Shown one piece after another: positions 1 through 56,386 of a stretch of DNA of 56,386 nt. Positions within the stretch are counted from its first letter, which is position 1. Each line of letters starts with the position of its first letter. Made by a program: the position numbers and the translations under genes. Origin of the DNA: Acidimicrobiales bacterium (GTDB taxonomy: Bacteria; Actinomycetota; Acidimicrobiia; Acidimicrobiales; MedAcidi-G1). The stretch lies in the NCBI GenBank assembly GCA_016845305.1, contig JAERSW010000016.1:1-56386 (forward strand), read 5' to 3'. Below the pieces are notes generated by a model. The model did not search any database. It saw nothing but the letters and a program-made list of their open reading frames with translations, and had not been told where the DNA came from.

Positions 1-140
1 TGGAGCGCCTCGAGGCCGACCTGGCCACCATCGAGGCGGCCATGGACCTCGTCGACAGCGGTGACCTCGACGGGGCGACCGCGGTGATGGCTCGCCTCGA
101 CGGCGAGGACGGTGCCCCACCGGAAGGCGACGACGCCTAG
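1..140 (+). CDS. C-terminal end of an unidentified protein (5' truncated)
   Basis: An open frame enters from the left edge (first full codon at 3) and stops with TAG at 138-140, giving 46 residues of a helical, acidic tail (ERLEADLATIEAAMDLVDSG and onward). The heptad-like Leu/Ile/Ala spacing suggests a coiled coil. No zinc-ribbon cysteines or other family motif are visible in the part present, so the function cannot be named. The stop overlaps the stop of the convergent phosphatase gene within the palindrome CTAG. Confidence 0.5.
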   Translation, partial: ERLEADLATIEAAMDLVDSGDLDGATAVMARLDGEDGAPPEGDDA

Positions 141-754
141 AGGAGGTCCGGCAGCGTCCCGTCGGGCAGCAGCACGACCCGTTCGCCGGCCGACACCCTC
201 GTGCCCGACTCCGGATCCACCGTCACCTCGAACCAGCGGGCCCCCAGATTCTCGATGCGTCGCCAGTGCTCGCCGCAACTCTCCTCGAGGGCGTACACCA
301 CGCCCCCGTGGGCCACCACCAGCACCTCGCCACCACCGGCCCGCTCGGCGATCCGGCCCAACGCCCCGACCACCCGGCCCACCATCGCCTCGTTCGGCTC
401 GTAGGCCGGCGGCCGCTTCTCTGCCTCGAGGTAGCCGGGCCACTCCATCTCGATCTGGCCACGGGTCAGGCCCTGCCACTCGCCGGCGTCACGCTCCATC
501 AGGTCCGGGTCGGTCAGCACCGGCCCGATGCCCAGGTGTTCGGCGATGATCGACGCCGTCTCGGCCGCACGCTGCAGCGGCGACGCCACCACGGCGTCGA
601 ACGAGCCCAGCGCCCGGGCCGCCGCCCCTGCCTGACGGCGCCCCTCCATCGTGAGCGGGGGATCGGCCCTGCCCTGCCAGCGGCCCACGGCGTTCCATTC
701 CGACTGGCCGTGGCGGACCACCAGGACGCGTACCGAGGTGGGGCCGGGCGACAT
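137..754 (-). CDS. Histidine phosphatase family protein (phosphoglycerate mutase-like)
   Basis: A 205-residue protein of the histidine phosphatase superfamily. The phospho-acceptor motif VRHGQSEWN lies near the N-terminus, the second catalytic histidine is in VVAHGGVVYAL, and SPLQRAAETA is the usual substrate-pocket helix. The family includes phosphoglycerate mutases and broad phosphatases; substrate cannot be read from sequence. ATG 754 was chosen because a TACCGT -10-like hexamer sits 8 nt upstream, consistent with leaderless transcription; the frame stays open upstream, but that part is low-complexity Gly/Pro/Arg. The gene ends convergently with the gene at the left edge and is divergent from the MoaD-like gene. 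In mycobacteria a phosphoglycerate mutase gene also lies near mshA. Confidence 0.85.
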   Translation of the reverse strand: MSPGPTSVRVLVVRHGQSEWNAVGRWQGRADPPLTMEGRRQAGAAARALGSFDAVVASPLQRAAETASIIAEHLGIGPVLTDPDLMERDAGEWQGLTRGQIEMEWPGYLEAEKRPPAYEPNEAMVGRVVGALGRIAERAGGGEVLVVAHGGVVYALEESCGEHWRRIENLGARWFEVTVDPESGTRVSAGERVVLLPDGTLPDLL

Positions 755-762
755 GGCGGCCG

Positions 763-768
763 ACGGTA
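763..768 (-). promoter_or_regulatory. -10 element (TACCGT) for the histidine phosphatase gene
   Basis: On the minus strand TACCGT is followed by 8 nt and then ATG (754). This places the transcription start at or next to the start codon, a leaderless arrangement seen at several other genes in this window. No good -35 is visible. Confidence 0.45.
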
Positions 769-848
769 CCGGCCCGAGCCCGGAGGCGCCGCCCGGCCGC
801 CCCGCCCGACAGCCCCGCCCGGCAGGGCCAGTCGGGGAGGCCCCTCCG

Positions 849-854
849 TACACT
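849..854 (+). promoter_or_regulatory. -10 element (TACACT) for the MoaD-like gene and mshA
   Basis: TACACT lies 7 nt before ATG 862, the same leaderless geometry as at other genes here. With the divergent TACCGT at 763-768 it makes a compact bidirectional promoter region. No convincing -35. Confidence 0.45.
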
Positions 855-861
855 GGCCCGC

Positions 862-1098
862 ATGGCCGTGTTGCGCCTCTTCGCCTCGGTCAGGGTCGCC
901 GCCGGAACCGGGAAGCTCGACGTTCCCGGTGCCACCGTCGGTGACGTCCTGGCCGCCGCCACCGAGACGTTCGGTGACGAGTTCGCGGGCGTCGCCTCCA
1001 CCTGCCGGGTCTGGCTCAACGGCGAGGCCGCCGTTGCGGCCGACGCCGTCACCGACGACGACGAGGTGGCCCTCCTGCCGCCCGTCTCCGGGGGCTGA
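862..1098 (+). CDS. MoaD/ThiS-family small sulfur-carrier protein
   Basis: A 78-residue beta-grasp protein ending in Gly-Gly (PPVSGG), the hallmark of MoaD/ThiS sulfur carriers, whose C-terminal glycine is adenylated and thiocarboxylated. The body (LRLFASVRVAAGT, then VGDVLAAATETF and a late DDDEVALLPPVSGG) fits the MoaD subgroup. The role could be molybdopterin synthesis or another sulfur-transfer path; no moaE, moeB or thiG neighbour is present to decide. The stop is one nucleotide before the start of mshA, so the two are co-transcribed. Confidence 0.75.
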   Translation: MAVLRLFASVRVAAGTGKLDVPGATVGDVLAAATETFGDEFAGVASTCRVWLNGEAAVAADAVTDDDEVALLPPVSGG

Positions 1099-1099
1099 G

Positions 1100-2311
1100 A
1101 TGCGCCGCCTCGCCGTCCTCTCCCTGCACACCTCGCCGCTGGTCCAGCCCGGGTCGGGCGACGGTGGCGGCATGAACGTCTACGTCCGCGAGCTGGCGTC
1201 CGCGTTGGCGCCGGCCGGAGGCCGGTCCACCGTGTTCACCCGACGGGTCGACGACGACACGCCGACGGTGGTCGACGTGGAGCCGGGCTTCCGGGTGGTC
1301 CACGTCGACGCCGGGCCCCACGACCTCGCCAAGGAGGACCTCCCGGGCGTGGTCGACGAGTTCGCCGACGGCGTGGCCGCCTACCTCGGTGCCCACCCCG
1401 ATCACGACGGGATCCTCGCCAACTACTGGCTGAGCGGCATCTCCGGACACCGCCTCAAGCACGAGCTGGGCCTTCCGCTGCTCACCATCTTCCACACGCT
1501 GGCCCGGGTGAAGGCCGAGACCGGCGACGACGAGCCGCAGCGCCGGGTCGACGCCGAGTCGGCCGTGGTGGGCTGCTCCGACGTCATGCTGGCCAACAGC
1601 ACCGAGGAGGTCCGCCAGCTGGTCGACCTGTACGGCGCCGACCCGGACCGCATCGAGGTCGTCCCCCCCGGCGTCGACCACGCCTTCTTCTCGCCCGGCT
1701 CGCAGTCGGTCGCCCGGCGTGCGACCGGCCTCGGCGACGGCCCGGTGCTGCTGTTCGCCGGACGGATCCAGCCGCTCAAGGGCGTCGACGTGGCCGTCCG
1801 CACCCTCGCCGAGCTGGGTCGGTCCGACGCCCGCCTCGTCGTGGTGGGTGGGGCCAGCGGCGTCGACGGCGGCGCCGAGGAGGCCCGCCTCCACGAGTTG
1901 GCCGGCGCCCACGGCCTGGCCGATCGGGTCGTGTTCGTCCCGCCGCAGCCCCACCACGTGCTGGCCACCTGGTACCGGGCCGCCGACGTGGTCCTCATGC
2001 CCAGCCGGTCCGAGTCGTTCGGGCTCGTCGCCCTGGAGGCCGCGGCCTGCGGGATCCCCGTCGTGGCCGCCGGCGTCGGGGGCCTGCGTTCCCTCGTCGA
2101 GCACGGCCACACCGGCTACCTGGTCGACGGTCGGGACCCGGCCGACTACGCGAGCCGGGTGGCCCGCATCCTCGACGATCCGGCCACCGCGGCCCGCCTG
2201 TCGGTCGCCGCCACCGAGCGGTCGTGGTCGTACACGTGGTCGGCCACCGCGGCCCGTCTTCGCCGCATCTGCGACGACCTCGGGAGCCGCTCCCTGGTCG
2301 ACTGCGCCTGA
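1100..2311 (+). CDS. mshA: D-inositol-3-phosphate glycosyltransferase-like (MshA family)
   Basis: A 403-residue GT4 glycosyltransferase with the MshA-type N-terminus (LSLHTSPLVQPGSGDGGGMN), the C-terminal nucleotide-sugar domain beginning at FAGRIQPLKGVD, and the retaining E-x7-E motif in ESFGLVALE. MshA transfers GlcNAc from UDP-GlcNAc to inositol-3-phosphate, the first step of mycothiol synthesis. ATG 1100 directly follows the MoaD-like stop, which is why it is preferred over the longer open frame running back to 266. The next gene is a YbjN-domain protein, the same order as in mycobacteria (mshA then Rv0487), which strengthens the assignment. A sucrose-phosphate-synthase-like GT4 is the main alternative. 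Confidence 0.8.
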   Translation: MRRLAVLSLHTSPLVQPGSGDGGGMNVYVRELASALAPAGGRSTVFTRRVDDDTPTVVDVEPGFRVVHVDAGPHDLAKEDLPGVVDEFADGVAAYLGAHPDHDGILANYWLSGISGHRLKHELGLPLLTIFHTLARVKAETGDDEPQRRVDAESAVVGCSDVMLANSTEEVRQLVDLYGADPDRIEVVPPGVDHAFFSPGSQSVARRATGLGDGPVLLFAGRIQPLKGVDVAVRTLAELGRSDARLVVVGGASGVDGGAEEARLHELAGAHGLADRVVFVPPQPHHVLATWYRAADVVLMPSRSESFGLVALEAAACGIPVVAAGVGGLRSLVEHGHTGYLVDGRDPADYASRVARILDDPATAARLSVAATERSWSYTWSATAARLRRICDDLGSRSLVDCA

Positions 2312-2325
2312 GCCGTCCGGCGACC

Positions 2326-2817
2326 GTGTCCGACGAGACCCCTCCGGACGGCTTGACCCTCGACGCCGCCGGCATGGCGGCCGTGGCCGACGTGATCGAC
2401 GCCTGGCTGGAGCGAGAGCTGGTCGACAATCCGGTGCTGGCCGCCGTCGAACGCGACGCCGATCCCGGTTCGACCGAGCGTCGGTGGTACGTCCGCGTGG
2501 AGGGCGAGGAGAAGGACGTCTCGACGATCCGCCTGACGCTGCGGCAGCGGATGCTCCACCACGAGACCCACGTGCTGCCCGCCCCCGAGGAGAACCACGC
2601 CGAGTTCGCCGAGCACCTCCTACGCCGCAACCGCGACCTCGTGGGCGCGGCGTTCTGCGTCGGCGAGGAGGACGCCGTGTTCCTGGTCGGTGCCATCCCG
2701 GCGACCACCGTCGACGACGCCGAGCTCGACCGGATCGTCGGCACCGTCTGGACGGCCATCGAGCGCTGCTTTCGGCCGGCCCTGCGGATCGGCTTCGCCT
2801 CCCGGTTCCGGGGCTGA
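2326..2817 (+). CDS. YbjN-domain (type III secretion chaperone-like fold) protein
   Basis: A 163-residue protein with the YbjN pattern: an N-terminal helix ending in LERELVDN, a WYVRVEGEEKDVSTIRL strand pair, then FAEHLLRRNRDLVGAAFCV and a C-terminal helix DRIVGTVWTAIERC. YbjN proteins have a chaperone-like fold and unknown biochemistry; actinobacterial members commonly follow mshA, as here. GTG 2326, 14 nt after the mshA stop, is the best start; the frame is open further upstream inside mshA, but there the sequence is arginine/proline-rich shadow. Probably in the mshA transcription unit. Confidence 0.75.
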   Translation: MSDETPPDGLTLDAAGMAAVADVIDAWLERELVDNPVLAAVERDADPGSTERRWYVRVEGEEKDVSTIRLTLRQRMLHHETHVLPAPEENHAEFAEHLLRRNRDLVGAAFCVGEEDAVFLVGAIPATTVDDAELDRIVGTVWTAIERCFRPALRIGFASRFRG

Positions 2818-2829
2818 ACCGTCGATGCG

Positions 2830-2867
2830 TGACTCATGTTGACTTTCATTCCCTTCGGTCCTATCGT
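2830..2867 (+). promoter_or_regulatory. Promoter of the MFS transporter gene, with a 10-bp-phased TGACT repeat
   Basis: TTGACT (2839-2844) and TATCGT (2862-2867) are separated by exactly 17 bp, the best -35/-10 pair seen in the window. A second TGACT at 2830-2834 lies exactly 10 bp before the TGACT inside the -35 (2840-2844), so both fall on the same DNA face, as an activator or repressor site could. The start codon follows at 2925. Confidence 0.6.
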
Positions 2868-2924
2868 GCTCCCCGGATCCGGTGGCCGGTGCGTCGGGGT
2901 TCGATCGGGGAAGTGAGTTCTCCG

Positions 2925-4154
2925 ATGACACCGCCACCGGATCCACCGCGTCCGGCCTCCGGCCCCGGACCGGCCGGCGACGCCGCACACCGCCGTCCGT
3001 CCCGGCTGCTCGTCTTCTCGGTGACGGCCATGGCGCTGCTCAACAACTCGGTGCTCATGAGCTCCACGCCGGAGATCCTCGGCGACCTCGGCCATCCGGT
3101 GGAGCGGGCCGGGATGCTCATCGCCGCCGGGACCCTGGCCGGCATCGTCGCCGCCCCGGCCATCGGCTTCCTGGCCGACCGCTACGGACGCAAGCGGATC
3201 CTCGTCCCCTGCCTGGTCGTCTTCGGGACCTTCGGCTGCCTCGGTGGGTTCAGCCCCACCTTCGAGGTCCTGCTGGCCGTCCGCATCCTCCAGGGCCTGG
3301 GCTCGGCCGGACTCATCAACCTGGTGACGGTCCTCATCTCCGACCACTGGACCGGCCTCGACCGGGCCCGCCTGCTGGGCCAGAACTCGGCGGTCATCAC
3401 CGGGTTCCTCGCCGTCTTCCCCTTCATGGGTGGGGCCACCACCGACCTGTTCGGCTGGCGGTGGAACTTCGCCTACTACGGCATCTCCCTGCTGGTCGGC
3501 GCCGCGGTGGCCCGGTCCCTGCACGACCCGTGGACGCCCCGCCGCGACCCGGTCCGACGGCAGGCCCGGGACGCCCTGGTCGAGGCGAGGGTCCCGCTCA
3601 CCGCCACCTGCATCGCGCTGGGCACCCTGATCTTCTTCGTCATGTTCGGCGTGTTCCTCACCCTCGTGCCCATCCACCTGGCCGAGGAGTTCGGGCTCGG
3701 CCCGACGGCGCGGGGGATCGTGGCCGCCGTGCCCGCCGTGACCTCCACCATCACGTCGCTGGCCGTCATCTGGTTCCGCCGACGGTTCTCGGTGGCCACC
3801 ATGGTGGTGGGCGGCCTCGCCGTGTTCGGCGCCTCGTTCGTGGCCATGGGCCTCGGTTCGCTGTGGCTGCTGGTCGTGGCCGCCGGGATCTACGGCCTGG
3901 CCGAGGGGATGACCATGCCGACCATCACCGACCAGGTCGCCGAGCGGGCTCCCGACCACCTCCGCGGCGTGCTCATGGCGCTGTGGGTCGGCGGCCTCCG
4001 GGTCGGCCAGACCACCGGGCCGTTGGCCGTCGGGGTCGCCATGGGTTGGTGGAGCACCGCCACGGTGTTCGTGGTGGCCGGCGGGGCCGTGGCGGTCATC
4101 GCCGTGCTCCTCGCCGCCTCGCGGGTCCTGCCGTCGGCCCCGTCCTCGGCCTGA
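2925..4154 (+). CDS. Major facilitator superfamily transporter
   Basis: A 409-residue membrane protein with about 12 hydrophobic segments. The MFS motif A lies in the loop after the second helix (GFLADRYGRKRI), with a second-half counterpart region around residues 200-300. The N-terminal 25 residues are Pro-rich and cytosolic. ATG 2925 is preceded by GGGGAAG at a plausible ribosome-binding distance; GTG 2913 is an in-frame alternative adding four residues. MFS carriers of this DHA-like type often export drugs or small metabolites, but no substrate can be inferred. It has its own promoter and is not obviously linked to its neighbours. Confidence 0.85.
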   Translation: MTPPPDPPRPASGPGPAGDAAHRRPSRLLVFSVTAMALLNNSVLMSSTPEILGDLGHPVERAGMLIAAGTLAGIVAAPAIGFLADRYGRKRILVPCLVVFGTFGCLGGFSPTFEVLLAVRILQGLGSAGLINLVTVLISDHWTGLDRARLLGQNSAVITGFLAVFPFMGGATTDLFGWRWNFAYYGISLLVGAAVARSLHDPWTPRRDPVRRQARDALVEARVPLTATCIALGTLIFFVMFGVFLTLVPIHLAEEFGLGPTARGIVAAVPAVTSTITSLAVIWFRRRFSVATMVVGGLAVFGASFVAMGLGSLWLLVVAAGIYGLAEGMTMPTITDQVAERAPDHLRGVLMALWVGGLRVGQTTGPLAVGVAMGWWSTATVFVVAGGAVAVIAVLLAASRVLPSAPSSA

Positions 4155-4175
4155 CCCCGGTCGGCCGGCGGCCCC

Positions 4176-4181
4176 TAGGCT
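4176..4181 (+). promoter_or_regulatory. -10 element (TAGGCT) of proC, leaderless type
   Basis: TAGGCT is followed by 7 nt and then GTG 4189. The same hexamer at nearly the same distance precedes hemB. CTGACC at 4151-4156 is a weak -35 candidate at 19 bp. Confidence 0.45.
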
Positions 4182-4188
4182 CCCCGCC

Positions 4189-4983
4189 GTGGGCACGCGA
4201 CTCCAGGTGATCGGCGGCGGGAAGATGGGCGAGGCCCTGCTCGGAGGCCTGGTGGCCGACGGTTGGGCATCGGCCGACGACCTCCACGTGGTCGAGCCCG
4301 ACCCCGACCGACGGGCCGTCCTGGCCGACGTCCTGCCCGGCGTGTCGGTCGGCGACGAGCCGGTGGCCGGCGTCGACACCCTCGTGGCCGTCAAGCCCCA
4401 CGTGGTGGCCGACGTCTGCGAGGGCCTGGCCGACCTGGGCGTGCCCCGGGTGCTGTCCATCGCCGCCGGCGTGACCACCGCGGCCATGGAGGCGGTCCTG
4501 GGCAGCGACGTGCCCGTCGTCCGCGTCATGCCCAACACCCCGTCGCTGGTCGGCGAGGGCGCCGCCGCGGTGGCCGGCGGGTCGGCCGCCTCTGATGACG
4601 ACCTGGCGTGGGCCTCGGCCATCCTCGGGGCGGTCGGCACGGTGGTCGTGGTCGACGAGGTCCTGATCGACGCCGTCACCGGCCTGTCCGGTTCCGGGCC
4701 GGCCTACGTCTTCCTGCTCGCCGAGGCCCTCATGGACGCCGCGGTGGCCGAGGGCCTGCCCCGCGACGTGGCCACCACCCTCACCGAGCAGACCCTGCTG
4801 GGCGCCGCCACCCTGCTGCGCGAGTCCGACGACCCACCGTCGACGCTGCGCGAGAACGTCACCTCCAAGGGCGGCACCACCGCCGCCGGCCTGGCCGTGT
4901 TCGAGGCGGCCGGCTTCCGGGGGATCGTCGCCGACGTGGTCGCCGCGGCGGCCGCCCGGTCCCGCGAGCTGGGCGCCGGCTGA
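4189..4983 (+). CDS. proC: Pyrroline-5-carboxylate reductase
   Basis: A 264-residue ProC, which reduces pyrroline-5-carboxylate to proline with NAD(P)H in the cytosol. Visible motifs are the N-terminal Rossmann GGGKMGEAL, the VRVMPNTPSLVGEG loop, GLSGSGPAYVFL, and the family signature near the C-terminus (ENVTSKGGTTAAGL). The length is normal for the family. The GTG start is supported by the TAGGCT element 7 nt upstream. A SAM hydrolase-like gene follows after 11 nt, so both are probably transcribed together. Confidence 0.95.
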   Translation: MGTRLQVIGGGKMGEALLGGLVADGWASADDLHVVEPDPDRRAVLADVLPGVSVGDEPVAGVDTLVAVKPHVVADVCEGLADLGVPRVLSIAAGVTTAAMEAVLGSDVPVVRVMPNTPSLVGEGAAAVAGGSAASDDDLAWASAILGAVGTVVVVDEVLIDAVTGLSGSGPAYVFLLAEALMDAAVAEGLPRDVATTLTEQTLLGAATLLRESDDPPSTLRENVTSKGGTTAAGLAVFEAAGFRGIVADVVAAAAARSRELGAG

Positions 4984-4994
4984 GGGGTCCGACG

Positions 4995-5888
4995 ATGGGG
5001 CAGCGACACGACACCCTCTCCTTCCTCTCCGACTACGGCACCGACGACGAGTTCGTCGGCGTCGTGCACTCCGTCGTCCACGGCATCGCCCCCGACGTCC
5101 GCATCGTCGACGTCACCCACGGGATCCCGCCGCACGACGTCCGGGCCGGCGGCCTGGCCCTGGCCCGCAGCGCCCAGTACCTGTGCCCCGGCGTGGTCCT
5201 GGCCGTGGTCGACCCCGGCGTCGGGACCGACCGGCGCGGCGTGGCCGTCGAGGTGGGGGGCGGCCAGTCGGTGCTCGTCGGCCCCGACAACGGCCTGCTG
5301 GCCCCCGCGGTGGCCATGGTCGGGGGCGCCGACCGGGCCGTGTCGCTGACCGACCCCGCCTGGCACCTGCCGGCGCCCGGCACCACGTTCGACGGCCGCG
5401 ACGTGTTCGCCCCGGTGGCCGCCCACCTGGCCACTGGCGTGGACCTGGCCGAGCTGGGCGAGGCGGTCGACCCCAACGGCCTGTTCCCCGCCGTGGTCTC
5501 GGCGGCCGGCGTCGAGGCCGACGGCCTGCACGCCGAGGTGTGGTGGATCGACCGGTTCGGCAACGCCCAGATCAACGCCGGCCCCGAGGACCTGGCCGAG
5601 TTGGCCGGCGGCGATGCCGGGCACGACCGGTTCCGGGTCCGCATCGGCGAGCGGGTCCTGCCCGCCCGCCTGGTCGCCGCCTACGACGCCGTCGAGCCCG
5701 GCGGCCTCGGCCTGCTGGTCGACTCGGCCGGCCTGGTGTCGCTCGTGATGGCCCGGACCTCGGCCGCGGTCGACCTGGGGCTCGGACCGTCGGACCCGGT
5801 GGTCGTCGAGGTGGCCGACGGCCCCGAGGGCGCGTCCACCCCCGTCACCCTGGGGGCCAGGCCCGGAACCGGGGGAGGGGGCCGATGA
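4995..5888 (+). CDS. SAM hydrolase / SAM hydroxide adenosyltransferase (DUF62 family)
   Basis: A 297-residue protein of the family that splits S-adenosylmethionine to adenosine and methionine using water, related to fluorinase and chlorinase. The N-terminal LSDYGTDDEFVG is the family opening. The catalytic Asp and Arg appear in VVDPGVGTDRRG, and the His of the triad in FDGRDVFAPVAAHLA; WWIDRFGNAQINA is the conserved beta-rich region that contacts adenine. These features favour the hydrolase over the halogenases. It lies 11 nt after proC and overlaps the next small gene by 4 nt (ATGA). Confidence 0.85.
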   Translation: MGQRHDTLSFLSDYGTDDEFVGVVHSVVHGIAPDVRIVDVTHGIPPHDVRAGGLALARSAQYLCPGVVLAVVDPGVGTDRRGVAVEVGGGQSVLVGPDNGLLAPAVAMVGGADRAVSLTDPAWHLPAPGTTFDGRDVFAPVAAHLATGVDLAELGEAVDPNGLFPAVVSAAGVEADGLHAEVWWIDRFGNAQINAGPEDLAELAGGDAGHDRFRVRIGERVLPARLVAAYDAVEPGGLGLLVDSAGLVSLVMARTSAAVDLGLGPSDPVVVEVADGPEGASTPVTLGARPGTGGGGR

Positions 5889-5974
5889 GGCTCGGAACGA
5901 CGATCGTGACCGCCGCGTTGCTGGTGGCCATCCTCGGAGCCGCCGTGCTCCAGTTCGTCTTTCTCGTCGACTGA
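5885..5974 (+). CDS. Small single-span membrane protein (29 aa)
   Basis: ATG 5885 overlaps the previous stop in ATGA, a strong sign of translational coupling. The peptide starts MRLGTTIVTAALLVAILG and consists almost entirely of one membrane helix, with one Arg at the N-terminus and a C-terminal Asp, so it should sit with its N-terminus inside. No function is known. It resembles the class of stress or regulator peptides that bind a larger membrane partner, but that is inference only. Confidence 0.55.
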   Translation: MRLGTTIVTAALLVAILGAAVLQFVFLVD

Positions 5975-6001
5975 GGCTCGTCGACTGAGGCCCCTCCGGG
6001 G

Positions 6002-6685
6002 TCAGGTCCGACGGGTGCCGGTGGCGGTCAGCGCCCCGGCGAAGATCAGCGAGATCCCGACGAGCAGCGACACGGCGAACCCGGTCATCTCGTCCAGCAC
6101 CGAGTTCAACAGCCCGCCGTAGCTCAGGACCAGGGCCCCGACCACGATCAGGCCGTTGCCGGTCGCTCCCCGCCGGGCACCGGGCGCGTCGGACCGCAGC
6201 AGGCGCACCATCGACCACGCCGAGCCGGCGATGACCACCAGCGCGCCCACCGACGAGGCGACGGCGGCCGCCACCCGGGGGCCGGCGCCGAACACGTCGC
6301 TGCCCCGGGGCAGCTCGTCGGCCACGAAGGTCCCGGTGATCGGCGAGGCGACCACCACGCCGGCGGCGAACGTGCAGGCGATGACGACGACCACGGTGAT
6401 CCGGTCGGCGGTCCGGCGGCGGGCCAGCAGGTACACGGTGCCCAGCGCCAGCACGGGCACGTTCAGGACGGCCCCGAAGGCGTAGAAGGCCCGGAACGGG
6501 CCGGCCGACCAGCCGGTCGTCGCCCCCCACCACAACGACGCCGCCCCGAGGGCGAACAGCAGCAGCGACCACGCCCAGGCGGCGTCCTGGGGGCGCCGGC
6601 GGTCGAGCCACCGTTCCAGCACCGTGGCCGCGAAGGCCAACGACACGAGGGTGGCCGCCGCGGCGACCGACGTCTGGGCGTCCAC
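6002..6685 (-). CDS. Polytopic membrane protein of unknown function
   Basis: A 227-residue protein with about seven hydrophobic segments and short charged loops (LERWLDRRRPQDAAW after the first helix, ARRRTADR near residue 95). The seven-helix layout resembles the membrane sensor part of some signalling proteins, but no kinase, GGDEF or other output domain follows, and no catalytic motif is visible. GTG 6685 is supported by TACCGT 8 nt upstream. It is transcribed divergently from rex. Confidence 0.65.
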   Translation of the reverse strand: MDAQTSVAAAATLVSLAFAATVLERWLDRRRPQDAAWAWSLLLFALGAASLWWGATTGWSAGPFRAFYAFGAVLNVPVLALGTVYLLARRRTADRITVVVVIACTFAAGVVVASPITGTFVADELPRGSDVFGAGPRVAAAVASSVGALVVIAGSAWSMVRLLRSDAPGARRGATGNGLIVVGALVLSYGGLLNSVLDEMTGFAVSLLVGISLIFAGALTATGTRRT

Positions 6686-6693
6686 GGGCCGAC

Positions 6694-6699
6694 ACGGTA
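6694..6699 (-). promoter_or_regulatory. -10 element (TACCGT) of the membrane-protein gene
   Basis: On the minus strand TACCGT is followed by 8 nt and then GTG 6685, identical in sequence and spacing to the element of the phosphatase gene at 763-768. Confidence 0.45.
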
Positions 6700-6756
6700 T
6701 TGGGAGGCCCGCCCCGGTACCCCGCTCGAGGAACGGGTGACGGGTGTCCGGGTGTC

Positions 6757-6774
6757 ATGTGAACGCGCGCACAA
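6757..6774. promoter_or_regulatory. Candidate Rex operator upstream of rex
   Basis: ATGTGAACGCGCGCACAA matches 11 of the 14 fixed positions of the Rex consensus TTGTGAA-N4-TTCACAA, with both GTG/CAC cores intact. It ends 5 bp before the TAGGTT -10 element, so bound Rex would cover the -35 region. Rex is known to repress its own rex-hem operon in Streptomyces, which fits this position. Confidence 0.75.
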
Positions 6775-6779
6775 GCGCG

Positions 6780-6785
6780 TAGGTT
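6780..6785 (+). promoter_or_regulatory. -10 element (TAGGTT) of rex, leaderless type
   Basis: TAGGTT lies 6 nt before ATG 6792 and directly after the Rex operator. The same hexamer occurs before nuoA of the second complex I operon. Confidence 0.5.
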
Positions 6786-6791
6786 TCGGGC

Positions 6792-7472
6792 ATGACGGAG
6801 CCCACCAGGGACCGCACCGGGGACGAGCCGATCCCCGAGGCCACGGTGGCCCGCCTGCCCGTCTACCTGCGGGGCCTGCTGGAACTGGCCGATGCCGGCG
6901 TGGAGACGGTGTCCTCGGTCGGCCTGGCCGAGCTGGCCGGGGTGAACGCCGCCAACGTCCGCAAGGACCTGTCCTACCTCCACGCCCACGGCACCCGCGG
7001 CGTCGGCTACGAGGTCGGCCACCTCGTGTCGGAGATCAGCCTCGTGCTGGGCGGCGGACGGCCCAGCCCGGTGGTCATCGTCGGCGTCGGCAACCTGGGC
7101 CGCGCCCTCAGCCGCTACGACGGGTTCGTGGCCGGTGGCTTCCCCATCGCCGGGCTGGTCGACGCCGACCCGGCCGTGGTGGGGCGCAAGGTGGCCGGCA
7201 CCGTGGTCCGGCCGGTCGACGAGCTGGCCTCCCTGGTGGCCGAGACGGGGGCCACGGTGGGCATCGTGGCCACCCCGGCGGCCGCCGCCCAGGAGGCCGT
7301 CGGGCACCTCGTGGCGGCCGGCATCCGGTCGATCCTGAACTTCGCCCCGTCGGTGGTGGCCGTGCCCGCGCACGTCGACGTGCGCCAGGTCGACCTGGCC
7401 ACCGAGCTGCAGATCCTCGGCTACCACCAGCATCGGCGGACCACCGGCGACACCTCCCGGGCCGCCGGGTGA
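6792..7472 (+). CDS. rex: Redox-sensing transcriptional repressor Rex
   Basis: A 226-residue Rex. An N-terminal winged helix (about residues 10-80, with GVNAANVRKDLSYL as the recognition region) is followed by a Rossmann domain opening at VIVGVGNLGRALS near residue 98 that binds NADH or NAD+. The C-terminal helix (ELQILGYHQHR) is the domain-swapped dimer arm. Rex binds DNA when NADH is low and releases it when NADH rises, derepressing respiratory genes. The order rex-hemA-hemC-hemD is the same as in Streptomyces. Candidate operators stand before rex, the bc/nuo-1 operon and the nuo-2 operon. Confidence 0.95.
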   Translation: MTEPTRDRTGDEPIPEATVARLPVYLRGLLELADAGVETVSSVGLAELAGVNAANVRKDLSYLHAHGTRGVGYEVGHLVSEISLVLGGGRPSPVVIVGVGNLGRALSRYDGFVAGGFPIAGLVDADPAVVGRKVAGTVVRPVDELASLVAETGATVGIVATPAAAAQEAVGHLVAAGIRSILNFAPSVVAVPAHVDVRQVDLATELQILGYHQHRRTTGDTSRAAG

Positions 7473-7553
7473 CGCCGACGGCCCCGACCTCCACCGCGCC
7501 ACCGATGCGCCGGGGACGGGTTGGAAGCGACCCCTGCCATCGGGAATGCTGGT

Positions 7554-7576
7554 ACCCGGACGGGGCCCCGTCGGGT
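7554..7576 (+). other. Inverted repeat in the rex-hemA spacer
   Basis: ACCCGGACGGGG is followed directly by CCCCGTCGGGT, a near-perfect inverted repeat with one unpaired G that contains the 12-bp palindrome ACGGGGCCCCGT. It lies in the 173-nt rex-hemA spacer and could form a hairpin limiting read-through from rex into hemA. There is no following T-run. TTGGAA and AATGCT with an 18-bp spacer at about 7521-7550 might be a weak separate hemA promoter. Confidence 0.4.
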
Positions 7577-7645
7577 GCCGTCCACCCGCCCACCCACCGG
7601 CCGTCGGACCCGTCCCACCGGCCGGAGAACCAGGAGTAGCGGCCC

Positions 7646-8905
7646 TTGTCGGTCGTCGCCGTCGGCCTGAACCATCGCACCGTCCCGCTCGACCTGCTCG
7701 AGCGCATGACGGTGCCCGCCTCGCGCCTCCCCAAGGCGCTGGCCGACCTCACGTCGCGCGACCACGTCACCGAGGCGGTGGTCCTCTCGACCTGCAACCG
7801 CATCGAGGTGTACGCCTTCGCCGAGAAGTTCCACGGTGCCTACCAGGACATCCGGAACTTCTTCGCCGAGGCCTCGCACGTCGCCCCCGAGGAGTTCTCC
7901 GACCACCTGGTCGGCCTCTACGACGGCGACGCCGCCCGCCACCTCTTCGCCGTGGCCTCCGGCCTCGACTCGGCCGTGCTGGGCGAGCACGAGATCCTCG
8001 GCCAGGTCCGCACGGCCTGGGAGGCGGCGGCCGCCGAGGGTGCCGTCGGCCCCGTCCTCAACCCGCTCTTCCGCCATGCGCTCGAAGTCGGCAAGCGGGT
8101 CCGCACCGAGACGGCCATCTCCCGCAACATCACCTCGGTGTCGCAGGCCGCGGTGGCCATGGCCACCGAGCGGCTCGGCACCCTGGAGGGCCGCCGCGTC
8201 CTCGTCGTCGGCGCCGGCGAGATGGGCGAGGGCCTGGCCCGTGCGCTGCACGGCGGCGGCGTGGCCGAGATCCTCGTCGCCAACCGGACCTGGGAGCGCG
8301 CCGTCGACGTGGCGGCACGCCTCGGCGGCACGGCGGTGCGGCTCGACGACCTGCCGCGGTACCTCGCCGAGGTCGACGTGCTGCTCACCTCGACCGGTGC
8401 CTCGGCGGTCATCCTCGAACACGGAGACCTCGCCACCGTCGTCGGACGACGCGACGGCCGCGAGCTGCTGGTCGTCGACATCGCCGTGCCCCGCGACGTC
8501 GACCCGGCCGCCGGCGAGATCGACGGCGTGACCCTGCTGGACATGGACGACCTGCGGGCCTTCGCCGAGGCCGGCATCCGCGAGCGCCAGCGCGAGGTCA
8601 CCGCGGTGCAGGCCATCGTCGACGTCGAGCTGGACCGGTACGTCGACGAGTCCACCGCCCGGTCGGTCGCCCCGCTGGTGGCCAGCCTGCGTGCCCGCGG
8701 CGAGTCGGTCCGCGCCGCCGAGCTCGAGCGCCTGTCGGGTCGTCTCGGCGACCTGGACGACCGCCAGCGCGAGGCCGTCGAGGCGTTGGCCGCCGGCATT
8801 GTCGGCAAGCTCCTGCACGAGCCCACGGTCCGGATGAAGGACGCCGCCGGCTCGGCCCGGGGCGAACGCCTGGCCGAGGCGATGCGCGACCTCTTCGACC
8901 TGTAG
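7646..8905 (+). CDS. hemA: Glutamyl-tRNA reductase
   Basis: A 419-residue HemA, which reduces glutamyl-tRNA(Glu) with NADPH to glutamate-1-semialdehyde, the committed step of the C5 heme route. The catalytic cysteine is C50 in LSTCNRIEVY; EHEILGQV and SRNITSVSQAA are family signatures; the NADPH Rossmann motif is GAGEMGEGLA; the C-terminal helix is the dimerisation domain. The start is TTG 7646, with AGGAG at 7632-7636, 9 nt upstream. It lies downstream of rex and upstream of hemC. Confidence 0.95.
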   Translation: MSVVAVGLNHRTVPLDLLERMTVPASRLPKALADLTSRDHVTEAVVLSTCNRIEVYAFAEKFHGAYQDIRNFFAEASHVAPEEFSDHLVGLYDGDAARHLFAVASGLDSAVLGEHEILGQVRTAWEAAAAEGAVGPVLNPLFRHALEVGKRVRTETAISRNITSVSQAAVAMATERLGTLEGRRVLVVGAGEMGEGLARALHGGGVAEILVANRTWERAVDVAARLGGTAVRLDDLPRYLAEVDVLLTSTGASAVILEHGDLATVVGRRDGRELLVVDIAVPRDVDPAAGEIDGVTLLDMDDLRAFAEAGIRERQREVTAVQAIVDVELDRYVDESTARSVAPLVASLRARGESVRAAELERLSGRLGDLDDRQREAVEALAAGIVGKLLHEPTVRMKDAAGSARGERLAEAMRDLFDL

Positions 8906-8931
8906 CCCGCTCGACGGACGCGGGGACGACG

Positions 8932-9852
8932 GTGCGCATCCGGGCCGCCACCCGGGGTAGCGCTCTGGCCCGCTGGCAGGCCGACCGCGTCGCCGAGGCG
9001 ATCGTCGCCGCCCACCCCGACCTGGCGGGGAGCGACGGCCTCGAGGTCGTGCCCGTCGTCGTCGAGACGACCGGCGACCGCGACCGCACCACCCCGCTCG
9101 AGCAGATGGGCGGGCAGGGGGTGTTCGTCAAGGAGGTCCAGGCCGCCGTGCTCGACGGCCGGGCCGACGTGGCCGTCCACTCGGCCAAGGACCTGCCGGC
9201 CGCTACCGCCGACGGCCTGGTGCTGGCCTGCGTGCCCGAGCGGGCCGACCCGCGCGACGCGCTCGTCGGGTGCCGGTGGTCGGACCTCCCGCAGGGCGCC
9301 ACGGTGGCCACCGGGTCGATCCGGCGACGGGCCCACCTCGCCCACCTCCGGCCCGACCTGGTGTTCGAGGGGCTCCGGGGCAACATCGGCACCCGCCTGG
9401 AGAAGGCGGCCGGGTTCGACGCCATCGTCATGGCCGCCGCCGCCCTCGACCGCCTCGGTCTGGAACCCGACGTGGTCGACCGTCTCGACGCCGACGTCCT
9501 GCTGCCCCAGGTCGGCCAGGGGGCCCTGGCCATCGAGTGCCGGGCCGACGACGCCGCCACCCGTGACCTGCTGGCCGCCGTCGAGCACCCGGCGTCGCGA
9601 CGCTGCGTCGACGCCGAACGGGCCTTCCTCGACGAGTTGGGTGCCGGCTGCGACCTGCCGGTGGCCGCCCACGCCGTCCTCGACGGCGACGACCCCGAGG
9701 GTGGCCTCCACCTGACCGGTGCCGTGTCGTCGGGCGACGGAACGACCCTGCTGCGCGAGGACCGACGGGGTGCGGACGGCGTGGCCCTGGGTCGGGCCGT
9801 GGCCCGGTACCTCCTGGACGATCGGGGCGGCCTCGCCCTCCTGGGCCGATGA
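8932..9852 (+). CDS. hemC: Porphobilinogen deaminase (hydroxymethylbilane synthase)
   Basis: A 306-residue HemC that joins four porphobilinogens into hydroxymethylbilane. Visible motifs are the N-terminal RAATRGSALARWQA, VHSAKDLPA with the catalytic aspartate region, GSIRRRAHLAHLRPDL, LRGNIGTRLEKA, and C240 in GAGCDLPVA, which carries the dipyrromethane cofactor. GTG 8932 gives the usual N-terminus. Its stop overlaps the hemD start by 4 nt (ATGA), so the two are translationally coupled. Confidence 0.95.
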   Translation: MRIRAATRGSALARWQADRVAEAIVAAHPDLAGSDGLEVVPVVVETTGDRDRTTPLEQMGGQGVFVKEVQAAVLDGRADVAVHSAKDLPAATADGLVLACVPERADPRDALVGCRWSDLPQGATVATGSIRRRAHLAHLRPDLVFEGLRGNIGTRLEKAAGFDAIVMAAAALDRLGLEPDVVDRLDADVLLPQVGQGALAIECRADDAATRDLLAAVEHPASRRCVDAERAFLDELGAGCDLPVAAHAVLDGDDPEGGLHLTGAVSSGDGTTLLREDRRGADGVALGRAVARYLLDDRGGLALLGR

Positions 9853-10610
9853 CCGCAGGGTCCACGCTCGACGTGTCGCTGACCGGGCGCACCATCGTCG
9901 TCACCCGGGCCACCGACCAGGCCGGGACGCTGGCCGCAGCCCTGGCCGACCGGGGCGCCACGGTGGTCGAGTTGCCCGTGGTGGCCATCGCCGAGCCGGC
10001 CGACGGGGGCGCGGCGCTGGCCGCCGCGATCGACGCCTCGGTCGCGACCGGATCGGCCGACGACTGGCTGGTCGTGACCTCGCCCAACGGCGCCCGTCGG
10101 GTGGCCGATCACCTCGTCGGGCGCGCCTGGCCGGGCCGCATCGCCGCCGTCGGACCGAAGACCGCCGAACCGCTGCTGGCCGTCGGTCACGTGGTCGACC
10201 TGGTGCCCGGCCGTGCCGTGGCCGAGGGCCTGCTGGAGGACTTCCCGGCGCCACCGGTCGACGGAGGCCGGGTGCTGCTGGCCCGGGCCGAGGTGGCCCG
10301 CGACGTCCTCCCCGACGGCCTGCGGGCCGCAGGGTGGGAGGTCGACGTCGTCGTCGCCTACCGCAACGTCGAGCCGACCGTCGATCCCGGCATCCTCGAG
10401 GCCGCACGCCGCGCGGACCTCGTCACCTTCACCTCGGAGTCCACGGTCCGACGCTTCACCGCCCTCGTCGGCGACGTCCGTCCGACCTCGGCCGCCTGCA
10501 TCGGGCCGATCAGCGGAGCCGAGGCCAGGACCGCCGGCTACGACGTGGTGGAGGCGGATCCGCACTCGGTGGCCGGCCTGGTGGCCGCCGTCGAGCGCTG
10601 GGCCACCTGA
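9849..10610 (+). CDS. hemD: Uroporphyrinogen-III synthase
   Basis: A 253-residue HemD, the enzyme that cyclises hydroxymethylbilane with inversion of ring D. The family has low identity, but the layout is right: an opening GRTIVVTRATDQAG, a WLVVTSPNGARR motif, a central VLLARAEVARDVLPDGLRAAG, then VVAYRNVEPT and FTSESTVRRF in the second lobe, and ACIGPISGAEARTAGY near the end. It is a stand-alone enzyme, not fused to a methyltransferase. The 4-nt overlap with hemC supports both the start and the function. Confidence 0.92.
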   Translation: MTAGSTLDVSLTGRTIVVTRATDQAGTLAAALADRGATVVELPVVAIAEPADGGAALAAAIDASVATGSADDWLVVTSPNGARRVADHLVGRAWPGRIAAVGPKTAEPLLAVGHVVDLVPGRAVAEGLLEDFPAPPVDGGRVLLARAEVARDVLPDGLRAAGWEVDVVVAYRNVEPTVDPGILEAARRADLVTFTSESTVRRFTALVGDVRPTSAACIGPISGAEARTAGYDVVEADPHSVAGLVAAVERWAT

Positions 10611-10690
10611 CCCCCCCGATGGGCCGACCCCGGCCGAACGACCGGTCTCGTCCGAACGGGTCCGCTGACCGGCGTCCCACCGGTCCTCCG

Positions 10691-10696
10691 TAGGCT
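10691..10696 (+). promoter_or_regulatory. -10 element (TAGGCT) of hemB, leaderless type
   Basis: TAGGCT is followed by 6 nt and GTG 10703. It indicates that hemB-hemL have their own promoter in addition to any read-through from rex-hemACD across the 92-nt spacer. Confidence 0.45.
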
Positions 10697-10702
10697 CCTT
10701 CC

Positions 10703-11683
10703 GTGGCCTTCCCCGAATCGCGACCCCGTCGCCTCCGCCGGACCGCGGCGCTGCGCCGACTGGTCGCCGAGACGCGTCTGTCGGTCGATGACCTCGTCGC
10801 CCCGCTTTTCGTGCGCGAGGGCATCGACGAGCCGCAGCCGGTGGCCTCGCTGCCCGGCGTCGTCCAGCACACCCGCGCCAGCCTCCGCAACGAGGTGGCC
10901 GCCCTGCGCGACCTGGGGGTCCCGGCCGTCATCCTCTTCGGCGTCCCCGAGCGCAAGGACGCCGAGGGTTCCGAGGCGTGGAACCCCGACGGCGTCGTCC
11001 AGGTCGCCCTGAAGGACCTGCGGGACGAGGTGGGCGACGACGTCGTCCTCATGGCCGACCTGTGCGTCGACGAGTACACCGACCACGGACACTGCGGGAT
11101 CCTCGACGGCCACGGCTCGGTCGACAACGACGCCACCCTCGAGCTCTATGCCCGGGCCGCCGTGGCCCAGGCCGACGCCGGCGCGGCGGTCACGGCCCCG
11201 TCCGGGATGATGGACGGCCAGGTGGCCGCCATCCGCTCGGCCCTCGACGGCGCCGGCCACGACCAGGTCGCCGTCCTCGCCTACGCCGCCAAGTACGCCT
11301 CGGCCCTCTACGGCCCGTTCCGCGACGCCGTCGACGTCGAGATCGCCGACGGTGGCGACCGGAAGGGCTACCAGCAGGACCCGCCGAACGCCCGCGAGGC
11401 CCTGCTGGAGGTCCAGGCCGACCTCGACGAGGGCGCCGACATGGTCATGGTCAAGCCGGCGCTGGCCTACCTCGACGTCATCGCCGACGTCCGGGCCGCC
11501 GTCGACGTCCCCGTCGCCGCCTACCACGTGAGTGGCGAGTTCGCGATGGTGCAGGCCGCGGCGGCCAACGGCTGGCTGGACGGCGACGCCGTCGGGATGG
11601 AGCACCTGCTGTCCATCCGTCGGGCCGGCGCCGACATGGTCCTGACCTACCTGGCCCGGCGCGCCGCCGAGCTGCTCGGCTGA
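10703..11683 (+). CDS. hemB: Delta-aminolevulinic acid dehydratase (porphobilinogen synthase)
   Basis: A 326-residue HemB, which condenses two aminolevulinates to porphobilinogen. The two active-site lysines are in AYAAKYASALYG and MVMVKPALAYLD. The metal region reads DLCVDEYTDHGHCG: it keeps the first and last cysteines of the zinc-type triad but has Asp where the second cysteine sits in the fully zinc-dependent enzymes. The metal requirement may therefore differ from that of the E. coli enzyme. It has its own TAGGCT element and lies 11 nt upstream of hemL. Confidence 0.95.
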   Translation: MAFPESRPRRLRRTAALRRLVAETRLSVDDLVAPLFVREGIDEPQPVASLPGVVQHTRASLRNEVAALRDLGVPAVILFGVPERKDAEGSEAWNPDGVVQVALKDLRDEVGDDVVLMADLCVDEYTDHGHCGILDGHGSVDNDATLELYARAAVAQADAGAAVTAPSGMMDGQVAAIRSALDGAGHDQVAVLAYAAKYASALYGPFRDAVDVEIADGGDRKGYQQDPPNAREALLEVQADLDEGADMVMVKPALAYLDVIADVRAAVDVPVAAYHVSGEFAMVQAAAANGWLDGDAVGMEHLLSIRRAGADMVLTYLARRAAELLG

Positions 11684-11694
11684 ACGGAGGCCCC

Positions 11695-13008
11695 GTGGGC
11701 GCCAACCTCGACCTCTTCGACCGGGCCCGACGGGTCATCCCCGGCGGCGTCAACTCGCCGGTCCGGGCCTTCGGGTCCGTCGGCGGAACCCCCTACTTCG
11801 TGGCGCGGGCCGAGGGCCCCTACGTGTGGGACGCCGAGGGCCGTCGCTGCATCGACTACGTGCAGTCCTACGGGCCGGGCATCCTCGGCCACGCCCACCC
11901 GGCGGTCGTCGAGGCGGTCACCCGTGCCGCGTCCAACGGCACCACCTACGGGGCCCCGACCGAGGCCGAGGTGGTCCTGGCCGAGATGGTCGTGGACCGC
12001 ATCGCCGGCCTCGAGTCGATCCGCTTCGTGTCGTCGGGGACCGAGGCCACCATGTCGGCCATCCGCCTGGCCCGCGGCGCCACCGGACGCGACGGGATCG
12101 TGAAGTTCGCCGGCTGCTACCACGGCCACGGCGACGCCCTGCTCGCCGCCGGCGGCAGCGGCGTGGCCAACCAGGGCCTGTCCGGCTGCGACGGCGTGAC
12201 GGCCGGGGCCGTCGCCGACACCATCGTCGCTCCCTACAACGTCGTGCCCGACCTGGACGAGACCGTCGCCGCGGTCATCGTCGAGCCGGTGGCCGCCAAC
12301 ATGGGGCTCGTCGCCCCGGCCGACGGCTTCCTCGAGGGGCTGCGTGCCGCGTGCGACGCCGCCGGTGCCCTGCTGGTCTTCGACGAGGTCATCACCGGCT
12401 TCCGGCTGGGCCGTGGCGGAGCCGCCGACTGGTCGGGGGTGACCCCGGACCTGTGGTGCTTCGGCAAGGTCATCGGCGGCGGCCTGCCCGTCGGCGCCTT
12501 CGGCGGCCGGTGGGACGTCATGGAGCACCTGGCACCGCTGGGCGGCGTGTACCAGGGCGGCACGCTGTCGGGGAACCCGCTGGCCATGGCCGCCGGGCGC
12601 ACCACCCTCGAGCTGCTCGACGACGGTGCCTTCGAGGCCCTCACCGCCACGGCCAGCCGTCTGGCCGACGGCCTGTCCGGAGCCTTCGCCGATGCCGGCC
12701 TTCCGGCGGTGCTGCCCCGGGTCGGGTCGCTGCTCGGCGTGTTCTTCGGGGCCGGGGCCAGCTCGGGGGCCAGTTCGGGGGCAGGCCCCGGTCCGGTGGT
12801 GCCGCCGACCGACTTCGACGAGGCGAAGGTGCTGGCCGACAACGGGGTCTACCCGAAGGTCTTCCACGCCCTGCTGGAGCGTGGCGTGGCCCTCGCCCCC
12901 GGGGCCTACGAGGCGCTCTTCCCCAGCCTCGCCCATGGCGACGCGGTGGTCGACGAGACGGTCGCCATCGCCGCCGAGGCCGCCGCGACGGTCGTCGCCG
13001 GCCTCTGA
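11695..13008 (+). CDS. hemL: Glutamate-1-semialdehyde 2,1-aminomutase
   Basis: A 437-residue PLP enzyme that converts glutamate-1-semialdehyde to aminolevulinate, completing the C5 route begun by HemA. Motifs: RVIPGGVNSPVRAF at the N-terminus, VSSGTEATMSAIRLAR, FDEVITGFR, and the PLP lysine in CFGKVIGGGLP. GTG 11695 has GGAGG 4 nt upstream (11686-11690). A short Gly/Ala/Ser-rich run (GAGASSGASSGAG) about 90 residues before the end replaces a usually compact loop, probably a flexible linker. Confidence 0.95.
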   Translation: MGANLDLFDRARRVIPGGVNSPVRAFGSVGGTPYFVARAEGPYVWDAEGRRCIDYVQSYGPGILGHAHPAVVEAVTRAASNGTTYGAPTEAEVVLAEMVVDRIAGLESIRFVSSGTEATMSAIRLARGATGRDGIVKFAGCYHGHGDALLAAGGSGVANQGLSGCDGVTAGAVADTIVAPYNVVPDLDETVAAVIVEPVAANMGLVAPADGFLEGLRAACDAAGALLVFDEVITGFRLGRGGAADWSGVTPDLWCFGKVIGGGLPVGAFGGRWDVMEHLAPLGGVYQGGTLSGNPLAMAAGRTTLELLDDGAFEALTATASRLADGLSGAFADAGLPAVLPRVGSLLGVFFGAGASSGASSGAGPGPVVPPTDFDEAKVLADNGVYPKVFHALLERGVALAPGAYEALFPSLAHGDAVVDETVAIAAEAAATVVAGL

Positions 13009-13026
13009 CGCGCCCTTTCCTGCGTC

Positions 13027-13046
13027 CGCCCGGCTGACCGGGGGCG
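13027..13046 (+). terminator. Weak hairpin after hemL
   Basis: CGCCCGG-CTGA-CCGGGGGCG can pair as a GC stem with two bulged G. There is no T-run, so it would be a poor intrinsic terminator, though its place just after the last hem gene is suggestive. Confidence 0.25.
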
Positions 13047-13071
13047 ACCTGTCACGGTCGCGCCGTACCGC

Positions 13072-13209
13072 TACGGTGATGGACACACATCAAGAGCGCG
13101 CCGTGGCCGATGGGTCGCGGCGCCACCAACCGAGCCCCCGTCGAGGGGGCCACGGTGGTCTGCCACGTGCCCCACGTGCAGATGCGCACCCACAGGAAGA
13201 GGTGAAAAG
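13072..13209 (+). promoter_or_regulatory. Promoter and structured 5' leader of the gene at 13210
   Basis: TACGGT (13072-13077) is a -10 candidate, which would give a leader of roughly 125 nt. Within it GCCCCC-GTCGA-GGGGGC (about 13135-13151) is a perfect 6-bp hairpin, followed by CCACGTG and a repeat of CACGTG. AGGAAGAGGTGAAAAG just before the GTG provides a ribosome-binding site. No known riboswitch class was recognised. A 44-codon frame from ATG 13079 runs through the leader but looks like non-coding composition. Confidence 0.35.
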
Positions 13210-13593
13210 GTGAGAAACCCCAACCGTCCCGTACCGGCGATCTTCGCGCCGGAGCGGGGGACCACGGCCCCCGTCGACCCGGAGCAGCAGAAGCGCCGCC
13301 GGCGCCTGAGGCGGCTCAACACCGCCTTCGACCGGCTCGGCATCCTCGACGCCATCGGCCGCGACTGGCTCGGCGTCGACCCCGACACCGGCCGGATCCG
13401 CTTCGACGACCTGCCCGAGGGGCGCTACCTGGCCCTCCAGATGCTGCTGGACGACCTCGCCGGCGGTGTCCGTCGGCCGACGTCGGTGGCCGGCCGCCGT
13501 CCTGCCGTCTCCGGCTCGGCCACCGCACCGGTTCGGCGTCCGCTCTTTTCGCTGCCGGGTGGGTCCGGCCCGCACATCGGGGGTCGGGCATGA
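13210..13593 (+). CDS. Hypothetical basic protein
   Basis: A 127-residue protein of unknown function. The N-terminal third is basic (QQKRRRRLRRLN at about residues 27-38). A compact helical part follows (FDRLGILDAIGRDWLG, then YLALQMLLDDLAGG), and the last 40 residues are Pro/Arg/Gly-rich and likely disordered. GTG 13210 has a clear purine-rich ribosome-binding site. The stop overlaps the ATG of the next gene in ATGA, so the two products probably act together. The basic stretch would suit nucleic acid or membrane-surface binding, but this is a guess. Confidence 0.65.
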   Translation: MRNPNRPVPAIFAPERGTTAPVDPEQQKRRRRLRRLNTAFDRLGILDAIGRDWLGVDPDTGRIRFDDLPEGRYLALQMLLDDLAGGVRRPTSVAGRRPAVSGSATAPVRRPLFSLPGGSGPHIGGRA

Positions 13594-14822
13594 CGACCGA
13601 CCACTTCACCGTCCTTCCCCACGAGTGGGACGTCCTGTGCGGCCTGATCGACGCGTTCGGGCCCGAGGGCCCGGTCAACGCGCCCCTCCTGGTGGCCCAT
13701 CCCCGTGGTGGTGTCGCTCCGTTCTGGCGCCTCACTGGGCCCCACGGCATCGAGCTCACGGTGGTCCACGAGCTCGACGAGCCCCGTCCGGGCGATCCGT
13801 ACCACGACGCGGTCGTCGTCCCGACGGCCCTGGTTCGCCACGGACACCTCCTTGCCCACACCGAGGGGTCGTGCGAGCTCGTGATCGACGACGATTACGC
13901 CCACCTCCGTGGCGGGCGGGGTTCGACGGCCGTGTACGACCGGCCCGACCCCGACGTCTGGTGGAGCCACCCCCAGGTCCCGTTCGTGCCCGAGCTGGGT
14001 CCGCTGGCCGAGGCGGTGGTCGAGGCGGGTGGTCTGTGCCGGGCCATGGTGACCGCCGGCGTGTGGCCCGGCCGGATCGACGAGGACGTCGCCCCGCCGG
14101 TCGTCGAGGTGGCCATCGAGGGTGACCAGCTGGCCTTCGGGGCCAACTGGCGTCCCCACGGTGGCCACCGGGTCACCAACCGGATCCCCGCCCACGCCCA
14201 GGGTGCGGCGTCCATCGGCTTCGACCACACGACCGTGGAGCGCCTGCTCACCCTCGCCACCGTGCCCGACGACATGGTGGAGGTCCGCATCCACGACTCC
14301 TGCGTCGTCTTCGAGACGCCCCGGTGGACGGCCATCGTCCCCCAGGTCGAGACGGGCCAGGCTCGGCTGTTGGCCGACGCGGCCGACCTGCTGGAGCAGT
14401 CGGGCTTCGTCGTCACGTGGCTCAGTAGTTCGGCGGTCACCGTCAATGGCGACCCCTTCGCCGTCGTCGACCGGGTCCGGATCGAAGGCTTCGTCCCCGG
14501 TGACGGGGACCCCGGGGTGGTGCGCATCTCGTCGGTCATGGTCGACGGCGCGCACGACACCCCGGAGCTGCGGGCCCGGATGGACGGCATGGCCTCGGCG
14601 GGGGCTGGCCTGTCGGTCTGGTTCGAGGACGGACGCGTGGTGGTGGCCACCGACCTCGAGAGCGGTCGCCTGGCCGAGCTCCCGTCGCTCGTCGACCGGT
14701 TCCGCAACCGGATCGTGGGGCTGGACGTGCTGCTCGCCGACGCGGGGGGCGCCACGCAGCTGGTCCTCCCGTCCGGCGGCGACGGGCCGGGGCCGGAGTC
14801 GCGGTCGTCGGGCCGTGGCTAG
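13590..14822 (+). CDS. Unrecognised multi-domain protein: DnaN-like region plus YbjN-like C-terminal domain
   Basis: A 410-residue cytosolic protein. Residues about 1-265 are beta-rich with alternating strands and repeated turn motifs. The stretch SIGFDHTTVERLLTLATVPD followed by MVEVRIHDSCVVFETPRWTA and IVPQVE resembles the third domain of DNA polymerase III beta (a helix, then strands, ending with a final strand like DnaN VMPMR). Residues about 265-395 (ADLLEQSGFVVTWL, ISSVMVDG, LSVWFEDGRVVVATDLESGR, LVDRFRNRIVGLDVLLADAG) resemble a YbjN/chaperone-fold domain. Both assignments are pattern impressions and need a structure search. It is coupled to the basic protein upstream and overlaps the gene downstream. 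Confidence 0.5.
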   Translation: MTTDHFTVLPHEWDVLCGLIDAFGPEGPVNAPLLVAHPRGGVAPFWRLTGPHGIELTVVHELDEPRPGDPYHDAVVVPTALVRHGHLLAHTEGSCELVIDDDYAHLRGGRGSTAVYDRPDPDVWWSHPQVPFVPELGPLAEAVVEAGGLCRAMVTAGVWPGRIDEDVAPPVVEVAIEGDQLAFGANWRPHGGHRVTNRIPAHAQGAASIGFDHTTVERLLTLATVPDDMVEVRIHDSCVVFETPRWTAIVPQVETGQARLLADAADLLEQSGFVVTWLSSSAVTVNGDPFAVVDRVRIEGFVPGDGDPGVVRISSVMVDGAHDTPELRARMDGMASAGAGLSVWFEDGRVVVATDLESGRLAELPSLVDRFRNRIVGLDVLLADAGGATQLVLPSGGDGPGPESRSSGRG

Positions 14823-15219
14823 GGCCCGCCGCCGGAACAGGATCCGTAGCGGTCGGCTGGTGGTGCCGGCGTGGCGGAGCGGACGGCCGCACCGCATCCG
14901 CCGGGCGTTCCGGGTCCATCCGTTGGTGTGGGTCTGCCACGGCGCGTCCGACGTATCGTCGGCCGAGGCCTACCGGCGGGTCCTCGACGGCCGTCGGGTG
15001 GTGGTGGGGACCGACTCCCAGGCGTCGTTGCTGCTGCGGGCCCTCGGTTGCCCCGCCGACGAGGTCGAGGCCGCCCTGGGCGCCGCCGGCCGGGAGCCGG
15101 CCCACTACGGATTGCCCGACGACGATCGGGTGTGGGACGCCGCCGCCGAGGCGGCCCTGATGGCCGAACTCGGACGGTCCATGCCGACCGGGCCGGACCC
15201 GGCTCCGCCGGTGGTCTAG
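14815..15219 (+). CDS. Hypothetical protein
   Basis: A 134-residue protein of unknown function. GTG 14815 overlaps the previous stop by 8 nt. The first 35 residues are very Arg-rich. Downstream is a small alpha/beta segment (VWVCHGASDVSSAEAYRRVL, then RRVVVGTDSQASLLLRALG and DEVEAALGAAG) and a Pro-rich tail. Because of the Arg-rich start a later initiation (GTG near 14862) is possible. It ends in the CTAG palindrome shared with the pgi stop on the opposite strand. Confidence 0.45.
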   Translation: MARARRRNRIRSGRLVVPAWRSGRPHRIRRAFRVHPLVWVCHGASDVSSAEAYRRVLDGRRVVVGTDSQASLLLRALGCPADEVEAALGAAGREPAHYGLPDDDRVWDAAAEAALMAELGRSMPTGPDPAPPVV

Positions 15220-16865
15220 GCCTCGTCCCGCAACGCCCGGTAGCGGGCGACCAGCTCGGGTTCGTCGTCGCCGATCCGGCCGGTGGCCAGGTCGTCGGCC
15301 AGGCCGGCGGCCAGCTCCTTGCCCAGCTCCACGCCCCACTGGTCGAACGGGTCGATGCCCAGCAGGGCGCCGGCGGCCACCGTCCGGTTCTCGGCCAGGG
15401 CCACCAACTGCCCGAGCGTGGACGCCGTCAGCTCGGGGGCCAGGACGACGGTCGACGGCCGGTCGCCGGGGAAGGTCCGGTGGGGGGCCAGGTCCTCGGC
15501 CACGCCGGCGGCCCGGACCTCGTCGGCGGTCCGACCGAAGGCCAGGGCGTCGGCCTGGGCGGCCAGGTTGGCCACCAGCAGGTCGTGGCCGTGCCGCGGG
15601 TCGTCCCAGCCGTCGGCGTCCCGACCCCCGTGGGGCGCGGGCCGGGCCACGCCGACGAACTCGACCGGGATCACGTCGGTGCCCTGGTGCAGCAACTGGA
15701 AGAAGGCGTGCTGGGCGTCGGTGCCCGACGCTCCCCACAGCACCGATCCGCTGGGCACGGTGGTCGGCGTGCCGTCGGCGGCCACGCCCTTGCCCAGGCT
15801 CTCCATGGACAGCTGCTGGAGGTGGGCGGGCAGCAGGCGGAGGCCGTGGGCGTAGGGGACCACCGCCTGGCTGGTCCGCCCCAGGACCGACCGGTTCCAG
15901 ATGTCGAGCAGGGCCAGGAGGACCGCCGCGTTCTCCGCGGTCGGGCGCTCGACGGAGGCCACGTCGACGGCGTGCATCCCGGCCAGCAACTCGTCGAACG
16001 CCTCGGGCCCGATGGCCACCATGGCCGACAGGCCCACCGCCGACGAGAGCGAGAAGCGGCCACCCACCCCGTGGGGCTGGACCAGGACCCGCTCCGCGTC
16101 GAGGCCGAGCGCCGCAGCACGGTCCGGTTCGGCGGTCACCGCCACCACCCGGTCCGTGGCCGGTCCGGCGGCCGTCCCCAGCCAGGCCAGGCAGGCGTCC
16201 AGCGTGGTGCGGGTCTCGATGGTGGTGAACGACTTGGAGCAGGCCACCACCAGGGTCGTGGACGGGTCCGGGCCGTGCAGCGTGGCGGCCAGCTCGGCCG
16301 GGTCGACCCCGGAGCAGAAGCGGACGTCGACGTCCGGACCGCCCGGCCCGGTCAGGGCGTCGACCACCAGTGCCGGCCCGAGGTGCCCGCCGCCGATGCC
16401 GAGGTGGACGACCGTCTCGACCGGCGCCCCGCTGGGCAGGACCGGGGCGCCGTCGCGGATCGCCGTGGCCAGGCCGGCCATCCGGTCGCGGGTGGCCACC
16501 ACGTCGGCCGGCGCCTCGTGGCGGGGCAGCCGCTGGTGGCCGTGGGTGGCCGGGCGCCCCTCGGTCGGGTTGACGACGTGGCCGTCGGTGGTCCGCTGCA
16601 GGAATCCGGCCACGTCCCGGTCGTCGGCCAGGGCGGACAGCGCCTCGAGGATCCCGTCGTCGACGTGCTGGCGGGACGGGTCGACCCACAGGTCGCCGAC
16701 CTCGACGGCCAGGCGCCCGGCCCGTTCCGGTTCAGCGGCGAACAGGTGGCGCAGGGTGGGCAGCCCGGCGTCGCGCCGGGTGGTCAGGGCGTGCCAGGCG
16801 TCGGACCCGGTCAGGGGGACGGGCTCGTCCGGGGGCGTCGAGGCGGGGGGACCCATGGCGGCCAT
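15216..16865 (-). CDS. pgi: Glucose-6-phosphate isomerase
   Basis: A 549-residue PGI that interconverts glucose-6-phosphate and fructose-6-phosphate. The family signatures are GVGGRFSLSSAVGL (near residue 266) and the C-terminal FDQWGVELGKELA; HLGIGGGHLGP and ACSKSFTTIETRTT are the sugar-phosphate-binding loops. Length is typical of the long bacterial form. ATG 16865 is used; ATG 16856 three codons in is equally good. It is the last gene of a minus-strand unit with the reductase (28-nt gap) and cytochrome c. Confidence 0.93.
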   Translation of the reverse strand: MAAMGPPASTPPDEPVPLTGSDAWHALTTRRDAGLPTLRHLFAAEPERAGRLAVEVGDLWVDPSRQHVDDGILEALSALADDRDVAGFLQRTTDGHVVNPTEGRPATHGHQRLPRHEAPADVVATRDRMAGLATAIRDGAPVLPSGAPVETVVHLGIGGGHLGPALVVDALTGPGGPDVDVRFCSGVDPAELAATLHGPDPSTTLVVACSKSFTTIETRTTLDACLAWLGTAAGPATDRVVAVTAEPDRAAALGLDAERVLVQPHGVGGRFSLSSAVGLSAMVAIGPEAFDELLAGMHAVDVASVERPTAENAAVLLALLDIWNRSVLGRTSQAVVPYAHGLRLLPAHLQQLSMESLGKGVAADGTPTTVPSGSVLWGASGTDAQHAFFQLLHQGTDVIPVEFVGVARPAPHGGRDADGWDDPRHGHDLLVANLAAQADALAFGRTADEVRAAGVAEDLAPHRTFPGDRPSTVVLAPELTASTLGQLVALAENRTVAAGALLGIDPFDQWGVELGKELAAGLADDLATGRIGDDEPELVARYRALRDEA

Positions 16866-16893
16866 TCTCGCCGGTGGGCCGTCGGTCCCGGGG

Positions 16894-18171
16894 TCAGGCG
16901 TCGACGAGGCGGTCGGGGACCAGGCGCACCACGTTGGCGATGGCCGCGTACGCGGTCTCCGCCGCGCCTCGGTCCTCGTCGCGCAGCAGGTTGGCCATGA
17001 CCCGCAGCGCCCACTCCATGAGGGGCTGGGACCGCATGCCCACCCGGGTCAGTTCCCGGATCAGGGCCGGGTTGCCGATGACCTTCGAGAACAGCCGGGC
17101 CACCTTGAAGTACAGGCCGTACTCCTCGTCGAGCAGGTCGGGATAGCGGGCCAGCACCGCGTCGTCGCCGCGGGCCGCCGCCTCGGCCACCAGCCCGGCG
17201 GCCATGCGACCCGTCTCGTAGGCGTAGTCGATGCCCTCGCCGTTGAACGGGTTGACCGAGCCGGCGGCGTCGCCGACCAGCAGCCAGTTGGGCCCGGCCT
17301 TGGGTCCGACCGAACCGGCCATGGGCAGCCGGCCTCCGGTGGGCGGGGCGATCGGGCGGGTCGGGTCGATCTGCCAGTGCTCGGGGAGGGTGACGGCGAA
17401 CTCCTCGAACAGGTGGCTGGTGTTGACCTGCTTGTAGTCCCGGAAGGTGGAGAGCAGGCCGATGCCCACGTTGATGGTCCCGTTGCCCACCGGGAAGATC
17501 CAGCCGTAGCCCGGCATGGCGTTGCCGTGCCGGTCGCGGACGTCGAGCGACGACTCGATCCACGGGTCGTCGTGCAGGGGGCTCTCGAAGTAGCCGCGGA
17601 TGGCCATGCCCATCGGGTACGCCCGGTCCCGCGTGGTGCCGAGCGCCCGGCCGAACCGGGAGTTGGCGCCGTCGGCCACCACCACGTGGCGGGCCCGGAT
17701 CTCCCGTTCGGTGCCGGTGGCCTTGTCGAGGACCACGGCGCCGCCGATGGCCCCGGTGGGCATGCCGTCCGGAGCGTCCAGGGGGCGGACCGCCTCGGTG
17801 GCCTGGTGGAGCGTGGCGCCGGCGGCCACCGCGTGGTCGGCCACGAAGGCGTCAAGGTCGCAGCGGCGGACCACGTAGCCGTACCGGGGGAAGGTGCCGT
17901 GGTCGGGCCACGCCATCTCCAGGGTCCGGCCGTGGGCGATGGCCCGGAGGCCGTCGAACCGGTGGTACCCCTCGAGGGTGGCGCCGAGGCCCATCTCCTC
18001 CAGCTGGTGGACGGCCCGCGGGGTCAGGCCGTCGCCGCAGGTCTTGTCGCGGGGGAACGCCTTGCGCTCCACGAAGGCGACGTCGAGGCCGTGGGTGGCC
18101 GCCCAGTAGGCGGTGGCCGCGCCGGCCGGGCCGCCGCCGACCACCAGCAGGTCGTGGTCCGTTCCGTCCAT
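16894..18171 (-). CDS. Geranylgeranyl/menaquinone reductase family FAD enzyme
   Basis: A 425-residue flavoprotein with the N-terminal dinucleotide motif VVGGGPAGAATAYWAA, the substrate-region motif RKAFPRDKTCGDGLTPRA, and the second FAD motif LLVGDAAGSVNPFNGEGI. This is the ChlP/MenJ family, which saturates isoprene units of geranylgeranyl groups or the menaquinone side chain. In actinobacteria close relatives reduce menaquinone (MenJ) and often sit next to nuo genes, so partial saturation of the menaquinone used by the bc complex and complex I genes here is the likely role. It lies between cytochrome c and pgi on the minus strand. Confidence 0.85.
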   Translation of the reverse strand: MDGTDHDLLVVGGGPAGAATAYWAATHGLDVAFVERKAFPRDKTCGDGLTPRAVHQLEEMGLGATLEGYHRFDGLRAIAHGRTLEMAWPDHGTFPRYGYVVRRCDLDAFVADHAVAAGATLHQATEAVRPLDAPDGMPTGAIGGAVVLDKATGTEREIRARHVVVADGANSRFGRALGTTRDRAYPMGMAIRGYFESPLHDDPWIESSLDVRDRHGNAMPGYGWIFPVGNGTINVGIGLLSTFRDYKQVNTSHLFEEFAVTLPEHWQIDPTRPIAPPTGGRLPMAGSVGPKAGPNWLLVGDAAGSVNPFNGEGIDYAYETGRMAAGLVAEAAARGDDAVLARYPDLLDEEYGLYFKVARLFSKVIGNPALIRELTRVGMRSQPLMEWALRVMANLLRDEDRGAAETAYAAIANVVRLVPDRLVDA

Positions 18172-18180
18172 GGGAGGGGA

Positions 18181-18196
18181 GCCCGCCGGGGCGGGC
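18181..18196 (-). other. Hairpin between cytochrome c and the reductase gene
   Basis: GCCCGC-CGGG-GCGGGC is a perfect 6-bp stem with a 4-nt loop in the 43-nt spacer. Without a T-run it is more likely an mRNA-processing or stability element, or a weak terminator, than a strong stop. Confidence 0.35.
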
Positions 18197-18214
18197 CGCT
18201 TCAGTGGGCCCGGA

Positions 18215-18964
18215 TCAGTGGCCGTCGTCGTGGGCGACGGAGTCCAGGATGGCCTGGACCTCGTCGGCGGTGACCGTGGCCGGGTCGAGGTGGCCGTGGA
18301 GGTCCAGCTCCCCGAGGTGGATGGCGTGGTCCAGGGCCTCGGCCAGCGCGGCGTCCTCCTCGGAGCCGCTCAGGACGGCACGCTCGTGGAGGACCACGCC
18401 GATCAGCTCCTCGGTGGTCAGCACGTCGGCCCAGCCGGGCATGCCGCCCTCGACGACGCGGCCGCGGGCGGCGTCGCCGTAGGCGTTGCCCAGGCCGAAG
18501 GAGTCCGAACCGCGGGCCACCCACACCACGTGGTCGGCCGCCGACGGGAAGGTGGCCAGCACCTCGCCGTCGGCCAGGGCGTAGCCGCTGCCGCCGGCAC
18601 CGGTGGCGCCGTGGCAGCTGGCGCAGCGGGCCTCGTAGACGTGCTGGCCCTCGGCGAGGACGCCGGTGGCCTCCTGCGGCGGGCGCTCCAGGGTGCCCAC
18701 GTAGGAGATGGCCCAGATGGGGAGGAGCAGCAGGGCGCTGGCGGCCCACCACGGGATCGTCTTGCGGCTGGCCGCGGCCTCGTTGTACGGAGCGACGGGC
18801 TCCGGCGGAGTCTCGACCACGGGCGCCGGTGCCGCGGCCTCGGCGGGAGCGGCAGCCTCTGCCGGGGCGACCGCTGCGGGGGCCTCGGCCGGAGCGGGCT
18901 CGCCGGTGGCCTTGGCCTTGGCGGCCTGGGCCCGCTTCAGGAGGTGCTCGGGGATCTCGGTCAA
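18215..18964 (-). CDS. Membrane-anchored class I cytochrome c
   Basis: A 249-residue monoheme cytochrome c. The N-terminus TEIPEHLLKRAQAAKAKA is followed by an Ala/Pro/Glu-rich linker (to about residue 65), one membrane helix (WWAASALLLLPIWAISYVG), then the heme motif CASCH at residues 114-118, with a methionine candidate in VVEGGMPGW. The C-terminal third is acidic. The start is TTG 18964 with GGAG about 7 nt before it. It probably exchanges electrons with the bc complex encoded divergently. Its N-terminal motif also opens the cytochrome b C-terminal subunit at 21093. Confidence 0.88.
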   Translation of the reverse strand: MTEIPEHLLKRAQAAKAKATGEPAPAEAPAAVAPAEAAAPAEAAAPAPVVETPPEPVAPYNEAAASRKTIPWWAASALLLLPIWAISYVGTLERPPQEATGVLAEGQHVYEARCASCHGATGAGGSGYALADGEVLATFPSAADHVVWVARGSDSFGLGNAYGDAARGRVVEGGMPGWADVLTTEELIGVVLHERAVLSGSEEDAALAEALDHAIHLGELDLHGHLDPATVTADEVQAILDSVAHDDGH

Positions 18965-19048
18965 CGTGTGCTCCGGAGGAGTTCGGGCGGGTCGTCGGAG
19001 GTGTGGGGCCGGTCGGTGGATGGCACCGGTCGGCTCCGGACCACGGGG

Positions 19049-19054
19049 AGGTTA
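19049..19054 (-). promoter_or_regulatory. -10 candidate (TAACCT) for cytochrome c
   Basis: Minus-strand TAACCT lies 85 nt upstream of the TTG start. No clear -35. Confidence 0.35.
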
Positions 19055-19277
19055 GCGCCACCGGCGTCGGCCGCGGGCGCCCGGGCCGGGCCCGTCCCCG
19101 GGCATCGGATCGAAGTGTCGGATCGGGCCTCCGGTGAGGTGGTGGGCGGGGCCGCCATCGTGATAGAAACCCGTCCCGAGGTCGCCGCCACGATCCGATC
19201 GCACCTCCCGGACGGGGACCGCCCACGCGGTCGCCATGGCCCGGGCGGACGGTCGTCCGCGACGACGGCCCAACCGT

Positions 19278-19283
19278 TAGCAT
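19278..19283 (+). promoter_or_regulatory. -10 candidate (TAGCAT) of the bc/nuo-1 operon
   Basis: TAGCAT precedes the Rex operator by 12 bp, so transcription would start at about 19290, at the operator's edge. Bound Rex would block initiation or early elongation. No convincing -35. Confidence 0.45.
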
Positions 19284-19295
19284 GGTGCCCGCACC

Positions 19296-19313
19296 TTGTG
19301 CACCATTTCACGA
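19296..19313. promoter_or_regulatory. Candidate Rex operator of the bc/nuo-1 operon
   Basis: TTGTGCACCATTTCACGA matches 12 of the 14 fixed positions of TTGTGAA-N4-TTCACAA and is the closest match in the window. It lies just downstream of the TAGCAT element and 35 bp before the first start codon. Confidence 0.75.
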
Positions 19314-19348
19314 AGTCCGCCGGAGCCACCGAGGGAGGGCCTGGAACG

Positions 19349-19804
19349 ATGGTCGCATTCCTGACCTCCATCATCGTCACCGTCCTCCTGATGGGTGGCT
19401 ACGAGTGGTACCGGAAGCGCACCCCGGCCGACAAGGACTTCACGTGGGGCGAGGCCATGGTCTTCGCCACCTACGTCTTCTTCATCCTCTGGTGGGTCTA
19501 CGGCGTGGTGCCGCACCAGTGGCTCACGTGGGCGGACAGCGAGCTCAACTGGCGCCCCGACCGCTTCGTGGTCGGCCCGCAGCTCCCGTGGACCGGCGAC
19601 CAGGGCATCGTCGAGTGGGCCCTGCCCTTCACCATGACCTACCAGGTCATCCGCGACCTGGTGGCCGTCGTGATCTACGGCATCTTCCTCGGCGGCAACG
19701 TCTTCTACTGGATCCAGTGGCAGAACCGCGGCCAGGAGAAGGACGCCCCGAAGCCCACCTCCGAGTACGGCCGTCCGCTGGTGCGCGAGGGGGCCGGCGC
19801 ATGA
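19349..19804 (+). CDS. Membrane protein of the cytochrome bc operon, function unknown
   Basis: A 151-residue protein with three hydrophobic helices (residues about 3-17, 35-55 and 107-125), a YRKRTPADKDFTWGEA cytosolic-type loop and a Trp-rich segment (HQWLTWADSELNWRP). No cofactor-binding cysteines or obvious heme-ligand pair are present. ATG 19349 has GAGGGAGGG upstream and is the first start after the Rex operator. Its stop overlaps the ferredoxin start (ATGA). It is probably an extra subunit or assembly factor of the bc complex; no known family was recognised. Confidence 0.7.
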   Translation: MVAFLTSIIVTVLLMGGYEWYRKRTPADKDFTWGEAMVFATYVFFILWWVYGVVPHQWLTWADSELNWRPDRFVVGPQLPWTGDQGIVEWALPFTMTYQVIRDLVAVVIYGIFLGGNVFYWIQWQNRGQEKDAPKPTSEYGRPLVREGAGA

Positions 19805-20217
19805 GCGTCACCGACGCCAACCCGCCCCATCCGACGTTCGTCGACGACTACGTCCTCCGGGAGGTCGACGCCGACTGGATGACGACCAACAACCGGGTCA
19901 AGCAGTTCATCCACATCGACCAGTCCGAGTGCATCATGTGCGAGGGCTGCGTCGACATCTGCCCGTGGAAGTGCATCCACATGGTCACCCCCGACGCCGT
20001 GGCCGAGTCGGTCGGCACCGAGCAGCCGGGCGTGGATCCCAGCGACCACGTGATCTTCACCATCGACGACGACGTGTGCACCCGCTGCGCGCTGTGCGTC
20101 GACCGCTGCCCGACCGGGGTCATCATCCTCGGCAAGTGCAGCGACGCCCCCGCCGACGGTGACGCCAACCAGCGGACCAACACCCACGGTTACGGCTACG
20201 GGATGCGGCTGGGCTGA
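19801..20217 (+). CDS. 2x[4Fe-4S] ferredoxin
   Basis: A 138-residue ferredoxin with two complete cluster motifs, CIMCEGCVDICP and CTRCALCVDRCP, separated by about 45 residues. The wide spacing and the N-terminal extension (residues 1-38) are unlike the small clostridial type. No membrane helix is predicted, so it should sit on the cytosolic face. Lying inside the bc operon and 4 nt overlapped with the membrane protein upstream, it is likely a redox partner or subunit of the quinol-oxidising complex. It could also be the missing donor for the nuoEFG-less complex I encoded later, but that is speculation. Confidence 0.88.
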   Translation: MSVTDANPPHPTFVDDYVLREVDADWMTTNNRVKQFIHIDQSECIMCEGCVDICPWKCIHMVTPDAVAESVGTEQPGVDPSDHVIFTIDDDVCTRCALCVDRCPTGVIILGKCSDAPADGDANQRTNTHGYGYGMRLG

Positions 20218-20281
20218 GCGATGACCGGAACGACGCACGCACGAACCACGCCTTCGCTGGCTGTACAGGAGAACGGACACC

Positions 20282-21064
20282 GTGGCTGACGAGAAGAAGC
20301 CGGCCGGCCAGGCGCTGCAGGAGCAGCTCGGCCAGCTGACCGACCAGGTCCAGGGCTCGCAGGCCTGGAGTTCGATCTTCCGACCGGGCTCGATCTTCCG
20401 GAAGGGCTACAACGACAGCCCCCGGAACCGGTCCTACGTGATCATGAACAGCGTGCTGTACCACCTCCACCCGGTGAAGGTGAAGCGCCACGCCGTGAAG
20501 GTCAGCTACACCCTCTGCCTCGGTGGGCTGTCCTTCTTCCTGTTCATCCTGCTGACGGTCACCGGCATCTTCCTGATGTTCTTCTACCGGCCGACCGCCG
20601 CCCAGGCGTGGGACGACATCCAGACCCTGCAGACCGCGGTCGGCTTCGGCCTCCTGGTCCGCAACATGCACCGATGGGCGGCCCACCTCATGGTGCTGTC
20701 CGTGTTCCTGCACATGGCCCGCGTCTTCTACCACGGGGCCTACAAGCCGCCCCGTGAGTTCAACTGGGTGATCGGCGTGATGCTGCTGCAGTTCACGCTG
20801 CTGCTCTCGTTCACCGGCTACCTCCTCCCGTGGGACCAGTTGGCCCTCTGGGCGGTGACGGTGGGAACGAACATGATGGGCTTCACACCCGTCTTCGGCG
20901 AACAGGTGCGGTTCGTGCTGCTCGGCGGCGTCGAGATCGGAACCGACACCCTGTTGCGCTGGTACACGCTCCACGTCCTGATGCTCCCGTTCGTGGTGGT
21001 CATCTTCATGGCCATCCACTTCTGGCGGGTCCGCAAGGACGGCGGCATCTCGGGCCCGCTGTAG
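20282..21064 (+). CDS. Cytochrome b N-terminal (b6-type) subunit of a quinol-cytochrome c reductase
   Basis: A 260-residue b6-like protein binding two hemes b. Heme ligand pairs are H130/H144 on one helix and H231/H246 on another; the second pair has 14 intervening residues, the b6 rather than mitochondrial spacing. C79 in YTLCLGG sits where cytochrome b6 and the Bacillus QcrB bind the extra covalent heme c(i). GYLLPWDQ is the quinone-site motif. The first 60 residues are a hydrophilic extension. GTG 20282 follows an AGGAGA ribosome site. Four membrane helices; the rest of cytochrome b is the next gene. Confidence 0.93.
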   Translation: MADEKKPAGQALQEQLGQLTDQVQGSQAWSSIFRPGSIFRKGYNDSPRNRSYVIMNSVLYHLHPVKVKRHAVKVSYTLCLGGLSFFLFILLTVTGIFLMFFYRPTAAQAWDDIQTLQTAVGFGLLVRNMHRWAAHLMVLSVFLHMARVFYHGAYKPPREFNWVIGVMLLQFTLLLSFTGYLLPWDQLALWAVTVGTNMMGFTPVFGEQVRFVLLGGVEIGTDTLLRWYTLHVLMLPFVVVIFMAIHFWRVRKDGGISGPL

Positions 21065-21092
21065 GCCGGACGCCCAGGACCAGGACGAACCG

Positions 21093-21812
21093 ATGACCGA
21101 GATCCCCGAACACCTCCGGAAGCGGGCCGAGGCCGCCAAGGCCAAGGCGCAGGGCGCCGCGGGCGGTGGCGACGCCCCCGCCGGCGACGCTCCGGCCGCC
21201 GCTTCCGGCGACGAGAAGATCCCCTCGCACCTACTCGACCGCGGCACCGCGGCGGGCGACCAGCCGGCCCCGGCGGCCGGCGGACCGGCGGCCCCCACCG
21301 GGGGCAGCGGACCCGACGGCCACAACCAGCGCCTGCTGACCGTCGTCAAGTCCGGCTCCATCCAGGACACCAAGGCCACCCCGCAGGACAAGGTCCACGT
21401 GTGGCCGCACCTCCTGCTGGCCGAGTTCCTGGCCGCCCTGGCGGTCACCCTGTTCACGCTGCTCTTCTCGATCTTCGTGAACGCCCCGCTGCTCGAGCTG
21501 GCCGACTTCAACAAGACGCCGAACCCGTCCAAGGCGCCGTGGTACTTCCTGGGCCTCCAGGAGCTGCTCACCATGTTCCACCCGATGGTGGCCGGCGTGA
21601 CCATCCCCGGCATCGGCCTGTTCGTCCTGATCCTGGCGCCCTACATCGACAAGAACCCGTCGAAGCGCCCCGAGGACCGCAAGTTCGCCATCTCGCTGAT
21701 GACCGTGCACCTCATGTTCTGGGCCGTGCTGGTCATGATCGGGTCCTTCTTCCGTGGCCCCGGCTTCAACTTCATCTTCCCGTGGAACTCCGGCCTCTTC
21801 TTCGAACTGTGA
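21093..21812 (+). CDS. Cytochrome b C-terminal subunit (subunit IV/PetD-like)
   Basis: A 239-residue protein. The first 90 residues are a hydrophilic Ala/Gly/Pro-rich arm that begins TEIPEHLRKRAEAAKAKA, nearly the same as the cytochrome c at 18215, and repeats the motif as KIPSHLLDRG near residue 53. Three membrane helices follow. The quinol-site loop reads NPSKAPWYFLGLQELL (residues 144-159) in the position of the usual PEWY motif, so the proton-accepting Glu is replaced. It pairs with the b6-like subunit 28 nt upstream. Confidence 0.88.
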   Translation: MTEIPEHLRKRAEAAKAKAQGAAGGGDAPAGDAPAAASGDEKIPSHLLDRGTAAGDQPAPAAGGPAAPTGGSGPDGHNQRLLTVVKSGSIQDTKATPQDKVHVWPHLLLAEFLAALAVTLFTLLFSIFVNAPLLELADFNKTPNPSKAPWYFLGLQELLTMFHPMVAGVTIPGIGLFVLILAPYIDKNPSKRPEDRKFAISLMTVHLMFWAVLVMIGSFFRGPGFNFIFPWNSGLFFEL

Positions 21813-21868
21813 TGGTCGCCGTGTCCCGAACCCCGTCCGCCTCCCCGATGGCACACAGGAGCTGACCC

Positions 21869-22744
21869 GTGGGCGTCGTCATCGCTGTCATCCTCCTCGC
21901 CGTCCTGGCCGTCGTCGTCCTCGTGGGCGCGTCGCGCCGCCGTGACCGCAGCGCCGCCGGCCTGTCCCGCGAGGCCCGTCGCCGCAACGTGGCCAACCCC
22001 CTGTTGGGCGGTTCGGGCGCCGATGCGAGCGGCCCCACCGGCCGCGAGGTCGAGGCCGCCGCGGTGGCCGCCCGCTCCGGCGACGTCGCCGCCGTCGAGT
22101 CGGCCCCGCCGGAGCCGTTCGTGGCACCCGACCCCCAGGCCGTCGGCGTCAGCCGCCGCCAGTTCTTCAACCGCAGCCTCGTCGGCATGATGGGCTTCGG
22201 CCTGTCGGGCTTCGGCGGCGCCAGCATCGCCTTCCTGTGGCCGCAGGGCGTGAGCGGCTTCGGTTCCAAGATCAAGGTCGGCAACGTCGTCGAGCTCCTC
22301 GCCGACATCGACGCCAACAACGGCTTCCTCTACAAGCCCGAGGGCCGCATGTGGATCACGGCGTACCCGAACGGCGCCGTGGAGAAGGCCCGCGCCACCT
22401 ACTCGGCTCCCGAGCTGGCCGGCATGTCGGCCGGCGTGGACGGTGGCTTCGACGCCGGTCTGGTGGCGCTCTACCAGAAGTGCCCGCACCTGGGCTGCCG
22501 GGTCCCGAACTGCGTGTCCTCGCAGTGGTTCGAGTGCCCGTGCCACGGCTCGCAGTACAACCAGGTCGGCGAGAAGCGGGGCGGTCCCGCTCCGCGCGGA
22601 ATGGACCGGTTCGCCATGTCGGTGACCGACGGCGTCCTGACCGTCGACACCGGCACCATCATCCAGGGCCCGCCCATCGGCGTGAACACCACCGGCCAGG
22701 AGGCCGAGGGCCCCAACTGCATCGGCCAGGCCAGCGGCCACTAG
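21869..22744 (+). CDS. qcrA: Rieske [2Fe-2S] iron-sulfur protein
   Basis: A 291-residue Rieske protein of the bc complex. Cluster box 1 is CPHLGC and box 2 CPCHGSQYN, giving the two Cys and two His ligands. There are two hydrophobic segments: an N-terminal helix (VIAVILLAVLAVVVLVGA) and a second after SRRQFFNRSLVGMM, the latter with a twin-arginine-like SRRQFF motif as in many Rieske proteins. The C-terminal end after the cluster is short. GTG 21869 has AGGAG upstream. Confidence 0.93.
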   Translation: MGVVIAVILLAVLAVVVLVGASRRRDRSAAGLSREARRRNVANPLLGGSGADASGPTGREVEAAAVAARSGDVAAVESAPPEPFVAPDPQAVGVSRRQFFNRSLVGMMGFGLSGFGGASIAFLWPQGVSGFGSKIKVGNVVELLADIDANNGFLYKPEGRMWITAYPNGAVEKARATYSAPELAGMSAGVDGGFDAGLVALYQKCPHLGCRVPNCVSSQWFECPCHGSQYNQVGEKRGGPAPRGMDRFAMSVTDGVLTVDTGTIIQGPPIGVNTTGQEAEGPNCIGQASGH

Positions 22745-22763
22745 TCGGACGACCGAGAACTCC

Positions 22764-23969
22764 GTGAACGAGATGACCACACTCCTCCTCGCCAGCACCC
22801 AGCGCTCCATCGGCTGGGTCCTCGCCACCGTCGTGCTGGTGGGCATGGGCGTCTACCTGCTCTTCAGCTTCCGGATCGGCAAGCGCGAGGTCGGCTCCGA
22901 GATCGACCTGGCCTCCAACCGCCGGAAGCACGTCGACGACGACGAGCTCGAGACGAAGGTGCTCGACCGCAACCTGGCGTGGTCGCTGGTCACCCTCACC
23001 GTGATCTCGCTGATCCTGCCGCTCTACTGGCTGATGGAGCCGGCCCGCCAGGACAACGCCGCCTACGGCTGGGTGAAGCGCTTCGAGAAGCGGGGCGCCA
23101 ACAGCTTCGAAGAGGCCTGCGTGAGCTGCCACGGCCCCGGCGGCGTGGGCGGCGTGGCGTCGTACACCCTGACCGACCCCAACGGCGGGTTCGTGGCCCA
23201 GGTCGAGTGGAAGGCGCCGTCGCTGACCACCGTGCTGAGCCGCTTCGACGAGTCCGAGGTGCTGCGCATCCTCGACTACGGCCGTCCCGGCACGCCGATG
23301 CCGGCCTGGGGCCTCCCCGGCGGTGGCCCGCTGACCTCCCAGCAGGTCCACCAGCTGATCGTCTACCTGCGCTCCATCCAGTTGTCGCCCGACGAGGCGG
23401 CCGCCGAGGTGCAGTCCGGCCTCGTCGCCGGTGCCCGGGCCATCGTGACCGAACGCGATCCCGGCCTGACCGACGCCGACGACGTCGCCGCGGCGGCCGA
23501 GGCGTGGCTGGTGCAGGCCGCCGATCCGTCCAGCAGCGACTACGGCGCCTACGGCGAGCTGCTGTTCAACAACCCGGCCGGCCAGGGCGCCAACAGCTGC
23601 GCCCGCTGCCACACCCCCGGCTTCTCGTACGGGTCGAGCAGTGACGAGGCCGCCGCCGAGCTGGTCGCCGAGTGGCCCCGCCTCGCCGAGGCCGGGATCC
23701 TCACCGGCTACCAGCCGGGACTCGGCCACGTCGGCCCGAGCCTCATCGGCATCGAGACGCACTTCCCGACCGCCGCCGGCCACGAGGACTTCGTCCGCAC
23801 CGGCTCCGAGGTCGGGAGCGGCTACGGCAACGCCCGTCCGGGTACCGGCGCCATGCCGGGCTTCGGCGGACGGTCCGACGACCTGGACGTGATCGGGACC
23901 GTGGTGCGGTCGCGGATCCTCACCCCGGAGCAGATCGCCGCCGTCGTGGCGTACGAGAGGAGCCTCTGA
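22764..23969 (+). CDS. Membrane-bound diheme cytochrome c
   Basis: A 401-residue protein with two membrane helices (about residues 17-36 and 72-92) and two c-type heme motifs, CVSCH near residue 116 and CARCH near residue 280. Each is followed by a candidate Met ligand (GTPMPAWG and TGAMPGFG). It resembles the diheme QcrC of the actinobacterial bc complex in having two heme domains, but its membrane anchor is N-terminal and double. It would accept electrons from the Rieske protein and pass them to an oxidase that is not in this window. GTG 22764 or ATG 22773 may start it. Confidence 0.9.
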   Translation: MNEMTTLLLASTQRSIGWVLATVVLVGMGVYLLFSFRIGKREVGSEIDLASNRRKHVDDDELETKVLDRNLAWSLVTLTVISLILPLYWLMEPARQDNAAYGWVKRFEKRGANSFEEACVSCHGPGGVGGVASYTLTDPNGGFVAQVEWKAPSLTTVLSRFDESEVLRILDYGRPGTPMPAWGLPGGGPLTSQQVHQLIVYLRSIQLSPDEAAAEVQSGLVAGARAIVTERDPGLTDADDVAAAAEAWLVQAADPSSSDYGAYGELLFNNPAGQGANSCARCHTPGFSYGSSSDEAAAELVAEWPRLAEAGILTGYQPGLGHVGPSLIGIETHFPTAAGHEDFVRTGSEVGSGYGNARPGTGAMPGFGGRSDDLDVIGTVVRSRILTPEQIAAVVAYERSL

Positions 23970-24979
23970 TGGACACCCTGGTCACGCTGGCCGGGTTGGC
24001 CTGGGACCCCGAGATCCGGGGCATCCTGACCGTCGTCACCGGCTTCGCCGTCCTCATGGGCTCGGTCTGGCTGATCGTCGCCACCAACTCCGGCATCCGC
24101 CTGGCCACCCTCATGTCGGCCGCCGCCCTCATGGGCTGGATGGTGATCCTCGGCAGCGCCTGGTGGATGTACGGCTCCGGCTGGAAGGGCGACTCCCCGA
24201 GCTGGAAGACCGTCGACATCAACGTCGGCGACCTGGGCGCCAGCGGCCTGATGGAGGCCCGCCTGCTGCCCAACCCCGACGAGATGCCGACCGCCTACGA
24301 GTTGGTCGTGGCCTCCGGCGACGCCGTGGCCGTCGCCGAGTTCGACACCCTGCCCACCGCCGCCGAGAACCCGGACCTGTCAGCCGGCGAGTTGGCCGGC
24401 CTGCAGGCCGACCGGCAGTTGCGCAACGAGATCATCACCCGGTCGGAGTTGGCCGCGGTGGCCCGCAACGTCACCGACGCCGCCGGCCTCCGCGAGCTCG
24501 GCCCGTGGCGCCTGCTCGCCATCACCGAGGCCGGCGACGCCCAGGCCCAGGCGGCCGCCGACGTGCTGGCCCATCCGGACCTCGGCTTCGCCAGCTCGGC
24601 CGACTACAAGCTGCTGGACGCCTACACCATGGGTGGCAAGCCGTCGCTCCAGGACGACCCCAACCGGTGGGACCGCATCCGCCATTGGGTCACCAGCTCG
24701 GCACGCATCACCCACCCGACCCGGTACACCGTGGTCCAACTCCAGGGCGTGCTGCACCAGGAGGTCGCCCCCGGCGAGGCCCCGCCCCGCCCGGTGGTCG
24801 ACCCCGAGGAGCCGGTGGTCTCCGTCGTCATGATCCGCGACCTCGGCTGGGTCCGGCTGCGGCCGGCGCTGGTGACCATCGGGTCGCTGCTCGTCTTCCT
24901 CGCCCTCTGCTATTGGCTCCACGTGCGCGACAAGGAGCTCATGGAGCGGCGCAGGGAGTTCGAAGCCTCGAAGGCCTGA
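23969..24979 (+). CDS. Membrane protein of the cytochrome bc operon, function unknown
   Basis: A 336-residue protein. Two helices lie near the N-terminus (residues about 15-37 and 43-66) and one near the C-terminus (about 300-320). Between them is a soluble domain of about 230 residues with no cysteines and no cofactor motif. The short C-terminal tail is basic (ERRREFEASKA). ATG 23969 overlaps the cytochrome c stop (TGATG), so it is part of the operon. A scaffold or assembly role for the bc complex is plausible. Confidence 0.7.
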   Translation: MDTLVTLAGLAWDPEIRGILTVVTGFAVLMGSVWLIVATNSGIRLATLMSAAALMGWMVILGSAWWMYGSGWKGDSPSWKTVDINVGDLGASGLMEARLLPNPDEMPTAYELVVASGDAVAVAEFDTLPTAAENPDLSAGELAGLQADRQLRNEIITRSELAAVARNVTDAAGLRELGPWRLLAITEAGDAQAQAAADVLAHPDLGFASSADYKLLDAYTMGGKPSLQDDPNRWDRIRHWVTSSARITHPTRYTVVQLQGVLHQEVAPGEAPPRPVVDPEEPVVSVVMIRDLGWVRLRPALVTIGSLLVFLALCYWLHVRDKELMERRREFEASKA

Positions 24980-25026
24980 CCCCGTGACCATCTCCGTGGT
25001 CCGGGGTGGGACCGGGAGCGAGTGAC

Positions 25027-25509
25027 GTGCTCGGCCAGTACCTGCCCGTCGTCGTCCTGCTGATCCTCGCCTTCCTCTTCGCGGCGCTCAGCTTCGTGGC
25101 GTCGCGCCTGCTGGCGCCCCGCCGCCCCCACGACCGCAAGGCCGCCCCGTACGAGTGCGGCATCATCCCCGGCCGTGAGACCCCGGAGCGCTTCCCGGTC
25201 CGGTTCTTCCTCGTGGCGATGATCTTCATCGTGTTCGACATCGAGATCGTCTTCCTCTACCCGTGGGCGGTCGCCCACGGCGGCCTCGGCCTGTTCGGCC
25301 TGGTGGCCGTGCTGCTGTTCTCGCTGGCCGTCTTCGAGTCGTTCGTGTACCTGATCGGCAACGGCGCCCTGGAGTGGGGTCCGGTGCGTCGGGTCCGCCA
25401 CGCCGTCTCGCCGGCCCGCACGTCCACCTCGACCATCCGTCGGGCCGGGGTCCGCGAGGTCGGCCTCGAGGGGCGGACCATCGGCGACGAGTCGGGGAGG
25501 GCCGCCTGA
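25027..25509 (+). CDS. nuoA: NADH-quinone oxidoreductase subunit A (complex I, set 1)
   Basis: A 160-residue NuoA with three membrane helices and the conserved loop [12 protein letters not shown], whose Cys lines the quinone cavity, then [12 protein letters not shown]. The last 40 residues are a charged tail beyond the usual NuoA end. GTG 25027 is preferred because GGGAG sits 7 nt upstream; GTG 25006 is an alternative. It follows the bc operon after 47 nt without a visible promoter or terminator, so the bc and nuo-1 genes look like one transcription unit. Confidence 0.93.
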
Positions 25510-26114
25510 TGCCCCGCATCCCCGGCATCGGCGACACGTCGGCCATCCTCGACGACGGCCTCGAGGGCCTGGAGCACAACTTCGTCACCGCCCGCGTCGA
25601 GGACCTCGTCAAGTGGTCCCGGGCCCGCAGCTGCTGGCCGGCCACCTTCGGCCTGGCCTGCTGCGCCATCGAGATGATGGCCACCGGTGCCGCCCACTAC
25701 GACCTGGCCCGCTACGGCATGGAGGTCTTCCGGGCGTCGCCCCGGCAGGCCGACCTGATGATCGTGGCCGGCCGGGTGTCGCAGAAGATGGCGCCGATCC
25801 TGCGCCAGATCTACGACCAGATGATGGAACCCAAGTGGGTCATCTCGATGGGCGTCTGTGCGTCGAGCGGCGGCATGTTCAACAACTACGCCATCGTGCA
25901 GGGCGTCGACCAGGTCGTGCCCGTCGACGTCTACGCCCCCGGCTGCCCGCCCGGCCCCGAGACGCTGATGCACGCCATCCTCACGCTGCACGGCAACATC
26001 CAGAGCGGCGAGCTGACCCGTCGCCGGGAGGCCAACGCCGGTGGCGCCGCCATCCACGTCGAACCGCCGGCTCCGGTGCCGTCGGCCCAGCCGGTGGAGC
26101 TGGGCTCCCGGTGA
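25509..26114 (+). CDS. nuoB: NADH-quinone oxidoreductase subunit B (set 1)
   Basis: A 201-residue NuoB holding terminal cluster N2. The four cysteine ligands are visible: the CC pair in [11 protein letters not shown], one in [10 protein letters not shown], and one in PGCPPGPE. About 40 residues beyond the core form a hydrophilic C-terminal tail. The ATG overlaps the nuoA stop (TGATG). Confidence 0.95.
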
Positions 26115-26650
26115 GCGACGAGCAGGTGGAGGAGGGCGCGACCGCTGACGAGGCCGTCGAAGCCCCGACCGGCCCGACCGCCTACGGCGTGCCCGTCGTG
26201 GACGCCTCCGGCCAGGAGGTCCTGCACCCGTCGCCGGACACGTGGCTGGAGACCGTCACCGCCCTGAAGGACGACGGCTTCTGCATGGCCATCGACGTGA
26301 CGGCCGTGGACTACTCGGCCCATCCGGGGCGCACCGACCTGCCCGACGGCGTCCAGCCCGAGCGCTTCGAGGTGGTGGCCTCGTTCATTCGCCACGACGA
26401 CGGCCGACGGGTCCGCCTGCGGGCCCAGGTCCCCGAGTCGGACCCGGTCGTCCCGTCGCTGTTCGACCTCTTCCCCGGCACCGAGGCCATGGAACGCGAG
26501 GCCTTCGACCTGGTCGGCGTCCGCTTCGAGGGCCACCCCGACCCGACCCGCATCCTCATGCCCGAGGACTGGAACGGCCACCCGTTGCGACGTGACGTCG
26601 CCATGGGGCGGATCCCCGTCCAGTTCAAGGACGCGCCGGCGCCCCGATGA
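26111..26650 (+). CDS. nuoC: NADH-quinone oxidoreductase subunit C (set 1)
   Basis: A 179-residue NuoC (30 kDa subunit), a peripheral-arm structural protein. The family signature region is [21 protein letters not shown] (written here in short form), followed by [22 protein letters not shown] 26111 overlaps the nuoB stop (GTGA). Not fused to NuoD. Confidence 0.93.
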
Positions 26651-28020
26651 CCGAGCCGAGCACCGCCGACGTGGCCGAATCGGTCGACGCTCCCGTCATG
26701 GGCGACCCTGTCCCGGGTGACCCTGTCCCGGGTGATCTGGGGTCGGCCGAGCGCGTCCTGCGACGCGACGACACCAGCGCCGTGCTGCGCCTCAGCGAGG
26801 CCGAGGCCGCCGTGCTGGCCGGCGACCCCGACGACCCGCCCACCGGTACGGCCGACGACCAGCGGATGATCCTCAACATGGGTCCGTCGCACCCGTCCAC
26901 CCACGGCGTGCTGCGCCTCATGCTGGAGATGGAGGGCGAGACCGTCCTGCGCTCCAAGCCGGTCATCGGGTACCTCCACACCGGCATGGAGAAGACGGCC
27001 GAGGACCTCACCTACCTCCAGGGCCCCACCAACGTCACCCGGATGGACTACGCCGCTCCGCTGTTCTCGGAGCTGTCGTTCTCGCTGGCCGTCGAGCAGC
27101 TCCTCGGCCTCGAGGTCCCGCCCCGGGCCACGTGGATCCGGATGCTCATGTGCGAGCTGAACCGGGCCGCCTCCCACCTGCTGTTCCAGGCCACCAACGG
27201 CATGGACGTCGGCGCCGTGTCGATGATGATCTACGGCTGGCGGGAACGCGAGGAGGTGCTGCGCTTCTTCGAGAAGGTCACCGGCCTGCGGATGAACCAC
27301 AACTACATCCGCCCCGGCGGCGTGGCCGCCGATCTGCCCGACGGCTGGCAGGACGACGTGCGCCGCCTGCTGGAGCTCATCCCGCCCCGGCTCGACGAGT
27401 ACGACACCCTGCTGACCGGCCAGCCCATCTTCCGCGAGCGCCTCCAGGGCGTGGGCGTGATGACCCCGGCCGAGGCCCTCGCCCTGTCGGCCACCGGCCC
27501 CATCCTCCGGTCCACCGGCTACGCCTGGGACCTGCGCCGCGACCAGCCCTACCTGGCCTACGACGAGGTCGAGTTCGACGTCATCGTCGGCACCCACGGC
27601 GACGCCTTCGACCGGTACGCCATCCGTCTCAACGAGATCCGCGAGTCGCTGCGCATCGTCGAGCAGATCCTCGACCTCATGCCCGACGGCGACTACCGCA
27701 CCCAGGACAAGAAGGTCACCCCGCCGCCGCGGGCCCGCATCGACGAGTCGATGGAGGCCCTCATCCACCACTTCAAGATCTTCACCGAGGGCTTCCACGT
27801 GCCCGAGGGCGAGACGTACGCCGCGGTGGAGTCCCCCCGGGGCGAGCTGGGCTGCTACCTCGTCTCCGACGGCGGGCCGAAGCCGTACCGCATGCACATC
27901 CGCGGCCCGAGCTTCGTGAACCTGCAGACGCTGCCGCACCTCATGGAGGGCGGCCTCATCGCCGACGGCGTGGCCGTCATCTCGTCGGTCGACCCGATCA
28001 TGGGGGAGGTCGACCGGTGA
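26647..28020 (+). CDS. nuoD: NADH-quinone oxidoreductase subunit D (set 1)
   Basis: A 457-residue NuoD (49 kDa), which forms the quinone site with NuoB. The core begins at LNMGPSHPSTHGVLRLML, where R90 corresponds to the arginine that NDUFAF7 methylates in mitochondrial NDUFS2. The first 70 residues are an acidic arm carrying a duplicated GDPVP unit. The end, SSVDPIMGEVDR, is canonical. The ATG overlaps the nuoC stop. Confidence 0.95.
   Translation: MTEPSTADVAESVDAPVMGDPVPGDPVPGDLGSAERVLRRDDTSAVLRLSEAEAAVLAGDPDDPPTGTADDQRMILNMGPSHPSTHGVLRLMLEMEGETVLRSKPVIGYLHTGMEKTAEDLTYLQGPTNVTRMDYAAPLFSELSFSLAVEQLLGLEVPPRATWIRMLMCELNRAASHLLFQATNGMDVGAVSMMIYGWREREEVLRFFEKVTGLRMNHNYIRPGGVAADLPDGWQDDVRRLLELIPPRLDEYDTLLTGQPIFRERLQGVGVMTPAEALALSATGPILRSTGYAWDLRRDQPYLAYDEVEFDVIVGTHGDAFDRYAIRLNEIRESLRIVEQILDLMPDGDYRTQDKKVTPPPRARIDESMEALIHHFKIFTEGFHVPEGETYAAVESPRGELGCYLVSDGGPKPYRMHIRGPSFVNLQTLPHLMEGGLIADGVAVISSVDPIMGEVDR
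26704..26733 (+). repeat. Perfect 15-bp tandem duplication in nuoD
   Basis: GACCCTGTCCCGGGT occurs twice in direct succession, in frame, encoding a doubled GDPVP in the flexible N-terminal arm of NuoD. It looks like a recent slippage event and is a likely length-variable site. Confidence 0.85.
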
Positions 28021-28709
28021 GCTGGTTCGACGCCGCCCGGGAGCGCACCGCACGCGACATCCTGGCCCGCTACCCGAAGCCCAGGTCGGCCGTCATCCCG
28101 CTGCTGCACCTGGCCCAGGAGCAGGAGGGCTGGGTGACGCCGGCCGCCATGGCCGAGATCGCCGAGCTGACCGGCACCACGCCCGCCGAGGTGCTGGGAA
28201 CCGGCAGCTTCTACGAGATGTTCAAGTTCCACCCGGTGGGCACCCACCTGGTCAATGTGTGCACCAACGTGTCGTGCCAGCTGCTCGGCGGCGAGGAGCT
28301 GCTCCACCACGTCGAGTCGACGCTCGGGGTGAAGGCCGGCGGCACCACCGACGACGGCGTGTTCACCGTCGAGGACGTGGAGTGCGTGGCCGCCTGCACC
28401 GAGGCCCCCTGCTTCACCGTCAACTACCGGTACTTCCACCGGGCCGACGCCGGCACCTTCGACGAGGTGGTGGCCGACATCCGGGCCGGTCGGAGCCCCA
28501 TCGAGCGGGGCGCGGCGGGTGACGCCGGCGACCTGCCCGTCCACGGCACCCTCGGTCGGGTCCGCCAGCAGGTCCCCGACGACCGCCGGGCCGGCGTGGT
28601 GCCGCCCGAGCAGGTCGAGGGTGCTCCGTCGTGGATGGCGACCATGTCTCCGGCCGCGTCTCCGAGCGTGTCTCCGGACGGGGCCGACGCCGGGGAGGGC
28701 GCGTCGTGA
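28017..28709 (+). CDS. nuoE: NADH-quinone oxidoreductase subunit E (set 1)
   Basis: A 230-residue NuoE, a thioredoxin-fold [2Fe-2S] subunit of the NADH-dehydrogenase module. Ligand cysteines appear in VCTNVSCQLLGG and VECVAACTEAPC. The core ends near residue 160; the remaining 70 residues are a Pro/Ser/Ala-rich extension not usual for NuoE. GTG 28017 overlaps the nuoD stop. This gene exists only in set 1. Confidence 0.93.
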   Translation: MSWFDAARERTARDILARYPKPRSAVIPLLHLAQEQEGWVTPAAMAEIAELTGTTPAEVLGTGSFYEMFKFHPVGTHLVNVCTNVSCQLLGGEELLHHVESTLGVKAGGTTDDGVFTVEDVECVAACTEAPCFTVNYRYFHRADAGTFDEVVADIRAGRSPIERGAAGDAGDLPVHGTLGRVRQQVPDDRRAGVVPPEQVEGAPSWMATMSPAASPSVSPDGADAGEGAS

Positions 28710-30121
28710 CCGGCGCGTACGTCCCCCATGCCGCGGGCTACGTCGACAACGGCGGCCCCAAGGTCGTGTCGTCGCGCTTCGTCCACGAGGACTCGTACAC
28801 GCTCGAACGGTCGTTGGCCACCGGCGGCTACGAGGGCCTGCGGGCCGCCCTGGCGCGCCCGCCGGCCGACGTTCACGCCGAGGTCCGCGACGCCACCCTG
28901 CTGGGGCGCGGCGGCGCCGGCTTCCCGGCCGGCGTCAAGTGGGGCTTCTGCCCGGAGGGCGTGTGGCCCCGCTACCTCGTCGTCAACGGCGACGAGTCCG
29001 AGCCCGGGACCTACAAGGACCGCCTCCTCATGGAGCGCGACCCCCACCAGCTCATCGAGGGCTGCCTCATCACCTGCTACGCCCTCGGCCTGTCGCAGTG
29101 CTTCCTGTACGTCCGCGGCGAGATGGCCCTCGGCCAGGAACGCATCGCGGCGGCCCTGAACGAGGCCTACGCGGCGGGCTACGTGGGCCGCAACGTGCTC
29201 GGCACCGACTTCTCGGTCGACGTCACCCTCCACTGGGGGGCCGGCGCCTACATCGTCGGCGAGGAGACCGCCCTCATCGAGAGCCTCGAGGGCAACCGCG
29301 GCATGCCGCGGCTCAAGCCGCCGTACTTCCCGGCCGCCATCGGCCTGTACGGCCAGCCCACGATCGTCAACAACGTGGAGACGCTGGCCAACGTGCCGTG
29401 GATCCTGGCCAACGGCGCCGAGGCCTACAAGCGGATGGGGTCCGAGACCTCGCCCGGAACCCGCCTGTTCGCCGTCTCGGGGCACGTGAAGCGACCCGGC
29501 GTGTACGAGGTCGAGCAGGGCGTGACCACGTTCCGCGACCTCTTCTACGGGGACGGGTTCTGCCAGGGCATCCGCGACGGCCACGAGCTGAAGATGTTCA
29601 TCCCCGGCGGCGGCTCGGCCCCGTGGTTCTTCGCCGAGCACCTGGACCTCCCGCTGGAGGCCAAGGAGGTGGGCGCGGCCGGTTCGATGCTCGGCTCGGG
29701 CGCCATCGTGGTGATGGACGAGACCACCGACGCCGTGAAGGCCTGCCACCGGATGGTGCGCTTCTTCGCCCGCGAGTCGTGCGGCAAGTGCTCGCCGTGC
29801 CGCGAGGGGACCAGCTGGGAAGAGAAGATCCTGGCCCGCATCCTCGACGGCCACGGCCGCCCGTCCGACATCGACCTGCTCCTCGACGTGGGCGACAACA
29901 TCAGCCCCGGGCCCTACCCGGTGGCGTCGCACCCGGACGAGGGCCTGGACGCGGTGCCGTTCCCACCCCGCCAGACCACCATCTGCCCGTTGGGCCCGTC
30001 GTCGGTGGCGCCCATCACGTCGACCATCCGCCGGTTCCGCCACGAGTTCGAGGCGAAGATCACCCGCGGCGACGGCATCCCCGTGAGCGCCGCGCCCAGC
30101 GGTGGGGAGGCCGGCTCGTGA
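28706..30121 (+). CDS. nuoF: NADH-quinone oxidoreductase subunit F (set 1)
   Basis: A 471-residue NuoF, the NADH- and FMN-binding subunit. The glycine-rich NADH motif is LLGRGGAGFPAGVKW, the FMN region includes VVNGDESEPGTYKDR and YIVGEETALIESLEG, and the [4Fe-4S] N3 ligands are in ESCGKCSPCREG and TTICPLG. All residues expected for NADH oxidation are present. GTG 28706 overlaps the nuoE stop. Confidence 0.95.
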   Translation: MTGAYVPHAAGYVDNGGPKVVSSRFVHEDSYTLERSLATGGYEGLRAALARPPADVHAEVRDATLLGRGGAGFPAGVKWGFCPEGVWPRYLVVNGDESEPGTYKDRLLMERDPHQLIEGCLITCYALGLSQCFLYVRGEMALGQERIAAALNEAYAAGYVGRNVLGTDFSVDVTLHWGAGAYIVGEETALIESLEGNRGMPRLKPPYFPAAIGLYGQPTIVNNVETLANVPWILANGAEAYKRMGSETSPGTRLFAVSGHVKRPGVYEVEQGVTTFRDLFYGDGFCQGIRDGHELKMFIPGGGSAPWFFAEHLDLPLEAKEVGAAGSMLGSGAIVVMDETTDAVKACHRMVRFFARESCGKCSPCREGTSWEEKILARILDGHGRPSDIDLLLDVGDNISPGPYPVASHPDEGLDAVPFPPRQTTICPLGPSSVAPITSTIRRFRHEFEAKITRGDGIPVSAAPSGGEAGS

Positions 30122-32631
30122 GCGACGAGACCCCCCCGGTGGAGATCCCGTCGGTGGATATCACCGTCGATGGTGAGACGGTGGCCGCCCGCCCGGGCGA
30201 GCTGCTGATCGACGCCTGTGAGCGCACCGGCACCTACATCCCCCGGTTCTGCCACCACTCCCGCTTGGAACCGGTCGGCATGTGCCGCATGTGCCTGGTC
30301 GAGGTCGACACCGGCCGCGGTCCGGCCCTGCAGCCGTCCTGCATGCTGCCCTGCACCCCCGGCATGGTCGTCGACACCGAGTCGGAGCGGACCCGCAAGG
30401 CCCAGGACGGCGTGCTCGAGTTCCTGCTCGTCAACCACCCGCTGGACTGCCCGGTCTGCGACAAGGGCGGTGAGTGCCCGCTGCAGGACCAGACCATGGC
30501 CTTCGGCCCCGGCGAGAGCCGCTTCGTCGAGGAGAAGCGCCACTTCGAGAAGCCCATCCCGGTCAACGAGAACGTGCACCTCGACCGGGAGCGCTGCATC
30601 CTCTGCGACCGCTGCACCCGCTTCGCCGGCGAGGTGGCCGGCGACCAGCTCATCCACTTCATGGACCGGGGCGGCCAGACGCAGGTCAACACCTTCCCCG
30701 AGCAGCCGTTCGCCTCGTACTTCAGCGGCAACACCGTCCAGATCTGCCCGGTGGGTGCCCTGACCGCCGCCCCGTACCGCTTCAAGGCCCGCCCGTGGGA
30801 CCTCGAGGAGGTCGAGTCGACGAGCACGCTCGACAGCGTCGGCAGCCGCATCTCCGTCCAGTCGTCGCGCGACCGGGTGCTGCGCTTCCAGGGCGTCGAC
30901 GCCGACGCCGTCAACTGGGGCTGGCTGTCCGACAAGGAGCGCTTCGTCTTCGAGGCCTACGACCACGCGGACCGCCTCGCCACCCCGATGCTGCGGGGCG
31001 ACGCGCTGGGCAACCGCGCTCCGGACGGCGACGCCCTGGTGGCCGCCCCGTGGAGCGAGGCCCTCGGCGTGGCCGCCGACGCCCTGTCGGCCGCCCCGGC
31101 CGACCGCCTCGCCGTGCTCGGCGGGGCCCGGCTCACCAACGAGTCGCAGTACGCGTGGGCCAAGCTGGCCAAGGGCGTGTTCGGCACCGACCACGTCGAC
31201 GCCCAGTTGGGCGACGGCCTGCCCGCCGAGGTGGTCCTCGGCCTGCCCCGGGCCACCATCGACCGGGCCTGCACGCCGGGCGGCACCATCGTCCTGCTCG
31301 GCCCGGACCCCAAGGAGGAGCTGGGCGCCCTGTTCCTGCGCCTCCGCCACGCCGTGGTCCACGACGGCGCCACCCTCGTCGAGCTGACGCCGCGCCGCAC
31401 CGGCCTGAGCGCCCATGCCGCCCACTCGCTCCGGGTCCTGCCCGGTGGGGCGGCCGACGCCGTGTCCGCCATGTTCGGTGGCGGTTCGCCCGCCGGTGCC
31501 GCCGGCCTGTCGGCCGAGGCGCTGGCCGCCGCCGGTGCCACCATCGCCGCCGCGGTGGCCGAGGGTCGTCCGGTGACCGTCCTGGTGGGCCGTCCGTCGC
31601 TGGCCGAGGCCGCCGGTCCGGTGGTCGACGCCGCGTTGGCGCTGCACGACCACCTGCCCGAGGCCGCCTTCCTGTCGCTGCTGCGCCGCGGCAACGTCCA
31701 CGGCGCCCTCGACATGGGCCTGGCCCCCGGGCTGCTGCCCGGCCGGGTGACGCTGGCCGATGCGTCCGGCGTCTCCTCCGTCTGGCCGACCGTGCCCACG
31801 GACCGGGGCCACGACGCCATCGGCATCCTCGAGGCCGCGGCGGCCGGCGAGGTCGACGTGCTGGTGCTGCTCGGCGCCGACGTGCTCGCCGACGTCCCCG
31901 ACCGCGACCTCGCCGAACGGGCGCTGGCCAACGCCGGAACCGTCGTGGCCGTCGACCTGTTCGGCACGCCCACGGTGGCCCGGGCCGACGTGGTCCTGCC
32001 CGCCGCGGCCCCCACCGAGGTGGACGGGACGTTCACCAACCTGGAGGGCCGCGTCAGCGTGGTGGCCCGCAAGGTCACCGCACCGGGGACCGCCCGTCCG
32101 GACTGGGCCATCGCCGTGGAGCTGGCCGACCGGCTGGGCACCGACCTCGGCTTCGGCTCGGTCGACGACGTGCTGGCCGAGCTGGCCGCGGTGTCGCCGA
32201 TCCACGCCGGCATCACCCCCGAGGCCCTGGCCGCGTCGGTCCGCGAGGGCGTCCTGGTCGAGGGCCGGACCGCTCTGGCCCGACCCGACCGCACCGAGGT
32301 GCCGGTGAACGACGCCTACGGGCTGCGCCTGGTCGCCGACCGGTCCATGTACGACGTCGGCGTGCTCGTGGCCCACAGCCCGTCGCTGGCCGGCCTGGCC
32401 CCGGGCGCCGTGGCCGGCTTCGAGCCGTCCGACCTGAGCCGACACGGCCTGGCCGAGGGCGAGGTCGTGGACCTGATCGCCGACCGGGGGACCGTCCAGG
32501 TCGCCGTGGCGTCCGACCCCGGCGTGGCCCGGGGCACCGTGCACCTGCGGGTCAACCAGGCCGACGTCGACGCCGGCCGCCTCATCGACGCCTCGGCGCC
32601 GGTGACCGGGATCCGGGTGGGACGCCGGTGA
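30118..32631 (+). CDS. nuoG: NADH-quinone oxidoreductase subunit G (set 1)
   Basis: An 837-residue NuoG. The N-terminal [2Fe-2S] domain (FCHHSRLEPVGMCRMCLVEV), the His/Cys3 cluster (HPLDCPVCDKGGECPLQ) and the N4 ligands (CILCDRCTRF with CPVGAL) are present. The molybdopterin-oxidoreductase-like domain follows. The spot where some bacterial NuoG bind the extra N7 cluster reads STSTLDSVGSR (residues 234-244), with no cysteines, so N7 is absent. GTG 30118 overlaps the nuoF stop. Confidence 0.95.
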   Translation: MSDETPPVEIPSVDITVDGETVAARPGELLIDACERTGTYIPRFCHHSRLEPVGMCRMCLVEVDTGRGPALQPSCMLPCTPGMVVDTESERTRKAQDGVLEFLLVNHPLDCPVCDKGGECPLQDQTMAFGPGESRFVEEKRHFEKPIPVNENVHLDRERCILCDRCTRFAGEVAGDQLIHFMDRGGQTQVNTFPEQPFASYFSGNTVQICPVGALTAAPYRFKARPWDLEEVESTSTLDSVGSRISVQSSRDRVLRFQGVDADAVNWGWLSDKERFVFEAYDHADRLATPMLRGDALGNRAPDGDALVAAPWSEALGVAADALSAAPADRLAVLGGARLTNESQYAWAKLAKGVFGTDHVDAQLGDGLPAEVVLGLPRATIDRACTPGGTIVLLGPDPKEELGALFLRLRHAVVHDGATLVELTPRRTGLSAHAAHSLRVLPGGAADAVSAMFGGGSPAGAAGLSAEALAAAGATIAAAVAEGRPVTVLVGRPSLAEAAGPVVDAALALHDHLPEAAFLSLLRRGNVHGALDMGLAPGLLPGRVTLADASGVSSVWPTVPTDRGHDAIGILEAAAAGEVDVLVLLGADVLADVPDRDLAERALANAGTVVAVDLFGTPTVARADVVLPAAAPTEVDGTFTNLEGRVSVVARKVTAPGTARPDWAIAVELADRLGTDLGFGSVDDVLAELAAVSPIHAGITPEALAASVREGVLVEGRTALARPDRTEVPVNDAYGLRLVADRSMYDVGVLVAHSPSLAGLAPGAVAGFEPSDLSRHGLAEGEVVDLIADRGTVQVAVASDPGVARGTVHLRVNQADVDAGRLIDASAPVTGIRVGRR

Positions 32632-33872
32632 GCGCCGTGACGACCCTCGCGGGGATGGGGGACCGGGCGGTGCTGGCCGCCGATCCGCTGCTGCGCGGCG
32701 ACATCGACCTGGGCATCGTCGGCATCGTGGTGCTGAAGGTGGTCGTCGCCTTCGCCCTGCTGCTGGTGTCGGTGATGCTGATGATCTGGTTCGAGCGCAA
32801 GCTCGTGGCCGACATGCACAACCGGATCGGCCCCGCCGTGGCCGGACCGTTCGGCATCCTCCAGACGCTGGCCGACGGCATCAAGCTGTTCTTCAAGGAG
32901 GACCTGATCCCCGACCGGTCCGACCGGGCGGTGTTCAAGCTGGCCCCGTACCTGTCGCTGGTCCCCGCCTTCCTGGTCTTCGCCATCGTGCCCATCGGCG
33001 GCGACTTCTCCGGCGACGGCACCGTCACGTGGTTCGGCGAGCGCACCTACCTGCAGGTCGCCGACCCGCCGGTGGGCGTCCTGTTCTTCCTGGCGCTGTC
33101 GTCCATCGCCGTGTACGGCGTGATGCTGGCCGGCTGGTCGTCGGGCTCGAAGTACCCGCTGCTGGGTTCGGTCCGGGCCTCGGCGCAGATGATCAGCTAC
33201 GAGGCGGCCCTCGGCCTGGCCATCGCCACCGTGTTCCTGACCTCGGGCTCGCTGTCCACGCACGACATCGTGGCCACGCAGGTCGAGGGCAACTGGAACG
33301 TGCTGGCCACCGGCGTGGTGCCCTTCCTGGTCTTCCTGGTGGCCGGGACCGCTGAGCTGAACCGGCCGCCGTTCGACCTCGTGGAGGCCGAGCAGGAGCT
33401 GGTCGGCGGCTTCCACACCGAGTACAGCTCGCTGCGCTTCGCCCTGTTCTTCCTGGCCGAGTTCATGAACGTCATCACCATGTCGGCCATCGCCGTCACC
33501 CTGTTCCTGGGAGGCCCGTCGGGCCCGATCCTGACCGACACCCTCGGCTGGGTCTGGCCGATTCTGTGGTTCTCGGTGAAGGTGTTCGCCTTCCTGTTCG
33601 GCTTCGTGTGGCTGCGGGCCACGCTGCCCCGGTTCCGCTACGACCAGTTGATGGACCTGGGCTGGAAGGTCCTGATCCCGCTGTCGCTGGGCTGGTTCCT
33701 GCTCATCGCCGCCATGCGCGTCGCCGACGCCGAGGGTTGGCCGGTGGCCCCGGTGGTGGTCGTCGGCCTGGCCGGGATGACGTTGGGCGCCGTGCTGCTG
33801 TCGGGCGCGGTGGCCAAGGCCCGGGCCGAGCGCCTGGCCGACCTCGACGCCACCGAGGGGGTCGACGCCTGA
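32628..33872 (+). CDS. nuoH: NADH-quinone oxidoreductase subunit H (set 1)
   Basis: A 414-residue NuoH with eight to nine helices, linking the quinone site to the proton path. Conserved loops are FERKLVADMHNRIGP, LQTLADGIKLFFKED, AELNRPPFDLVEAEQELVGG, and RATLPRFRYDQLMDLGWK. GTG 32628 overlaps the nuoG stop. Confidence 0.95.
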   Translation: MSAVTTLAGMGDRAVLAADPLLRGDIDLGIVGIVVLKVVVAFALLLVSVMLMIWFERKLVADMHNRIGPAVAGPFGILQTLADGIKLFFKEDLIPDRSDRAVFKLAPYLSLVPAFLVFAIVPIGGDFSGDGTVTWFGERTYLQVADPPVGVLFFLALSSIAVYGVMLAGWSSGSKYPLLGSVRASAQMISYEAALGLAIATVFLTSGSLSTHDIVATQVEGNWNVLATGVVPFLVFLVAGTAELNRPPFDLVEAEQELVGGFHTEYSSLRFALFFLAEFMNVITMSAIAVTLFLGGPSGPILTDTLGWVWPILWFSVKVFAFLFGFVWLRATLPRFRYDQLMDLGWKVLIPLSLGWFLLIAAMRVADAEGWPVAPVVVVGLAGMTLGAVLLSGAVAKARAERLADLDATEGVDA

Positions 33873-34522
33873 TGGGCTACTTCCGCGGCTTCGCCGTGAC
33901 GTTCAAGAAGATGTTCGAGCGTCGGGTCACGACGTCGTACCCGGAGCAGAAGCGGGACAAGCCGGCCCGCCTCCACGGCCGCCACGTGCTGAACCGGTAC
34001 GAGGACGGCATGGAGAAGTGCATCGGCTGCGAGCTGTGCGCCGGCGTGTGTCCTGCCAACTGCATCTACGTCCGGGGCGCCGACAACCCGCCGGACGACC
34101 CGGTGTCGCCGGGGGAGCGGTACGGCTTCGTCTACGAGATCAACTACCTGCGGTGCATCCACTGCGACCTGTGCGTGGAGGCCTGCCCGACCGAGGCCAT
34201 CACCGAGTCGAAGCTGTTCGAGTTCTCGTTCACCAACCGGTCGGACGCCGTCTACACCAAGGACGAGCTGGTGGTCGACGCCTCGACGGGTCGTCCGCAG
34301 CACCTCCCGTGGGAGGACTGGCGTCCCGGGGAGGACGAGCACACCTCGGCCTGGATGCGGGCTACCTCGCCGAGCGGCGACGCCACCTACACCGGCCGGG
34401 TCTCGTGGTCCGGCGAGCTGGGCCACGGCGTGCGTGCCCCCGAGGTCGGCCAGGCCGGAGGCGCTGCCGCGTCTGACGACGGGCCCGATGATGGGCCCGA
34501 CGACGGGGAGGGTCCGGCCTGA
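33872..34522 (+). CDS. nuoI: NADH-quinone oxidoreductase subunit I (set 1)
   Basis: A 216-residue NuoI with two [4Fe-4S] motifs, CIGCELCAGVCP and CIHCDLCVEACP, clusters N6a and N6b. The C-terminal 60 residues are an acidic tail with repeats of DDGPDDGPDDG. The N-terminus (GYFRGFAVTFKKMFERR) is the usual amphipathic anchor. ATG overlaps the nuoH stop (TGATG). Confidence 0.95.
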   Translation: MGYFRGFAVTFKKMFERRVTTSYPEQKRDKPARLHGRHVLNRYEDGMEKCIGCELCAGVCPANCIYVRGADNPPDDPVSPGERYGFVYEINYLRCIHCDLCVEACPTEAITESKLFEFSFTNRSDAVYTKDELVVDASTGRPQHLPWEDWRPGEDEHTSAWMRATSPSGDATYTGRVSWSGELGHGVRAPEVGQAGGAAASDDGPDDGPDDGEGPA

Positions 34523-35175
34523 TGGACGCCGCCGTCTTCATCGTCAGTGCCGTGGTCGTCCTGACGGGCGCCGCCGGCGTGCTGGTGGCCCGCAACCCGG
34601 TGCACGCCGCCCTGTTCCTGGTCCAGACGCTGTTCGGCGTCGCCGTGCTGTTCGTCCTCCAGGACGCCACGTTCCTGGCCGCCGTGCAGGTCATCGTCTA
34701 CGCCGGCGCGGTGGTCATCCTGTTCCTGTTCGTGATCATGCTGCTGGGCGTGGACCGGGCCGAGGACCTCGGCATCGAGCCCATCGCCGGCCAGCGGTCG
34801 GTGGCGGCGATCGTCGGCGCGTCGATGCTCGGCCTGCTGCTGACCGTGCTGCTGGTCGGCGTGGACGGTCCCACCGGTGCCCGCGGGGCCAACGCCGCGC
34901 TGGGTGGCGCCGAGGACAACACCCGCCGCCTCGGCGAGGCGCTGTTCACCGACCACGTGTTCGCCGTGGAGCTGACCGCCCTGCTGCTGACCGTGGCCGT
35001 GGTCGGCGCCGTGGTGCTGGCCCGCCGCGTGCGCGGCCCCCTCCAGCCCATGCCCGTGGTGACCGTCGCCTCGGCGACCGGGAGCGACGACGCCTCGGCG
35101 ACCGGGAGCGACGAAGCCACGGCGACCGGAGACGATCCCGCGGCGGAGGCGGACGACGAGGGGGAGGCGGGCTGA
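34522..35175 (+). CDS. nuoJ: NADH-quinone oxidoreductase subunit J (set 1)
   Basis: A 217-residue NuoJ with five helices. The third-helix motif QVIVYAGAVVILFLFVIMLL contains the conserved Tyr-x-Gly bulge. After the last helix a hydrophilic tail of about 45 residues carries a repeat (ASATGSDD units). ATG overlaps the nuoI stop. Confidence 0.93.
   Translation: MDAAVFIVSAVVVLTGAAGVLVARNPVHAALFLVQTLFGVAVLFVLQDATFLAAVQVIVYAGAVVILFLFVIMLLGVDRAEDLGIEPIAGQRSVAAIVGASMLGLLLTVLLVGVDGPTGARGANAALGGAEDNTRRLGEALFTDHVFAVELTALLLTVAVVGAVVLARRVRGPLQPMPVVTVASATGSDDASATGSDEATATGDDPAAEADDEGEAG
35068..35136 (+). repeat. 24-bp tandem repeat in the nuoJ tail
   Basis: Two almost identical 24-bp units (35068-35091 and 35092-35115, one mismatch) and a shortened, diverged third unit (35116-35136) encode ASATGSDD, ASATGSDE and ATATGDD in the disordered C-terminal tail of NuoJ. 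Confidence 0.8.
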
Positions 35176-35480
35176 TGGTCGTCACCACCACCTGGTACCT
35201 CGTGCTCGCCGCGGTGCTCTTCTCGATGGGCTCGGTCGGCCTGCTGACCCGCCGCAACCCGCTGGTCATGTTCATGTGCGTCGAGCTCATGCTCAACGCC
35301 GTCAACCTCACGTTCGTGAGCCTCGGCGCCGACCTCGGCGACCTGGGCGGCCAGCTCTCGGTCTTCTTCGTGCTCGTGGTGGCCGCCGCCGAGGTCGTGG
35401 TCGGCCTGGCGGTGATCGTGGCCATCATGCGCCGTCGCCCCGGCGCCACCGCCGACGACCTCTCGGTGCTGGGGGGCTAG
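35175..35480 (+). CDS. nuoK: NADH-quinone oxidoreductase subunit K (set 1)
   Basis: A 101-residue NuoK with three helices. The conserved glutamates are in MFMCVELMLNAVNL and VAAAEVVVGLAV, the MrpC-like proton channel. ATG overlaps the nuoJ stop (TGATG). Confidence 0.95.
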   Translation: MVVTTTWYLVLAAVLFSMGSVGLLTRRNPLVMFMCVELMLNAVNLTFVSLGADLGDLGGQLSVFFVLVVAAAEVVVGLAVIVAIMRRRPGATADDLSVLGG

Positions 35481-35483
35481 GCC

Positions 35484-37820
35484 GTGCTCGACGTGATCTG
35501 GCTCGTGCCCGCCCTGCCCCTGGCCGGCTTCCTCGTGCTGCTGTTCGGCGGCAAGCGCCTCGGGGAGCCGTGGGCCGGCTGGCTGGCCACCGGCGCCATG
35601 GCCGGCTCGTTCCTCGTGACGCTGGGGGCGTTCGCCGAGATGCTGGGCCGCGACGCCCACGACCGCCGCTCGGTGACCACGCTCTTCGAGTGGGTGCCGG
35701 CCGGCGACCTGCGGGTCGACGCCGGGCTGCTGGCCGACCCGCTGTCGCTGACCATGTGCCTGTTCGTGACCGGCGTCGGCGCCCTCATCCACCTGTACTC
35801 GATCGGGTACATGCACGGCGACGGCGACTTCCCCCGGTTCTTCACCTACCTGAACCTGTTCGCCTTCTCCATGCTGATGCTGGTCCTGGGCGACAACCTG
35901 CTGCTGACCTTCCTCGGCTGGGAGGGCGTGGGCGCCTGTTCGTACCTGCTCATCTCGTTCTGGTTCACCGACGAGGCCAACGCCACGGCGGGCAAGAAGG
36001 CCTTCGTCACCAACCGGATCGGTGACTGGGGCTTCATGGTCGCCATCTTCCTGACGTTCTTCACGTTCGGGTCGATCGCCTACGTCGACGTGCTCGACAC
36101 CACGTCGGCGGGCACCGTCGCCCAGGGCACGGCCACCTTCATCGCCCTGATGCTGTTCGTGGGCGCCATCGGCAAGTCGGCCCAGTTCCCGCTGTACCTG
36201 TGGCTGCCCGACGCCATGGCCGGCCCGACGCCGGTCTCGGCGCTCATCCACGCCGCCACCATGGTCACCTCGGGCGTCTACCTGCTGACCCGGGTCAACC
36301 CGATCATCGCCGACGCCGCCGACTGGGTGCCCACGCTGATCGCCTGGACGGGCGCCGGCACGGCGCTGTTCGCGGCGACCATCGCCGTGGCCCAGCGCGA
36401 CATCAAGAAGGTGCTGGCCTACTCGACGGTCAGCCAGCTCGGCTACATGTTCCTGGCCGTGGGCTGCGGCGCCTACGTGGCCGCCGTGTTCCACATGGTC
36501 ACCCACGCCTTCTTCAAGGCGCTGCTGTTCCTGGGCTCCGGCTCGGTCATCCACGGCATGGACGGCGACCAGGACATGGCCCACTACGGCGCCCTCCGGA
36601 AGGCCATGCCCATCACCGCGGGCACGTTCGCCATCGGGTGGCTGGCCATCGCCGGCGTGCCGCCCTTCGCCGGGTTCTGGTCCAAGGACGAGATCCTGGC
36701 GTTCGCCTGGAACGAGAGCCCGGCGCTGTGGGCGGTCGGCCTGGTCACGGCGGTCCTCACCGCCTTCTACATGACCCGCCAGGTGGTGTTGACGTTCCTG
36801 GGCCGCGACCGGTTCGCCGACCCGCGCCCGGACGAGGTCGACGAGGCCTGGACCGCCGGCGTGGCCCGCGCCGAGGCCGAGGTGGCGGCGGCCGCCGACG
36901 CCGTTGCCGCCGCCGAGGCCGACCTCGAGGCCCGTCGCACCGCGGTCGGCGCCGCCAACGAGGGCCTCGCCACGGCGATGGCCGCCGCCACGGCCGGACC
37001 CGATCCCGACGCCGAGGGTGGTCCGACGGCCGATGACCTGGCCGCCGCGGTGGTCGCCGCCGAGCAGGCCGTGGCCGACGCCGACGCCGCGGTCGCCGCA
37101 GCCGTGGACGCCGTCGCCGCTGCCACCGACGCCCTGGCCACCGCCGAGGCCGCCCTGGCCGACGTGCGCGCCGCCGCCGAGTCCCGTCCCGCCCAGCCGG
37201 CACTGGCCCTCGACGGTCCGCCCGACGTCGGTCCGGTCGGCGACGACCTGCCCGACGCCGTGGCCGCCCGCGCCGCCCATCATCCGCACGAGTCGCCGTG
37301 GACGATGGCCCTCCCGCTGGTCGTGCTGGCCGGCCTCAGCATCGTCGGCGGCCTGATCCAGCTGCCGTTCTCGTCGAGCACCAAGCGCCTCGAGCACTGG
37401 CTGGAGCCCACCCTGTACCACAACGAGGTCCACCTGTCGGTGGGCGCCGGCACGCTGTGGCTGCTGGCCGTCGTGGCCGTGGTCGGCGGAGCGGTCGGCA
37501 TCACCGTCGCCGTGGCCGCCTACGGCCGCCGCCGCATCGACCACGAGCGCTTCGAACAGCCGATCCTGGCCGAGGCCTGGCGCTTCGACCGGTCCGTGTC
37601 GGCCTTCATGGGCGGTCCGGGCCGGGTCGGCTTCGACGCCACCGCGGCGTTCGACCGCCGCGTCGTGGACGGTGCCGTGAACGGCGTCGGCACGCTGGTC
37701 CGGGGCCTCGGCGGCGTGGCACGTCGCTTCCACAACGGCCTGGTCCGCACCTACGCGGTGGGCGTCGCCGTGGGTGCCGTGGCCCTCGTGGCCTGGTTCG
37801 TCTCGAGGAGCGGCTTCTGA
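35484..37820 (+). CDS. nuoL: NADH-quinone oxidoreductase subunit L (set 1), with a coiled-coil insertion
   Basis: A 778-residue antiporter-like NuoL. Standard motifs: NLLLTFLGWEGVGACSYLLI, LPDAMAGPTPVSALIHAATM with the key Lys/His region, and GFWSKDEI. After the helix ending LTAFYMTRQVVLTFLGRDR comes an Ala-rich segment of about 110 residues (about 458-568) made of repeated AAADAVAAAEADL-type heptads. The family then resumes at HPHESPWTMALPLVVLAG. NuoL is usually about 620-680 residues, so the excess is this insertion. GTG 35484 is the start. Confidence 0.93.
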   Translation: MLDVIWLVPALPLAGFLVLLFGGKRLGEPWAGWLATGAMAGSFLVTLGAFAEMLGRDAHDRRSVTTLFEWVPAGDLRVDAGLLADPLSLTMCLFVTGVGALIHLYSIGYMHGDGDFPRFFTYLNLFAFSMLMLVLGDNLLLTFLGWEGVGACSYLLISFWFTDEANATAGKKAFVTNRIGDWGFMVAIFLTFFTFGSIAYVDVLDTTSAGTVAQGTATFIALMLFVGAIGKSAQFPLYLWLPDAMAGPTPVSALIHAATMVTSGVYLLTRVNPIIADAADWVPTLIAWTGAGTALFAATIAVAQRDIKKVLAYSTVSQLGYMFLAVGCGAYVAAVFHMVTHAFFKALLFLGSGSVIHGMDGDQDMAHYGALRKAMPITAGTFAIGWLAIAGVPPFAGFWSKDEILAFAWNESPALWAVGLVTAVLTAFYMTRQVVLTFLGRDRFADPRPDEVDEAWTAGVARAEAEVAAAADAVAAAEADLEARRTAVGAANEGLATAMAAATAGPDPDAEGGPTADDLAAAVVAAEQAVADADAAVAAAVDAVAAATDALATAEAALADVRAAAESRPAQPALALDGPPDVGPVGDDLPDAVAARAAHHPHESPWTMALPLVVLAGLSIVGGLIQLPFSSSTKRLEHWLEPTLYHNEVHLSVGAGTLWLLAVVAVVGGAVGITVAVAAYGRRRIDHERFEQPILAEAWRFDRSVSAFMGGPGRVGFDATAAFDRRVVDGAVNGVGTLVRGLGGVARRFHNGLVRTYAVGVAVGAVALVAWFVSRSGF

Positions 37821-39454
37821 TGTCGGCGCTGGCCCCCACCGCCGTGCTGGCGGCGTCCTCGGCGGTGCCGTTCGCCGTGCTCCCGGCCCTCGTGCTGGTG
37901 CCGGCCGTCGGCGCCCTGCTCGTGGCCTGCCTGCCCCGCCGCCGCCCCGAGCTGCTCAAGCTGGCGGCCGTGACCACCTCGGTGGTGGTCGGCGGCATGG
38001 CCGTCTGGCTGCTGTCCGGCTTCGACGTCGACCACGGCGCCGACCTGCAGTTCGTGTCGTCGGCCACCTGGATGGCCGACCTGGGCATCTCGTGGACGCT
38101 CGGCGTCGATGGGATCTCGCTGTTCCTGGTCGTCCTGACCGGCGTGCTGTTCCCGATCGCCCTGCTGGCCGTCGACCCCGGCCACGACGACCGGGCCTAC
38201 TACGCCTGGCTGCTGCTGCTGGAGGCCGGGGTGATGGGCGTGTTCCTGGCCCTCGACCTCATGGTCTTCTTCCTGTGCTTCGAGGTCGTCCTCGTGCCGA
38301 TGTACTTCCTCATCGGCCGGTGGGGCCACGGCAACCGGGCGTACGCGGCGACCAAGTTCTTCCTGTACACGATGGCCGGGTCGGCCCTCATGCTGGTCGG
38401 GATCCTGGCGCTGGCCTTCCTGCACGCCGACGCGGTGGGCGGCCCGGTCACGTTCGACCTGGTGGCCATCGCCGAGGCCCAGGCCGTCGACGCCACCGCC
38501 GCCCGCTGGATCTTCGCCGCCTTCGCCCTGGCCTTCGCCGTGAAGGTGCCCATCTTCCCGCTCCACACCTGGCTGCCCGACGCCCACACCGAGGCGCCGA
38601 CGGCCGGCTCGGTCATCCTGGCCGGCGTCCTGCTGAAGCTCGGGACCTACGGCTTCCTGCGCTTCGGCCTCTACCTGTTCCCCGAGGCGTCCCACTTCTT
38701 CGCCCCGGTGTTCCTGACCCTCGGCGTGGTCGGCATCGTCTACGGCGCCGTGGTGGCCACGATGCAGCGCGACCTGAAGCGCCTGGTGGCGTACTCGTCG
38801 GTGGCGCACCTCGGGTTCATCGTGCTGGGCACGTTCGCCCTGAACACCGAGGGCATCGAGGGCGGCCTGCTGCAGATGGTCAACCACGGCGTCTCGACCG
38901 GCGCCCTGTTCCTGCTGGTCGGCATGGTCTACGAGCGCCGTCACACCCGCCAGATCGACGAGCTGGGCGGCCTGCAGAAGTCGGCGCCGGTGCTGGCCGG
39001 CGTGTTCACCGTCGTGATGCTGTCGTCGATCGGCCTGCCGGGACTGAACGGCTTCGTGGGCGAGTTCCTGGTCCTGGTCGGCGCCTTCAACGCCCACCGC
39101 TGGTTCGCCGTGGTGGCCGCCGGCGGCGTGATCCTGGCCGCCCTCTACCTGCTGTGGGCCTACCAGCGGGTCTTCCACGGTCCCGCCGAGGGCGACAACG
39201 CCACCATGCCCGACCTGCGGCTGCGCGAGGGCCTCGTCCTGGCGCCGCTGCTGGCCCTGATCGTGTTCATGGGCGTCTACCCGAAGCCGGTGATCGAGCG
39301 CATGGAACCCGCCGTCGACGCCCTGGTGGCCCACGTCGAGCACCACGTCGACGGCTTCACCGAGCCGACCAGCCAGTTCGGCTCCGAGGTCGAGCCCGGC
39401 CACGGTGACGACGACGGCCACGGCGAGTCCGACGACCACGGGGACGACCACTGA
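37820..39454 (+). CDS. nuoM: NADH-quinone oxidoreductase subunit M (set 1)
   Basis: A 544-residue antiporter-like NuoM with about 14 helices. Motifs include FFLCFEVVLVPMYFLIGRWG and FPLHTWLPDAHTEAPTAGSV. The C-terminal end is a short His/Asp tail (GHGDDDGHGESDDHGDDH). ATG overlaps the nuoL stop (TGATG). Confidence 0.95.
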   Translation: MSALAPTAVLAASSAVPFAVLPALVLVPAVGALLVACLPRRRPELLKLAAVTTSVVVGGMAVWLLSGFDVDHGADLQFVSSATWMADLGISWTLGVDGISLFLVVLTGVLFPIALLAVDPGHDDRAYYAWLLLLEAGVMGVFLALDLMVFFLCFEVVLVPMYFLIGRWGHGNRAYAATKFFLYTMAGSALMLVGILALAFLHADAVGGPVTFDLVAIAEAQAVDATAARWIFAAFALAFAVKVPIFPLHTWLPDAHTEAPTAGSVILAGVLLKLGTYGFLRFGLYLFPEASHFFAPVFLTLGVVGIVYGAVVATMQRDLKRLVAYSSVAHLGFIVLGTFALNTEGIEGGLLQMVNHGVSTGALFLLVGMVYERRHTRQIDELGGLQKSAPVLAGVFTVVMLSSIGLPGLNGFVGEFLVLVGAFNAHRWFAVVAAGGVILAALYLLWAYQRVFHGPAEGDNATMPDLRLREGLVLAPLLALIVFMGVYPKPVIERMEPAVDALVAHVEHHVDGFTEPTSQFGSEVEPGHGDDDGHGESDDHGDDH

Positions 39455-40944
39455 TGCTGGCCGTCGCCACCCCCGAGGTCCTGTGGTGGGCCCTGCTGCC
39501 CGTCCTGTTCCTGTCGGTCGGCGGGCTGCTCCTGCTGACCGTGGCGTCGCTGGTCCGGCGCCTGCCCGACTGGCTTCCCCAGGCGTGGACGGTGGTGACC
39601 GGCCTGGCCGTGCTGGTGGCCTGCGTGCCCATGTGGTGCGAGGTCCGCGACGAGGGTCCCCGCACCACGTTGGCCGGATCGGTCGCCGTGGACGGCTCGA
39701 CGGTGCTGGTCACCGCCGTGCTGGCCGCCGTGGTGGTGGCCGTGGCCCTGCTGGCCCGCCCGTACCTGCGCCGCGAGGACCTGCCCGGCGTCGAGGTCTA
39801 CGTCCTGCTCATGCTCTCGGCGGCCGGCGGCGTCGTCATGGCCTCGGCCGACGACCTGATCGTCCTGTTCCTCGGCCTCGAGATCCTGTCCATCGCCGTG
39901 TACGTGCTGGCCGCCCTCCACCTGCGTCGCATCGAGTCGCAGGAGGGGGCCATGAAGTACTTCGTGCTCGGCGCCTTCGCCTCGGCGTTCCTGCTCTACG
40001 GCATGGCGCTCGTCTACGGCGCCACCGGCTCGACCCGCCTGGCGCTCGTGGCCGAGCACCTGTCCGCCACGGTGCTGGTCGACGACTCGATGCTGTTGGC
40101 CGGCATCGCCCTACTGCTCGTCGGCCTGGCGTTCAAGGTGGCGGCCGTGCCGTTCCACGCCTGGACGCCCGACGTCTACCAGGGGTCGCCGACGCCGGTG
40201 GTGGCCTGGATGGCGGCCGGCGTGAAGGCGGCCGGCTTCGCCGCCATGGTGCGCGTGCTGGTCACGTCGCTGGGCACGCACGCCTCGGACTGGGCGCCGC
40301 CGGTCGGCGTGCTGGCCGTGGCCAGCGTCCTGGTCGGCGCCGTGGTCGCCGTGCTGCAGACCGACGTGCGCCGGATGCTGGCCTACTCGTCGGTCGCCCA
40401 TGCCGGCTTCCTGCTGCTCGGCGTGCAGGCCGCCGACGCCGACGGCACCGCGGCGGTCTACGCCTACCTGGTCGTGTACGCCCTGCTGGCCACCGGCAGC
40501 TTCGCCGTGCTGACCGTCATGGGTGGCGACGGCGACGCCGCCCACCACCTCGACGACTACCGGGGCCTGGCCCGTCGCCGGCCTGTGCTGGCCGGCGCCT
40601 TCACCCTGCTGCTGCTCGGCCAGGCCGGCGTGCCGTTCACCGGCGGGTTCGTGGCCAAGCTCGGCGTGCTCGCCGCAGCGGTGGCCGACCGGGGCTACTG
40701 GGTGGCCGGCCTCGCCATGCTGGGCGCGGCGGCCGCCGCCTTCGTCTACCTGCGGATCCTCGTCAGCATGTACCTGGAGGATCCGGACGCCGAGGCCGCC
40801 GACGGTTCGACCGGGCCGGCGGTGCCGCTCGGCGCCCGGGTCGTCATCGGCGTGGCCTGCGCCGGGGTGCTGTTCGTCGGCCTCGTGCCCGGTCCGCTGC
40901 TCGACCTGGCCCGCGACGCGGTGCCCGTCCTGGTGGGGAGCTGA
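39454..40944 (+). CDS. nuoN: NADH-quinone oxidoreductase subunit N (set 1)
   Basis: A 496-residue NuoN, the last gene of the first complex I set. Motifs: LFLGLEILSIAVYVLAAL, FKVAAVPFHAWTPDVYQGSP, and RRMLAYSSVAHAGFLLLG. ATG overlaps the nuoM stop. A 127-nt spacer with promoter and operator signals separates it from the second set. Confidence 0.95.
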   Translation: MLAVATPEVLWWALLPVLFLSVGGLLLLTVASLVRRLPDWLPQAWTVVTGLAVLVACVPMWCEVRDEGPRTTLAGSVAVDGSTVLVTAVLAAVVVAVALLARPYLRREDLPGVEVYVLLMLSAAGGVVMASADDLIVLFLGLEILSIAVYVLAALHLRRIESQEGAMKYFVLGAFASAFLLYGMALVYGATGSTRLALVAEHLSATVLVDDSMLLAGIALLLVGLAFKVAAVPFHAWTPDVYQGSPTPVVAWMAAGVKAAGFAAMVRVLVTSLGTHASDWAPPVGVLAVASVLVGAVVAVLQTDVRRMLAYSSVAHAGFLLLGVQAADADGTAAVYAYLVVYALLATGSFAVLTVMGGDGDAAHHLDDYRGLARRRPVLAGAFTLLLLGQAGVPFTGGFVAKLGVLAAAVADRGYWVAGLAMLGAAAAAFVYLRILVSMYLEDPDAEAADGSTGPAVPLGARVVIGVACAGVLFVGLVPGPLLDLARDAVPVLVGS

Positions 40945-40971
40945 CCGTGTCCGCCGCCCCCGCCCGGGACT

Positions 40972-40989
40972 TCGTGAACGCGATCACAT
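40972..40989. promoter_or_regulatory. Candidate Rex operator of the second nuo operon
   Basis: TCGTGAACGCGATCACAT matches 11 of the 14 fixed positions of TTGTGAA-N4-TTCACAA and shares GTGAACGCG with the operator at rex. It ends 4 bp before a TAGCCT -10 element, almost the same geometry as at rex (5 bp). Confidence 0.7.
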
Positions 40990-40993
40990 CCGG

Positions 40994-40999
40994 TAGCCT
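40994..40999 (+). promoter_or_regulatory. Distal -10 candidate (TAGCCT) of the second nuo operon
   Basis: TAGCCT directly follows the Rex operator, so it would be repressed by Rex. It would give a leader of about 65 nt before GTG 41072. Confidence 0.4.
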
Positions 41000-41057
41000 G
41001 CGCCCGTTGCCGGGCCGGTGCGCGTACCGCCCGTCCTCGTCCGCCCGCCCGATTCGT

Positions 41058-41063
41058 TAGGTT
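41058..41063 (+). promoter_or_regulatory. Proximal -10 candidate (TAGGTT) of nuoA set 2, leaderless type
   Basis: TAGGTT lies 8 nt before GTG 41072 and matches the rex -10 hexamer. If active it would give a leaderless nuoA mRNA that starts beyond the Rex operator. Confidence 0.4.
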
Positions 41064-41071
41064 CTGCCTTC

Positions 41072-41437
41072 GTGTCCGACTTCCTCCGCAGCTGGCTCGT
41101 GCTGGTCGTCTTCGGCGGCCTCGCCGTGCTGCTCGTGTCGGCGTTCCTGGGCCTCGGCAGCCTCCTGCGGCCGTCGCGCGACACGCCGCAGAAGTCGATC
41201 AACTACGAGTCCGGCGTCGACCCGCAGGGCGACATGTGGGCCCAGTCGAACATCCGGTACTACGTGTTCGCCCTGATGTTCGTGCTGTTCGACGTCGAGG
41301 CCGTCTTCATCTTCCCGTGGGCCACCCGCCTCGAGGTGTACGACGTCTTCGGCCTGGTCGAGATGGCCATCTTCATCTTCATCCTCGCCCTCGGTCTGTT
41401 CTACGCCTGGCGCAAGCGCCTGCTGCGGTGGGTCTGA
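41072..41437 (+). CDS. nuoA: NADH-quinone oxidoreductase subunit A (complex I, set 2)
   Basis: A 121-residue NuoA, shorter than the set 1 copy. The loop [14 protein letters not shown] has Ser where set 1 and most NuoA have the conserved Cys (YECG), a visible difference at the quinone cavity. [12 protein letters not shown] is intact. Three helices. GTG 41072 is supported by the TAGGTT element upstream. Confidence 0.93.
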
Positions 41438-41454
41438 GGGGCACGGGAGGACGC

Positions 41455-41955
41455 ATGGGACTCGTCGAGAGCGGAAAGCTGCCGAAGCCGCTCACCAAGC
41501 TGCTCAACGTCAGCCGCAAGTACTCGCTGTGGGTGTACCAGTGGGGCCTGGCGTGCTGCGCCATCGAGATGGGCGCCGCGTTCGCCTCGCCCCGCTACGA
41601 CGTCATGCGCCTCGGGGTCATCCCCTTCCCGGCCAGCCCCCGCCAGGCCGACCTGGTGGTCGTGTCCGGCACGGTGACCGACAAGATGGCCCCGGCCGTC
41701 CGGCGCCTCTACGAGCAGATGCCGGAGCCCAAGTACGTGATCTCCATGGGGTCGTGCGCCAACTGCGGCGGCCCGTACTGGGACAGCTACTCGGTGACCA
41801 AGGGCGTCGACCAGATCATCCCCGTCGACGTCTACGTGCCCGGCTGCCCGCCCCGTCCGGAGGCCCTGCTGGAGGGCATCGTGCTCCTCCAGGAGCGCAT
41901 CGCCACCGAGGACATGACCGAGCGTTGGACCGGTGATCCCATTGTCGTCAGCTGA
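41455..41955 (+). CDS. nuoB: NADH-quinone oxidoreductase subunit B (set 2)
   Basis: A 166-residue NuoB with all N2 ligands: the CC pair in [11 protein letters not shown], the first Cys of GSCANCGG, and the Cys of PGCPPRPE. A second cysteine in SCANCGG is extra relative to set 1. ATG 41455 follows GGGAGG. The protein lacks the long tail of the set 1 copy, and the paralogues are clearly diverged rather than recent duplicates. Confidence 0.95.
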
Positions 41956-42664
41956 CGCCGAGACCGTGGACGCCGAGGCCACCGAGGAGGCAGCCGCGGA
42001 GGTCGCGTCCGACGAGCAGCGCGACGCGCTGGTCGCGGCGCTGGCCGACGCGCTCGGCGACGGCCTGGTGGAGAGCCACGTGGAGCCGGGCGTGGACGTC
42101 TGGGTCCGGGTCACGGCCGAGGCCTGGGTGGACGCCGCCCGTGCCCTGCGGGACCGCTGCGGCATGGCCTACTTCGGCTACCTGTCGGCCATCGACTGGA
42201 TGCCGTCGCCCTACGGCCGCGACATGGACGCCCAGGTCGACCTGACCGCCGGTGACGGCGCCGACGACGCCGCCGACGAGGCCGCCACCGGTGGCTACGA
42301 GACCGGCGTGGCCGGCGGCGACACCCGCTTCCAGCTGCTGGCCCGGGTCCACGACCCGGTCGGGCACGTGGGCATCACCGTCAAGGCCGACCTGGCCGGC
42401 GACCGGCCCGAGGCCGACTCGTGGATCCCGGTGTACCCGGGCGCCGACTGGCACGAGCGCGAGGCCTGGGAGATGTTCGGCATCACCTTCCGCGACCACC
42501 CCAACCAGGTGCACCTGTACCTGCCGTCGCACTTCGAGGGGAACCCGCTGCGCAAGGACTATCCGCTGCTGGCCCGCCGGGTGAAGCCCTGGCCGGGCAT
42601 CGTCGACGTCGAGCTCATGCCGGGCGAGGACGACGAGGACGAGGCCGAAGGGGACGAGTCGTGA
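41933..42664 (+). CDS. nuoC: NADH-quinone oxidoreductase subunit C (set 2)
   Basis: A 243-residue NuoC. The core ([15 protein letters not shown], then [20 protein letters not shown] and [17 protein letters not shown]) is clear. An acidic insertion (about residues 100-125) and an acidic tail ([12 protein letters not shown]) flank it. Start: GTG 41933 overlaps nuoB by 23 nt; TTG 41942 is an alternative. The N-terminal 35 residues are Glu/Ala-rich. Confidence 0.9.
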
Positions 42665-43833
42665 CCGCCCTGGGAGACACCCGACAGCTGGCCTACATCG
42701 CCGGCCAGGCCAGCGACGCCCGGGTCAACGTCGAGCTCGAGACCGAGGGCATGACCCTCAACATCGGTCCGCAGCACCCGGCCACCCACGGCACCCTGCG
42801 GGTGATCGTGAAGCTGGACGGCGAGCGCGTCGTGGCCGCCGAGCCCGTCATGGGCTACATGCACCGCGGCTACGAGAAGCTCTCCGAGGTCCGGACGTAC
42901 CCGCAGGTCACCACGCTGGTCAACCGCATCGACTGGCTGGGCAGCTTCGCCAACGAGGTGCCGTTCATCCTGGCCGCCGAGCGGCTCATGGACGTCGAGG
43001 CGCCGCCGCGGGCCCAGTGGATCCGCACCGCCCTCTTCGAGCTGTCCCGCATCGCCAACGTGGTCCTGTTCCTCGGCGACATGGGCGTGCAGCTGGGCGC
43101 CGTCACCCCGGTGTTCTTCGCCTTCCGCGACCGCGAGTTCGTCCTCAACCAGATCGAGGCCGTCACCGGTGGCCGCTTCCACCCCAACTTCGACCGCATC
43201 GGCGGCCTGAAGGACGACCTCCCCAAGGGCTGGATCGAAGAGACGAAGGGCGTGCTGGGCCGCATCCGCACGTTCTGCGACGAGATGGAGGACCTCGTCA
43301 CCGGCAACGAGATCTTCCAGGCCCGGACCCGCGGCATCGGCGTCATCCCCGCCGACGTCGGCCTGTCCTACGGCCTGTCGGGCGCCAACATCCGTGCCTC
43401 GGGCGTCGACTGGGACCTCCGCCGTGATGGTGGCGTGGGCCTCGTCCACGACCAGCTGGACTGGAAGGTCTGGACGCATCCCGACGGCGACTCGTTCGCC
43501 CGCTACTGGGTGCGCCTCCAGGAGGTCCGCGAGGCCTGCGACATGGTCGACCAGTTGCTGGACGGCATCCCGTCGGGTCCGGTCATGGCCAAGGTGCCCC
43601 GCATCATCAAGGTCCCGGCCGGCGAGGCGTACGTCGAGACCGAGAACCCGCTGGGCGTCATGGGCTACTACGTGGTGTCCAAGGGCGACCTGGTCCCGTA
43701 CCGGGTCAAGATCCGGTCGGCCTCGTTCAACAACATCTCCATCACGCCGTGGTTGCTCGAGGGCACCTACGTGCCGGACGTGATCTCGATCCTGGCCAGC
43801 CTGTACTTCATCCTCGGGGACATCGACCGGTGA
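42661..43833 (+). CDS. nuoD: NADH-quinone oxidoreductase subunit D (set 2)
   Basis: A 390-residue NuoD, without the long arm of set 1. The quinone-site region is [18 protein letters not shown], with R47 equivalent to the arginine methylated by NDUFAF7 in mitochondria. The end, [10 protein letters not shown], differs from the usual xGEVDR of NADH-linked NuoD. GTG 42661 overlaps the nuoC stop. The next gene is nuoH, so nuoE, nuoF and nuoG are missing here. Confidence 0.95.
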
Positions 43834-44894
43834 TGGGCTCGGTGATGGGATCGATGACCGACACCCTGACGCTCGCCGTCGAGCTGGCCTGGTGGCAGCA
43901 GACCGGCATCCGCGCCGTGGTCGGCCTGCTGGCCGTCCTGCTGCCCGCCGGCACGCTCGTCTACCTGTTCCTGTTCAAGATGATGAGCTTCATGCAGAGC
44001 CGGCTCGGCCCCATGGAGGCCGGCCCCTACGGCTCGCTGCAGCTCCTCGCCGAGGTCGGGAAGTTCCTCCAGAAGGAGGACATCCTCCCCCGCAAGGCCG
44101 ATCGGGTCGTCTTCAAGGCGGCGCCGTTCGTGGTGCTGATCTCCACGTTCCTGCTGGTGCTGGTCATCCCGGCCGGCCCCGACGCCTGGTTCATCGACGT
44201 CGACACCGGCATCTTCCTGGCCCTCGCCGTGTCGTCCATCTCGGTCATCGGGATCCTCATGGCCGGCTGGGCGTCGTCGTCGAAGTACTCGCTGCTGGGT
44301 GGCCTGCGGGCCGCCGGCCAGTTGGTGGCCTACGAGCTGCCGCTGGTGCTGGCCGTCATGGGCGTGGTCATCCAGGCCGGCACCCTGAACGTCCAGGACA
44401 TCGTCATGTCCCAGGCCAACGGCGAGATCTTCGGCTGGGGCGGGATCGGCAACCCGTTCATCCTCACCCAGTTCGTGGGCTTCGCCATCTTCCTGGTGGC
44501 CGTCCAGGCCGAGCTGACCCAGCCGCCGTTCGACATGCCGGTGGCCGAGTCCGAGATCGTGACCGGCTACCTCACCGAGTACACCGGCCTGCGGTTCCTG
44601 CTGTTCTTCATCGGCGAGTTCGCCACGGCCGGCATCTTCGCCGCCCTCGCCGCCACCCTGTTCCTGGGCGGCTGGTACGTGCCGGGCCTCGACCCGACCA
44701 GCGACCTGTTCAACGTGATCGGCCCGGCCATCCTGCTCGGCAAGGTGATCCTGGTGGCCTTCCTGATCTTCTGGTTCCGGTTCACCTACCCGCGGTTCCG
44801 CGAGGACCAGCTCCAGCAGCTGGCGTGGAAGGTGCTCATCCCGCTGTCGCTGGCCAACATCGTGCTGACCGGCGTGCTGAAGGTGGTCTTCTGA
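43833..44894 (+). CDS. nuoH: NADH-quinone oxidoreductase subunit H (set 2)
   Basis: A 353-residue NuoH with about eight helices. Conserved loops: [58 protein letters not shown], and [18 protein letters not shown]. The first loop lacks the ERK motif seen in set 1. ATG 43833 overlaps the nuoD stop; ATG 43845 and 43854 are in-frame alternatives. Confidence 0.93.
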
Positions 44895-45400
44895 TGCCCG
44901 CTCCGAAGCTCCCCGGCCTGGTCAAGGGCCTCGGCGTCACGCTGAAGACGATGCTGCGCACCCTCACCAGGGGCTCGCACACCGTGCAGTACCCGAAGGT
45001 CAAGGAGGCGCCGACGCCCCGGGCCCGCGGCGTCATCACGCTGCACGAGGACAACTGCACGGCCTGCATGCTGTGCGCCCGCGAGTGCCCGGACTGGTGC
45101 ATCTACATCGAGGGCCACAAGTACAAGGCCCCGCCGCGTCGCCCCGGCGGCAAGCCCCGCCAGAAGAACGCCCTGGACCGCTTCGACATCGACTTCTCGC
45201 TGTGCATGTACTGCGGGATCTGCGTCGAGGTGTGCCCGTTCGAGGCGCTGTTCTGGTCGCCGGAGTTCGAGTACTCCGAGCCGAAGATCGCCGACCTCCT
45301 CCACGACAAGTCGAAGCTCGGCCAGTGGATGGAGACCGTCCCGGACTTCCAGGACTACGAGTCGGGCAGCGAGGCCAAGAAGGCGAAGGTGCCGCGGTGA
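44894..45400 (+). CDS. nuoI: NADH-quinone oxidoreductase subunit I (set 2)
   Basis: A 168-residue NuoI with two intact [4Fe-4S] motifs, [12 protein letters not shown] and [12 protein letters not shown]. With NuoEFG missing it would be the electron entry point, directly or through a soluble donor such as a ferredoxin. The loop between the clusters is unusually basic ([17 protein letters not shown]), a plausible docking surface for an acidic partner. ATG overlaps the nuoH stop (TGATG). Confidence 0.93.
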
Positions 45401-45942
45401 CCGCACTGGCCGCCCTTGAGGGCATGGACCGCCTCACCAGCGGCGAGGCCCTCGTGGCCCAGAACGTGGCCTTCGCCATCATGGCCATCACGATGGTCGT
45501 CGCCGCGCTGCGCATGGTGACCACCCGCAACGTGGTCCACGCCGCGCTGTACCTGGTGGTGGTCCTGGCCGGGGTGGCCGGGCAGTTCCTGCTCCTCGGC
45601 GCCGAGTTCGTCGGCGTCACCCAGGTGATGGTCTACATCGGCGCCATCGTCGTCCTCTTCCTGTTCGGCATCATGCTCACCAAGGGCTCGTTCGGCGAGG
45701 ACGACGGCGTGTCGTCCGAGAAGCGCCTCATGGCCGGCCTCGTGGGCCTGCTCGTGTTCGGCGTGATGGCCGCCGCCCTGGTCGACTCGTTCGAGGACGC
45801 CGAGGTGGCCCGCGAGGCCCCGAGCACCACCGCCGAGGTCTCCGACAGCATCTTCAGCACCTACATCGTCCCGTTCGAGGCGGTGTCCGTCCTGCTGCTG
45901 GCCGCCCTGATCGGCGCCATCGTGGTGGCGAGGAAGGACTGA
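45397..45942 (+). CDS. nuoJ: NADH-quinone oxidoreductase subunit J (set 2)
   Basis: A 181-residue NuoJ with five helices; [20 protein letters not shown] is the conserved third helix. A hydrophilic loop ([16 protein letters not shown]) precedes the last helix. GTG 45397 overlaps the nuoI stop (GTGA). Confidence 0.93.
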
Positions 45943-45943
45943 G

Positions 45944-46243
45944 ATGCTGCTGAACCAGTTCCTCCTGCTGTCCGCCGTCCTGTTCTCGATCGGCGTCTAC
46001 GGCGTCCTCGCCCGTCGCAACGGCGTGCTGGTGCTCATGTCCATCGAGCTGATCCTGAACGCCGTGAACATCAACCTCGTGGCCTTCGGCGCCTTCCGGG
46101 CCACCGTGGGCGGCGAGGTGTTCGCCCTGTTCATCATCGCCGTGGCCGCCGCCGAGGTCGGCGTGGGCCTGGCGATGGTCCTGCTCATGTACCGCAACCG
46201 TCGGTCGATCGACCTGACGGCGATCGACCAGCTGAGGGGCTGA
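45944..46243 (+). CDS. nuoK: NADH-quinone oxidoreductase subunit K (set 2)
   Basis: A 99-residue NuoK with three helices and the two membrane glutamates ([13 protein letters not shown] and [14 protein letters not shown]). ATG 45944 follows the nuoJ stop by one nucleotide. Confidence 0.95.
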
Positions 46244-46247
46244 GCCG

Positions 46248-48533
46248 ATGTCCGCACTCCTCACCCTCGCCGCCTCGGCCTCCACGGCCGCCCACGGCGC
46301 CGGCGACCTGGCCCTCGGGATCACCGAGGGCGGCAACTGGTTCCTGCGCAACGTCTGGCTGATCCCGCTGCTGCCGGCGCTGTCGTTCGTGGCCATCCTG
46401 TTCTTCGGGAAGCGCATGCCCCGCGGCGGCTCGGAGATCGGCATCGCCGCGGTGGGCATCGCCTTCGTGCTGGCCCTGCTGACCGGTGCCGCCTGGATCG
46501 ACCACCGTGACAACTTCCACGGCGAGGAGGTCCACGCCGCCGTCGTCGTCGACGAGGCCCACGGTGCCCACGGCGATGACCATGGCGACGACCATGGCGA
46601 GGGCCACGGCCACGCGTCGCTGGCCGTCCACCAGACGGTGACCTGGTTCCAGACCAACGGCGTGGAGTTCACCGTCGGCACCCTCGTCGACGGACCGGCC
46701 GTGATGATGCTGCTCGTCGTCACCCTGGTGTCGCTGCTGGTGCACGTGTACTCCACCGACTACGTGGCCGGCGACCGCCGCTACACGCACTTCTTCGCCT
46801 TCCTGTCGCTGTTCAGCGCCTCGATGCTCCTGCTGGTCGTGTCCGAGAACACGCTGCAGTTGCTGTGCGCCTGGGAGCTGGTGGGCGTCTGTTCGTTCGC
46901 CCTCATCGGCCACTGGTGGGAGGAGAAGCCCAACAGCGACGCCGCCCTGAAGGCCTTCCTCACCAACCGGGTCGGCGACATGGGCCTGCTCGTCGGCGTG
47001 ACGATCCTGTTCTTCGCCGCCGGCGCCGCGCTGCCCGGCACCTTCGGCTCGTTCTCCATCGCCGAGACCAACGCCCTGGCCAACAGCGGGGCCCTGTCGC
47101 ACACTGCCCTGCTGGTCGCCTCGTGCTGCCTGATGGCCGCCGTGATGTCGAAGTCCGGCCAGTTCTTCCTGCACACCTGGCTGCCGGACGCCATGGCCGG
47201 CCCCACCCCGGTCTCGGCGCTCATCCACGCCGCGACCATGGTCGTGGCCGGCGTGTTCATGATCGCCCGCATGTACGGCGTGTTCTTCGAGGGCTTCCAG
47301 ATCGGCGGCAGCTCTATCAACCTGATGGCCTTCATCGGCGGCCTCACCACCATCGTGGGTGCCTGCCTGGCCTTCGTGCAGCGCGACATCAAGAAGGTGC
47401 TCGCCTACTCGACCATCTCGCAGCTGGGCTACATGGTGATGGCCCTCGGCGTGGGCGCCTGGACGGCGGCCATGTTCCACCTCTTCACCCACGCCTTCTT
47501 CAAGGCCTGCCTGTTCCTCGGCTCCGGCTCGGTCAGCCACGCCGTCCACAGCTTCGACATGAAGTCCGACATGGGCGGCCTCCGCAAGGACATGCCGCAT
47601 ACGTACCGGACGTTCATGATCGGCACCATCGCCCTGGCCGGCCTCCCGCCGTTGGCCGGCTTCTGGTCCAAGGACGAGATCCTCGTCGGCACCGGCGGCT
47701 GGGGCCTGATGGGCGGCACCGACGCCAACGGCGCCTACACCCTCATGCTGGGCATGGGCATGCTCACCGCCGCGCTCACCGCGGCCTACATGACCCGCTG
47801 CGTGTACCTCACCTTCTTCGGCGAGTTCCGCGGCCACGGCCACCCGCACGAGTCCGGTCCCCGTATCACCGTGCCCCTGTGGATCCTGGCCTTCCTGGCC
47901 GTCTTCGCCGGCTTCCTGAACATGCCCAAGGGCTTCCAGTTGGCGCCCAAGGGCCTCCAGGAGCGGTTCGGCCACTTCGTGGAGCCCGTCGCCGGCTACT
48001 TCCCGGCCATCCACCACGCCCGCCCCAGCTGGTCGCTGGCCATCGTGTCGACCATCGTCGTGCTGTGCGGCGTGGGCGCGGCGGCCTGGTACTACTTCGT
48101 GAAGGTCGAGGCCGCCTCGAAGGCCGCCGGGACGAGCCTCACCGAGCTACCCAACGGCCCGACCACCCGGTGGCCGCTGGCCCGCATGGGCCACACCCTG
48201 CTGGCCAACAGGTACTACCTCGACCACCTCTACAACGGCGTCGTGGCCGACGGCACCAAGGGCCCGGTGGCCCGCCTCGCCAACCGAATCAACCAGGACG
48301 TCATCGACCGCACCGTGGACCTGACCGGCGAGACCGCCGTGAAGGCCGGGACCATCGTCTACGAGAAGATCGACCAGCTCGTGGTCGACGGCGCGGTCAA
48401 CGCCTCCGGACGGGGTTCGTCCGGGGCGGGTGAGGAACTTCGCAAGATCAATTCCGGCAAGGTCCAGAGCTACGCGGCGATCCTGTTCGCCGCGGCGACG
48501 GTCCTGGCCGGAGTGCTCATCGTCATCGTCTAG
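46248..48533 (+). CDS. nuoL: NADH-quinone oxidoreductase subunit L (set 2)
   Basis: A 761-residue NuoL. Core motifs: QLLCAWELVGVCSFALIGHWW, LPDAMAGPTPVSALIHAATM and GFWSKDEI. A His/Asp-rich loop (AHGAHGDDHGDDHGEGHGHA, near residues 106-125) lies between early helices, and a hydrophilic C-terminal section (about 630-740) precedes the last helix. It lacks the Ala-rich coil of set 1. ATG 46248 follows nuoK by 4 nt. Confidence 0.93.
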   Translation: MSALLTLAASASTAAHGAGDLALGITEGGNWFLRNVWLIPLLPALSFVAILFFGKRMPRGGSEIGIAAVGIAFVLALLTGAAWIDHRDNFHGEEVHAAVVVDEAHGAHGDDHGDDHGEGHGHASLAVHQTVTWFQTNGVEFTVGTLVDGPAVMMLLVVTLVSLLVHVYSTDYVAGDRRYTHFFAFLSLFSASMLLLVVSENTLQLLCAWELVGVCSFALIGHWWEEKPNSDAALKAFLTNRVGDMGLLVGVTILFFAAGAALPGTFGSFSIAETNALANSGALSHTALLVASCCLMAAVMSKSGQFFLHTWLPDAMAGPTPVSALIHAATMVVAGVFMIARMYGVFFEGFQIGGSSINLMAFIGGLTTIVGACLAFVQRDIKKVLAYSTISQLGYMVMALGVGAWTAAMFHLFTHAFFKACLFLGSGSVSHAVHSFDMKSDMGGLRKDMPHTYRTFMIGTIALAGLPPLAGFWSKDEILVGTGGWGLMGGTDANGAYTLMLGMGMLTAALTAAYMTRCVYLTFFGEFRGHGHPHESGPRITVPLWILAFLAVFAGFLNMPKGFQLAPKGLQERFGHFVEPVAGYFPAIHHARPSWSLAIVSTIVVLCGVGAAAWYYFVKVEAASKAAGTSLTELPNGPTTRWPLARMGHTLLANRYYLDHLYNGVVADGTKGPVARLANRINQDVIDRTVDLTGETAVKAGTIVYEKIDQLVVDGAVNASGRGSSGAGEELRKINSGKVQSYAAILFAAATVLAGVLIVIV

Positions 48534-48544
48534 GAGACGCCGAC

Positions 48545-50224
48545 ATGGAAAACCTGCTCGACGGCTGGGGCATCACGCTCGCCACGTTCTCACCGCTGGT
48601 GGGCGTGGCCGTCATGATGCTCATTCCCAAGGAACGCGAGGACCAGCACAAGCTGATCGCGCTCGTCACCTCCCTGTGGGTGGCGTTCGTCGGCGTGCTG
48701 CTGCTCATCTGGTTCGACCTGGACCACACCGACAAGCTGCAGTACGTCGTCGACAAGGTCTGGATCGACGTCATCTCCAGCCGCTACGCGGTGGGCATCG
48801 ACGGCATGTCGCTGCCGCTGATCCTGCTGACCATGCTCGTGGTGCCGCTGTGCATCGTCTACAGCTGGAACCACTTCCCGGATCCGGTCAACCCGAAGGC
48901 GTTCCTGATCCTCATCCTCATCCTCGAGACGGGGATGATCGGCACCTTCGTGGCCCAGGACCTCGTCCTCTTCTTCGTGTTCTTCGAGGTCGTCCTGCTG
49001 CCGATGTTCTTCATGATCGCGGTGTGGGGCGGCGACGACCGGCGCTACGCATCGCTCAAGTTTTTCCTGTACACGTTGTTCGGCTCGGCGTTGATGCTGG
49101 TCAGCTTCCTGGCGCTGTTCTTCCTGACCGGGGCCGACACGTTCACCTTCTCCGGCCTGGCCGATGCGGTGGCCGCCGGCGGCGTGTCCCGCAACGCCCA
49201 GTTGTGGATCTTCGGCGGAATGTTCCTGGGCTTCGGCATCAAGGTGCCGATGTTCCCGTTCCACACGTGGCTGCCCGACGCCCACACCCAGGCCCCGACG
49301 GTCGGCTCGGTCATCCTGGCCGCCGTGCTGTTGAAGCTCGGCACCTACGGCTTCGTCCGCATCGCCATCCCGATCCTGCCCGAGGCCGCCGTGTCGTGGG
49401 CTCCGTGGATCGGCCTGCTGGCCGTGGTCGGCATCATCTACGGCGCCCTCGGGTGCCTGGCCCAGACCGACATGAAGCGCCTCATCGCCTTCTCGTCGGT
49501 GGCCCACATGGGCTTCGTGATGCTGGGCATCGCCACGCTGACCGACTTCGGCATCAACGCGGCGATCATGGGCATGGTCGCCCACGGCCTCATCACCGGC
49601 ATGCTCTTCTTCCTCGCCGGCTCGGTGAAGGAGCGCTACCACACCCTCGAGATCAGCCGCCTCGGCGGCCTGCTGGTCCAGGCGCCCCGCATGGGCTGGA
49701 TCTTCGGCTTCTGCGCCATGGCGTCGCTCGGCCTGCCCGGCCTGGCCGGCTTCTGGGGCGAGTTCCCGGCCATCCTGTCGGCCTACAACCCGGGCAACGG
49801 CGTCCCGGTCGAGACCTTCCGGACCTTCATGGTCATCGCCGCGCTCGGCACGGTGCTGGCCGCCGGCTACCTGCTGTGGCTGCTGCAGCGGGCAGCCTTC
49901 GGCACCCCACCCGAGGAGTTCGCCGACGACCCGCACATCACCGACACCACGAAGCACGAGTGGATCTCGTGGGCGCCGCTGCTGGCCCTCATCGTGGCCA
50001 TCGGCATCTATCCGAACCTGGTGTTCCGGGTCACCGACGGTGCCGTGGACGCCTCCCTGACGCCGTGCCTGAGCGTCGAGGGCGAGGCCGCCGAGAAGCT
50101 GGACTGCGCGGAGGTCTACAAGATCGGCCACGACGACGGCCACGGCGACGGCCACGACGACGACGGCCACGGCGACGAGCACGACGACGAGCACGACGAC
50201 GAGCACGCCGCGAGCGGCAACTGA
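48545..50224 (+). CDS. nuoM: NADH-quinone oxidoreductase subunit M (set 2)
   Basis: A 559-residue NuoM. Motifs: LFFVFFEVVLLPMFFMIAVWG and FPFHTWLPDAHTQAPTVGSV. The C-terminus carries about 30 residues made almost only of His, Asp, Gly and Glu, encoded by a repetitive stretch. ATG 48545 follows AGGAGACGCCGAC, a fair ribosome site. Confidence 0.95.
   Translation: MENLLDGWGITLATFSPLVGVAVMMLIPKEREDQHKLIALVTSLWVAFVGVLLLIWFDLDHTDKLQYVVDKVWIDVISSRYAVGIDGMSLPLILLTMLVVPLCIVYSWNHFPDPVNPKAFLILILILETGMIGTFVAQDLVLFFVFFEVVLLPMFFMIAVWGGDDRRYASLKFFLYTLFGSALMLVSFLALFFLTGADTFTFSGLADAVAAGGVSRNAQLWIFGGMFLGFGIKVPMFPFHTWLPDAHTQAPTVGSVILAAVLLKLGTYGFVRIAIPILPEAAVSWAPWIGLLAVVGIIYGALGCLAQTDMKRLIAFSSVAHMGFVMLGIATLTDFGINAAIMGMVAHGLITGMLFFLAGSVKERYHTLEISRLGGLLVQAPRMGWIFGFCAMASLGLPGLAGFWGEFPAILSAYNPGNGVPVETFRTFMVIAALGTVLAAGYLLWLLQRAAFGTPPEEFADDPHITDTTKHEWISWAPLLALIVAIGIYPNLVFRVTDGAVDASLTPCLSVEGEAAEKLDCAEVYKIGHDDGHGDGHDDDGHGDEHDDEHDDEHAASGN
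50129..50207 (+). repeat. Low-complexity His/Asp codon repeats at the end of nuoM set 2
   Basis: Alternating GGCCACGGCGAC and GACGACGAGCAC units encode a His/Asp/Gly/Glu tail. The GACGAGCAC core occurs three times at 12-bp spacing near 50174-50206. The variable order of units suggests slippage. Confidence 0.75.
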
Positions 50225-50228
50225 TCCC

Positions 50229-51737
50229 ATGGCCGTCGACCTGCTCACCCTGGCGTTCCAGCGCCCCCACATCGACTGGCACGGCATCGCGCCCGAGCTG
50301 GTCCTGCTGGGCGTCGGCGCGCTGATCACGCTGGTCGACATCGTCTTCCTGGAGAAGGCCCGCCCCATCACCGCGGCGCTGGCCGGCCTCGGCCTGCTGG
50401 CCACCGCCGTGCCGCTGCTCACCCTGGCGGCCGACGGCACCGACCGGGTCATGTTCGACGGCGCCTACGTGGTCGACGAGTTCTCGCTCGTCATGAAGGC
50501 CATCTTCCTGCTGTCGGCCTACGTGGTCGTCCTGCTGTCCACCAACTACGTGGCCGAGGGCGACTACTGGGAGAACGAGTACTACGGCCTCCTGCTTGCC
50601 TCGGTCATGGGCATGGTCATGATGGCCTCGGCCCGCGACCTCGTCTCCATCTTCGTGGCCCTCGAGCTGCTGTCCATCCCGGCCTACCTGATGGTGGCGT
50701 GGCGCAAGCGCGACCTGCGCAGCAACGAGGCGGGCCTGAAGTACTACCTGATGGGCGTGTTCGCCTCGGCGGTGATGCTCTACGGCATGTCGCTGCTCTA
50801 CGGCGTCAGCGGCTCCACGATGCTGGACGACATCGGCACCGCGGTGGCCGCCGCCGGCTCCTCGGTCCCGGTGGTCACCATGGCCATCGTGTTCATCGTG
50901 GCCGGCTTCGCCTTCAAGGTCTCGGCCGTGCCGTTCCACACGTGGGCGCCCGACGTCTACGAGGGCGCCCCCACGCCGGTCACCGCCTTCCTGGCCGTGG
51001 CGTCCAAGGCGGCCGGCTTCGTCGCCCTCCTGGTCCTGGTGCTCGTCGCCTTCCCGTCGGCGTCGGACGTGTGGGAGCCGCTGGTCTGGATCCTCGCCGC
51101 CGCCTCGATGACCGTCGGCAACATGGTCGCCCTGCGCCAGACCAACGTGGTGCGCCTCATGGCCTACTCGGGCATCGCCCAGACCGGCTTCATGATCGCC
51201 CCGCTGGCCGTGGCCGGCCACGGCGGCGGCAGCGCCGACCAGGCCCTCTCTGCGGTCGTCACCTACCTCGCCATCTACGCGGCGATGAACCTCGGCGCCT
51301 TCGCCGTGATCATCGTGCTGGCCCGCAAGACCGGGTCGGCCGAGACCACCTCGTTCGCTGGCGCCTTCCACTACGCCCCGGGCCTGACGGTGGCCATGAC
51401 GATCTTCCTGTTCTCGTTGGCCGGCATCCCGCCGCTGGGCGGCTGGTTCGCCAAGTTCGAGGTCTTCCGGGTCCTGGCCACCGCCGGCGAGCCGTGGGGC
51501 TACGTGCTGGCCGCCGTCGGTGCCGTCAACTCGGTGATCGCCCTCTACTACTACGCGGCCCTCGCCCGCCGCATGTGGGCCGACGACGCCCCGGACGGCG
51601 ACCACGCGCCGGTGCCGATGACGCCGTCGTTGGCCTCGGCGCTGGGCATCTGCGGCATCGTGACGCTGGCCTTCGGCGTGGCGCCGCAGCTGGTGGCCCG
51701 CTTCACCGACGTCACCCTCGCCGCCCTCGGGGGCTGA
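50229..51737 (+). CDS. nuoN: NADH-quinone oxidoreductase subunit N (set 2)
   Basis: A 502-residue NuoN, last subunit of the second set. Motifs: FVALELLSIPAYLMVAW, FKVSAVPFHTWAPDVYEGAP and VRLMAYSGIAQTGFM. ATG 50229 follows nuoM by 4 nt. Confidence 0.95.
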   Translation: MAVDLLTLAFQRPHIDWHGIAPELVLLGVGALITLVDIVFLEKARPITAALAGLGLLATAVPLLTLAADGTDRVMFDGAYVVDEFSLVMKAIFLLSAYVVVLLSTNYVAEGDYWENEYYGLLLASVMGMVMMASARDLVSIFVALELLSIPAYLMVAWRKRDLRSNEAGLKYYLMGVFASAVMLYGMSLLYGVSGSTMLDDIGTAVAAAGSSVPVVTMAIVFIVAGFAFKVSAVPFHTWAPDVYEGAPTPVTAFLAVASKAAGFVALLVLVLVAFPSASDVWEPLVWILAAASMTVGNMVALRQTNVVRLMAYSGIAQTGFMIAPLAVAGHGGGSADQALSAVVTYLAIYAAMNLGAFAVIIVLARKTGSAETTSFAGAFHYAPGLTVAMTIFLFSLAGIPPLGGWFAKFEVFRVLATAGEPWGYVLAAVGAVNSVIALYYYAALARRMWADDAPDGDHAPVPMTPSLASALGICGIVTLAFGVAPQLVARFTDVTLAALGG

Positions 51738-51743
51738 GCCCCG

Positions 51744-51762
51744 CGACGGGTCGACCCCGTCG
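51744..51762 (+). other. Hairpin between nuoN and the methyltransferase gene
   Basis: CGACGGG-TCGAC-CCCGTCG is a perfect 7-bp stem with a 5-nt loop, filling most of the 31-nt spacer. Without a T-run it may be an mRNA processing or stability element that tunes the downstream gene. Confidence 0.4.
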
Positions 51763-51768
51763 ACAGCC

Positions 51769-52863
51769 ATGGCGCCCGCGGATCCTCCCGGCCCCGAACC
51801 GGTCGCCCCCCTCGGCGTCCGCCTGGCCGACCGGATCCGCGCCGAGGGGCCCCTCGGCTACGCCGACTGGGTCGAGGCCTGCCTGTACGACCCGGACGCC
51901 GGCTTCTACGCCGGCGGTGGCTCGGCCGGACGCCGGGGCGACTTCCTGACCTCGCCCGAGGTGGGCCCCCTGTTCGGCGCCGTGCTGGCCCGCTGGTTGG
52001 ACGACCGCTGGGAGGCCCTGGGTCGGCCGGAGGGCTTCACCGTGGTCGAGGCGGCGGCCGGGGTGGGCACCCTGGCCCGCACGGTGCTGGCCGCCGAGCC
52101 GGCCTGCCTGGCCGCCGGGCGCTACGTGATGGTGGAGCGGTCGTCGACGCTGCGGGCCGCCCAGCCCGTCGGCGACGGCCTGGCCTCGGTGGCCGACCTC
52201 TCCGAGGTGGAACCGATCGGGGCCGGGGCGGTGCTGGCCAACGAGCTGCTCGACAACCTGGCCTTCGACCTGCTCGAGCACGATGGCTCCGCCTGGCGGC
52301 GGGTGCTCGTCGACATCGGTGACGGTGGCTTCGTGGAGGTCCTCGGTGCCGAGGCCGAGCCTCCGGCGGCCCACTCCCCAGTGACCCGGCCCGCGTCCGT
52401 CGCCGGTGCCCGGATTCCCGTACAGGACGAGGCCCGACGCTGGGTGGAGGCGGCCCTCGACCTCGTGGCACGGGGCAGCGTGCTGGTCGTCGACTATGCC
52501 TCCACCACCCCGGCGATGGCCGACCGGCCGGTCGACGGATGGCTCCGCACCTACCGCGACCATGAGCGCGGCGGCCCGCCGACCGACGCCCCGGGCAGCC
52601 AGGACGTCACCGTCGAGGTGGCCGTCGACCAGCTGCCGGCTGGAGCGGCCACCTGCACCCAGGCCGAGCTGCTCCGGCGCCACGGCATCGACGACCTGGT
52701 CGAGGCCGGCCGCCGCCTCTGGGAGGAACGGGCCCACCTGGGCGACCTCGAGGCGATGCGGGCCCGCAGCCGCATCGCCGAGTCCGAGGCCCTGCTCGAC
52801 CCCGAGGGCCTCGGGGGCTTCACCGTGCTGGAGTGGACGCTGGGCGGTGCCGTCGGCTCCTGA
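51769..52863 (+). CDS. MidA/NDUFAF7-family SAM-dependent methyltransferase (COG1565)
   Basis: A 364-residue methyltransferase. Family motifs are clear: RIRAEGPLGYADWVEACLYD, YDPDAGFYAGG, GDFLTSPEVGPLFG, the SAM-site VVEAAAGVGTLA, ANELLDNLAFDLL, VLVVDYAST and QDVTVEVAVDQL. Mitochondrial NDUFAF7 dimethylates an arginine of NDUFS2 (NuoD) and is needed to assemble complex I. The gene begins 31 nt after nuoN, so a role in methylating one or both NuoD proteins here is a well-supported inference. Confidence 0.88.
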   Translation: MAPADPPGPEPVAPLGVRLADRIRAEGPLGYADWVEACLYDPDAGFYAGGGSAGRRGDFLTSPEVGPLFGAVLARWLDDRWEALGRPEGFTVVEAAAGVGTLARTVLAAEPACLAAGRYVMVERSSTLRAAQPVGDGLASVADLSEVEPIGAGAVLANELLDNLAFDLLEHDGSAWRRVLVDIGDGGFVEVLGAEAEPPAAHSPVTRPASVAGARIPVQDEARRWVEAALDLVARGSVLVVDYASTTPAMADRPVDGWLRTYRDHERGGPPTDAPGSQDVTVEVAVDQLPAGAATCTQAELLRRHGIDDLVEAGRRLWEERAHLGDLEAMRARSRIAESEALLDPEGLGGFTVLEWTLGGAVGS

Positions 52864-52882
52864 CCGGCGGGTCGACGCTGAC

Positions 52883-52888
52883 TAGGGT
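52883..52888 (+). promoter_or_regulatory. -10 candidate (TAGGGT) of acs
   Basis: TAGGGT lies 42 nt before ATG 52931, leaving a leader of about 35 nt with a GGGGG-containing ribosome site. Confidence 0.35.
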
Positions 52889-52930
52889 CCGGTCCCGCAC
52901 CGTCCGATCGGCACACCGGGGGCCGCGCCC

Positions 52931-54925
52931 ATGAGCGAACCGACCATCGAGGACTACTACGTCGAGGACCGGACGTTCCCGCCCTCGCCCGAGTTCGCCT
53001 CGGCGGCACTGCTGGCCGACACCTCCCACCACGACGAGGCGTCCGCCGACTACGAGGCCTTCTGGGCCCGCCAGGCCCGCGAGCTGCTTACCTGGGACAC
53101 CGACTTCCACACCACGCTGCAGTGGGACCTGCCGTTCGCCGAGTGGTTCGTGGGCGGTCGCCTGAACATCACCACCAACTGCCTCGACCGCCACGTCGCC
53201 GCGGGCCTCGGCGACCGCATCGCCTACCACTGGGAGGGCGAGCCGGGCGACACCCGCACCATCACCTACGCCGAGCTGCTCGACGACGTCTGCCGCTTCG
53301 CCAACGCGCTCCGGGCGCTCGGCCTCGAGCGGGGCGACCGGGTGGCCGTCTACATGCCGATGATCCCCGAGCTGCCGGTGGCCATGCTGGCGTGCGCCCG
53401 ACTGGGCGTGGCCCACAGCGTGATCTTCGGCGGCTTCTCGCCCGACTCGATCGTGGACCGCTGCGAGGACGCCGAGGCCCGCCTCGTCATCACCGCCGAC
53501 GCCGGCTACCGGCGTGGCGAGCCGTCCGGCCTGAAGGTCAACGTGGACGCCGCCCTGGCCGCCGGGGCGTCGTCGGTCGAGCACGTGGTGGTCGTCGACC
53601 GCTGCGGCACCGACGTCGAGATGGTCGAGGGCCGGGACCTGTGGTGGCACGACCTGGTGGCCGACGCCTCGACCGACTGCCCGGCCGAGCCGATGGACAG
53701 CGAGCAGCTGCTGTACCTGCTGTACACCTCGGGCACCACGGCCAAGCCCAAGGGCATCATGCACACCACCGGCGGCTACCTCACCCAGGTGGCCTACACC
53801 CACCGGTACGCCTTCGATCTCCGTCCCGAGGCCGACGTCTACTGGTGCGCGGCCGACATCGGCTGGGTGACCGGGCACAGCTACATCGTGTACGGGCCGC
53901 TGGCCAACGGCTGCACGTCGGTCATGTACGAGGGCACCCCCGACACCCCGCGCCCCGAGTTCCGCGACGGCGACCGGGCCTCGTGGCCCAGGGACCGCCT
54001 GTGGGACATCGTCGAGCGCTACGGGGTGACCCAGCTGTACACGGCGCCGACGGCCATCCGCACGTTCATGAAGTGGGGGACCGACGAGCCGTCGGCCCAC
54101 GACCTGTCGTCCCTGCGGGTGCTGGGCACGGTGGGCGAGCCCATCAACCCCGAGGCGTGGATGTGGTACCACGAGCACATCGGCGGCTCGTCGTGTCCCA
54201 TCGTGGACACCTGGTGGCAGACCGAGACCGGCGGGCACATGATCACGCCGCTGCCCGGCGTCACCACCACCAAGCCCGGCTCGGCGTGCGGCCCCATCCC
54301 CGGGGTGTTCGCCGAGCTGGTCGACGACGAGGGCGAGCCCGTGCCCCAGGGCGGCGGCTACCTGACCATCACCCACCCGTGGCCGTCGATGCTGCGCGGC
54401 ATCTGGGGCGACCCGGAGCGGTACCGCGACACCTACTGGTCGCGCTTCGAGGGCCGGTACTTCGCCGGCGACGGTGCCAAGCTCGACGAGGACGGCTACC
54501 TGTGGCTGCTGGGCCGCGTCGACGACGTCATGAACGTGTCGGGCCATCGCATCTCGACCACCGAGGTGGAGTCGGCCCTCGTCGACCATCCGGCAGTGGC
54601 CGAGGCGGCCGTGGTGGGCGCCACCGACGACACCACCGGCCAGGCCATCGTCGGCTACGTGATCCTGCGGGGCACGCACGAGGCGTCACCCGAGCTGGGC
54701 GAGGAGATCCGGGGCCATGTGGCCACCAAGCTGGGCCCCATCGCCCGTCCGAAGGCCGTGGTCCTGGTGCCCGACCTGCCCAAGACCCGGAGTGGCAAGA
54801 TCATGCGCCGCCTGCTGCGCGACGTGGCCGAGGGCCGCGATCTGGGCGACACCACGACGTTGGCTGACCAGGGCGTGGTCGACGAGATCCGTACCCGGGC
54901 GGCCGAGTCGCCCCAGGAGGACTGA
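52931..54925 (+). CDS. acs: Acetyl-CoA synthetase (AMP-forming)
   Basis: A 664-residue ACS that makes acetyl-CoA from acetate, ATP and CoA through acetyl-AMP. Motifs in order: an N-terminal ACS domain (about 40-100, including [13 protein letters not shown]), [16 protein letters not shown], the P-loop [36 protein letters not shown], and the C-terminal [11 protein letters not shown] with the lysine used in catalysis and commonly regulated by acetylation. Length and motif order match acetate-specific enzymes. Confidence 0.95.
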
Positions 54926-54985
54926 GCCGCGGCCTCGGTCCGCGTCCTCCCGGAGCCCGGCTCCGACGGTCCGGCGCCGGGTGGG

Positions 54986-55438
54986 GTGCTGGTCGTCGAC
55001 GTCGACGGCGTCCTGTCCGACGCCTCGGGCCGCCAGCACCTGCTGGCCGGTGCCGAGAGGAGGTGGGCGGCCTTCTTCGAGGCGTCGGTCGACGACCCGC
55101 CCATCCCCGAGGGGATCGCCCTGGCCGCCGCCCTGGCCGCAGGGGTCGACGACGGACCGCCCCGTCCGACCGTGCTGCTGACCGCCCGCCCGGCCCGCCT
55201 GGCCGACACGACCGTGGCGTGGTTGACGCGCCACGGCGTCCACTGGGACCTGCTGGTCATGCGCGTGGACGACGACCACCGCAGTTCGCCCGACGTGAAG
55301 CGGGACGCCCTCGTGGACCTGCGGGCCACCGGCCACGTCCCGGAGCTGGCCGTGGACGACGATCCTCGCAACGCCGAGATGTACCGGTCCGAGGGCGTGC
55401 CCGTGGTCTACGTCCACTCCGGCTACTACGACCTCTAG
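54986..55438 (+). CDS. HAD-like phosphatase-domain protein
   Basis: A 150-residue HAD-fold protein. Motif I is [10 protein letters not shown] (D5 and D7), motif II LLTARP, motif III the Lys in DVKRDAL, and motif IV DDDPRN. The small size and absence of a cap resemble the compact HAD hydrolases seen beside RNA-repair or nucleotide enzymes. The substrate is unknown. GTG 54986 is the only reasonable start after the acs stop in this frame; its ribosome site is poor, so coupling to acs is possible. Confidence 0.75.
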
Positions 55439-55486
55439 CGGGGTCGCCCGCGGCCGGCCCGATCCCCGACCCGCCCGGCGTCCCCG

Positions 55487-55492
55487 TACGCT
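55487..55492 (+). promoter_or_regulatory. -10 candidate (TACGCT) of htpX
   Basis: TACGCT lies 29 nt before ATG 55522; GGAG near 55512 would serve as ribosome site in the short leader. Confidence 0.35.
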
Positions 55493-55521
55493 GGGAGCCC
55501 CCGATCCGAACGGAGACCCCC

Positions 55522-56386
55522 ATGGTCAACACCGCCAAGACCTTCGCCCTCCTGGCCCTGCTGGGTGGCCTGTTCATCGTGGTCGGCGGCGCCGTGGGCG
55601 GCAACGGCGGCATGACCTTCGGCCTGATCCTCGGCCTGGCCATGGTCGGCGGCTCCTACTGGTTCAGCGACAAGCTGGCCATCAAGTCGGCCCGGGCGGT
55701 GCCCGCCGAGGAGGCGACGTATCCCGAGTACCACCGCATCATGCGCGAGCTCACGATGGCCGCCGACATGCCGATGCCGAAGCTCTACATCGCCCCCAAC
55801 CCGCAGCCCAACGCATTCGCCACCGGCCGCAACCCCGACCACGCCGCCGTCGCGGTGACCGAGGGCCTGCTGGCCCACATGGACTGGACCGAGGTCCGCG
55901 GCGTGCTGGCCCACGAGCTCATGCACATCCGCAACCGGGACATCCTCATCGGTTCGGTGGCCGCCACGGTCGGCATGGCCATCACCATGATCGCCCGCAT
56001 GGCCATGTTCGCCGCCATGTTCAGCGGCGGGCGCGACCGCGACCGGAACCCGATCGGCGAGATCGCCTTCGCCATCCTCGCCCCGGTGGCCGCCATGCTC
56101 ATCCAAGCCGCCATCAGCCGGAGTCGGGAGTTCCAGGCCGACGCCTCGGCGGCCCGCCTCATCGGCGACGGCGAGCCGCTGGCCCGTGCGCTGGAGAAGC
56201 TCGAGATGGCCGCCGGCCGCATCCCGTCGGGCGTGGACCCCAACCAGGCGTCCAGCTACATCATCGACCCGTTGAAGGCCCAGGCCCGCGGCGGCGGTGG
56301 TGGTTCGAAGCTCTTCTCGACCCACCCGCCGACCGCCGAGCGGATCAGCCGCCTGCGTTCCGGCGACTGGACCACCGGCCCCATCT
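55522..56386 (+). CDS. htpX: Membrane zinc metalloprotease HtpX (M48), 3' end beyond the window
   Basis: The first 288 residues of an HtpX. Two helices lie near the N-terminus (about 9-27 and 31-48). The zinc motif is HELMH at residues 131-135, with the third ligand Glu in [13 protein letters not shown]. Two more helices lie near residues 145-165 and 180-196. [13 protein letters not shown] is the family's C-terminal motif, so only a few residues are missing. HtpX degrades misfolded membrane proteins. ATG 55522 has its own promoter signal. Confidence 0.93.

Follow-up and report, generated by a model that had tools for sequence, protein, structure and literature searches.

A second complex I operon without nuoEFG in an Acidimicrobiales bacterium, with tryptophan at the quinone site of NuoD and an adjoining gene of the NDUFAF7 methyltransferase family

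The window, i.e. the whole 56,386-nucleotide stretch of Acidimicrobiales DNA that was analysed, carries two complex I operons, one directly behind the other. A preliminary description, made from the letters alone, had recognised a complete 14-subunit nuoA-N (set 1) followed by an 11-subunit operon lacking nuoEFG (set 2), and translations and Pfam matches confirm this arrangement. The features are as follows.

25006-40944, forward strand: set 1, nuoA-N, NADH type (Pfam, translation, tblastn)
26647-28020, forward strand: nuoD1, its two diagnostic residues being Thr and Tyr
41072-41437, forward strand: nuoA2 (PF00507)
41455-41955, forward strand: nuoB2 (PF01058), its tandem and additional Cys fitting cluster N2
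41933-42664, forward strand: nuoC2 (PF00329)
42661-43833, forward strand: nuoD2 (Pfam and residue alignment), with Arg69, Trp92, His43 and Gln144
43833-44894, forward strand: nuoH2 (Pfam), closest solved chains cyanobacterial and chloroplast NdhA
44894-45400, forward strand: nuoI2 (Pfam), with two CxxCxxCxxxC motifs (two 4Fe-4S clusters) and one extra Cys
45397-45942, forward strand: nuoJ2 (PF00499)
45944-46243, forward strand: nuoK2 (PF00420)
46248-48533, forward strand: nuoL2 (Pfam)
48545-50224, forward strand: nuoM2 (Pfam)
50229-51737, forward strand: nuoN2 (Pfam)
51769-52863, forward strand: PF02636 methyltransferase, MidA/NDUFAF7 family (Pfam 4.9e-31; PDB 1zkd 1.3e-20, 5ztz 3.8e-15)

In set 1, subunits A, B, C, D, E, G, H, K and M were identified by Pfam, F by PF01512, and I, J, L and N by translation together with tblastn matches in other set-1 operons. 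The set-2 order is nuoABCDHIJKLMN (41072-51737), with A-D and H-N all confirmed; the one-base overlap of nuoD2 with nuoH2 leaves no space for EFG. The motifs by which the paralogues had been told apart (YECG/YESG in NuoA, GEVDR/GDIDR in NuoD, the absence of ERK from NuoH2) are present in the translations as described. The bounds first given, 40972-51737, do contain the operon, but their start was loose, nuoA2 beginning with a GTG at 41072, 127 bases from the end of nuoN1, and the row of genes continues past 51737, the PF02636 gene starting 31 bases after nuoN2. A pattern scan of 40700-41300, between the operons, gave no sigma-70-like promoter or terminator pattern, a result of little weight because of the 72% G+C. 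The preliminary proposal that both enzymes are under common redox control finds no support here.

Set 2 was compared across 119 genomes, one even draw from the phylum, from which 120 NuoD loci were fetched: all 46 best matches to NuoD2, nearly all of the Thr type and some others. The 46 best matches and the window make up the set-2 sample (n=47); L052 and L117 were counted as other, though their scores with NuoD2 were slightly higher than those with NuoD1. Outside the sample lie eleven listed NuoD of middle score (E 1e-81 to 1e-89; families f18 and f24), those of low score, G038's second match, G022's fragments and any matches past the end of the list, and 42 of the 119 genomes have no NuoD read (16 without a match at 1e-20, 26 with matches outside the fetched set). 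A further 80 named loci (43 operonic, 37 with a lone nuoD2, meaning no other set-2 gene by tblastn in the 4-20 kb of fetched DNA) were found by a pattern containing GYMHRG.

In a NuoD tree of 122 rows, built by a quick method with SH-aLRT support only, set 2 falls into a single clade (support 99) and set 1 into a second (100), both represented in many families of the phylum. The proposal of an ancient second enzyme is thereby borne out and a recent duplication rejected; judged by this tree, set 2 is an ancient paralogue. Its NuoD2 shares the clade (support 99) with set-2 NuoD from genomes of the streptomycete nuo layout, and relatives in Streptomyces records have 49-52% identity. The kind of enzyme is not new, because it is known in streptomycetes as nuo2 (PMC3765725, PMC8388888, PMC9239103), in S. 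coelicolor SCO4599-SCO4608 (PMC9239103). The streptomycete and present systems have in common the NuoD2 clade, the lack of NuoEFG and a full nuoA-N in the same genome. By contrast, in streptomycetes nuoD2 is described as separate from the operon (PMC3765725, PMC8388888) and, in the loci examined, is paired with PF02636, whereas here nuoD2 lies within the operon with PF02636 following. This precedent, the neighbouring methyltransferase gene and an altered quinone site were overlooked in the preliminary description, whose interpretation is supported in part.

Two sites separate the two types of NuoD. At the position of the quinone-ligating Tyr (Thermus Nqo4 Y87), Trp is present in 47/47 set-2 NuoD, as Trp92 in the window, compared with Tyr in 60/60 set-1 NuoD. 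At the N2-proximal position of human NDUFS2 R85, all 47 set-2 proteins have Arg (Arg69 in the window) and all 60 of set 1 have Thr. Trp also occurs in 80/80 named loci, where Arg is selected, and Trp is not, because the search pattern contains GYMHRG. Cyanobacterial NdhH (6hum_H) has, like NuoD2, Arg at the R85 position, but Tyr instead of Trp. The position of Asp139 is Gln in seven set-2 NuoD, including that of the window (Gln144); it was dropped as a mark of set 2, since set 1 varies too (Glu 40, Asp 20).

PMC8119997 describes the Tyr missing from NuoD2 as strictly conserved and as a ligand of the quinone head group. It could be argued from this that set 2 reduces no quinone and serves some other acceptor, a reading that is very unlikely: His38, the second head-group ligand, is retained in 47/47 set-2 NuoD (His43 in the window), so that the canonical His is present where the canonical Tyr is absent, and NuoH2 aligned with NdhA along its length. 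Group 4 NiFe hydrogenases carry CxxC pairs in their NuoD-like subunit; NuoD2 has two Cys and no CxxC, and such a hydrogenase was rejected. In a quinone-reducing set 2 the quinone would be held and protonated otherwise than in canonical complex I, because Trp92 replaces the Tyr.

The Arg at the R85 position brings the adjoining methyltransferase gene into consideration. Its product matches PF02636 at 108.5 bits (cut-off 23.3), and 5ztz is itself an NDUFAF7 homologue. Human NDUFAF7 dimethylates R85 of NDUFS2 in complex I (PMC3829151); the Arg at this site is dimethylated in Paracoccus, is present unmethylated in E. coli and is replaced by Thr in Thermus (PMC3750175). The window thus shares with the mitochondrial system both methyltransferase family and target Arg; SAM motif I is slightly changed, reading EAAAGVG (first Gly to Ala) compared with EAGAGPG in relative L007, with others varying, and activity is here a prediction.

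PF02636 occurs in 34/47 set-2 genomes versus 6/72 others (co-occurrence here, as for the donor proteins below, ignores shared ancestry), and in 22 of the 34 lies within 25 kb of nuoD2. Eight of these 22 are genomes of the window's own class, six with PF02636 directly after nuoN2 and two with it about 7 and 12 kb beyond. In the 14 genomes with nuoD2 outside the operon, PF02636 is 0.8-8.6 kb from it in 14/14; nuoD1 in these genomes sits 69 kb or more from PF02636 where it is not on a different contig altogether. Among the named loci, PF02636 is within 7 kb of the lone nuoD2 in 35/37, with no fixed side or orientation, the two exceptions (L205, L219) being at contig ends. Operonic named loci show it in 23/43; of the other 20, 12 are without nuoN2 and eight end within 2.4 kb of nuoN2, five of these having more than 1.4 kb beyond it.

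That the pairing is merely inherited synteny, with the PF02636 protein unrelated to NuoD2, is unlikely. The moves are few, the 14 lone nuoD2 falling in three tree groups, and against linkage PF02636 is on a different contig from nuoD2 in 12 of the 34 set-2 genomes with both. There are, however, two separate arrangements, behind the operon and beside a lone nuoD2, and in Streptomyces loci both the side of nuoD2 on which PF02636 stands and its orientation vary, the ends often nearly touching. In family f13 (three genomes), G036 has an operonic nuoD2 and no PF02636 match, whereas in G006 and G021 nuoD2 is both moved and paired, nuoC2 having moved out with it in G021. The known substrate of the PF02636/NDUFAF7 family is, moreover, a NuoD homologue. 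NuoD2 is likely a client of the PF02636 protein because of the 14/14 and 35/37 pairings with lone nuoD2. Arg methylation cannot be needed everywhere, since 13/47 set-2 genomes are without a PF02636 match although their NuoD2 retains Arg; G092 has two PF02636 matches, yet its sole NuoD read is Thr-type.

What is new here, from the sequences compared, is Trp for Tyr and Arg at the R85 position in set-2 NuoD, together with the PF02636 pairing. In the literature covered, which takes in few subscription journals and leaves absence unproven, no title or abstract start reports this Trp or links nuoD2 with NDUFAF7/MidA.

The preliminary description had further proposed a donor other than NADH, and the NuoF content of the genome is in keeping with such a donor. 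The sole other NuoF found is a NuoE-NuoF fusion on contig C110, which adjoins a formate dehydrogenase alpha subunit; it was set aside as a partner of set 2 and assigned to a formate dehydrogenase instead. Docking of this fusion onto set 2 is accordingly highly improbable, even though the fusion does exist, and at most one NuoF match is found in 25/47 set-2 genomes. It is quite unlikely that set-2 subunits mix with set 1 in a hybrid still using the set-1 NADH module, as suggested for Streptomyces (PMC9239103) and for NuoL2 and NuoM2 (PMC3765725). A single NuoF in 22/47 set-2 genomes fits such a hybrid, but B, C, D and I, and not just the antiporter subunits, come in set-2 versions, the NuoD residues of set 2 differ from set 1 in 47/47, and G103 (94% complete) has set 2 with neither NuoF nor set-1 NuoD found.

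Comparable systems use ferredoxin or are proposed to do so. An 11-subunit system of a strict anaerobe, compared by description only, has the same order nuoABCDHIJKLMN, no EFG and ferredoxin as proposed donor. Chloroplast NDH-1 also takes electrons from ferredoxin. The chloroplast and cyanobacterial complexes are likewise without the NADH module, NdhA being the nearest solved chain to NuoH2, and the cyanobacterial donor is ferredoxin (PMC11238625). A KOR-type protein (2-oxoglutarate:ferredoxin oxidoreductase) is found in 45/47 set-2 genomes versus 11/72 without set 2, a count omitting three weak matches of 38-40% identity (G014, G078, G089). In the genome of the window a search recovered KOR but no 2-oxoglutarate dehydrogenase; all 15 set-2 genomes without that dehydrogenase found, this one included, have KOR. 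Lack of the dehydrogenase was dropped as a general mark of set 2, 32/47 set-2 genomes having the enzyme. In G023 and G107 the distance from korBA to nuoA2 is 4.6 kb; against KOR as donor source, proximity of korBA to nuo2 is limited to 2 of the 45 genomes with both. Two set-2 genomes gave no KOR; of these, G102 (98% complete) would need another donor because it has no POR_N match either.

Feeding by F420H2 on the pattern of methanogen Fpo, via a protein like FpoF/FrhB, is an unlikely alternative to ferredoxin. FrhB_FdhB_C (PF04432) proteins are encoded in the genome (C27, C58) and occur in 34/47 genomes with set 2 versus 25/72 without, but a match is absent from 13/47 set-2 genomes, including G023 and G107 of streptomycete-like nuo layout; both copies here are off the window's contig, there is no FpoF-type input protein beside the operon, and NuoD2 reaches 322 bits with the FpoD model, short of its cut-off of 600. 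Set 2 is most likely a ferredoxin:menaquinone oxidoreductase fed by KOR, donor and acceptor both being inferred.

In the best explanation overall, to which we give a probability of about 0.55, set 2, a nuo2-type complex I of 11 subunits, would pump protons. Electrons would enter from reduced ferredoxin at NuoI2, cross its two 4Fe-4S clusters, reach cluster N2 of NuoB2 and be handed to menaquinone, at a site with Trp92 in place of the head-group Tyr, with protons pumped through NuoL2, M2 and N2. KOR would probably be the main source of ferredoxin, seemingly replacing 2-oxoglutarate dehydrogenase in the citric acid cycle of this organism. Arg69 of NuoD2, which lies beside N2, is most likely methylated by the PF02636 protein in the way that NDUFAF7 methylates mitochondrial NDUFS2; set 1 cannot be so methylated because it has Thr at that site.

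It may be, at somewhat less than even odds, that this complex I clade, distributed through the Actinomycetota, combines quinone reduction at a Trp-type site, lacking a tyrosine regarded as essential, with a dedicated bacterial NDUFAF7 that methylates NuoD, alongside a canonical Tyr/Thr enzyme in the same cell. Culturable Streptomyces make it testable what feeds a complex I without NuoEFG, whether the quinone Tyr is needed for coupling, and what effect NDUFAF7 methylation has apart from the Arg itself, a separation for which an experiment has been proposed in Yarrowia (PMC8042128). With both versions of the site in one cell, such work has a built-in control.

The preliminary description had proposed an 11-subunit second complex I operon without nuoEFG behind a complete nuoA-N, and the gene reading bears this out, with 127 bases separating the end of nuoN1 from the start of nuoA2:

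25006-40944, set 1, complete nuoA-N
41072-51737, set 2, nuoABCDHIJKLMN, genes overlapping or tightly spaced, without nuoEFG

A search of the whole genome (2.92 Mb, 98% complete) gave two NuoF matches, i.e. that of set 1 and a NuoE-NuoF fusion on contig C110 adjoining formate dehydrogenase alpha. An in-frame TGA, likely a selenocysteine codon, lies within the motif CNRT*HAPSVVG of the latter gene (minus strand of locus L003, G000:C110:18000-36000, near 11300). Other features of the window include cytochrome b (two genes), Rieske and cytochrome c genes directly ahead of set 1 (20282-23969), an Ala-rich insertion of ~105 residues, coiled-coil-like in appearance, in NuoL1 (36861-37179), and His/Asp-rich stretches in NuoL2 (46550-46620) and at the end of NuoM2 (50130-50215).

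The NuoD of the two sets do not group tightly. A quick maximum-likelihood tree with 122 rows (SH-aLRT support only) was based on 120 NuoD loci fetched from 119 genomes drawn evenly across the phylum; in it all 47 set-2 NuoD form a single clade (support 99) and all 60 set-1 NuoD a separate one (support 100), with 15 further NuoD outside both. The set-2 kind of enzyme is already known; passages in PMC3765725, PMC8388888 and PMC9239103 describe streptomycetes holding both gene sets, named nuo and nuo2. In a scan of named genomes, close NuoD2 sequences occur in records titled Acidimicrobiia, Acidimicrobiaceae, Ilumatobacteraceae, Microthrix and Actinomarina, and also in Kribbella, Actinomadura, Planotetraspora, Microtetraspora, Herbidospora, Streptosporangium, Kitasatospora and Streptomyces. 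With 92%, a sequence from a Candidatus Microthrix record comes closest to the NuoD2 of the window. A record titled Bifidobacterium breve (L165), probably a mislabelled metagenome assembly, has set 2 with a NuoD 79% identical to that of the window.

NuoD2 aligns without gaps to Thermus Nqo4 across the diagnostic stretch (offset 5). The site of Nqo4 Tyr87, described in PMC8119997 as a strictly conserved ligand of the quinone head group, is Trp in 47/47 set-2 NuoD, and in 80/80 set-2 loci of named genomes found with a pattern that selects Arg at the NDUFS2 R85 site; it is Tyr in all 60 set-1 and all 15 other NuoD. The R85 site itself (Nqo4 position 64) is Arg in 47/47 set-2 and 15/15 other NuoD and Thr in 60/60 set-1 NuoD. 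Passages of PMC3750175 report symmetric dimethylation of this Arg in the bovine, human, Pichia and Paracoccus enzymes; E. coli has the Arg in unmodified form, and Thermus has Thr instead. Mutation of the Arg in Yarrowia is described in PMC8042128 as abolishing quinone reduction with loss of cluster N2.

A gene for a PF02636 (MidA/NDUFAF7 methyltransferase family) protein, related to the solved structure 5ztz (3.8e-15), starts 31 bases past nuoN2; PMC3829151 assigns methylation of R85 in human complex I to NDUFAF7. PF02636 matches occur in 40/119 genomes: 34/47 with set 2, 5/13 where only another Arg-type NuoD was read, 1/17 with only Thr-type NuoD read and 0/42 without any NuoD read. Of these 34 set-2 genomes, 22 have the gene on the contig that carries nuoD2, no more than 25 kb away from it, and 12 have it on a different contig. 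Eight of the 22 belong to the window's own class, the gene following nuoN2 immediately in six and lying ~7 and ~12 kb beyond it in the others (G045 and G113). In 14 genomes of five families the set-2 operon lacks nuoD2 and is located elsewhere; in every one nuoD2 is 0.8-8.6 kb from PF02636, and nuoD1 either sits on a different contig or comes no closer than 69 kb to PF02636. In named genomes, 35 of 37 lone nuoD2 have PF02636 nearby (gap between -35 bases and 6.8 kb), and both exceptions are at contig ends; in Streptomyces the gene stands on either side of nuoD2, in either orientation. That the gene keeps with nuoD2 when nuoD2 leaves the operon points to NuoD2 as client of the PF02636 protein. 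Against this, 13 set-2 genomes keep the Arg yet have no PF02636 match, and G092 has PF02636 with no Arg-type NuoD read; its two matches are on G092:C57 and G092:C59, and only Thr-type NuoD was read there.

With respect to the electron donor, a 2-oxoglutarate:ferredoxin oxidoreductase (KOR)-type protein occurs in 45/47 set-2 genomes versus 11/72 others (p 8e-20), and in 45/47 versus 10/17 among genomes with set-1 or set-2 NuoD (p 8e-4), both values uncorrected for ancestry. Of the set-2 genomes, G102 has no POR_N match and G103 neither a KOR nor a NuoF match; G080, a single-contig genome of the same order, lacks set 2, PF02636 and KOR. korBA is 4.6 kb from nuoA2 in G023 and G107, large genomes with a streptomycete-like nuo layout, and in the other 43 it is 36 kb off (G062), farther, or on another contig. 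The window's genome has korAB on contig C34 and no 2-oxoglutarate dehydrogenase match in a search that matches 6/14 control genomes; such replacement is likewise reported, in a passage of PMC12008989, for UBA5794 actinobacteria. The dehydrogenase is present in 32/47 set-2 genomes, and the 15 without a match all have KOR. F420H2 is a less likely donor, since 13/47 set-2 genomes have no match to PF04432 (FrhB_FdhB_C).

The titles, abstract openings and passages of the literature searched mention neither Trp at the NuoD quinone site nor nuoD2 paired with a relative of NDUFAF7; on that literature, these two features are what is new here within a known kind of enzyme. Most likely, ferredoxin reduced by KOR would donate to NuoI2, whose two 4Fe-4S motifs are intact, and electrons would pass to N2 in NuoB2 and on to menaquinone, at a site that retains His38 and has Trp in place of Tyr87. 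Judging from sequence, Arg69 of NuoD2, at the R85 site, is a probable target of dimethylation by the PF02636 protein. The antiporter domain is present in NuoL2, M2 and N2, and set 2 may pump protons; set 1 handles NADH.
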